34,381 nucleotides of DNA from Opitutaceae bacterium (GTDB lineage Bacteria > Verrucomicrobiota > Verrucomicrobiia > Opitutales > Opitutaceae). The notes under the pieces were generated by a model. That model had not been told where the DNA came from. It ran no database searches and worked only from the letters and a program-made list of their open reading frames with translations. This document shows positions 1-34,381 of the stretch, piece by piece. Within the stretch, counting starts at the first letter, position 1. Each line of letters begins with the position of its first letter. Position numbers and translations under genes: made by a program. The stretch is taken from positions 1-34,381 of the forward strand of contig CANJNJ010000047.1 in the NCBI GenBank assembly GCA_947474995.1, written 5' to 3'.

Positions 1-99
1 AACCGGCTCGCGGGGATCAATTCGTTCATCACCGTCAAAAACTCGGCTCCGCTGAGCCGCTTCGCTGGTTTCGTACATTCCATCCCAAGCCTATGCTAA
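1..99 (+). CDS. C-terminal fragment of a probable transposase
   Basis: A 32-codon open frame enters from the left edge and ends at TAA 97-99. The last residues include TVKNSAPLSRFAGF and end in SLC. The same tail is encoded in inverted orientation at the right edge. Its identity as a transposase rests on its place just inside the end of a repeated element, not on a recognised motif. No catalytic residues are included in the fragment. Confidence 0.5.
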   Translation, partial: NRLAGINSFITVKNSAPLSRFAGFVHSIPSLC

Positions 100-140
100 C
101 TAACGCCACCAATGTACAGTACTTTGCCTTAACGGCATTG
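1..140 (+). mobile_element. Inner end of a truncated insertion sequence, left copy
   Basis: These 140 bases recur exactly, in reverse complement, at 34233-34372. Identity stops abruptly after CATTG at base 140, as expected at the outer boundary of a transposable element. The element end reads inward as CAATGCCGTTAAGGCAAAG. An open frame enters from the left edge and stops with TAA at 97-99, about 40 bases before the element end, which is the usual place for a transposase C-terminus. The terminal sequence vaguely resembles IS4-family ends, but I cannot assign a family. No target-site duplication can be checked because only one end of each copy is present. Confidence 0.7.
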
Positions 141-301
141 CCTCTAAGCAGAACCGTTGATTATCAAATGCCCGAAATACATCCAAACTCCGATTTGGTT
201 GCGTTGACCGGTGGGAGCAGCCGTTCGTCCGGCGAAACAGCTTGCGCGCGATTTTTCATGGCCCGTAATTGCTTGCCAGCCGGCAGCGCAGCCGAGAATT
301 C

Positions 302-377
302 GTCCCCGTAGCTCAACTGGATAGAGCAGCGGTTTCCTAAACCGTAGATTCCGGTTCAAGTCCGGACGGGGGCACCA
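302..377 (+). tRNA. tRNA-Arg (anticodon CCT), CCA encoded
   Basis: The cloverleaf folds completely. The acceptor stem is GTCCCCG with CGGGGGC (one G-U pair). The D-arm is GCTC/GAGC. The anticodon stem GCGGT/ACCGT encloses the loop TTCCTAA, so the anticodon is CCT and reads AGG arginine codons. The T-arm TCCGG/CCGGA encloses TTCAAGT. The discriminator is A374 and CCA 375-377 is genomically encoded. The gene lies about 160 bases from the left insertion-sequence boundary. tRNA genes are common integration sites, but no attachment-site duplication is visible here. Confidence 0.96.
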
Positions 378-602
378 CTCTCGGTTGGTGGAGTGGACCG
401 CTACGCGTGGGACGATGGGGGTCACGCCCGTTCGCAACCCGGGTTTTGGCACCGCGGAGCGTGCTGCTCCATTACGAGGCGCCGCCGCCGTGTCGATATC
501 CTCCGGAGTGCGACCGAGGGCGGTCGCGTTCCCGGTCGATGCAACTTTGACGCCCCTTGGCGCGTCTCGACATCCTGCCACCGACCACCATCCTTGATCC
601 CC
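378..602. other. Spacer between tRNA-Arg and gspG with hairpin-forming sequences
   Basis: No convincing gene is present; open frames here are incidental. Two short inverted repeats stand out: GGAGC-GTGCT-GCTCC near 458-472 and GCGACC-GAGGGC-GGTCGC at 510-527. Neither is followed by a T-run, so they are not clear terminators. They look like members of the short dispersed repeats found elsewhere in the window. The gspG promoter should lie here, but no strong -35/-10 pair is evident. Confidence 0.4.
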
Positions 603-1082
603 ATGCGCTTTGTCCGAGAAAATTCCCTGTCTCTTGTGGTCCGCCGTGCGGCTCGCGCCGGTTTCACGCTGCTCGAAATTCTCGTGGTGCTCGCGATCAT
701 CGGCCTGCTCGCCTCGCTCGCGATCACCAATGTGGACAAGATTTTCGGCGGCGCGCAGGTGTCCACCGCGCAGCTCTTCGTGCGCGAAAGCATGAAGACG
801 TCGTTGACCACGTACCGGATCGCGATGGGGGACTATCCGTCAACTGGCGAGGGACTGCAGGCGCTGCTCACCGCACCTTCCAGCAAGGCCGATCGCTGGC
901 ACGGACCGTATCTCGAGGGTTCGAAAGTGCCGCTCGATCCCTGGACGGAGCCCTACCAATACGCGTACCCCGGCACGCATAATAAAAGCAGTTACGATCT
1001 GTGGTCCAAAGGCCCGGACAAGCAGAGCGGAACCGAGGATGACATTGGCAATTGGGATTCAGGCCCGACGGAGGCCAAGTAG
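603..1082 (+). CDS. gspG: Type II secretion major pseudopilin GspG
   Basis: The 159-residue protein has a 20-residue basic leader ending in Gly, then the prepilin peptidase site G|FTLLEILVVLAIIGLL with Glu at +5 and a hydrophobic N-terminal helix. The C-terminal half carries the GspG hallmarks: a PSTGEGLQALL segment, DPW, and a calcium-loop-like GPDKQSGTEDDIGNW stretch. GspG is the major subunit of the periplasmic pseudopilus that pushes folded substrates through the outer-membrane secretin. ATG 603 is chosen because it gives a normal-length leader; the open frame extends further upstream without a leader-like sequence. It heads the gspGHIJKLM operon. Confidence 0.95.
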   Translation: MRFVRENSLSLVVRRAARAGFTLLEILVVLAIIGLLASLAITNVDKIFGGAQVSTAQLFVRESMKTSLTTYRIAMGDYPSTGEGLQALLTAPSSKADRWHGPYLEGSKVPLDPWTEPYQYAYPGTHNKSSYDLWSKGPDKQSGTEDDIGNWDSGPTEAK

Positions 1083-1165
1083 CGCGGCCGGGTATTTGCC
1101 CGCAAAATCCGGGTGCGCCAATCCCGGGAGTTGACGGGCTGGACGCGGCGAATTCCTTCCTACCT

Positions 1166-1744
1166 GTGACGTCATTCGCCACTCGCCGTGCGTTGTCTTC
1201 CGGCCGGCCCCGGGGCGGTTTCACCCTCCTCGAGATTCTCCTGTCGATCGCGATCGTGGCGCTGCTGGCGGCCGTGTTGATCGGCGGTTCGGCCGCGCTC
1301 CTCAACGAGCAACCCCTTTCGCTCGACGAGGTTTTTTGGCGAACGGTGCAGGTGGCGCGGAAGGAGGCGCTGACGTCGGAGCGGGAGATTCGGGTCAAAT
1401 TCGACGTCCAAAAAAAGCAATTCACCCTGCTGGAAGGACTGGCGCCGTCCGCGGCAGGGCCGGATGGAATTATTCCGGAGGAGATTCCCGTGAAGCAGAT
1501 TCCCGTTCCGGCCGGCAATGCGACCGAGCTGGCGATCGATTTTCTGGGTGCGGGCAAGGCCGGAAACTCGATCCTGGTGGGCGGAGTTTTACTCGAGTCG
1601 CAGCCGATCCCCTTCGTCACGTTTTACAGCGATGGCACGTGCACGCCGTTTCGGGTGCAGGTGTCGCGCAACGGCGCCGTCCATACCATGGCGGTTGACC
1701 CCTGGACTTGCGCCCCGGTGCTCGAAACGAAGGAGGGACCATGA
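1166..1744 (+). CDS. gspH: Type II secretion minor pseudopilin, GspH-like
   Basis: It has a prepilin motif GGFTLLEILLSIAIVALLAA with Glu at +5, followed by a globular region without calcium-loop features, as in minor pseudopilin H. The start is uncertain. The frame is open from 1052, inside gspG, but GTG at 1166 gives a short basic leader (MTSFATRRALSSGRPRG) typical of prepilins, for a product of 192 residues. The stop overlaps the gspI start in an ATGA. The order G-H-I-J-K supports the H assignment more than sequence detail does. It probably sits at the pseudopilus tip complex. Confidence 0.82.
   Translation: MTSFATRRALSSGRPRGGFTLLEILLSIAIVALLAAVLIGGSAALLNEQPLSLDEVFWRTVQVARKEALTSEREIRVKFDVQKKQFTLLEGLAPSAAGPDGIIPEEIPVKQIPVPAGNATELAIDFLGAGKAGNSILVGGVLLESQPIPFVTFYSDGTCTPFRVQVSRNGAVHTMAVDPWTCAPVLETKEGP
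1730..1736 (+). promoter_or_regulatory. Strong Shine-Dalgarno for gspI
   Basis: AAGGAGG lies 4 bases before ATG 1741, within the last codons of gspH. It fixes the gspI start at 1741 rather than at the upstream in-frame TTG 1708. It is the clearest ribosome-binding site I see in this operon. Confidence 0.75.
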
Positions 1745-2205
1745 ACCGACCCAGGCACCGGGCGTTCACCCTGCTGGAAGTGCTGGTCTCGCTCACCGTT
1801 TTCGCGCTCGTGGCGATTGTGCTGGGGGCCGCGTACCTGAACGTGCTCAACAGCTACGACGTGGTGAAGCGCGGCATGCTGGTCGGCGAGGATTTCGACT
1901 TTGCGCGGCAGCTCGTGCTCACGGAGCCCGACCGCAAGAAGCTCGAGCTGGGCGGGGAATTTGACAGCGCCGGCGGCCGCCACGCGCGCTGGAGCGTGGA
2001 GATTACGTCCACGACCATGGCTGATTTGTTCAACGTCGTCTTCACCTGCGAGATGTCCGATCCGGCCCGGCCCGAACCCGAGAAACTCGTGCAAAACTTC
2101 ACCCTGTTGCGACCGACGTGGTCCATCGATCCGGCGGAACGCAGCAAGCTGAAAGAAGAGACGAAAACGCGCATCGCCGAAATGCAGCAGAAGATGAAGC
2201 GATGA
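1741..2205 (+). CDS. gspI: Type II secretion minor pseudopilin, GspI-like
   Basis: The 154-residue protein has a very short leader, MNRPRHRA, followed by FTLLEVLVSLTVFALVAIVLGAAY. Glu is at +5 of the mature form. The residue before the cleavage site is Ala rather than the usual Gly, a noticeable departure. Position after gspH and the 4-base overlap with gspJ support the GspI call. In known systems GspI nucleates the I-J-K tip complex of the pseudopilus. The globular part is poorly conserved and not diagnostic by itself. Confidence 0.82.
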   Translation: MNRPRHRAFTLLEVLVSLTVFALVAIVLGAAYLNVLNSYDVVKRGMLVGEDFDFARQLVLTEPDRKKLELGGEFDSAGGRHARWSVEITSTTMADLFNVVFTCEMSDPARPEPEKLVQNFTLLRPTWSIDPAERSKLKEETKTRIAEMQQKMKR

Positions 2206-3182
2206 AGCTGGAACGAACATGGCCCGGGCCAAGCGGGAACGTTGCCGCCTCCACCGCAAAACGCGTTTTGTTCCGGACGGGACGAAACGAAGGTTCTTGT
2301 CGCCCTGCGCGGGAGAGCAGGGATCGCCTTCGGTTCAGGACTGAGTCCCGCTTCTCCCGAAGCGGGCTACAACGGGGTTGCTTCCCAGGAGTGGACGGCA
2401 GAGCCCGTTGTCCCCAACGGGCCGACGCGAGAGCCGACGAGGCAAAATCCGAAAAGGATGCCGGATTCCGCCTTTCAGGGCCTTCGGGTTCGGAGAGAAA
2501 ATGCAGTCCGACTGGCTCCTTCCGGCGGCGGAGTGCGACGGAGCGCCGCGCGGGCTTCACGCTCCTCGAGATTCTCCTCGCGATGGCGCTGGTCGGGCTG
2601 CTGCTCGTGGCCCTCAACACGTTTATTTTCTCGATGGGCGAACTCTGGGGCCGCAACACCGACGTCCGGCTGTTCGAGCAGCACGCCCGCGCCGTCACGC
2701 GATTTCTCGATCACGAGCTGCGGTCCGCGGCCCTGCCGCCCTTTGCGCGGGCGAACTCGACGCCCATCGCGCTGCAGGAGATCAAGCCGCAGGACGGGAT
2801 GATGGAGAACCTGCTGACGTTCGAACTGCCGGCCGGCAGCCGGCTCCTGCGTTGGCCCGACCGGCCCCTGCCGGAGGTGGTGTGTTCGTTCCAAGTCCGG
2901 CCCGGACAGGGCCTCATCCTGCTGTGGCATTCGCGGCTCGAAAAGAATTTCGACACCGATGCGCCGCGCGAAACCATCGTGACGCCGCTGGTCAGTGCGC
3001 TGGCCTATGATTACTTCGACGCCGACTTTAACCGCTGGACGACGGAGACGGCGCTCAAGCTCGACCCGGAGGGCAAGCCGATGACACCCCAGCGGCTGCG
3101 GCTGAGCTTCGGGTACAACAAAATGAAGAGCGAGACCGTGATCACGTTGCCCGCGACCGGCGAGGCGCTGCCGACGTTTTGA
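2202..3182 (+). CDS. gspJ: Type II secretion minor pseudopilin GspJ with a very long repeat-derived leader
   Basis: The prepilin motif (AG|FTLLEILLAMALVGLLLVAL) starts only at about residue 118 when translation begins at ATG 2202, which overlaps the gspI stop in ATGA. Pseudopilin leaders are normally about 5-30 residues. The extra sequence is Arg/Ser/Gly-rich and is encoded by short hairpin repeats (2303-2322, 2347-2366, 2403-2422). The only in-frame alternative start noticed is GTG 2391, which still leaves a leader of more than 50 residues. The mature part (about 208 residues) looks normal for GspJ, with an FLDHELRSA segment and a LSFGY strand near the end. The frame is intact throughout. 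Confidence 0.85.
   Translation: MKLERTWPGPSGNVAASTAKRVLFRTGRNEGSCRPARESRDRLRFRTESRFSRSGLQRGCFPGVDGRARCPQRADARADEAKSEKDAGFRLSGPSGSERKCSPTGSFRRRSATERRAGFTLLEILLAMALVGLLLVALNTFIFSMGELWGRNTDVRLFEQHARAVTRFLDHELRSAALPPFARANSTPIALQEIKPQDGMMENLLTFELPAGSRLLRWPDRPLPEVVCSFQVRPGQGLILLWHSRLEKNFDTDAPRETIVTPLVSALAYDYFDADFNRWTTETALKLDPEGKPMTPQRLRLSFGYNKMKSETVITLPATGEALPTF
2303..2422. repeat. Three hairpin repeats inside the gspJ leader
   Basis: CCCTGC/GCAGGG pairs at 2303-2308 and 2317-2322. CCCGCTTC/GAAGCGGG pairs perfectly at 2347-2354 and 2359-2366 around TCCC. GCCCGTTG/CAACGGGC pairs perfectly at 2403-2410 and 2415-2422, also around TCCC. All three are translated in frame as part of the GspJ leader. Two share the loop TCCC, which suggests a common repeat family. 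Confidence 0.8.
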
Positions 3183-3185
3183 ACG

Positions 3186-4442
3186 ATGAGGAACGCGCCA
3201 ACATCGTTGAGTCGCCTTGGGTTGGTCGTTCCGCCTTCAGGCGGAAAAATGGGGCGGTTCGGATTCCGCCTCAAGGCGGGACGACCAAACAGACGTTTCC
3301 CCCATCGTGGCTCGGTCCTCGTCATCGTCATGGTCACAGTGGTGTTTGCGACCATCGCGCTGATTGCGTTCATGGAGAAGGCGACCACCGATTTACTGAT
3401 TGAGCAGCGCGAGGCGGAGGGTCGCCGGCTGCGGATGGAGGCCTACTCGGCGCTCGAGGTTTCGCTGGCGGTGCTGGAGGAGTTTCGCGCCTTTAATAAT
3501 GGATTGCACAGCTCAGCGGAAGGCTGGACCGATCCGCTGGCCTTTGCCGGCTACACCCCGACGGAGGGTCGGACGGTGGAGGTCACTTTCGAGGACGAGA
3601 GTGGGAAGATTTCGCTCCCGCATGTGACCGCCACGGGCCTGATCAATCTTTTCCGCAACTGGGAAATCACCCAGACCGACGCGGAGATGCTGGCGGACTC
3701 GCTCATGGGCTGGATGAAGAAAAATCACGTCTACACGACCGCCCTGGCGCCGGATTACGAGCAGGCGGCGTTGCCCTTCGCCGAGCCCGGCCGTTCGTTG
3801 CGCTCGTTGCACGAGCTCGCGGCGATCGACAAGATGCGCGAGAAATTTTACGACGCCGAGGGCCGGCCCAACGACTACTGGAAGCGTTTCGCCGACAGCG
3901 TTTCCCTGCTCGATTTCCCGAAGCCTAATCTGAACGGGGCGCGGGCGGACACGCTGGCCGCCCTGGGCCAGTTTGATCGGCTGCAGCAGCAGAAGGTGGG
4001 GGAATACCTCACGGGAGCAGGGATGTTCCAGACCCAGGGCCCGGGTTTCTTTCAGAACGTGAATGAGGCCCAGCGCATCACGGGGCCTACGGGTGATGCG
4101 GCGGGGTTTGCCACCACCATCAGCGCCTTGCGCATTATCATCACCGTGCATGACGGCCGGTCGGTTTTTCGCCTGGCGGCCGTGATGGCCCCACCCGGGG
4201 GGGCGACCACCGTGCAAACCACGGCCACGCGAACGCAGACGCCGGGTGCCGCGGCCCAGACGGCCGCCCAGCAGCAGAACCGGCCCAATGCCGCCAAGGC
4301 GGGCAACCCTCCGGCGGCGGCCGGCAATCGGCCAGCGGTGCCTCCCCGCAATTTGAAATACCCGTTTACGCTCTTGGAAATTCGCGAGAATGATGAGATT
4401 CCTCCCCCTCCACCACCGCCGGTTTCCGACCAATCGATCTGA
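3186..4442 (+). CDS. gspK: Type II secretion minor pseudopilin, GspK-like
   Basis: The 418-residue protein has a hydrophobic segment RGSVLVIVMVTVVFATIALI preceded by a 42-residue leader. It is followed by a large globular domain typical in size for GspK, the cap of the pseudopilus tip. Like other GspK proteins it lacks Glu at +5. Leader residues 13-34 are encoded by a dispersed palindromic repeat (3224-3286). Near the C-terminus an Ala/Gln/Pro-rich low-complexity stretch (about residues 343-390) precedes a KYPFTLLEIREN strand and a run of seven prolines. The gene starts 3 bases after the gspJ stop and ends 2 bases before gspL. Confidence 0.85.
   Translation: MRNAPTSLSRLGLVVPPSGGKMGRFGFRLKAGRPNRRFPHRGSVLVIVMVTVVFATIALIAFMEKATTDLLIEQREAEGRRLRMEAYSALEVSLAVLEEFRAFNNGLHSSAEGWTDPLAFAGYTPTEGRTVEVTFEDESGKISLPHVTATGLINLFRNWEITQTDAEMLADSLMGWMKKNHVYTTALAPDYEQAALPFAEPGRSLRSLHELAAIDKMREKFYDAEGRPNDYWKRFADSVSLLDFPKPNLNGARADTLAALGQFDRLQQQKVGEYLTGAGMFQTQGPGFFQNVNEAQRITGPTGDAAGFATTISALRIIITVHDGRSVFRLAAVMAPPGGATTVQTTATRTQTPGAAAQTAAQQQNRPNAAKAGNPPAAAGNRPAVPPRNLKYPFTLLEIRENDEIPPPPPPPVSDQSI
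3224..3286. repeat. Palindromic dispersed repeat, family F, copy 1 (inside gspK)
   Basis: It begins GGTCGTTCCGCCTTCAGGCGG and ends TTCCGCCTCAAGGCGGGACG-ACC, so its ends are mutually inverted and each half contains a CCGCCTT/AAGGCGG-type hairpin. A second copy lies at 29638-29698 in the opposite orientation. Here the repeat is in frame within the gspK leader. Confidence 0.8.
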
Positions 4443-4444
4443 TC

Positions 4445-5626
4445 ATGTGCGCCTCGCCGCTCAAGTTTCTCAGGGCTGGCCCACCACCACCGAAGGTGGC
4501 GCTGCTGCCTGACGCGCTCTTTTTCACGCGATCGATTCCCATTGTGGGGGAGGCGACGGCGGCGGACATCACGGCGCAGGTCGAGATGGCGTTGGAGGGG
4601 TTTTCGCCCTTTCCGCTGGCGCAACTCTACTATGGCTGGTTCGCGGCGCCCGCGGCCGGCCGGGTGTTTGTCTTCGCCGCGTATCGGCGGCGTTTTACCT
4701 CCGACCAGATCGCGCAGTGGGGTGGGGCGGACCTGGTCATGCCCTCCTTCGCGGCGCTCCTGGGCGCCAGGGTCGAGGCCGGGACCACGGTGGTGGTGAC
4801 GGTGCCGGAAGGGCTGACGGCGGTGCATTGGGAGTCGCCGCTCGTGCCTTCCCGGGTTCTGAGCCGGCCACTCGATCCCGCGGTGACTGACGAGGAGCGA
4901 ACCCGGCTGCGCGGCGAATTGCTGCACGAGATCGGGGCCAGCAAGACGGTCGTGGATCTCTCGCTGGCGCCGGTGGCCGATCCGGCGAAGAGCGCTCAGG
5001 AAATTTCGTTCACGGCGGGGAGCTTGAACTCCCGGCTGCCGGCGGCGGCGACCGCGATGCTCGACGTTCGCGACAAGGGGGAGTTGGCCGGATTGAGGAC
5101 GGCGCGGCGCCGCGACGTGCTGTTGTGGCGCCTGACGCTGGGATGTTCCGCCACCATGGCCGTGCTGGCGCTGGGTGAGTTTGCCCTGATTGGCGGCCGG
5201 GCCTGGCAGAAGGTTCGTGCCACGCAGCTCAACGCGCAAAAGCCGCTGGTGGAAAAAGTCATGGCGGCCCAGGGTTTGGCCAACCGCATCGACGAATTGG
5301 CGACGAAGCGCCTGTTGCCGTTCGAGATGATCACCGTGGTGATTGGGGAAGACGGGACGCCGCGGAAGCCGGCGGAAATAACGTTCGTCCGCGCCTACTC
5401 GAGCGGGATTTACACTTTGTTGGTCGAGGCGAGCACCAACAACATCGGGTTGGTGGCGGTTTGGGAGAACACCGTGCGCCAGTTGCCGGCGTGTGAAAGT
5501 GTCGAAATCCGCAACCTGCGGCCGCGCGGAGAAAGCGCGACGTTCCAACTCGTGGTCACCTTCAAGCCCGACGTGCTGCGACCGATGCCGCTGCCCGGCG
5601 GCAAGGTCGCGTCCAGCCAACCGTAG
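4445..5626 (+). CDS. gspL: Type II secretion inner-membrane assembly protein, GspL-like
   Basis: The 393-residue protein has a cytoplasmic N-terminal part (about 1-225) and one transmembrane helix near residues 230-252, after an Arg-rich stop-transfer-like stretch. A periplasmic part with a ferredoxin-like pattern of beta and alpha follows. This topology, the position between gspK and gspM, and the 2-base spacing support GspL/PilN-type function: linking the GspE ATPase to the inner-membrane platform. Sequence conservation with proteobacterial GspL is low, so the name rests largely on synteny and topology. Confidence 0.72.
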   Translation: MCASPLKFLRAGPPPPKVALLPDALFFTRSIPIVGEATAADITAQVEMALEGFSPFPLAQLYYGWFAAPAAGRVFVFAAYRRRFTSDQIAQWGGADLVMPSFAALLGARVEAGTTVVVTVPEGLTAVHWESPLVPSRVLSRPLDPAVTDEERTRLRGELLHEIGASKTVVDLSLAPVADPAKSAQEISFTAGSLNSRLPAAATAMLDVRDKGELAGLRTARRRDVLLWRLTLGCSATMAVLALGEFALIGGRAWQKVRATQLNAQKPLVEKVMAAQGLANRIDELATKRLLPFEMITVVIGEDGTPRKPAEITFVRAYSSGIYTLLVEASTNNIGLVAVWENTVRQLPACESVEIRNLRPRGESATFQLVVTFKPDVLRPMPLPGGKVASSQP

Positions 5627-5645
5627 CCGCCGAATCCGCTGAACC

Positions 5646-6182
5646 ATGTTTCGCACGCTGCGCATCCTTTTTCTCAGTCGGCTGTTGCGGGAGAAAGTCC
5701 TGTTACTCGGCTTCGTGGCGCTCGGGATGCTTTTGTGGCTGTCGAGTTTCTCGACCCGGGGCGGGCGCTTCTGGCGGGAGCAGCGCACCACGACCGTGGC
5801 GCTAAAGGAGCAGCAGCAATGGCTGGGTAATCGCAGTTCGATCGACGCGGCCGTGCAAAAGGCGGCCGGTCGGCTGGTCGCGGCCAACACTCTGGATGGC
5901 ACGCGGCTGGCGACCGAGGTGAGCAGTCTGGCGAGCTCGGTGGGCTTGCGGAACGCCGGGGGCGAGCCGTCGACCAAGACCAGCAACGGACAATTTTCGG
6001 TGCACACGCTCAATTACACGATTCGCAACGCGGATTTTCTCTCCCTGCTGAAATTCTACGTCGCCCTGCGGGACCGTTCGCCGTACATTGGCATCGACCA
6101 ATTCTCGCTGACGGCGAATCCGGCCAATCCGGCGCAACTTAGTTTGAGTTTGCGGGTCTCGTCCGTGGAGATCGCGCGCTAG
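5646..6182 (+). CDS. gspM: Type II secretion inner-membrane protein, GspM-like
   Basis: The 178-residue bitopic protein has a short basic cytoplasmic N-terminus, one transmembrane helix (about residues 16-36, KVLLLGFVALGMLLWLSSF), a predicted coiled region, and a C-terminal periplasmic domain ending in LSLSLRVSSVEIAR. Size and topology match GspM/PilO partners of GspL. It is the last gene of the left T2SS operon; no gspN or gspC follows. A palindromic site and the DUF3570 operon begin directly downstream. Confidence 0.7.
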   Translation: MFRTLRILFLSRLLREKVLLLGFVALGMLLWLSSFSTRGGRFWREQRTTTVALKEQQQWLGNRSSIDAAVQKAAGRLVAANTLDGTRLATEVSSLASSVGLRNAGGEPSTKTSNGQFSVHTLNYTIRNADFLSLLKFYVALRDRSPYIGIDQFSLTANPANPAQLSLSLRVSSVEIAR

Positions 6183-6219
6183 TTCAAACCGAAGGCCCGG
6201 GCCGGCGGGCGGCGCGCGA

Positions 6220-6235
6220 GTAACAGCACTGTTAC
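6220..6235. promoter_or_regulatory. Perfect palindrome, candidate operator
   Basis: GTAACAGCACTGTTAC has two perfect 7-base half-sites separated by CA. It lies in the only spacer between gspM and the DUF3570-apbE-tlpA-DUF4266 operon, 16 bases before ATG 6252 and 76 before ATG 6312. It has no T-run, so it is not a terminator. The form suits a dimeric regulator such as a TetR-, GntR- or MarR-type protein. No such regulator gene is in the window. Confidence 0.5.
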
Positions 6236-6311
6236 GGTCGCCCACTTTTCAATGCCCTCGTCCCGCCAACATTTTTCCAAGACTTTCGCCTCCTCGGCGG
6301 CGTCTCCTGCC

Positions 6312-7499
6312 ATGATGAATTCCCGGCCGCCTGGTCTCGTTTTGCTCCAAACTGCCCTGTCCGGCCGTGGTGGGCTGGTCGCGGTCCTCCTGCTGTGCCT
6401 GTCGCCCCGGGCGGCGCGGGCGGAGAACTCCATCAGCTACAAGTTCGAGGACTACCGGGAGGAGGGCGGCCGGATCGCGGTCCAAACCCACGGCACCTTT
6501 ATCGAGAAGGACCTGGGCGCCGACACCCATTTGAAGCTCGAGGGCGTCCTCGACGCCATTACCGGGGCCACGCCGAGCGGCCAGCCGGCCCCGGTCGGCA
6601 GCGACCAGGTGCCGATTTCGAATTTGCACGATCGGCGCAAGGCGTGGAGTGCCGATCTCAGCCACCAATTCGGCCGCATCAACGTGGCCGTGGGCGTGGC
6701 GAACAGCCGCGAAAGCGATTATGTTTCGAACGGCTGGTCCGTGAACACCGTCACCGACTTCAACCAGAAGAACACGACGCTGCTCGTTGGCGCCGCGGGG
6801 ACGGACGACGACATCAAGACGTTCTTCCAGGTGCCTTGGGTGACGAAAACGGGCAACGATTTCATCCTCGGGGTGACGCAGTTGCTGGATCCGCGGACGT
6901 CGGTGGGCGTCAACGTGACGTGGGGCCGGCAGAGCGGGTTCCTCGCGGACCCGTACAAGCTCGTGCAGCAGAACACGGAAATTTTTCCGGGACTCTTTCT
7001 GCCGCTGACGTTCGGGGAGAACCGCCCGGATTACCGGGAGAAGTGGATTGTGCGCCTGGCCGTCAATCATGCCTTCCCCGAAATGCATGGCGCGATCGAT
7101 GCGAGCTACCGCTTTTACCATGACACGTACGGCACCGAGGCCCACACGGTCGACCTCGCGTGGTTCCAGCGGGTGGGGGAAAAGGTGATTTTGCGGCCGT
7201 CGTTCCGCTTCTACGATCAAACTGCGGCGCGGTTTTATTATTACAATCTCGATGGGAGGAAGATCGTGCCGAAGGGCGCGGCGCCCCGTCCGGCCGGGCC
7301 GTTCTATTCCTCGGACTTTCGCCTCTCCGCCCTCCAAACCTTCACCTTTGGGCTGAAGACCATTTGGAAAGTGTCGGATGCCTGGCAACTCGACGCCGCG
7401 TTTGAGCGTTACGATATGCGCGGCAAGGATGGCGTGACGCCGGCGAGTGCCTATTGTCGGGCCAACATTCTGACCACCGGGGTGAAATTTTCCTGGTAA
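6312..7499 (+). CDS. DUF3570 outer-membrane beta-barrel protein
   Basis: The protein matches the DUF3570 pattern: an early YREEGGRI segment, DAITGATPSGQP, SDQVPISNLHDRR, ESDYVSNGW and DFNQKNTTLLVGAA. Alternating aromatic/polar strands follow, ending in GVKFSW, a typical outer-membrane C-terminus. From ATG 6312 it has a signal peptide with a hydrophobic core (LVAVLLLCLSP) and an ARA cleavage site. An upstream ATG at 6252 is possible but adds sequence before the signal. The family is recurrently found next to ApbE and DUF4266 genes, as here; its function is unknown. I infer an outer-membrane channel or assembly role for the operon. Confidence 0.85.
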   Translation: MMNSRPPGLVLLQTALSGRGGLVAVLLLCLSPRAARAENSISYKFEDYREEGGRIAVQTHGTFIEKDLGADTHLKLEGVLDAITGATPSGQPAPVGSDQVPISNLHDRRKAWSADLSHQFGRINVAVGVANSRESDYVSNGWSVNTVTDFNQKNTTLLVGAAGTDDDIKTFFQVPWVTKTGNDFILGVTQLLDPRTSVGVNVTWGRQSGFLADPYKLVQQNTEIFPGLFLPLTFGENRPDYREKWIVRLAVNHAFPEMHGAIDASYRFYHDTYGTEAHTVDLAWFQRVGEKVILRPSFRFYDQTAARFYYYNLDGRKIVPKGAAPRPAGPFYSSDFRLSALQTFTFGLKTIWKVSDAWQLDAAFERYDMRGKDGVTPASAYCRANILTTGVKFSW

Positions 7500-7515
7500 G
7501 TTCAGCCCACCGAGC

Positions 7516-8508
7516 ATGGCCGTCGTTTCCCAGCAGCATCGAGTCCCGCCGCCCGCGCCCACTGGCACGGTCGCGAGCCTGCCGTTGCGAAAACTGGCGT
7601 TTCCGGCGCTTGGCACCAACTGTGAAGTGCAATACGCCGCCCCCGGGGGCGACGCGCAGGCGGCCGGCTTCGAGCGCGCGGCGGTGTCGTGGGTGAAGGC
7701 CTTCGAGGCGAAGTACTCGCGCTTCCGCCCCGAGAGCCTGATCAGCCGAATCAACGCCGCGGCCGGGCGGGACTGGACGCCCATCGACGCCGAGATGGAG
7801 GGCATGCTCAAACTGTGTGACACCCTGCATTTCATGACGCAGGGCGTGCTCGATCCGACGGCGCTCCCGTTGATCCGGCTGTGGAACTACAAGGCGGAAA
7901 AACCGCGGATCCCCGCCGAGTCGGAAATCGCGGGCGCCCGCGCTCTGGTCGGCTGGAAGAAAGTACAACGCGCGCCCGGCAAAGTTTTTCTTCCCGAGCC
8001 CGGCATGGCCCTTGATTTCGGAGGGTTCGGCAAGGAATACGCCGTCGATATCGTGGCGCAGATTGCGAAGGACCACGGCATCACCAGCGCGTTGGTGGAT
8101 TTCGGCCACGATCTGCGGGCGTCGGACGCGCCGCCGGGCCGGCCCGCCTGGCATATTGGCCTCGAGGATCCGGCAAAGCCCGGCGCGGCGTCGGGCAGCC
8201 TCGGCATCGTGGGCAAGGGCGTCGCCTCCTCCGGCGATTATCTCCGCTGTTTCGTGTACGAGGGGAAACGCTACGGGCATATCATCGATCCGCGTTCCGG
8301 GTGGCCAGTGGCCAATGGCTGCACGCAGGCGACGGTGATCGCGTCGACGTGCCTGCAGGCCGGCGTGCTTTCGACCACGGCTTTTGTCCTGGGGGTGCCC
8401 AAGGGCGTGGAGTTTATCCAGGCGTGTCCGGGCGCGGAAGGCCTGCTCCACACGCAACGAACGCGGGCGCAGACCCGGGGATTTTTCAATTATGTCGCTA
8501 CTAATTAA
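7516..8508 (+). CDS. ApbE-like FAD:protein FMN transferase, noncanonical active site
   Basis: The 330-residue protein has the ApbE fold landmarks: SRFRPESLISRIN near 68-80, GVLDPTALPLIRLW (110-123), ALDFGGFGKEYAVD (165-178), VDFGHDLRA (194-202) and SSGDYLR with HIIDPRSGWPV (238-265). ApbE enzymes attach FMN covalently to Thr/Ser of extracytoplasmic redox proteins using FAD and Mg2+. Two departures stand out. The usual GGD is GHD, and the usual ADALAT metal-site segment reads AGVLST, so its Asp is Gly at residue 283. No signal peptide or lipobox is evident. It may be a diverged transferase or a non-catalytic flavin binder. The gene overlaps tlpA by 17 bases. Confidence 0.85.
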   Translation: MAVVSQQHRVPPPAPTGTVASLPLRKLAFPALGTNCEVQYAAPGGDAQAAGFERAAVSWVKAFEAKYSRFRPESLISRINAAAGRDWTPIDAEMEGMLKLCDTLHFMTQGVLDPTALPLIRLWNYKAEKPRIPAESEIAGARALVGWKKVQRAPGKVFLPEPGMALDFGGFGKEYAVDIVAQIAKDHGITSALVDFGHDLRASDAPPGRPAWHIGLEDPAKPGAASGSLGIVGKGVASSGDYLRCFVYEGKRYGHIIDPRSGWPVANGCTQATVIASTCLQAGVLSTTAFVLGVPKGVEFIQACPGAEGLLHTQRTRAQTRGFFNYVATN

Positions 8509-9049
8509 CAGCCACTCGGATCGCGGAGGATGCTGGGGAATCCTGCCGCGTGCGTTTATCACCATCGCGCTTTTTTCCGCGCTGGTTGCCCGGGCCGAGG
8601 TCAAGGTGGGGGACACGTTCCCCGCGTTTGCGGGCAATGGCGTGGTCAGCCTGGCCGGAGGCGCGTTGCCGGCCATGAAGGACAACGTCGTGCTCATCGA
8701 TTTCTGGGCCTCCTGGTGCGCCCCCTGCAAGGAATCGTTCCCGGCGCTGGGCAAGCTGCACGCCGACTACGCGCGCCGCGGTTTTGCGGTCGTGGCGGTC
8801 AGCGTCGATGAGAAGATGTCCGACGCGATGGCGTTCGTGAAAAAATTGTCGCCACCGTTCGCCGCCCTGCTCGATCGGGAGCAGAAGATGGTGAAGCAGG
8901 TCGTGGTGCCAACCATGCCCACCAGCTACCTCATCGGCCGCGATGGCCGCGTGCGTTTTGTCCACGAAGGTTATCACGGCGCCACCACCGACAAGGAACT
9001 GCGCAAGGAAATCGAAGCCCTCCTCGCCGAAGGCAACTCCAGTCCATGA
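8492..9049 (+). CDS. TlpA/ResA-like periplasmic thioredoxin
   Basis: The 185-residue protein has an N-terminal membrane or signal segment (about 20-35, ending ARA) and a thioredoxin fold. The redox motif is WCAPC at 75-79, after VVLIDFWAS. There is a central-insert-like DEKMSDAMAFVKK segment and a cis-Pro segment VPTMPTSYLI. Such proteins reduce disulfides in envelope proteins, for example for cytochrome or copper-site maturation. ATG 8492 lies inside the end of the apbE-like gene, and the stop overlaps the DUF4266 start in ATGA, so the genes are translationally coupled. A likely partner is the Cys-containing DUF4266 lipoprotein. Confidence 0.88.
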   Translation: MSLLINSHSDRGGCWGILPRAFITIALFSALVARAEVKVGDTFPAFAGNGVVSLAGGALPAMKDNVVLIDFWASWCAPCKESFPALGKLHADYARRGFAVVAVSVDEKMSDAMAFVKKLSPPFAALLDREQKMVKQVVVPTMPTSYLIGRDGRVRFVHEGYHGATTDKELRKEIEALLAEGNSSP

Positions 9050-9282
9050 AATCACATTTCCTCTCTCTCGCGGTTGTCGCCTTGGGTGCCATTGCTTTTA
9101 CCGGCTGTGCCAACACGAATCTCGTGCGCGTGAAGCCGTGGGAACGCGCCACGCTGGCGGATTACACGATGCGCCCGGACCGGGACCCGCTCCACGCGGC
9201 CATGGCGGAGCACGTATTTTTCTCGCGTGAGACCGCCACCGGCGGGGCCGGCGTGGGCGGGAGCGGCTGCGGATGTAACTAG
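9046..9282 (+). CDS. DUF4266 mini-lipoprotein with GCGCN tail
   Basis: The 78-residue protein has a type II signal peptide with a lipobox ending AFTGC (Cys20), then a short conserved body (KPWERATLADYTM, RDPLHAAMAEHVFFSRE) and a Gly-rich C-terminus GGAGVGGSGCGCN. This matches the DUF4266 family, whose function is unknown and which is regularly encoded with DUF3570 and ApbE genes. The two closely spaced Cys residues at the extreme C-terminus could bind metal, carry a modification or form a redox pair with the adjacent TlpA-like protein. That is inference. It is the last gene before a terminator. Confidence 0.85.
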   Translation: MKSHFLSLAVVALGAIAFTGCANTNLVRVKPWERATLADYTMRPDRDPLHAAMAEHVFFSRETATGGAGVGGSGCGCN

Positions 9283-9311
9283 CCCGGAAGCAGAGGACAC
9301 GGACCAGGGCT

Positions 9312-9337
9312 CGGGCGGAATCGGGTGCCCGTTTTTT
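9312..9337 (+). terminator. Rho-independent terminator of the DUF3570-DUF4266 operon
   Basis: CGGGC at 9312-9316 can pair with GCCCG at 9327-9331, directly followed by TTTTTT (9332-9337). An alternative shorter stem CGGG-TG-CCCG occupies 9322-9331. It lies 30 bases after the DUF4266 stop. Confidence 0.65.
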
Positions 9338-9403
9338 CATCGCGCGGTGCAGTTTACGGTCGGCTTTTTCCGATATTTTTCCGAGAATAGTCGATAGTTA
9401 GAT

Positions 9404-11215
9404 GTGACGCCGCTTTACTCCATTCACTCCCCGCGTTGGCGAAAATTTCTGGGTGGCAGGGCCGGCCGCACCGCCGCACTTGTATTGCTGGCGATTTCGG
9501 CGCTGGGCGGACTGGAAGCCCAGGTGGGATCGGCCGCGATTTCCGTGAGTCGGAACCCGGTGACGGCCACGGTCGGTACCGCGATCCCGGCCATTGATTT
9601 TGGGCTTTCGGGTGGCTCGATCCAGGCGGGTTCGTTTCGCGTTACCGGTCCGTTGCCGAACGGCGTAACGGTCAACAGCTCAACCGCTGGAATCGTCAAC
9701 GGTTCCAGCGGCCGAATTAGCGGCCTCCCCACGGCGGCCGGCAGCTACGCGGTTTCGATCGTGGCGTATGCCGGAACCAACGGCACGGGCGAGGCGCTGA
9801 CGCCCGAATCGTTCCTGGTGGGCGTGAACGTCAACCCGATCGCCACGGTCGCGCCGGCCTTTGTCAGCCAGCCCGTATCCCAAACGGTCAGTATCGGTGG
9901 CACCGCGACCTTCGCCGTGGCCATCAACGATACGCCGGCAATCTACCAGTGGCGGAGAGACAATCGAGAAATCGTCGGCGCCACCCGCTCCACCTTATCG
10001 CTTGGCAATATCCAGTTTGCCGACGGCGGTTCCTATTCGGTTCAGGTGAGCAACTCAGCGGGCGTTATCACCAGCGGCGTGGCGAGCCTGATTGTGCCGT
10101 TCACCCCGGCACCCGCGTTTACGAAGTCCCCGGAGAGTCAGACCATCACCAGCGGAACCACGGTGGCCTTTAGCAGCGTGGCCCCCGACGCGACCAGCTT
10201 CCAGTGGCGCCGGAACGACAGCCCCATCCCGGGCGCGACGAGCTCGCTCTATGTCATCTTCAACGCCACCGCCGCCGACGCCGGCGCTTATTCGGTCGTC
10301 GCCAGCAACGTCAGTGGGAGCACGACGAGCACCGCGGCCCGACTGGGTATTTCACCGAGTGGCGAGGTGAGCCGGCTGACGAATCTCTCCATCCTGACCA
10401 CCACGGGTCCCGGGACGAAGGTTTTGACGATGGGCGCGGCGATCGGTGGGACGAGCGCGCCGGGTGATCTGCCGCTCTTGGTCCGGGGCGTGGGTCCCGG
10501 GCTCATTCAATTCAATCAGACCGGCGTACTGCCGGATCCCGTGCTGACGGTGAACATCCCGGGTTCCGATGTGCCGATTGCGGTCAACGACAATTGGGGG
10601 AGTTCGCTGGGCCTCTCGGAGGCTTTCGATGCCGTGGCGGCGTTTCAGTTGCCGGTCGGCAGTCTGGACAGCGCAATTTCGTCCCGCTTTTCGAGCCGTA
10701 ATTATTCTTTTTCCGTGACCGGGAAGAATGGCGCTACTGGTTTGGCGCTGGCCGAGATCTACGATGCCTCGGGCTCGACCCGAACAGCGGGCAGTCCCCG
10801 CCTGACCAACCTTTCCACCAGCACCTCGATCGATCCCGGGGCGACGCTGGCCGTGGGCTTTACCCTCGGCGGGACGACTCCGCGGACCGTCATCGTGCGC
10901 GCCGTCGGCCCGACCCTCGCCACCACGTTCAAGGATTTCTTCAGTCCGGGGAGCACGATGAGAGATCCGAAACTCGACCTCTTCGCGCTCTTCGATGGCG
11001 GACCCGAGGTTAAGATTGCGGAGAACAATGACTGGGGTGGGCTGCCCCCGGTCATCAGCGCGATGGCAGCCGTGGCGGCATTTCCGCTCGACGGGCCGTT
11101 GACGAAGGACGCGGTGGTCGTCACGACCCTCCCGCCCGGCCGCTACAGTGCCCGGGTTACCGGCGCCGACGGGGGCGGAGGTCAGGCCATCGTCGAAGTT
11201 TACGAGGTGCCGTGA
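9404..11215 (+). CDS. Secreted Ig-like repeat protein with duplicated C-terminal module
   Basis: The 603-residue protein starts at GTG 9404; the neighbouring ATG at 9402 is immediately followed by a stop. A signal-like segment (AALVLLAISALGGLEAQ) is followed by a putative-Ig cadherin-like region. Two Ig-like domains follow (about 150-230 and 232-315), each with QSV/QTI, QWRR and GxYSV signatures. The last 290 residues are two copies of a module of about 140 residues sharing RLTNLS, VGPxL, DP.L and NDxWG motifs and ending in EIYD/EVYE. The protein is probably exported and may be a T2SS client given its place between two T2SS operons, but no export signal specific to T2SS can be read. Confidence 0.72.
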   Translation: MTPLYSIHSPRWRKFLGGRAGRTAALVLLAISALGGLEAQVGSAAISVSRNPVTATVGTAIPAIDFGLSGGSIQAGSFRVTGPLPNGVTVNSSTAGIVNGSSGRISGLPTAAGSYAVSIVAYAGTNGTGEALTPESFLVGVNVNPIATVAPAFVSQPVSQTVSIGGTATFAVAINDTPAIYQWRRDNREIVGATRSTLSLGNIQFADGGSYSVQVSNSAGVITSGVASLIVPFTPAPAFTKSPESQTITSGTTVAFSSVAPDATSFQWRRNDSPIPGATSSLYVIFNATAADAGAYSVVASNVSGSTTSTAARLGISPSGEVSRLTNLSILTTTGPGTKVLTMGAAIGGTSAPGDLPLLVRGVGPGLIQFNQTGVLPDPVLTVNIPGSDVPIAVNDNWGSSLGLSEAFDAVAAFQLPVGSLDSAISSRFSSRNYSFSVTGKNGATGLALAEIYDASGSTRTAGSPRLTNLSTSTSIDPGATLAVGFTLGGTTPRTVIVRAVGPTLATTFKDFFSPGSTMRDPKLDLFALFDGGPEVKIAENNDWGGLPPVISAMAAVAAFPLDGPLTKDAVVVTTLPPGRYSARVTGADGGGGQAIVEVYEVP

Positions 11216-11232
11216 GCGGGGGGACCGAGGCA

Positions 11233-11359
11233 GAGTTGAAGGTTGAAAGGTTAACCGTGAAAGACGAGTTCGACCCGATCCCCTCGCAATTTTACCTATT
11301 CGGTGAGCGGGCGGGGTCGTTCCTGCCGGGCTTTCAACCTTCAACGCTCAACTCTCAAC
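11233..11359. repeat. Inverted dispersed repeat, family D
   Basis: GAGTTGAAGGTTGAAAGGTT at 11233-11252 faces its near-complement CTTTCAACCTTCAACGCTC beginning at 11331 and continuing ACTCTCAAC to 11359, around about 80 bases. A related single arm (CTCAACTTTCAACC) occurs at 27177-27190. The repeat occupies the spacer between the Ig protein and the response regulator gene. The rest of the spacer up to 11458 shows no gene. Confidence 0.7.
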
Positions 11360-11458
11360 GGGATTGCCGGAGGCTCCGCCGGACTTGACGCCCACCCTCC
11401 CAGCGAAAACGCTTCCCGCCAGGGTAGGTTTCCCAACAATCACACCCTCCCTCCTGGA

Positions 11459-12136
11459 ATGCGCATTCTTGTTATTGAGGACGAACGGCAACTCGCCGGA
11501 CACGTTACGCGTGCTTTAACGCGTCGGGGCCACTGCGTGACGATGTTGCACGATGGCGCCGAAGGGCTCCAATCGGCGCAGGACGATCCCCCGGACTTGG
11601 TCCTCCTTGATCTCAACCTGCCGAGTCTCGACGGTCTGACGGTGCTGGCCCGGCTGCGCGCGGCCAAGATTGCCGCGCGGGTCCTCATCCTGACCGCTCG
11701 CGGCGAAGTGGAACATCGGGTCAAGGGCCTGCAGGCCGGCGCGGACGACTATCTGGCCAAGCCGTTTTCCATGGATGAACTGGTTGCGCGCGTCGAGGCG
11801 CTCGGCCGGCGCGGGGCCACGTCGACGCCCGCCGATCTGCTGAAAGTGGCCGATCTCCAGCTCGACGTGCGGCACCGGCGCGTGACGCGGGCGGGCCGGC
11901 CCATTGCGCTGTCGCCGCGCGAGTTCGATGTGCTCCAGGTGCTGATGCAGGAACCCGGCCGGCCCTTTTCCCGGACCGAACTCTGTGAACGCGTCTGGCA
12001 GCGCGATCATGAATACGACACCCGCACGGTCGAAATCTTCATCACCCGACTGAGGAAGAAGGTGGACTCGACGTTTTCCTCGCCGCTCATTCACACGCTC
12101 CGCGGCGTCGGCTATACGCTTCGCGCTTCCGGATGA
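11459..12136 (+). CDS. OmpR/PhoB-family response regulator
   Basis: The 225-residue protein has a receiver domain with E7/D8, phospho-acceptor D51 in LVLLDLNLP, T79 and K101 in LAKPF. A winged-helix DNA-binding domain follows (about 125-225), with LSPREFDVLQVLM, a REHEYDTR-like loop and TLRGVGYTL. ATG 11459 is chosen because it begins the receiver beta-1 strand (MRILVIEDE); the frame extends upstream into repeat sequence. The stop overlaps the next start in ATGA. It is the partner of the histidine kinase two genes on. It may control this operon or copper/redox envelope genes. Confidence 0.93.
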   Translation: MRILVIEDERQLAGHVTRALTRRGHCVTMLHDGAEGLQSAQDDPPDLVLLDLNLPSLDGLTVLARLRAAKIAARVLILTARGEVEHRVKGLQAGADDYLAKPFSMDELVARVEALGRRGATSTPADLLKVADLQLDVRHRRVTRAGRPIALSPREFDVLQVLMQEPGRPFSRTELCERVWQRDHEYDTRTVEIFITRLRKKVDSTFSSPLIHTLRGVGYTLRASG

Positions 12137-12825
12137 ATGCTCCGCCTCTTGCGGCCCGACCACGCTCCCGCTGGTGGCGGCGCGCGATTCTTCCCGCGGC
12201 GCTGCTGGTCCTGACGAGCCCCGGCGCGCGGGCCCAAGTCACGATCGAAGGCCGCATCGCCCTGCCGAAAACCCGCACGACACCCGTGGTCACCCAGCGC
12301 TACGAAATTGTGACGAAGGGGGGCGTGTTCTCGACCAACCCGCCCCTCGCCGTCGTCTATCTCGAGGGGAGCTTTCCGAAGTCGGCCACGCCGGCCGCGG
12401 TGCAGATGACCCAGAAGGATCTTTCGTTCCAGCCGTCGCTGCTGCCGCTGCAGGTGGGAGCGCGCGTGGAGTTTCCCAATCTCGACGACACGTATCATAA
12501 TATCTTTTCGTTCTCCCCCGCGAAGCGTTTCGATCTGGGCCGCTATCGCGCCAACGAGACGCCCGTGCCGTCCGTGGTCTTCGAGGTCCCCGGCCTCGTC
12601 ACGCTGCGCTGCGATATTCACGAGCACATGCGGGCGCTGATTCTGGTGCTCGATACGCCACATTTCGTCATCACGGATCCGGAAGGTAACTTTCGGCTGA
12701 CGGGACTGCCGGCCGGCCGCTACACGCTCAAGGCCTGGGTCGACAGCAAGACGACCAGGGAGCTGCCGGTGGAGCTCACGGCCCAGGGGTCGCTCCGCGT
12801 GGAATTTCCCGCTGTCCCAAAATAG
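12133..12825 (+). CDS. Periplasmic cupredoxin-like protein with carboxypeptidase-regulatory tail
   Basis: The 230-residue protein has a signal peptide (AILPAALLVLTSPGARA). Residues 70-172 have a cupredoxin pattern: H122 in DDTYHNIFSF and C160-D-I-H-E-H-M166, which supply the His/Cys/His/Met set of a type 1 copper site. A short carboxypeptidase-regulatory-like strand domain follows (DPEGNFRLTGLPAGRYTLKAW, written here only as a region at 182-202). Such proteins are often labelled methylamine utilization protein in databases, with little evidence. The gene lies between the response regulator and kinase genes, overlapping the former, so a periplasmic copper or redox signalling role is plausible but inferred. 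Confidence 0.82.
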   Translation: MNAPPLAARPRSRWWRRAILPAALLVLTSPGARAQVTIEGRIALPKTRTTPVVTQRYEIVTKGGVFSTNPPLAVVYLEGSFPKSATPAAVQMTQKDLSFQPSLLPLQVGARVEFPNLDDTYHNIFSFSPAKRFDLGRYRANETPVPSVVFEVPGLVTLRCDIHEHMRALILVLDTPHFVITDPEGNFRLTGLPAGRYTLKAWVDSKTTRELPVELTAQGSLRVEFPAVPK

Positions 12826-12843
12826 GTTTCCTCCCCGCTGCCC

Positions 12844-14664
12844 GTGAATCGCCGTCTGGAACTCGACCCCTTCGAGACTCTGCATCCGGCCCACGACGTC
12901 GGCGCGGAGGCATCGCCAGCGCGGATCGCCGGGTTTCGGCTGAAATTGTTTATCGCGATCATGCTGGTGGTGTCCGCGACGACGGCGATCGCGCTATCGG
13001 TGGCACAACACAACCTCGCCGCCGGCGTGGAGGATGAATTGCGGCGCGAGTTTCAAGGCGAGCAGACGGCTCGCGCCACGGCGCAGGAGGTGCGCCATGC
13101 CGCGCTCGTCGAGCGTTGTCGCGCGTTGGTGCGCAAGCCCCGGATTCATGCCGCCCTCGAGGACGACGCGCTCGATCTCCTGTACCTGAATGCGGAGGAC
13201 GAACTGCGGGACATCATGCAAGGCCCGGAGGAAGTGGCGCCGGAGCGCACGGCGTTTCGGTTGCATGCCGCGTTCTACCGGTTTCTCGGGCGCAATGGCG
13301 CGGTTCTGACTCCGCCCAATCCCCGCTTGGTCGGTGTTCTGGGTGCGCCCGAGGAGGCGCAACTCGCCCGGTCCGGTGCGCCGGCCGAGCAACAGACCGG
13401 CTATTTGACCCAAACCATCGCGGGCGGCGCCGCGACGGTTTTTGAGGTCATTACGCTGCCAATCTTTTCGACCGAGACGGGTGAAGTTATCGCGGCGCTC
13501 GCCTTGGGTTTCAAACCCTTCGAACTGGAGGGGCACGTTTCCCCCTCGGGGATGAAAAGCGGCCTCTGGCTCAACGGATATTTGCATTCGTCAACGCTGT
13601 CGGGGTCGGCCGGCGCCCGGCTGGCCGCCGAAAGCCTGGTTGCTTCCCGTCCGCCCGTGCGGGTGGAACTCGAGGGCGCGCCGCATCTCGTTTTCTCCAA
13701 ACGACTGAATCCCGCCTCCACGTTTTCGCCCGCCTACGAGGTTTGCGTCTATCCGCTCACTGAGTTGGTCGTTCGTCAGGTCCGGTTGCGCTGGCAGTTT
13801 CTCGGGACCGGCGGGTTGCTGCTGCTCGCCGGCCTCGCCGTGAGCCATTGGGTTTCCACGCGCCTCTCCCGGCCGGTGGAAAAACTCGCCGTGGATTCGG
13901 AGGAGAATCGCACCCAGCGCAAACGGGCGGAGGCCGCGCTCGAAATGACCAGTGCGGAATTGCACCGTTCCGCCCGGTTTTCGGCCGATGCTTCGCACCA
14001 GCTCAAGACGCCGGTCACAGTGTTGCGCGCCGGACTGGATGAACTCTTGGCCCGGGAGCATCTCACCCCGGAGCAATGTCAGGAAATTTCCGCGCTCATT
14101 CATCAGACCTACCGCCTGTCGTCCCTGATTGAAGACTTGTTGTTGCTGTCACGAATGGATGCCGGCCGGCTCAAACTGGAGTTTGCGTCCGTGAATCTCA
14201 CCGCGCTGATCGAGGCATCACTGGATGACTTGGGCGCGCTGCCGGATGAACGGCCACTGCAGGTCGAGACCGATTTTCCGGCGGGGCTCCATATCGCCGG
14301 CGAAAAACGCTACACCGCGATGATCCTCCAGAACTTGCTCGAGAATGCCCGAAAGTACAACCGCCCCGGCGGGCGGATTCGACTCACGGCCGCCGTCCGC
14401 GGCGAAAACGTCTGCGTGACGGTCGGAAATTCCGGCCGCACCATTCCCCCCGACGCGCAGGCGCACATTTTCGAGCGTTTCCACCGGGGGGCGATGGGGG
14501 AAAACGTCCCCGGCTACGGCCTGGGCTTGAACCTCGCCCGGGAACTCGCCCGTCTGCACCAGGGGGACCTCCGGCTGGCCGCCTCCGACGCAAACTGGAC
14601 GGAGTTTGAAATCCAATTCCGATTGGCTCACGTTACGCTTCTCCCCGAGCCCGCCCCTGTATGA
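12844..14664 (+). CDS. Membrane sensor histidine kinase
   Basis: The 606-residue protein has TM1 at about 33-53, a periplasmic sensor domain of about 260 residues, and TM2 at about 318-337. A linker with coiled-coil character (ENRTQRKRAEAALEMT) and a HisKA domain follow, with the phospho-acceptor H385 in DASHQLKTP. The ATPase domain has an N-box (N501 in LLENARKYN) and a G-box GYGLGLNLA near 557. The start is GTG 12844, 18 bases after the cupredoxin gene. The sensor domain contains FLGRNGAVLTPPNP and a later ALALGFKPFE segment, resembling Cache-like folds, but I cannot assign a ligand. The stop overlaps the next gene in ATGA. Confidence 0.92.
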   Translation: MNRRLELDPFETLHPAHDVGAEASPARIAGFRLKLFIAIMLVVSATTAIALSVAQHNLAAGVEDELRREFQGEQTARATAQEVRHAALVERCRALVRKPRIHAALEDDALDLLYLNAEDELRDIMQGPEEVAPERTAFRLHAAFYRFLGRNGAVLTPPNPRLVGVLGAPEEAQLARSGAPAEQQTGYLTQTIAGGAATVFEVITLPIFSTETGEVIAALALGFKPFELEGHVSPSGMKSGLWLNGYLHSSTLSGSAGARLAAESLVASRPPVRVELEGAPHLVFSKRLNPASTFSPAYEVCVYPLTELVVRQVRLRWQFLGTGGLLLLAGLAVSHWVSTRLSRPVEKLAVDSEENRTQRKRAEAALEMTSAELHRSARFSADASHQLKTPVTVLRAGLDELLAREHLTPEQCQEISALIHQTYRLSSLIEDLLLLSRMDAGRLKLEFASVNLTALIEASLDDLGALPDERPLQVETDFPAGLHIAGEKRYTAMILQNLLENARKYNRPGGRIRLTAAVRGENVCVTVGNSGRTIPPDAQAHIFERFHRGAMGENVPGYGLGLNLARELARLHQGDLRLAASDANWTEFEIQFRLAHVTLLPEPAPV

Positions 14665-15908
14665 AGTCCCCCCGCCTCGCTTCCCTTTGGCTTCTGGCCG
14701 GCGTGACCCTGGCGCGGGGCGCCGGTGACTTGCTGGATCGCGTGCAGGACGTCTTGACGTGGAGTGTGCTGGAGGATCGGATGCGCGCGCGGGTGAGCGG
14801 CACCATTGATGCGGAGCAGTACGATTTGCAGCGGCCCGTGCCGGGAGTCATTCAGACGGCGGGTTCGACGCTGTTCAGTCCGCGACTAGCGGTGTTTCTC
14901 GACGCCCAGTTTGGGCGCCACGTCTACGCCTTCGCCCAGGCCCGGGCTGACCGCGGATTTGATCCCGGCCAGGAAAAATTCCACGCCCGGCTGGACGAAT
15001 ACGCGGTGCGATTTACGCCGTGGCGCGATGGGCGCCTGAGTGTTCAGGCCGGGCGGTTTGCGACGGTCATCGGGAGCTGGACGGCGCGGCATGGCTCGTG
15101 GAGCGATCCGTTCGTGACCGCGCCGCTGCCCTACGAAAATCTGACCGGGGTCTGGGATGCGGAGGCGGCGCGTTCCAGCACCGCCCTGCTGGCGTGGTCG
15201 CATGTGCGCCCGGGGCTTCCGGCGGCAATTGCTGCGACGGAAAAGAAACTGCGGATTCCGATTATCTGGGGCCCTAGTTATGCCGCCGGGGTCGCGGCGT
15301 CGGGAGCGCTCGGACGCTTCACGTACGCGATGGAGTGGAAAAATGCCTCACTCTCTTCCCGCCCGGAGACGTGGAGCGAGATTGACGGCGACTGGGCGCA
15401 TCCGACGATGAGCGCGCGCCTCGGCTACCGGCCGAACGAAATGTGGAATTTCGGCGTGTCGGCGAGCGATGGCACTTATCTGCGCCCCAGCGCCCTGCGC
15501 ACGGTCGTCCCGGGACACCGGTTGGGCGAGTATCGCGAGCGCGTGCTGGGGCAGGACATCAGCTTTGCGTGGCATTACCTGCAGGTGTGGACCGAAATCT
15601 ACACGACGCGTTTTGCAATCCCGCTCGTCGGCTCCGCGGACACGCTGGCCTACTTTGTCGAGACGAAGTACAAGCTGACCCCGCAGTTCTTCGCCGCGGT
15701 GCGCTGGAATGAGCAGCTTTTTTCGACGATCCCGGATCGCGCCGGCCCGGTCAGGTGGGGACACGACGTGTGGCGCGTCGACTTCGCCCCCGGCTACCGC
15801 TTCACCCCCCACACCCAGCTAAAGGTGCAATACAGCCTGCAACACGGCGACAGCGGCGCCCGGGACTACACGCGCACGCTCGCCACCCAATTCACGGTAC
15901 GATTCTAG
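14661..15908 (+). CDS. Outer-membrane beta-barrel, porin-like
   Basis: The 415-residue protein has an N-terminal signal peptide (LASLWLLAGVTLARG), then many amphipathic strands with aromatic girdles (HVYAFAQARADR, LSVQAGRFATVIG, RFTYAMEWKNA). It ends QFTVRF with terminal Phe, the classic BamA-recognised end. This is a porin-like barrel; the substrate is unknown. It is the fourth gene of the response regulator-cupredoxin-kinase operon, linked by a 4-base overlap. It may therefore be the transport output or a co-sensor component for the ligand handled by the cupredoxin. That link is inference from the operon only. Confidence 0.8.
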   Translation: MKSPRLASLWLLAGVTLARGAGDLLDRVQDVLTWSVLEDRMRARVSGTIDAEQYDLQRPVPGVIQTAGSTLFSPRLAVFLDAQFGRHVYAFAQARADRGFDPGQEKFHARLDEYAVRFTPWRDGRLSVQAGRFATVIGSWTARHGSWSDPFVTAPLPYENLTGVWDAEAARSSTALLAWSHVRPGLPAAIAATEKKLRIPIIWGPSYAAGVAASGALGRFTYAMEWKNASLSSRPETWSEIDGDWAHPTMSARLGYRPNEMWNFGVSASDGTYLRPSALRTVVPGHRLGEYRERVLGQDISFAWHYLQVWTEIYTTRFAIPLVGSADTLAYFVETKYKLTPQFFAAVRWNEQLFSTIPDRAGPVRWGHDVWRVDFAPGYRFTPHTQLKVQYSLQHGDSGARDYTRTLATQFTVRF

Positions 15909-15960
15909 TCGTGCGAGCGAAGCATTCTGATTCCTATCCGACCCACCAGGTCGCCTTCCC

Positions 15961-17766
15961 ATGAAATTGCCGGTATTCATTTATTCCCGCCTGTCGTGGT
16001 TCCATGTGCCGTTGGGCCTGCTCGTCGCGTTTTTGCAGCGGACGCCGGCCGCGCGTTTTCTGGTCGCCGGGGACCTCGCCCGAATTGCCTCCCCGGCGGG
16101 TCAACTGGTCCCGGCTATCACGACGGTCGTGGCCCTCGGGGCGATTGATTCCCTCGCGGGGGCCACGGCCTTTGTCGGGGTGACGAATCCGGTGGTGGGC
16201 CGCGTGGGCACGCCGCTGCAAATTGGATTTACCTACACCGGCGCACCGACGGAACCGACCAATTTCAAGCTCGTCAGTGGTGCCTTGCCGCCGGGGCTTA
16301 ATTTCATTCCGGCCCCGGTCGGTGCGACGATCCCGTCGGGACGCCCGGTCATTGCCGGCACGCCGACCCAGTCCGGAAATTTCACGATCCGGGTGCAAGG
16401 TTTCGATGCCGTCGGCTACACCACGGACCCCCTCGAACCGCTGCCGACGATCGTGTTTCAAATTGCCGCGGCGGCGGCCGCGGCGCCGGCAATCACTGCG
16501 TCCCCGCTGGCCCAGACGGTTAATGTGGGGGCAACCGTGGTTTTTTCAGTGCAGGCGACGGACGCCCAGAGCTATCAGTGGCGCAGGAATGGCGCGGCGA
16601 TCATCGGCGCAACGAGTTCAAGCCTCACGCTTACGAATGTGCAGACCTCGGATTCCGGGAGCTACTCGGTCGCGGTGTCAAATCCGGTTGGCTCGACGGT
16701 CAGCGCCGAGGTTGGGCTCGTCGTGACACTGGCAAATACTCTGCCAGTCGTCGTCGCGCCGCCCGCCAGCCAGTCGGTTGGGGTCGGTGGCTCGGTGGCG
16801 TTTAATGCGGCGGCGACCGGCGGTGCGACCTGGCAGTGGCAGGCCAACGGCACGGCCATCCCGGGCGCAACGGGCGCGACCCTGACGGTGAACAATGTCG
16901 GCCCCGCCGGCGCGGGGCTCTACACTGTGACCTCAACCAACAACATCGGCGCGACCGTCAGCCCGGCGGCCATCCTCGGCCTCACCAGCACCTCCAAATT
17001 GATCGGGGCCGGCACGGAGTTTCCGGACATCTTTCACCCGGGCACGGGTTTCACTTACGATCAGGTGCTGCTCGGTGGCGGCGCGGCCAGTGTCACGGCC
17101 GACCCCGGACAGATTCTCCGGATGTCGTATATCGATCTCAACGACGACATCGTGCAGGTCGAATTTTCCGGCGCGGGCACACTGACGCTGGTGCTCGACA
17201 ACGTCTCCGGGCCGGCGGCACCGCAGAAATACAACCAGACTACGGTTTATATGAAAGGCCACGCCGGCATCGTGCTGGCCGGAGCCAACGCGACCACGAA
17301 CCTGACCGTGTTCAGTGTTGGTCGCCTCACCAGCGGCAACCCGGACCTCTTTAAGGATGTGCCTTACGACGGCGTGGCCGACCTCGCATTCATCGCGATC
17401 GCGAGTACCGACGGAAAATTTGGCGGGCTGCGGGCGGCCGACGCCAGTTTCTTTGCGGCCAAGGGCCTCACCGGGGTCTATGCGCCCAATGTGCAGTTTA
17501 CCGGTCCGGTGTTTGTGAATGACATCGCCGCGTCCGGCAACGCGACCCCCGTGCTGATCCTGGGCTCAGGCAGCGACGTGCGCATCACGGGCGGAGACCT
17601 GCTCCAGACGAATAACCGGGCCGTGCAGGTGAATGGGATTACGCAGCTGAAATTCACCGCCGGCAGCAACTCCCATGGGGTCGGTTTCAGCGCGCAAATC
17701 AACCGGGCCCGCCTCGAAATGAACGGCGTGGATGTGACGAATCAAATTGTGGTGCCCTCCCCGTAG
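15961..17766 (+). CDS. Secreted Ig-like repeat protein with unusual long N-terminal region
   Basis: The 601-residue protein has a long N-terminus of about 68 residues containing two hydrophobic stretches (VPLGLLVAFLQ and AITTVVALGAI) before DSLAGA, rather than a simple signal peptide. Then come a putative-Ig domain (about 70-175, with SGALPPGL and IAGTPTQSGNF) and two Ig-like domains (about 180-260 and 262-340) with QSYQWRRNG and TWQWQANG cores. A C-terminal domain (345-601) is rich in beta strands, and I do not recognise it. It ends at TAG 17764-17766. It is likely surface-located or secreted. It lies between the two T2SS gene blocks and could be a client, which is unproven. Confidence 0.7.
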   Translation: MKLPVFIYSRLSWFHVPLGLLVAFLQRTPAARFLVAGDLARIASPAGQLVPAITTVVALGAIDSLAGATAFVGVTNPVVGRVGTPLQIGFTYTGAPTEPTNFKLVSGALPPGLNFIPAPVGATIPSGRPVIAGTPTQSGNFTIRVQGFDAVGYTTDPLEPLPTIVFQIAAAAAAAPAITASPLAQTVNVGATVVFSVQATDAQSYQWRRNGAAIIGATSSSLTLTNVQTSDSGSYSVAVSNPVGSTVSAEVGLVVTLANTLPVVVAPPASQSVGVGGSVAFNAAATGGATWQWQANGTAIPGATGATLTVNNVGPAGAGLYTVTSTNNIGATVSPAAILGLTSTSKLIGAGTEFPDIFHPGTGFTYDQVLLGGGAASVTADPGQILRMSYIDLNDDIVQVEFSGAGTLTLVLDNVSGPAAPQKYNQTTVYMKGHAGIVLAGANATTNLTVFSVGRLTSGNPDLFKDVPYDGVADLAFIAIASTDGKFGGLRAADASFFAAKGLTGVYAPNVQFTGPVFVNDIAASGNATPVLILGSGSDVRITGGDLLQTNNRAVQVNGITQLKFTAGSNSHGVGFSAQINRARLEMNGVDVTNQIVVPSP

Positions 17767-17768
17767 CG

Positions 17769-17783
17769 CCGGTCTCCGACCGG
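17769..17783. repeat. Short hairpin just after the Ig protein stop
   Basis: CCGGTC-TCC-GACCGG forms a 6-base stem with a 3-base loop two bases after the TAG stop. It lacks a T-run and is more like a REP-type repeat than a terminator, though it may stabilise the mRNA 3-prime end. Confidence 0.5.
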
Positions 17784-17790
17784 TGGCGAT

Positions 17791-17943
17791 TAATTCAGAA
17801 GCCAGAAAGCCAGGATTCGATCGCGGCGGCAGGATTTCGCTGGGAGACGCGGAGAAAACCAATCCAAGGCAGTTGGCCTTTGCCGGGCCTCCGCGTTCTC
17901 CGCGACTCCGCGTGCCGCGGTTTGCCTCCTGACTTCTGAATTC
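17791..17943. repeat. Composite repeat region: family A arms around family C
   Basis: This spacer between the Ig protein and gspF contains no gene. TAATTCAGAAGCCAGAAAGC at 17791-17810 and the inverted CCTGACTTCTGAATTCCT at 17926-17943 are family A arms. They enclose a family C element (17847-17914) that starts ACGCGGAGAAAA and ends GTTCTCCGCGACTCCGCGTG. Family C recurs at 28097-28161 and family A at 24951-24990 and 25781-25805. Confidence 0.7.
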
Positions 17944-17951
17944 CTATCCGA

Positions 17952-19211
17952 TCACCGCGCCATGTTGAAACTCGCGCTGACCTGAAACACGGCGCTCACG
18001 ATCGAGAAGGCGATGAAACCGACAAAAATGAAGACGGCCATCAGCACGCCGCTGGCGATCACCTTGGTGAACATGTTGAGCTGATTCGCGATCAACTTTT
18101 GGTAGGCATTCGCGATTTGCTTCAGGCTCGGCACCACGTTGCCGGTGTTCTCGCCCACCGCGAGGCGGTCGAGCACGAGATCAGGAAAACATCCGGTCCG
18201 CGTCAGGGCCACGGACAGCGCCTCGCCCTCGAGCACGCGCGCGGTGGCGGTGTTGAACGCGGCGCGGTGCACACGATTGTCGATTTGCTTTTCCGTCATC
18301 CGCAGGGCCTCCGCCGCGGTGATGCCATTCTCGAGCAGCACCGACAGCGTCTGGCTGAAGGACAGCACGGTGCGTGCGACGGAGAACGGCCCGAGCAGCG
18401 GCAGTTTGAGGGCCCACGCGTCAGTGACCACGCGGCCCGCCTCGGTTTGGCGCCAGCGCCAGAAGGAAATCCCCCCGAAGACGGCGGCGATCGCCACGAT
18501 CAGGCCGTAGTGGATCGTGAAGTTCGAGAAACCGATGAGGATCCGGGTCGAAGCGGGCATCTTGCCGCCGAGCGACGCGAGCAGGCCTTGCAGGCGGGGC
18601 AGCAGGAAGAAGAGGAAAAACAGAATCACGCCGCCGGACACGAACACCATGAAGATGGGGTAGGCCATCGCGGTCAGTAGCTGCCGCTTCAATTCCTTTT
18701 GGTCCGTGAGGTGCGTGATGAGCCGGGCGAGCGTGTCGTTCAGCGAACCCGTCGCTTCGCCCGCCTGGATTAGATTCGTAATGGACCCATCGAAGACGGC
18801 GGGGAAATTGTCCATCGCCCGTGACAGGGGGGCGCCCTCGCTGATTTGCTCCCAGATGCCCGCGCAGAGCGCGCGCAGCCGCGGATCTTTGATCCGCACC
18901 GACAGCAATCGTACCGCCTCGCCGGCTGACAGCCCGCTGGTGGCGAGGTCGTAGAGGGCTTCGAGAAACGGGAGACACTCTGTGCGGTTCGGCGTAGCCG
19001 CTGCCATCCGGGCGGTTCGCGCCGGACTGCTCGACGCCGATTTGGACGTTTTGGCCCTGGTCGCGCCCGCCCCGGCGGTTTCGGTTACGGACAAGACCTG
19101 CAAATTCCGCGCGCCGAGAATCCGCAGCGCGTCCTTGCGCGCGGGCGCCTCCAACTCGGCGGTGACGGTTTGGCCCGTTTGATCACGGGCGGTGTAAGCG
19201 AACCGGGCCAT
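17952..19211 (-). CDS. gspF: Type II secretion inner-membrane platform protein GspF
   Basis: The 419-residue protein starts MARFAYTARDQTGQTVTAELEA, a typical GspF/PilC beginning, here given only as its family-like opening. It has two T2SSF four-helix domains (about 85-205 and 290-410). Three transmembrane helices lie near 175-200, 230-250 and 390-412. Motifs include LSAGEAVRLL, FSQTLSVLLENGI and GENTGNVVPSL. It carries an unusually Ala/Ser/Thr/Lys-rich linker at about 48-75 between the N-terminal strand domain and the first helical domain. It begins 3 bases after the gspE stop as the last gene of the gspDEF operon. Confidence 0.95.
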   Translation of the reverse strand: MARFAYTARDQTGQTVTAELEAPARKDALRILGARNLQVLSVTETAGAGATRAKTSKSASSSPARTARMAAATPNRTECLPFLEALYDLATSGLSAGEAVRLLSVRIKDPRLRALCAGIWEQISEGAPLSRAMDNFPAVFDGSITNLIQAGEATGSLNDTLARLITHLTDQKELKRQLLTAMAYPIFMVFVSGGVILFFLFFLLPRLQGLLASLGGKMPASTRILIGFSNFTIHYGLIVAIAAVFGGISFWRWRQTEAGRVVTDAWALKLPLLGPFSVARTVLSFSQTLSVLLENGITAAEALRMTEKQIDNRVHRAAFNTATARVLEGEALSVALTRTGCFPDLVLDRLAVGENTGNVVPSLKQIANAYQKLIANQLNMFTKVIASGVLMAVFIFVGFIAFSIVSAVFQVSASFNMAR

Positions 19212-19214
19212 GGC

Positions 19215-21359
19215 TTAGCTGTCGGTCACGGTGATGACCCGCAACACTTCGTCGAAGCTCGTAGAGCCGTTCCGGATTTTTTCCCAGCCGCTCTGCCCGA
19301 GGGTTCGCATGCCGTGCTTGCGGGCGCATTCGGCGAGCGTTCGCGTGCTCTCGCGCTTCAGCACGAGTTCGTGCATTTCGTCGTTGAGTCGGAAGATTTC
19401 GAAGATCCCGATCCGGCCGCGGTAACCGGTGCCGCGGCACCGGTCGCAACCCACCGGCGCATTGAGCACGTCGACCCCTTCTGCCCCCGCGGGATCGCAC
19501 CCGAGGATCGCGAGATTCTCGAGCAGCTTGACCCGCGGAATCGGCGCCGGCTTCGCGCATTCGCTGCAGAGGCGCCGCACCAGCCGTTGCGCAATCACGA
19601 GCTCAATCGCGGAGGCGACGAGGAAAGGCTCGATGCCCATGTCGACCAGGCGGGTGATCGCGCCCGGCGCATCGTTCGTGTGCAACGTCGAAAACACCAA
19701 GTGACCGGTGAGCGAGGCCCGGATGGCGATCTCGGCCGTGTCTTTGTCGCGGATTTCGCCGACCATGATCACGTCGGGATCCTGGCGCAGCACGTGGCGG
19801 AGCGCGTCGGCGAAAGTCAGCCCGATTTCCGGGCGAACCTGCATCTGGTTCACGCCGGGCACCTCATATTCAATCGGATCCTCGATCGTAATGATGCGCA
19901 GGTCGGTGGAATTGATCTTCCGCAGGAACGCATTCAACGACGTCGATTTGCCGGAGCCCGTCGGGCCGGTGACGAGAATGATGCCGTGCGGATAGTCCAG
20001 GATGGTGGTGATCTGGTCCTGCTCGGACGGACTCATGCCGAGCCGATCCATCGTGTACGCCTCCTTCTTCTGATTCAGCAGGCGGAGCGAAATCGATTCG
20101 GCGTAAATCGTCGGGACGGTCGAGACGCGGATGTCGAGCGTGACGCCGTTGGCCTTGAAATTGATGCGGCCGTCCTGCGGCAGGCGCTTTTCCGAAATGT
20201 TCATTCGCGCCATGATTTTCAGACGCGAGATGATGGCGTCCTGAAAGCGCAGCAGGTTTTCGGGGACGGGCACCGGCACGAGCAGACCATCCACGCGGTA
20301 GCGAATCCGCAGCTGGCCCTCCTGCGGCTCGAAGTGGATGTCCGTCGCCTGATCTTCGATCGCTTGCGAAATGACATCGGTCACGAAGCGCACGACCGCT
20401 GCATCCTCGTCGACGATTTCCTCGGCTTCCTTCAGCGCCTCGGGTGCGACATAGCCGTCATCGGTGTCCTCGAGCGACCCGGAGCCGACGCCGAAATTCT
20501 CGATGATGAGCTGGTGGACGCGCTCGGGCACGGCCAGGTGCCACACGAGCGGCCGCGGCGTAAAGGTGCGCAGCCAGTCGGTCATCGTCGCGTCGGGCAG
20601 CCAGGCCGTCGCCAGATGCAGCGGGGCGTTGGCTTGGGGAAAGGGCGGCGCCGAAGCGCCGGGCCCGGTTGGACGAAACTTGATCGGGATGATTTGGTAC
20701 TCGTGCACCAGTCGCGCCGGGAGCAGCCCGCGCGCGTCGGGGTCGGTCTCGAGATTGGTGGCGATGTCGAGGCCGGCGGCCGTGGCCAGCTTGCCGAGCA
20801 CTTCGGTTTCCGGCCGCGCCAGGCCTTGCGCCAGCACCTCGAGACGCTTTTCCCGGGTCGCCTCGCCGATGGCCTGCCGCTGCGCCTCGGTCAACGTGCC
20901 GGCCAGCATGGCGGGCAAGGATTCCGGTTCGGGCACGTGGACGGTCCGAAGGTGGCTCGCGAAAAAGATTCCGCCGCTGGACACCATCTCCACCGCCGCG
21001 ATCACCGACTCGAGCGGTTCGGATTTTGCGACGTAGCCGTGAACGCCGAGCGACATCAGTTCGGCCGGTAGCTGCTCGCGCGAGCCGCCCGTGAGCACGA
21101 GGATCTTTATCCCCGGCAGGTTGCGACGCACCTCCCGGACGATGTCCATCCCCCTGACGTCGGGCAGCATCAGATCGACGATGAGAAGGTCGGGGGTCTC
21201 CTGGCGGACAAAATCGAGGCCAGCCTGGCCCAGGGCAAAATCGCCAATGATTTCGATGCCTTTGACTTTGGCCACGGCGGACCGGAGCAATTGGCGAAAC
21301 AGCGCGTCATCTTCGATGAGCACGGCGCGTTGCTCGCGCATGCTGGATGGCGCCTTCAC
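19215..21359 (-). CDS. gspE: Type II secretion ATPase GspE with N-terminal receiver domain
   Basis: The 714-residue protein has a CheY-like receiver domain at 10-125, with D17/D18, phospho-acceptor D62 in VDLMLP, T90 and K112 all present. An MshEN-type N-domain (about 145-215) and an N2 domain follow. The C-terminal RecA-like ATPase has Walker A GPTGSGKS at 465-472, an Asp box, a Walker B segment VIMVGEIRD and a tetracysteine zinc site (CSEC ... CDRC). GspE powers pseudopilus assembly at the inner membrane. Usual GspE proteins are about 500-570 residues; the excess is the receiver. GTG 21359 overlaps the gspD stop, with ATG 21341 as an alternative. No cognate kinase is adjacent. Confidence 0.95.
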   Translation of the reverse strand: MKAPSSMREQRAVLIEDDALFRQLLRSAVAKVKGIEIIGDFALGQAGLDFVRQETPDLLIVDLMLPDVRGMDIVREVRRNLPGIKILVLTGGSREQLPAELMSLGVHGYVAKSEPLESVIAAVEMVSSGGIFFASHLRTVHVPEPESLPAMLAGTLTEAQRQAIGEATREKRLEVLAQGLARPETEVLGKLATAAGLDIATNLETDPDARGLLPARLVHEYQIIPIKFRPTGPGASAPPFPQANAPLHLATAWLPDATMTDWLRTFTPRPLVWHLAVPERVHQLIIENFGVGSGSLEDTDDGYVAPEALKEAEEIVDEDAAVVRFVTDVISQAIEDQATDIHFEPQEGQLRIRYRVDGLLVPVPVPENLLRFQDAIISRLKIMARMNISEKRLPQDGRINFKANGVTLDIRVSTVPTIYAESISLRLLNQKKEAYTMDRLGMSPSEQDQITTILDYPHGIILVTGPTGSGKSTSLNAFLRKINSTDLRIITIEDPIEYEVPGVNQMQVRPEIGLTFADALRHVLRQDPDVIMVGEIRDKDTAEIAIRASLTGHLVFSTLHTNDAPGAITRLVDMGIEPFLVASAIELVIAQRLVRRLCSECAKPAPIPRVKLLENLAILGCDPAGAEGVDVLNAPVGCDRCRGTGYRGRIGIFEIFRLNDEMHELVLKRESTRTLAECARKHGMRTLGQSGWEKIRNGSTSFDEVLRVITVTDS

Positions 21360-23410
21360 TTCGGAAAAATGCGCTCCAACGTGGACTTCGGCGCGGGCTG
21401 ATAGGCCGGATCGAGCTGTTGTTTGATTTCGTCGCGGGTGGGAAGTTGGTCGACGCGATTCATCGTCTCGGCGTTGTCGACGGCGGGCTTGTTGGTCAGC
21501 ACCGTCGGGCGCAGGAAGAAAATGAGTTCCTGATGGCTTTTCTCCTTCGAACGCGAACCAAGCAGGTCGCCGATGAAGGGAATGGGTCCCAGCCGGCTCG
21601 AGCTCTTGGTGTCGGTCTTTTTCTGAAAACCGCCGAGCACGATGATCTCGCCCGTTTTCGCGGTGATGTAGGAGGTCGTCTGGCGCTGGCCGATGATATA
21701 TTGCGTGTTCTGGTCGACCTGGACGGTGCCGATGACGTCCTGCACGTCCTGCACGATATCGAGCTGCACGGAGCCATCGACGCCAATGAACGGCGTGACG
21801 GTCATCGTGGTGCCGATCTGCTGCTGCGCGACGGTCGAACTCGTCGAAAGTCCATTCGCGGCAGCCCCCGCGGCGGCGACCGTGCCGGTCACGACCGGGC
21901 GGGTTTCACCATTGAAGAACTTCGCCTGCTTGCCATGACTCGTGACAATCGCGGGCACGGAAAGGATCGTGTTGTTGCTCTTGCGCGGGGTCGTGTTGAT
22001 CGAAATTTCCGCGGCGAGGTCGAAGTTGCCGGTGACAAAATTGCTGGCACTCGGGCGGGTCACCGTGCCATTGGTCACGCTGAGCGTGGCCGGCGAACCA
22101 AACGTGCCGTTGAAGCCCACGAGCTTGTCGCCGTCCAGCTTGAGGCCCAGCGCGCTGATGCCAGTCTGGCTGTTGTCGGTGATGGTGACTTCCGCGATGA
22201 CCACCTCGATCCGTACCTGGGCGAGGATGATATCGAGCTTCTGGATCAGCTCCCGAATCAGCCGGATGTCGTCCGTGGTGCCGGAGACCACGACCGAGTT
22301 GCTGCGATCATCGTTCACGACCGTCATGAGGCTGCTGAACTCATTCGAGCCGGTGCCGCCGATGGCGTCGGCGGCAGCCGACACGATATTGGCGGGAACC
22401 GGCCCCGGGGTCGCGGCGGTTAGAGCTTGCGCCACGCCCTGGCCGGGACGCACCGATTGCGAATTGGCCCGCTGGATCGCGCTGGTTTGGCCCGAGATAA
22501 TCTTGCTCAGCACGTTGACGATATCGATGGCCTTCGCGTGATTGAGGGTGATGACCTCGTTGCGGGTGTTAGGATCGGCTTTCACGTCGAGCCGGTCGAT
22601 CAGGTCGTCGAAGAACGCGTGCTGGCGCGGATCGGTGACCAACACGATTTGGTTGGTCCGGTCGTCGGCGCTGTAAGAGGTGGCCTGGCCGAGCTGGATT
22701 TGCAGCGTGCCAGTGAGGATGGTGCGCAGCTTCTGCACCAAGTCGCTCGCCTTGGCGCCATTGCGCAGTTGGTAGAATTTGGGCTTCATCCCGGCCGAAC
22801 TGGGCTTGTCGAGCTGCTGCAGGAGGAGTTCGACGCGCTGCAGATTGCTGACGCTGTCGGTGATGAGGGCAGCGTTGGCGTTCTGGAGCTGGACCGGGCC
22901 GCCGTAGAACGGATTGAGGATACCCTGAAGGAGTGGGACGACTTCAGCCACGCGCATGAACTCGAGCTGGAAAATCTTGGTGGCGACCTTGCCGCTCGCC
23001 GGTTGGTCGAGCGCGGAGCCGGAGATCATCTCCGGTGCCTCCTGTCGGGCGCTTTGCAGGGCGACGACCTTGAGGAAGCGTTCGCCCATCGGGGCCACGC
23101 CGACGCCGTTGAGTGCCAGTACGGTCTCGATGGCAAGAATCGCCTCGGACTTGGGCATCGGCTTCGTGAAACGGAGATTGTAGGTGGCCGTCGGCAGCGC
23201 GGCCGGGCGGAGAATCGTGCGGCCGGTGTAGATTTCGAGAGCGCTCAGAACCGTGTCGATGTCCGCGTCCGGCAGCTTGATCTGAACGAGTTCATCCTCT
23301 GGTTTGGCGGCGGCCGGCGCGGCCGCGGCGGGGGGCGTCTGGGCGCGCACGGCAAAAACCAACGTGGAGGAGAGCACCAGCAGCCAAAGTCGGGCGAAAC
23401 GCGGAGTCAT
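21356..23410 (-). CDS. gspD: Type II secretion outer-membrane secretin GspD
   Basis: The 684-residue protein has a signal peptide (LWLLVLSSTLVFAVRA) and an Ala/Pro-rich spacer. An N0-like domain follows (about 40-130, VQIKLPDADIDTVLSAL), then repeated KH-like N domains (IFQLEFMRVAEVVPLL, FYQLRNGAKASDLVQKL, VITLNHAKAIDIVNVL). The C-terminal secretin core includes VRIEVVIAEVT, TGEIIVLGGF and VPFIGDLLGS-type elements and ends in HQELIFFLRPTVL. It forms the outer-membrane exit gate. A Gln/Ser/Ala-rich insert lies in the third N domain (about 305-350). It is first gene of the operon and divergent from aroC. No lipobox or pilotin-binding S-domain is evident. Confidence 0.95.
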   Translation of the reverse strand: MTPRFARLWLLVLSSTLVFAVRAQTPPAAAAPAAAKPEDELVQIKLPDADIDTVLSALEIYTGRTILRPAALPTATYNLRFTKPMPKSEAILAIETVLALNGVGVAPMGERFLKVVALQSARQEAPEMISGSALDQPASGKVATKIFQLEFMRVAEVVPLLQGILNPFYGGPVQLQNANAALITDSVSNLQRVELLLQQLDKPSSAGMKPKFYQLRNGAKASDLVQKLRTILTGTLQIQLGQATSYSADDRTNQIVLVTDPRQHAFFDDLIDRLDVKADPNTRNEVITLNHAKAIDIVNVLSKIISGQTSAIQRANSQSVRPGQGVAQALTAATPGPVPANIVSAAADAIGGTGSNEFSSLMTVVNDDRSNSVVVSGTTDDIRLIRELIQKLDIILAQVRIEVVIAEVTITDNSQTGISALGLKLDGDKLVGFNGTFGSPATLSVTNGTVTRPSASNFVTGNFDLAAEISINTTPRKSNNTILSVPAIVTSHGKQAKFFNGETRPVVTGTVAAAGAAANGLSTSSTVAQQQIGTTMTVTPFIGVDGSVQLDIVQDVQDVIGTVQVDQNTQYIIGQRQTTSYITAKTGEIIVLGGFQKKTDTKSSSRLGPIPFIGDLLGSRSKEKSHQELIFFLRPTVLTNKPAVDNAETMNRVDQLPTRDEIKQQLDPAYQPAPKSTLERIFPK

Positions 23411-23618
23411 GCAGATGTAGTCGAGAAGTTATTTTGAGCGGACTCGCCCGAACGAATGAGCGTAGTCACGGTCGCCGCCTTGTAAACCGTCTTGTGCGGA
23501 GGGTTGGGACGGCGTTTCGGATTAAAAGTTGCTTCGGATTAGGCCTATGCAACATGCGTGCCCGGGCGGATTTGCCGCTTGCGAGGGGGTGGCTCGCGGC
23601 CAACGCTTCCCCGCTGCG
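23411..23618. promoter_or_regulatory. Divergent control region between gspD and aroC
   Basis: This 208-base spacer must carry promoters for the gspDEF operon (leftward) and aroC (rightward). Visible structures are a direct repeat TTCGGATTA at 23516-23524 and 23533-23541 and an inverted repeat GTTGC/GCAAC around it (23528-23552). No convincing sigma-70 pair was found. The open frame continues upstream of aroC into this region but shows no chorismate synthase sequence. Confidence 0.4.
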
Positions 23619-24734
23619 ATGCCGAATATCTTTGGGAAGCTTTTTACGGTCACGACCTGGGGCGAAAGCCACGGGCCGGCCGTCGGCGCGGTCGTCGACG
23701 GTTGCCCGCCCCGGCTGCCCTTGGACGCCGCGGACATCCAGGTTGAACTCGATCGGCGTCGGCCGGGGCAGAGCGACATCGTGACTCCCCGGCAGGAGGA
23801 GGACCGCGTCGAAATCCTGTCCGGACTTTTCGAAGGCCGGACGACCGGCACCCCCATTTCGATGCTGGTGCGCAACGCCGACCAGCGGCCAGCCGCCTAC
23901 GACGAAATGAAGGAGAAGTTCCGGCCGTCGCACGCGGACTATACCTATCAGGGCAAATTTGGCATTCGGGACCATCGCGGCGGCGGCCGGAGTTCGGCGC
24001 GTGAGACCATCGGTCGGGTCGCGGCCGGTGCTATTGCCCGGAAAGTCCTGGCCATGGGTGGCCAGGCCCTGCGCGGAACGCCGGTCGAAATCCGCGCCTT
24101 CCTCACGCAGGTGCACGATATCGCGGTGCCGACCGGAACCTTGGTTGATTTTCCCACGTTGGCCGCCGTCGAGGCGACGGCCGTGCGTTGCCCCCACGGG
24201 CCGACGGCCGAAAAGATGATTGAGCGAATCAAGGCGGTGCGCGCGGAAGGCGATTCCGTGGGTGGCGTGATCGAGTGCCGGATCCGAGGCGTGCCGCTGG
24301 GTCTGGGCGAGCCCGTGTTCGACCGGCTCGAGGCGGATTTGGCGAAGGCGATGCTTTCGTTGCCCGCCACGAAAGGTTTTGAGATCGGCAGCGGCTTTGC
24401 CGGCACGCGGATGCGCGGGAGCGAGCATAACGACGCGTTTGAATCACGGGCGGGCCAAATCCACACGACGACCAACCGCAGTGGCGGCACCCAAGGCGGC
24501 ATCAGCAACGGCGAGGAGATCGTGTTCCGCGTGGCGTTCAAGCCGACGGCGACGATCATGCGCAAGCAGGCGACGGTCGATCTTCACGGCGCCCCGACCG
24601 AGCTGATTGGCCGCGGTCGCCACGATCCCTGTGTTGTGCCGCGCGCCGTCCCGATTGTCGAGGCGATGGCTGCGCTGGTGCTCGTCGATCACTGGCTGCG
24701 GAACAGCGCGCAGGTCGGGACGTTCAAGTTTTAG
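23619..24734 (+). CDS. aroC: Chorismate synthase
   Basis: The 371-residue protein is a full-length AroC. The start [19 protein letters not shown] is the family signature, so ATG 23619 is preferred over the upstream ATG 23529. Further hallmarks are [20 protein letters not shown], the [19 protein letters not shown] signature, [14 protein letters not shown], and the [12 protein letters not shown] and FKPT segments near the FMN site. It converts EPSP to chorismate, the last common step of aromatic amino-acid synthesis, with reduced FMN. It appears monocistronic, followed by repeat sequence. Confidence 0.98.
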
Positions 24735-24786
24735 ATTCCAAGTTTGGTGCCGCAGTGATCCGGTGCCGAGGAGCCCGGAGCAGGTG

Positions 24787-24866
24787 GCCACAAATTTCCC
24801 CAATGGGCGCAGATAAAGGCTCGTAACTTTTGATTGGTATCTGGGCCCATCTGTGAAATCTGTGGC
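24787..24866. repeat. Long imperfect hairpin, dispersed repeat family E
   Basis: The left arm GGCCACAAATTTCCCCAATG continues GGCGCAGATAAA. The right arm, read as reverse complement, is GCCACAGATTTCACAGATGG continuing GCCCAGATACC. The arms match over about 30 bases around a loop of about 20 bases that includes CTTTTGATTG. It sits 52 bases after the aroC stop and may act as a transcript end, though there is no terminal T-run. Confidence 0.75.
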
Positions 24867-24950
24867 TAAAGAGCCAAAGCCATTCGGTTGCCGGATGCAG
24901 TTCCGCTGCTTTCGAGCCTAAATCCCGCTGAGAATGCAGAAACCACAAAG

Positions 24951-24990
24951 GCAGGATTTGTGTCATGGCTTCTTGGCTTCTGAATTTTTT
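24951..24990. repeat. Dispersed repeat family A, copy upstream of the P-loop-like gene
   Basis: The stretch TGGCTTCTTGGCTTCTGAAT (24965-24984) and its flanks resemble the family A arms near 17791, 17926 and 25781. A potential ATG start at 24965 falls inside the repeat, so the downstream gene more likely starts at 25016. Confidence 0.6.
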
Positions 24991-25015
24991 GTGCCTTGGT
25001 TATGGGGTCTACGAC

Positions 25016-25771
25016 ATGTCTGATTCTGAAAAACCGATCGTCTATCTGATTCTTGGCGCGGCCCGCTCGGGCCGGCGGGAGGTGCTGGCTGACTTGATCG
25101 ATGTCGGACTCGATGAAACCGATCACGCCGCCGTCGTGTTGTCGGACACCGAGGCGGCCCATGACCTTGATGCGGAATTGCCCAACGTGACGCGCTGGGC
25201 CTGGCAGGAGGGCTTCATTGCTGCCGAGCTGCCCGAGGGGGCCTCGCACGTTTTCTTCGTGACCGACGGCCGGCGGGATCCCGTGGACCAAATCGAGGCC
25301 TTCAAGGCGTGGCTCGCGACCCAGGGGGCGGAACTCGCGCGCATCCTTTGCGTGATCAACTGCCAACTCGCCGAAAAGCATCCGCCGCTCCTCGCGTGGT
25401 ACGAGGCCGGGGTGCACTTCGCCGATGTGGCCCTGTTGCACAAGCGCGACGGCGTCGAAAACAAGTGGCTGAGCGACTTTCTCGCCCATTTTAAGAAGAA
25501 GTATTATCCGTGCCTCTTCGAATACGTGAAGGCCGGGCGGGTCCACAATCCGGCGCTGATCCTGGCACCGCAGGCGCGGCGGATGACGCACGTCTTCGAC
25601 GAAGAGCAGGACTGGATCTTCACGAATGCGGAGGGCGAGGAAGTGGACGAGGAAGAGGAGTCCGAAGGCGAGGAGGAGATCGAAGCCGCGCCGGCGGAAG
25701 ATCCGTATTTCGCCCGCAAGATCGGCGGCCGCCGCGTCAAAGAGCTCCCGGACATCACGAAGTTTCTGTGA
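25016..25771 (+). CDS. Uncharacterised P-loop-like protein with acidic C-terminal segment
   Basis: The 251-residue protein begins with IVYLILGAARSGRREVLADL, which looks like a CobW/G3E-type GTPase start, but with Arg in place of the Walker A Lys, so nucleotide binding is doubtful. Central segments include HVFFVTDGRRDPVDQIEAF and a cysteine-containing RILCVINCQLAE strand, in the place of a NKxD-like region. Residues about 200-228 are a dense Glu/Asp run before a conserved-looking basic tail RKIGGRRVKELPDI. ATG 25016 is preferred over 24965, which lies in repeat DNA. Its function is unknown to me; it may be a pseudo-GTPase or metallochaperone relative. Confidence 0.7.
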   Translation: MSDSEKPIVYLILGAARSGRREVLADLIDVGLDETDHAAVVLSDTEAAHDLDAELPNVTRWAWQEGFIAAELPEGASHVFFVTDGRRDPVDQIEAFKAWLATQGAELARILCVINCQLAEKHPPLLAWYEAGVHFADVALLHKRDGVENKWLSDFLAHFKKKYYPCLFEYVKAGRVHNPALILAPQARRMTHVFDEEQDWIFTNAEGEEVDEEEESEGEEEIEAAPAEDPYFARKIGGRRVKELPDITKFL

Positions 25772-25780
25772 GCGGGCGGG

Positions 25781-25805
25781 GAATTAACTCAGAAGCCAGG
25801 AATCG
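25781..25805. repeat. Dispersed repeat family A, copy 4
   Basis: GAATTAACTCAGAAGCCAGG plus AATCG directly abuts the family B element that begins at 25807. It lies 10 bases after the stop of the P-loop-like gene. Confidence 0.6.
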
Positions 25806-25806
25806 A

Positions 25807-25938
25807 CCAAGGCAGTTTAACCGCTGATTCACGCTGATGTTTCGCCTGCGCAATGGCTGCGGCGATGAGCGCTTATCGCGGGCCCATTGGCCCGCGAACA
25901 TTAGCGAGTATCAGCGGTTAACTCCGCCTGGGTCTTGG
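25807..25938 (+). repeat. MITE-like palindromic element, family B, copy 1
   Basis: The 132-base element starts CCAAGGCAGTTTAACCGCTG. Its inverted end is CAGCGGTTAACTCCGCC, running to CTTGG at 25938. Inside are ATGGCTGCGGCGATGAG and the hairpin GCGGGCCCATTGGCCCGC (25878-25895). Copy 2 (26999-27137) aligns over its whole length in the opposite orientation, including both inner segments. The element ends 5 bases from the stop codon of the membrane-protein gene on the other strand. Confidence 0.85.
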
Positions 25939-25943
25939 CCGAT

Positions 25944-26288
25944 TCATGGCTGCTGAATTAGCCTCTGCCGTCTGCGCGAGAAATGCGCGCGGTATTCCGG
26001 CGAATCCATGATTTTCCACAGCCGCGTTCCGAGCTGCGGTCGGACCAAGTAAATCAACCCACAGATTTTGCTCAGCAACCGCCCCAGCGGGGTGCCGAAC
26101 CACACGAGCGTGCCGGCGAGCAGATAGAGCCCGCCGCCGCCGATCGTGATCACGTAGGTCATTCGCTCGAAGACCACGGGCAGGTTGCGCGTGAGAAACC
26201 ACAGCAGCGCCACCGACGCGAGCATGACGCCGCCGACCACCCAATGCGTGCGGGCTACGAGGACGACACCCCCGGGCGGACGCGTCAT
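25944..26288 (-). CDS. Small membrane protein co-transcribed with KDPG aldolase
   Basis: The 114-residue protein has about three hydrophobic segments: WVVGGVMLASVALLWFLT (about 16-33), a TYVITIGGGGLYLLAGTLVW segment (about 44-63) and LLSKICGLIYLV. A basic tail RAHFSRRRQRLIQQP follows. The ATG overlaps the eda stop in ATGA, so it is translationally coupled to it. I recognise no family. It might be a small inner-membrane protein of unknown role; the link to sugar-acid metabolism is by operon only. Confidence 0.75.
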   Translation of the reverse strand: MTRPPGGVVLVARTHWVVGGVMLASVALLWFLTRNLPVVFERMTYVITIGGGGLYLLAGTLVWFGTPLGRLLSKICGLIYLVRPQLGTRLWKIMDSPEYRAHFSRRRQRLIQQP

Positions 26289-26929
26289 CAATTGTTCGCC
26301 GCCGCGACCGCCGCCACAAAGGCTTGGGCCTTCGCGGTGATGGCGGCCCAGTTCTTTTCCTTGAATGCCTTGGCGTCGACCAGCGAGCTGCCCGCTGCGG
26401 TCGCGTAGGCGCCGGCCTTGAGAAATTCGCCGACGTTCTTCTCGTTCACCCCACCCGTGGGGACCATCTCGATGTGGGGCAGGGGGCCCTTGAGCGACTT
26501 GATGTAGGCGGGGCCGAAAAATTCCGCCGGGAAAATCTTCGCCGCGTCCGCGCCCGCTTCCCAGACGTTGATGACTTCCGTGGGGGTGAAGGCGCCGCAA
26601 AAGATCGGCACGCTGTACCGCTTGCAGGTTTCGATCACGTCGAAGCGCACGCCGGGCGTGACGATAAATTTGGCTCCCGCGAGGATGCCGGCGCGCGCGG
26701 TCTCCGCGTCGAGGACGGTGCCGAGACCGAAAAGAAAATCGGGCAGCTCGGCGGTCGCCTTTTCGAGCATTCGAATCGCGCCCGGCGTGGTCATGGTCAG
26801 CTCAATGCTGGTGAGCCCGCCGGCCGCGAGGGCGCGGGCGCAATCCAGCAACCCGTCCGGCGAGTCGGCGCGGATGAGCGCAATGACCTTCTCGGCTTTG
26901 AACTTCGACAGAATGGCCTCTTTTTTCAT
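26288..26929 (-). CDS. eda: 2-dehydro-3-deoxy-phosphogluconate (KDPG/KHG) aldolase
   Basis: The 213-residue protein is a class I aldolase of the Eda family. It has VIALIRADSPD with R20, GGLTSIELTMTTP with catalytic Glu at 43, FGLGTVLDAETA, AKFIVTPG, Schiff-base Lys131 in AAKIFPAE, and the phosphate loop PTGGVNEKN. It splits KDPG to pyruvate and glyceraldehyde-3-phosphate, the last Entner-Doudoroff/uronate step. ATG 26929 gives the family-like start; the frame is open further upstream. The operon is bracketed by inverted copies of repeat family B. A sugar-acid dehydrogenase gene lies just upstream on the same strand. Confidence 0.95.
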   Translation of the reverse strand: MKKEAILSKFKAEKVIALIRADSPDGLLDCARALAAGGLTSIELTMTTPGAIRMLEKATAELPDFLFGLGTVLDAETARAGILAGAKFIVTPGVRFDVIETCKRYSVPIFCGAFTPTEVINVWEAGADAAKIFPAEFFGPAYIKSLKGPLPHIEMVPTGGVNEKNVGEFLKAGAYATAAGSSLVDAKAFKEKNWAAITAKAQAFVAAVAAANN

Positions 26930-26998
26930 CACCCAACAGTGTGGGCCCACCCCGCGGCGAGGGAAACCAATTTTCTCGCCTGGAATCGAGCCGCCCCA

Positions 26999-27137
26999 CC
27001 AAGGCAGTTTAACCGCTAATCTACGCTGATGAATCGCAGGCCAATGGGCCTTGCGGTGCACCCTTGCAGCGTCCTCATCGCCGTAGCCATGGCGAAGGCG
27101 AAAGCTTAGCGTGGATTAGCGGTTAAAACTGCCCTGG
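26999..27137 (-). repeat. MITE-like palindromic element, family B, copy 2
   Basis: The 139-base element runs from CCAAGGCAGTTTAACCGCTA to TTAGCGGTTAAAACTGCC-CTGG, so both termini carry the same 30-base sequence inverted. Its reverse complement aligns with copy 1 end to end. The inner CGCCATGGCTACGGCGATGAG matches CGCAATGGCTGCGGCGATGAG, and GGCCCATTGGCC is identical. This copy has about 10 extra inner bases. It lies 70 bases upstream of the eda start. Confidence 0.85.
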
Positions 27138-27148
27138 AGATTCCGAGT

Positions 27149-27190
27149 CCCCCCCCCGAACTCTCTACTCTCATCCCTCAACTTTCAACC
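27149..27190. repeat. Poly-C tract and family D arm
   Basis: Nine consecutive C residues at 27149-27157 are followed by GAACTCTCTACTCTCATCCC and TCAACTTTCAACC, a single arm related to the family D inverted repeat at 11233-11359. It lies 19 bases downstream of the SDR gene stop (minus strand). Confidence 0.55.
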
Positions 27191-27208
27191 TGCCGCGTCT
27201 TTGGCGTG

Positions 27209-27994
27209 TCACACCTCCAGCGGCCACATCAGCCCCGCCGAAAAACCGCCGTCCACGTACAGCACCTGGCCAGTCATGAACGCCGAGGCGGGCGAGGCCA
27301 GGAAGAGCGCCGTGCCCACGAGATCGTCGACCTGACCGAGCCGCTTGAGGGGCGTGTTGGCCATGCCCCACTGCTGCATCTTCTCCTCCGACCAAAGCTT
27401 GCGGTTGAGATCGGTGAGGATGAAGCCGGGCGCGATCGCGTTGACGCGCACGTTGCGGTCGCCCCATTCCATTGCCAGACCGCGGGTCATCATGCTCACG
27501 CCCGCCTTGCTCATCGCGTAGGGGAGCACGCCCTTGAGCGGTGCGTAGGTGTTGAGCGAGTCGATGTTGATGATGGTTCCCGCCCGACGGGCCAGCATGG
27601 CGCGGCCGACCTCCTGGGTGAGCAGGAACATGCCGCGGAGGTTGATATCGAGGATGAAATCGTACTCCTCGGGCGTGAACGCCTCGGCCTTCTGGCGTTT
27701 GTTCACGCCGGCGACGTTGAGGAGCGTGTCGACGTGGCCGAACTCACCCAGCGCGGTCTTGACGAGTTCGCGGATGCTGGCGGGGTCCGCGACATCGCAG
27801 CGAATCGCGCGCACGGTGGCGCCGCCCTGGGCGAGTTCCTTGGCCGTGGCCTCGAGCTTGTCGAGCTCGCGGCCGGTGATGATCAGCGTGGCGCCACGGG
27901 CGGCGAAGCCGGCGGCGAGGGCCCGGCCGATGCCGCGGCTCGCGCCCGACGCCAGCACGACCTGGCCCGCGACGGAAAACAGTTCAGCGTTCAT
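27209..27994 (-). CDS. SDR oxidoreductase, gluconate 5-dehydrogenase/KduD-like
   Basis: The 261-residue classical short-chain dehydrogenase has the NAD(P) motif GASRGIG, DVADPAS, the NVAGV variant of NNAG, catalytic Ser in NIDSLNTY and YxxxK in YAMSKAG. It ends LYVDGGFSAG. The opening AELFSVAGQVVLASG and the RLGQVDDLVGTALFLASPAS segment favour the gluconate 5-dehydrogenase/IdnO or KduD group, which interconverts keto-sugar acids. Position next to eda supports sugar-acid catabolism. The NNAG motif reads NVAG, a mild departure. The start is ATG 27994, with ATG 28027 possible. Confidence 0.85.
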   Translation of the reverse strand: MNAELFSVAGQVVLASGASRGIGRALAAGFAARGATLIITGRELDKLEATAKELAQGGATVRAIRCDVADPASIRELVKTALGEFGHVDTLLNVAGVNKRQKAEAFTPEEYDFILDINLRGMFLLTQEVGRAMLARRAGTIINIDSLNTYAPLKGVLPYAMSKAGVSMMTRGLAMEWGDRNVRVNAIAPGFILTDLNRKLWSEEKMQQWGMANTPLKRLGQVDDLVGTALFLASPASAFMTGQVLYVDGGFSAGLMWPLEV

Positions 27995-28096
27995 GGTGGG
28001 GGCGGCAGGCGGATTCGCGGGGTTCATTGCGGTGGCCACGAAATCGCCTCGCGTTCGTTCTTCAACTGCAGATTTTTTCACGCGGCGACGCGGCGG

Positions 28097-28161
28097 CGCG
28101 GAGAAAAGCAATACTCCGGATAGATTTTCGCCGGGCGCCGTGTTCTCCGCGGCTCCGCGTG
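28097..28161. repeat. Dispersed repeat family C, copy 2
   Basis: It starts CGCGGAGAAAAGCAAT and ends GTTCTCCGCGGCTCCGCGTG, in the same orientation as 17847-17914. The inverted CGCGGAGAA/TTCTCCGCG arms can form a long hairpin. It lies upstream of the SDR gene. Confidence 0.7.
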
Positions 28162-28327
28162 AGGGGGATTGGGGTAATTGGGTGCCCGGACCGGTTCAGG
28201 TCGAAACCATTAGGGCCTGATGTTCGGACGGGTGCTTTCCTGTGCGCCGGCGCGGTGGGCCGCAATAATTTCAGGCCGGGCCCCTGCCGGCCGCGCCGGC
28301 CCCGGCCGCGACCTTCCCCGCCTCACT
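28162..28327. other. Non-coding spacer between SDR upstream region and HupE-like gene
   Basis: No gene is supported. The segment holds a GC-rich inverted stretch (GCCGGCCGCGCCGGCCCCGG near 28288-28307) that may fold and could end the HupE-like transcript arriving from the right, but no T-run follows. GGCCTGA near 28215 and TCAGGCC near 28271 are inverted to each other. Confidence 0.35.
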
Positions 28328-29632
28328 TCACCGCGGCGGCTGCTCTGTCGCGCGCGGCCTGGACCAACGGAACGTGAACCACGCCGCGGCGGCGACAAGC
28401 GCGGGCAGAGGCGCCCAGCGCAGTACGACCCACAGCCGATCGAGGTTGTAAAGGCTCAGGGCCGCGGCGCGCTCGGTCAGCCAGTGCCAGCTGGTGTGCG
28501 CGATCAGTGCGGAGACCACGATTGCCCCCATCCGCGCTGCGACCACGAACCGGAATGCGGCGTCCAGCACCGGCACCAGGATGGCGATTACCAGCAACTG
28601 TCCGAGTTCCACGCCCACGTTGAACGAGATCAGGGCGGTGAAAAGCCGCGCGCCCGCGAACTGCAGGGTCTCCTGCAAGGCAAACGCGAAGCCGAACCCA
28701 TGAATGAGCCCGAAGGCAAAGGCCAGGATCCAGCGGCGGCGCGCGCCCGGAGCCGCGACGATGTTCTCGAGCGCCGTGTAGACCACGGTGGCGGCGATGA
28801 GCATCTCGATCAGCGCGGGAAACCAAAGCGCCTTTGGTGCCAGTCCCAAGGCGGCTCCGATGAGGGTCAGGGAGTGGGCGAGGGTGAACGCGGTGACGAT
28901 CCCCACGAGCGCCCGCAGGCGGCGGAATGGGACCACGAGGCACAGCAAAAAGAGCAGATGATCCGGGCCGTCGAGGATGTGACGAAAGCCCAGCTGCACA
29001 AACCGCCAGGCCGCCTGGCCCCAGCTGGGATCGAGCGGCACGCGACCCTGGTCGCCGTGAAATTGAAACGGCCGCACCGCGCCGCCGGGCGGCTGGAATT
29101 CAAGCGAGGTCACGACCGCCGCCGCCAGGTGTTCGAGTCCCGGTCGGATCGCAAACGCCGAACGATCCGAGCGAATCGGATATTCCAGCAGCGTGTCGAA
29201 AAAGACCTGCTCCGACCGGAGGTTTTCGCCGTTGCCAGGGAGCGGTTCGCGCACATGCGCGAGAGCTTGGTCGAACGCGGCGAATGACCGGTCGGACAGA
29301 ATCGAAATCTGCGTGGCGCCGACGCGCGGTCCGGCCACGCGCGCGCTGTCTTCGTAGAGCTCGACGTAGCTTGCAATCCAGGTGGCGGCCAGATCGGGCA
29401 GTCGGGGCGCCAATTGGCCGACGTCGAGATAGCCGGAAGGCTGCGCCGGGAACTCGACATCGCGCATCGAGCTCAGCGGCACGCGCACGAGCAACTGGAA
29501 GTTCTCGCCCGACGGCCGCGCGAGCAAGCGGACGGTCACGGCGTTGGGAATCTCGTGGGCCGAGGCGAGGCCGAGACCCGCCACCGCCAAGAGAGCGCAT
29601 CCCCGTTTCGTGCCGCGCTGTCCGGCACGCAT
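28328..29632 (-). CDS. HupE/UreJ-2 family membrane protein
   Basis: The 434-residue protein has a signal peptide ending ASAHE and a soluble extracytoplasmic domain of about 200 residues. About six or seven transmembrane helices follow in the C-terminal half. Signature motifs of the HupE/UreJ_2 group are HILDGPDHLLFLLCLV, TAFTLAHSLTL and GLIHGFGFAFAL. The His/Asp pairs suggest divalent metal handling, as in related HupE/UreJ nickel proteins; the substrate is unproven. ATG 29632 is chosen because a normal signal peptide starts there; the frame upstream runs through repeat family F. The last gene before it on this strand is far away, so it is probably monocistronic. Confidence 0.85.
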   Translation of the reverse strand: MRAGQRGTKRGCALLAVAGLGLASAHEIPNAVTVRLLARPSGENFQLLVRVPLSSMRDVEFPAQPSGYLDVGQLAPRLPDLAATWIASYVELYEDSARVAGPRVGATQISILSDRSFAAFDQALAHVREPLPGNGENLRSEQVFFDTLLEYPIRSDRSAFAIRPGLEHLAAAVVTSLEFQPPGGAVRPFQFHGDQGRVPLDPSWGQAAWRFVQLGFRHILDGPDHLLFLLCLVVPFRRLRALVGIVTAFTLAHSLTLIGAALGLAPKALWFPALIEMLIAATVVYTALENIVAAPGARRRWILAFAFGLIHGFGFAFALQETLQFAGARLFTALISFNVGVELGQLLVIAILVPVLDAAFRFVVAARMGAIVVSALIAHTSWHWLTERAAALSLYNLDRLWVVLRWAPLPALVAAAAWFTFRWSRPRATEQPPR

Positions 29633-29637
29633 GGTTC

Positions 29638-29698
29638 GTAGTCCCGGCTTCAGCCGGAAGCGAAGGGCATCCGCCAGCCGCCTAAAGGCGGAACGACC
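29638..29698. repeat. Palindromic dispersed repeat, family F, copy 2
   Basis: Read on the minus strand it starts GGTCGTTCCGCCTTTAGGCGG and ends TTCCGGCTGAAGCCGGGACT-AC, matching the gspK copy (3224-3286) at both ends with a diverged middle. It ends 5 bases upstream of the HupE-like ATG. Confidence 0.8.
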
Positions 29699-29803
29699 AG
29701 CAACGGCGCACTGAAAGAAACGGGGAGGTGCGATCGCCAGGAGAGATCCGGGCAGCGCTTGACGTAGGCGAATCACGGCGTTCTGCTGGCGAAACCCTTG
29801 AGC

Positions 29804-31075
29804 ATGAAGAATGCGATGCGATACCCCCGGTTACTGCAAGCATGTCGGTACGGCCTGATCCTCACATCAGCCGTCGTCGTCATCGGAGTTTTTTCCGGTG
29901 CGGCCGACAAAGAGCGGAAAGAAGTCGCCGCGAAAGGCCCGGCCGTGGTGGCGCCGCGCTTTGAGGTCGATCCCATGTGGCCGAAGCCGCTCCCGAACCA
30001 CTGGATCCTCGGCCAGGTGATCGGCGTGGACGTGGATGCCGAGGACAACGTCTGGATCATTCACCGCAACACGGGGCTCGATCCGAAGGAAGTTTATCCG
30101 ACCCTGAATCCGCCGGCTTCCGAGTGCTGTATTCCCGCGCCCCCGGTGCTGGTCTTCAACTCGAAGGGCGAACTCCTCCGCTCCTGGGGCGGACCGGGCA
30201 AGGGTTACGACTGGCCGTCGTCCAATCACGGCATCACCGTCGACTACAAGGGCAACGTCTGGATCGGCGGCAATGGCCGTGGCCAGACTCCGGGCGAGGC
30301 CCTGCTGCCGCACGACGAAAGCGCGATGGGCCAGGGGTTCGTGCATGACAGCATGGTTTTGAAATTCACGGCGACGGGTAAGTTCCTGATGCAGATCGGC
30401 AAGCCATTTGGGGGTAAGGGCAGCAACGATCTCGAGAACTTCAAGCTCCCGGCGAAGATGCTCGTCGATGCGAAGACCAACGAACTTTATGTGGCGGATG
30501 GTTACGGCAACCGCCGGGTGATTGTGCTCGATGCCGACACCGGTGCCTACAAGCGCCACTGGGGCGCCTACGGCAACAAGCCGGACGACACCCAGTTGCC
30601 GGCCTACAAGGCGGGCGACAAGCCGAAGCAATTTCGCATGCCGGTGCACGCGGTGACGCTTTCCGAGGACCGCTTGCTGTACGTTTGTGACCGGACCAAT
30701 GATCGCATCCAGGTTTTCAAGACCGACGGCACGTTTGTGAAGGAGGCGTGGATCAAGCCGGCGACGCTCGGCGACGGTTCGACGTTCGACATCGCGCTTT
30801 CCCGCGACCCGGGTCAGAAATACCTCTATGTGGCCGACGGTTCGAACCAGCAGGTGCACATTCTCGACCGCGCGTCGCTTGAAATCCTGACCGCGTTTGG
30901 CGACGGCGGGCGGCAACCCGGGCAGTTTTATGCGGTGCACAGCATCGTGACGGACTCCAAGGGCAACATCTACACGACGGAGACCTACCACGGGCGGCGG
31001 GTGCAGAAGTTCGTTTATCAGGGCTTGGAGCCGGTCCCGGCCAAAAGCCAGGGGACCGTCTGGCCGAAGCGGTAG
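29804..31075 (+). CDS. Exported NHL-repeat beta-propeller protein
   Basis: The 423-residue protein has an N-terminal membrane/signal segment (about 17-33, YGLILTSAVVVIGVF). Repeated NHL-like blades follow, with GVDVDAEDNVWI, GITVDYKGNVWI, LYVADGYGNRRVIVLD, LYVCDRTNDRIQVF, LYVADGSNQQVHIL and SIVTDSKGNIYTTE. This is a six-bladed propeller of the NHL/SMP-30-like kind, related to peptidyl-glycine lyase domains. A CC pair follows PPASE in the first third. ATG 29804 is chosen over the TTG at 29798. The ligand or enzyme activity is unknown. Confidence 0.82.
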   Translation: MKNAMRYPRLLQACRYGLILTSAVVVIGVFSGAADKERKEVAAKGPAVVAPRFEVDPMWPKPLPNHWILGQVIGVDVDAEDNVWIIHRNTGLDPKEVYPTLNPPASECCIPAPPVLVFNSKGELLRSWGGPGKGYDWPSSNHGITVDYKGNVWIGGNGRGQTPGEALLPHDESAMGQGFVHDSMVLKFTATGKFLMQIGKPFGGKGSNDLENFKLPAKMLVDAKTNELYVADGYGNRRVIVLDADTGAYKRHWGAYGNKPDDTQLPAYKAGDKPKQFRMPVHAVTLSEDRLLYVCDRTNDRIQVFKTDGTFVKEAWIKPATLGDGSTFDIALSRDPGQKYLYVADGSNQQVHILDRASLEILTAFGDGGRQPGQFYAVHSIVTDSKGNIYTTETYHGRRVQKFVYQGLEPVPAKSQGTVWPKR

Positions 31076-31211
31076 ACGCGGACGGTGCTGTCAGGGCCGT
31101 CGCGCAGAATTGGCATCAGTCGGGCCTTATCCCGCGGGAATCCGAGGGGAAATCACGCCACCGCGGACGCCGGCCGGAGCTATTTCCCCAACATTGCTCG
31201 GTGGGTAACGC
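31076..31211. other. Convergent spacer between propeller gene and TonB receptor
   Basis: These 136 bases separate two gene ends. Only weak inverted sequences are present and there is no stem followed by a T-run in either direction, so I call no terminator. Confidence 0.4.
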
Positions 31212-34181
31212 TCAAAACCGGCCGCTAATTCCGCCGGTGATCGTGGTGCCGGTCAGCACATACCGTTGCATCCGATCGTGGATCGCCCGGTAATTCACCT
31301 GAGCCGCGTTGGACAGGTTCTCGGCGTCGAGTGTAACACTGAGCGTTGGCCGGATCTGGTAGGCCAGACCGGCGCTCACGGTGGTTCGTTTGTCGCGATA
31401 CAAATTCAGCCCGGGACTGACGGCACTGTAGCTGGTGATGCCGGTGCCGTTGTAATTGGAGAGAACGCGCACGCTGAAGCCGTGGTAGCGCCATGACAGA
31501 TTTACGTTGCCGGCGCTCGGCGTGAAGCCCGCCACCTGGCCGGTGCTCAGATTGGTCTTACCGCCGAAATCGCCGCGAGTGTCGAGCAAGGTGTAATTCG
31601 CGGACAGACTGAGGCCCTTCAGGAAGCCCGGCAGAAACGTGAACTGCTGTTGATAAGTGATCTCCCAACCCTGTACGTACGCCGTGCCGGCATTGGCCGT
31701 CGAAAGCCTCGTGAAGCCGCTGTATTCCCCGTTGAAGCCGTTGTCCGCGCCGGTCGCGATGGTGCCGGCATTAATCCCGGTCACGATGAAGTCCTTTATT
31801 TGTTTGTTGAACCAACCGACCGTGAAAGTACCCACGGGCTCAAAATAATATTCGAGCGAGGCATCCCAGTTCACCGCGCGCTGTGGCAGGAGCGCCGGGT
31901 TGCTGAGCGTCAGGGTTTGGTTGTTTTCGCTGATCGTCTCATTGGGCAGGAAATTGCCCATCCCCGGCCGGCCAAAACTTGTCGACCAGCTCAGCAGCGC
32001 CTTGAGGTTGCGGGAAATCTCGTGCGTCAGATGGACGCTCGGAAAAGACTTCGTGTAGCTACCCGACAACGTGCGGCGCGTATTCGCATAGTCACGCTGG
32101 GCCGCGCCGAGCGGATCCGCGACCTGTTGGGCCGTGGTGCTCGGGACCCGCGCTCGCACCCAACCATAGCTTTTTACCGTCGTTTTTTCCGACCGCACGC
32201 CCGCGATGTAGTTGGTCTGCTCCAGCAGCCCCCCCCGGCCCAACTTGCCCTGGGCCATGACATATCCCGCCACCACAGTTTCCGTTGCGCCGGCCTTGCC
32301 GGTATATTGGTCCGCCTCGTGAAAGTACTTGTCCTCGTTCCATAGCGCGGGTGTCAGCGGTTGAATGCCCTCCGAATCCATGAAATCGCCGGCAGTCCAT
32401 TGCGGCATCATCCGGCCGGTCTTGCGGGAATCGAGGGTCACGAGGCCCGCATTCGCCGGCAGGGGCCCGGTGCCGGTGTAGTTCCAACGGTGAACATCAT
32501 TGCGATTGTTCGCTTCCTGTTCGCGCCATTGCACGCCGGTTTTGAAAGACAGCGGCACGGTGGCGGGAATTTCATAACGGGCGTTGGCCCGGGCCTCCTT
32601 GACCTGAAAATACCTAAAGTTGTTACTCGTCGAAAGACCATTGGTGGTGGGCCGATAGTTGTTGCCGTTGAGAAAATCGGGGCCCTCGGTTTGGACGAGG
32701 CGCGGAAAGAGATCCGACTTGGTTCGATCCAGTGTCCAGCCTACGTTGGCCAGGCGCATGGTGAGGCTGCCCGTTTTTCCGGTGCCCTGGGCGTTGTCGG
32801 TGTGGTTCCAGCGCACATCGTAGTCCAGGTGCAGCCGTCCAAAATTTTGTTCGGCGGCGAGATCCACGCTGCGCAGGCGCAGCGCCCACCCCTGGCCGGG
32901 GGCGCTCATGTCGATGATCGAATTTGGCATCGCCCGGACTTGCGTGAAGCGATCGGTGTAGCCCGGCAGGATGCCGGCGGTTCCGGTGGTGCCCACCGAC
33001 TGGCCGGTGAAAAAGCGGGTTTCGTAATTTGTGCGACGGTTTTCATTCGTGTCGTTGATCATCGTCGTGAGGGAAATCGTCGTATTCGGCGACAACCGGT
33101 AATCGAGCTTCATGTTCGTGCTCGAATGCATCCGGTTGTTGTAGTTGTCCGCGGTGCGAAAATCCCACACGTAGGCCGGCGGATTGATCGTGTTTTCAAA
33201 GTCCCGGGTGGTGCGGAAAAATCCCTGTACGTTCTCGCTATAGAAGGCGCTGATCGACACGCCTAGGTTGCGCTCGCCGCCGGCGACATTGAACACCTCC
33301 TGGTACGCGACATCGAAAAGCGGATGGGAACGCCGGGCCTCGCGCTGCGGAATCTGCTGGGTAAAGGAAGGCGCGACCTTGACCGACGCGCTGTAGATAA
33401 TCCGGCGCTTCTCCTTCATGCGGAAGGCTGACCTCGTCTTGAGGTTGACGGTCCCGCCGACCGAGTCGGCTCCCTTGTCGGGCGTGTGGCCCTTGACGAG
33501 TTCGATCTCCTCGAACATCGCCCCGGTCATGTTGTTGATGTTGGAAAGGCGGTTGATGCTATTCTGGGTGGAGAGCAGTCCGCCGTCGACCGTGACCATG
33601 TTCAAGCCGGGGCCCATGCCGCGGACGGAGAACCCGTCCGCCAGGCCCGCGCCGCTGCCGCTCAGGTTCGAAGCCACCCCGGGCAAGCGGATGACGACCT
33701 CGCTCGCACTCAAGTTCGGCAGGTTGCCAAAGGAATCCATCGCCACGATATTTTTCGCGTTCATGGCATTGCGTTGCGCGGTGATCGCGGCCGCCGCGCC
33801 TTCGCGCTCACCGGTGACCTTGAACTCCTGCAGGGTATAAATGCCGGTCGTCAGGGAAAATTCCTGCGTGGCCCGCTGCCCGGCGGCAATGGTCACGCTG
33901 CTGCGAACCGGATCGAGGCCGATGTAGGACGCCACGAGTTCGTAAGTGCCGGCGGGGGCATCCGGAATTTGGAAATAGCCGGTGTTGTCAGTCAGGACGG
34001 AGCGCCCGAGTTGAGGCACCTCCACCTTGGCGCCCTCGAGGAGATTTCCGGTGGCCGCGTTGCTCACGTGCCCGGTGATTATTCCGCCTGCGCCCGACGC
34101 GGAAACTTCGGCCGCCTGGAGGGAGACCAAAGCCGACACCAAACTGGCAAGGAGGGTGAAGGTGGTGATTTTTCGTTTCAT
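31212..34181 (-). CDS. TonB-dependent receptor with carboxypeptidase-regulatory N-domain
   Basis: The 989-residue protein has a signal peptide (FTLLASLVSALVSLQAA) and a carboxypeptidase-regulatory-like domain (about 33-115, GHVSNAATGNLLEGAKV ... APAGTYELVASYIGLD). A TonB-box-like EFKVTGERE follows at 119-127. The plug domain (about 135-270) has RLPGVASN, DGFSVRGMGPGLNMVTVDG and KGADSVGGTVNLKTR. A long beta-barrel ends GGISGRF with terminal Phe. This architecture takes up large substrates such as glycans or siderophores; the substrate is unknown and no SusD partner is adjacent. ATG 34181 is preferred to TTG 34199. The upstream region is cut at 51 bases by the right insertion sequence. Confidence 0.93.
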   Translation of the reverse strand: MKRKITTFTLLASLVSALVSLQAAEVSASGAGGIITGHVSNAATGNLLEGAKVEVPQLGRSVLTDNTGYFQIPDAPAGTYELVASYIGLDPVRSSVTIAAGQRATQEFSLTTGIYTLQEFKVTGEREGAAAAITAQRNAMNAKNIVAMDSFGNLPNLSASEVVIRLPGVASNLSGSGAGLADGFSVRGMGPGLNMVTVDGGLLSTQNSINRLSNINNMTGAMFEEIELVKGHTPDKGADSVGGTVNLKTRSAFRMKEKRRIIYSASVKVAPSFTQQIPQREARRSHPLFDVAYQEVFNVAGGERNLGVSISAFYSENVQGFFRTTRDFENTINPPAYVWDFRTADNYNNRMHSSTNMKLDYRLSPNTTISLTTMINDTNENRRTNYETRFFTGQSVGTTGTAGILPGYTDRFTQVRAMPNSIIDMSAPGQGWALRLRSVDLAAEQNFGRLHLDYDVRWNHTDNAQGTGKTGSLTMRLANVGWTLDRTKSDLFPRLVQTEGPDFLNGNNYRPTTNGLSTSNNFRYFQVKEARANARYEIPATVPLSFKTGVQWREQEANNRNDVHRWNYTGTGPLPANAGLVTLDSRKTGRMMPQWTAGDFMDSEGIQPLTPALWNEDKYFHEADQYTGKAGATETVVAGYVMAQGKLGRGGLLEQTNYIAGVRSEKTTVKSYGWVRARVPSTTAQQVADPLGAAQRDYANTRRTLSGSYTKSFPSVHLTHEISRNLKALLSWSTSFGRPGMGNFLPNETISENNQTLTLSNPALLPQRAVNWDASLEYYFEPVGTFTVGWFNKQIKDFIVTGINAGTIATGADNGFNGEYSGFTRLSTANAGTAYVQGWEITYQQQFTFLPGFLKGLSLSANYTLLDTRGDFGGKTNLSTGQVAGFTPSAGNVNLSWRYHGFSVRVLSNYNGTGITSYSAVSPGLNLYRDKRTTVSAGLAYQIRPTLSVTLDAENLSNAAQVNYRAIHDRMQRYVLTGTTITGGISGRF

Positions 34182-34232
34182 GAGCGGTTTAATTTCCAAT
34201 TACACGTTGCATACTGGGGTGTGACCTAAGGA
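34182..34232 (-). promoter_or_regulatory. Truncated upstream region of the TonB receptor, bounded by IS end
   Basis: Only 51 bases remain between the receptor ATG and the insertion-sequence boundary. Read towards the gene, the junction reads CATTG|TCCTTAGG. TTGTCC then stands 16 bases before TATGCA, a possible weak hybrid -35/-10 pair. This is suggestive only. Confidence 0.3.
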
Positions 34233-34381
34233 CAATGCCGTTAAGGCAAAGTACTGTACATTGGTGGCGTTAGTTAGCATAGGCTTGGGATGGAATGTAC
34301 GAAACCAGCGAAGCGGCTCAGCGGAGCCGAGTTTTTGACGGTGATGAACGAATTGATCCCCGCGAGCCGGTTGGCCACGTT
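34233..34381 (-). mobile_element. Inner end of a truncated insertion sequence, right copy
   Basis: The reverse complement of 34233-34372 is identical to 1-140, and nine further element bases extend to the edge. The minus-strand frame adds residues NVA before the shared C-terminal tail and stops at 34276-34274 (TAA). The element boundary is at CAATGCCGTTAAGG. The two copies point towards each other with their transposase 3-prime ends facing the intervening 34 kb. Confidence 0.7.

Follow-up and report, generated by a model that had tools for sequence, protein, structure and literature searches.

Secretion and pilus motors are otherwise controlled, in the literature passages available, via transcription, c-di-GMP or separate partner proteins. 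For PilB, the available passages of a 2024 review place the receivers involved in control on separate proteins (PMC11656802). MshEN domains also occur with receiver (REC) domains in other proteins, such as Bd2402 of Bdellovibrio, as described in the available part of Wang et al. (2016, PMC5013675), so there is precedent for the association of a receiver with this ATPase superfamily. Among the papers listed in a literature search by titles and abstract openings, none showed a fusion of a receiver to GspE. Here we describe such a fusion in a genus that we call Opitutus-like, because its relatives are metagenome-assembled genomes of Opitutus, Opitutaceae and other Verrucomicrobiota.

The window, by which we mean the whole stretch of 34,381 nucleotides analysed, comes from a 5.24 Mb draft genome and contains a receiver and a secretion ATPase encoded in one open reading frame (Table 1). 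Within the 714-residue protein, Pfam Response_reg matched residues 13 to 123 (E 4.7e-19, 69 bits against a cut-off of 30.2) and T2SSE matched residues 317 to 707 (447 bits against a cut-off of 24.9), which bears out the first-pass annotation of an N-terminal receiver ahead of a GspE ATPase. Receiver and ATPase share a single frame in three genomes. The length of the frame is itself no evidence for fusion, since several unfused loci also have long upstream open frames. A chance open frame was rejected for the receiver, given homologous in-frame receivers in two further genomes and dN/dS ratios of 0.23 to 0.33. The GTG at 21359 overlaps the gspD stop codon, and this GTGA overlap was found in all three fused genes. 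It had been suggested earlier that use of the ATG at 21341 would leave the receiver untranslated; that ATG is only six codons downstream of the GTG, and the whole receiver is still encoded from there. On all sequence evidence, the receiver is predicted to be translated together with GspE.

Table 1. Coordinates of the fused gene, its predicted parts and neighbouring features in the window.
Feature	Position	Strand	Description
Other T2SS genes, gspG to gspM candidates	393..6182	+	
gspG	393-1082	+	over NCBIfam cut-off
gspH, gspI, gspJ candidates	within 393..6182	+	below NCBIfam cut-offs
gspK	3186-4442	+	Pfam over cut-off
gspL, by position only	4445-5626	+	between gspK and gspM
gspM	5646-6182	+	weak
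Local two-component pair	11303..14664	+	PhoB-type regulator 11303-12136, histidine kinase 12844-14664
gspF	17952..19211	-	directly downstream of the fused gene; Pfam T2SSF; NCBIfam GspF best match, 251.3 bits, below cut-off of 424
Receiver-GspE fusion gene	19215..21359	-	714 aa; GTG start overlaps gspD stop (GTGA)
GspE N2 and RecA-type ATPase core	19218..20411	-	Pfam PF00437, E 5.2e-134
GspE N1 region, residues 147-310	20430..20921	-	sub-threshold MshEN similarity; unfused orthologues start up to ~25 residues ahead of it
Linker between receiver and GspE body, residues ~131-146	20922..20969	-	three-fusion alignment; pLDDT <50 at 135-146
Receiver domain, residues ~10-130	20970..21332	-	Pfam PF00072, fold, alignment
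gspD secretin	21356..23410	-	directly upstream of the fused gene, 4-base overlap; Pfam Secretin and Secretin_N; NCBIfam type_II_gspD 293.9 bits, below cut-off of 351.35

Among the T2SS genes of the window, gspC was not identified, and the open reading frame in the position of gspL gave no Pfam or NCBIfam match. Two proteins of about 600 residues with Ig-like domains (9404-11215 and 15961-17766) flank the two-component pair near the T2SS genes, and related Ig proteins follow gspF in many relatives' stretches. These two proteins are possibly T2SS cargo.

The best NCBIfam model for the 714-residue protein was type_II_gspE, with 534.8 bits. As this score is below the cut-off of 630.25, we note that the name GspE rests on the best match together with the operon context. 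The translation carries GPTGSGKS and CxxC...CxxC, which we take to be the Walker A and cysteine motifs of a GspE core, and the PDB relatives of the ATPase were PilB and GspE. The N1 region had earlier been read as a normal MshEN domain, a description that does not hold: the isolated N1 segment reached only 19 bits against the Pfam cut-off of 23.1, and a scan of the whole protein at E 0.001 did not list MshEN. The 24-residue c-di-GMP motif given in the available part of its source (PMC5013675) was found neither in the window's protein nor in any of 61 GspE sequences, but five paralogue loci lacked it too, so this negative result, obtained without a positive control, is weak. The same genome encodes a second secretion or pilus ATPase (L003:478-2691, G000:C32; 738 residues from stop to stop), in which an N-terminal GAF domain is followed by MshEN and T2SSE, so sensory additions to such motors are not unique to the fused protein. 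Paralogues in several relatives have frames about 740 to 780 residues long.

The receiver is present in a small minority of related GspE proteins. We compared 61 gspE loci (30 + 2 + 29, with 7 of the 30 from other families of the order), representing 44 distinct GspEs, 37 of which fall within the genus. Three of the 61 loci encode a receiver (2 of 30 and 1 of 31 by set), in agreement with the earlier view that canonical GspE lacks this domain. Within the genus these are the window protein, the protein of genome G003 (locus L030/L073, where the ATPase is cut by the contig end) and L077 (SIBG01000126.1, Opitutus sp. Baikal-deep-G227). The first-pass annotation had proposed mapping the range of the N-terminal receiver; it extends to 3 of 37 distinct GspEs in the genus, and outside the genus no full-length match was listed. 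Specifically, a profile of receiver plus N1 was searched in 273 genomes from the order and in 387 from the phylum, two sets that overlap and each include two genomes of the genus; at most 8 and 6 candidates per genome were scored, respectively, and the sole full-length hit among the matches listed was the window's own. Among plasmids, none of the best 5000 records had one place covering 80% of the query. These wider searches would miss fusions built from unrelated receivers or carried on chromosomes of other phyla. Sequence comparison thus marks the receiver as a lineage-specific addition to GspE, and the lineage appears to do well without it, since the other 34 of the 37 distinct GspEs in the genus lack one. 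The GspE body of the window protein is 82% to 92% identical to genus orthologues in matched stretches, and close relatives have receiver-less orthologues up to about 90% identical. In the unfused loci, L022 left aside, GspE starts at most about 25 residues ahead of the LPxxL...EQRQ stretch, which in the fusions comes after the linker.

A search of 27 genus genomes with the receiver gave stand-alone proteins as its best matches outside gspE. The window genome has two of these, 60% (L067) and 52% (L068) identical to the receiver, each consisting of a receiver and a GerE DNA-binding domain; a GerE match was absent from the fused GspE (Pfam). We use the name RR-A for the conserved regulator of NarL type, with REC and a LuxR-type DNA-binding domain, that was found in 23 of the 27 genomes. 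In the four others, the best match was more distant (G024 and G011), a fragment (G007) or not listed (G038). Over residues 10 to 130, the three fusions had mean identities of 57.9, 65.3 and 59.4% to the 23 RR-A receivers, compared with 41.3% to 60.3% to six paralogues, and the RR-A receivers had a mean identity of 87.9% among themselves. By these comparisons the RR-A receivers are the closest relatives of the fused receiver, which probably derived from one of them. Five residues (D18, L25, R52, V74 and S113) are common to the three fusions and occur in none of the 23 RR-A receivers, with V74 and S113 each present in one of four paralogues. The active-site places in RR-A are D, E, D, T and K in 23 of 23.

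RR-A is usually encoded beside an Hpt gene. The window genome, with just two Hpt matches in total, shows this arrangement, as do 19 of 22 loci taken from as many other genomes. Of the three remaining loci, L119 ends at a contig edge, and L123 and L125 had no Hpt match. An NtrC-like receiver protein lies on the other side of RR-A in 10 of the 22 loci; likewise, RR-A of the window genome (L067:5275-8190, G000:C76) has an NtrC-like receiver protein on one side and an Hpt protein on the other. Two PilT-like ATPases (L067:9287-12179) are encoded near RR-A, and part of this gene order recurs in some relatives.

The history of the fusion is less simple than its composition. Descent of the fused loci as one clade on gspD and gspE was rejected (AU p 1.2e-84; concatenated alignment of 36 of the 37 genus loci, with L092 dropped for its short gspD piece). 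The GspD tree required three changes for the fusion state, and by eye the three fused loci lie apart in the GspE tree; the single change counted on the GspE tree compares fused with outgroup rows only and is no argument for a clade. In the receiver tree, the three fusion receivers join at 89/47 with 33 rows and at 94/91 when the long rows L134, L128 and L129 are removed. The L077 and L073 receivers group at 97/87 and are 67.8% identical, more than L073 is to any RR-A. Grouping of the L009 or the L073 receiver with the RR-A of its own genome was not rejected (p 0.26 and 0.095), and long-branch effects may influence the receiver grouping. Single descent would need many losses or transfer, because the fused genes form no clade on gspD and gspE. 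Recent transfer of the receiver is unlikely, since its dS (0.98 to 1.02) is like that of N1 and core (0.77 to 1.07), with all of these values near saturation. No remnant of a decayed receiver was found in unfused loci when 33 receiver sequences were searched against eight stretches representing six distinct loci (two were given twice), including L011, L015 and L031; the best E value was 0.007, from short matches on both strands. The gspD-gspE gaps of L011, L015 and L031 are about 200 to 400 bases and contain, by eye, short palindromic repeat-like stretches. The patchy distribution could reflect an old gain with many losses, an old transfer or repeated capture. We tentatively favour an old fusion, with later losses or old transfer accounting for the pattern.

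Structure prediction and substitution patterns are consistent with a maintained receiver. In the AlphaFold model, residues 10 to 127 adopt the canonical five strands and helices, with block pLDDT values of 81 to 93 except for 54 in the block 91-100. The whole-protein model was poor (mean pLDDT 53.9), probably harmed by four regulator rows that had been added to its alignment and were spread out by MAFFT; a model of residues 1 to 310 without these rows had a mean pLDDT of 60.8. Foldseek with the full model gave GspE and PilB chains in the top rows at low TM, and NarL-family receivers matched the receiver part, including 3f6c_B (TMt 0.86, rmsd 1.8 A). By the NG86 method, receiver dN/dS was 0.33 for window-L077, 0.33 for window-L073 and 0.23 for L077-L073, compared with 0.14 to 0.16 for N1 and 0.04 to 0.06 for the compared part of the core (residues 317 to 500). 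The receiver is therefore the fastest-evolving part of the fused protein, yet constrained, and is under purifying selection. The first-pass annotation had stated that all phospho-transfer residues are kept, and alignment confirmed D17, D18, D62, T90 and K112 in all three fusions. Together, purifying selection and the intact active site suggest that the receiver is likely a working phospho-switch.

The fusion, its intact active site, the purifying selection on it, its relation to RR-A and its restricted range are computed properties, from which we infer phosphorylation of D62, a donor and an effect on the motor. We lean slightly towards a reading in which GspE gained a working, RR-A-derived receiver in some lineages, and the RR-A relay phosphorylates D62 and so switches secretion. 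The receiver would have been inserted behind the start codon that overlaps gspD and ahead of the GspE body, and because of this position a GspE chain begun at that codon would carry it. The phosphorelay that acts on RR-A would then phosphorylate D62 as well, the candidate donor being the Hpt protein whose gene adjoins that of RR-A. Phosphorylation of receivers changes their alpha4-beta5-alpha5 face; a changed face on GspE could modify its assembly, or the way it docks to GspL or GspF, and secretion would be switched without new transcription. The beta4-alpha4 loop is 38% like the RR-A consensus in each of the three fusions, and alpha5 is 55, 45 and 27% like it, as expected if the output face had changed partners. 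However, this argument is limited, as alpha1 (36%), beta2 (38%) and alpha2 (42%) of the window protein are about as unlike RR-A as its output face. Also weighing against this reading are the small share of genus GspEs with a receiver, the faster evolution of the receiver relative to N1 and core, and the failure of the three fused genes to form a clade on gspD and gspE.

Gene content in the Baikal genome (G624) bears on the relationship between the fused receiver and RR-A. There, RR-A was matched at residues 191 to 234 only and the neighbouring NtrC-like gene from residue 211 only; the two remnants abut (L178:4741-5747, G624:C134), and RR-A keeps only its DNA-binding end. Fused GspE aside, the next match over the RR-A receiver was 39% identical, and the Hpt gene still scored over the Pfam cut-off. 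True deletion and misassembly are equally possible explanations. If the deletion is real, the fused receiver is the last RR-A-type receiver in that genome. A bolder reading, which we regard as doubtful, is that a phosphorelay shifted its output from a promoter to a machine: with the receiver grafted onto the T2SS motor, one Hpt protein would drive gene expression and also turn secretion on or off directly, and the Baikal motor may have become the sole terminal receiver of the relay. The fused receiver could instead be a phosphate sink or reporter that competes with RR-A, with the amount or state of the motor setting RR-A transcriptional output and little effect on the motor itself. Its active-site chemistry is the same as that of RR-A and the two are closely related, and RR-A is full-length in the window genome and G003. 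In G624, however, the fused receiver persists while that of RR-A is apparently missing, an absence that does not fit a pure sink but could be an assembly fault. We consider the sink unlikely.

The receiver might also serve for docking or dimerisation, with no phosphorylation involved. There is precedent in the FimX receiver, which has no aspartate and matters for placement of the pilus motor, according to the available passages of the 2024 review (PMC11656802), and the faster evolution of the receiver relative to the rest of the protein is compatible with such a role. On the other hand, the five phosphotransfer residues are kept in all three fusions despite pairwise identities of 54.5% to 67.8% between the receivers, which makes a module of this kind improbable.

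Returning to a phosphorylated receiver, the Hpt protein is a candidate donor because RR-A, the receiver's closest relative, usually adjoins an Hpt gene. The alpha1 segment of receivers usually carries partner specificity, and alpha1 of the fusions is 36, 57 and 57% like the RR-A consensus; since this kinase-facing segment is not specially conserved, it argues little for a donor shared with RR-A. The first-pass annotation had suggested cross-talk from the histidine kinase of the window, which lies close to the fused gene and carries both HisKA and HATPase_c. Comparison with relatives did not support this suggestion. A kinase 59% to 66% identical follows gspDEF in the unfused loci L137, L138 and L139, accompanied by the PhoB-type regulator in L137 and L139 (the L138 stretch ends before that position), and the 8 kb beginning at gspF in fused G003 (L074) gave no match to the kinase; the L077 stretch stops short of this region. 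Kinase and receiver thus do not go together, and the GspE receiver is of NarL type versus the PhoB type of the local regulator. Phosphorylation by this kinase seems very unlikely, and the RR-A/Hpt relay appears the better candidate phosphodonor. Least credible of all is a passenger receiver, with translation mostly from inside the frame (for example from Met151, close to the start region of unfused orthologues) and GspE working without it, as neither of the other two fusions keeps Met151, selection on the receiver is purifying and the GTGA overlap is conserved.

The fusion, RR-A and the receiver-less orthologues (up to about 90% identical) form a natural before/after pair, which bears on how two-component signals are wired into a secretion machine and on the gain and loss of regulatory domains. 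From the domain fusion we predict that signalling could feed straight into the secretion machine. The protein resembles GspE/PulE (T2SSE, PF00437) in its ATPase core, Walker A motif, gspD-gspE-gspF order and the other T2SS genes of the window, but adds an N-terminal receiver and has an N1 that is weakly MshEN-like. Its receiver resembles those of NarL/FixJ regulators, represented by RR-A, with 55% to 67% identity over residues 10 to 130 and the same Asp, Thr and Lys. In contrast to these regulators, the output of the fusion is a secretion ATPase, with no DNA-binding domain, and the fusions have D18 where RR-A has E and an altered beta4-alpha4 loop. Proteins of the Bd2402 type likewise join a receiver to a domain family of secretion ATPases, but the available part of their description (PMC5013675) contains no gspDEF-encoded receiver-GspE, and the MshEN match of the fused GspE is below the cut-off. 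The FimX-PilZ-PilB and PilG/PilH systems also bring input of two-component type to an assembly ATPase of the same superfamily, as the available passages of the review describe (PMC11656802); in those systems a separate protein carries the receiver, whereas in the GspE fusion it is a covalent part of the motor. As far as our searches reach, what is new is that a gspDEF-encoded GspE carries a complete, covalently attached receiver and that its genome also encodes a related regulator today.
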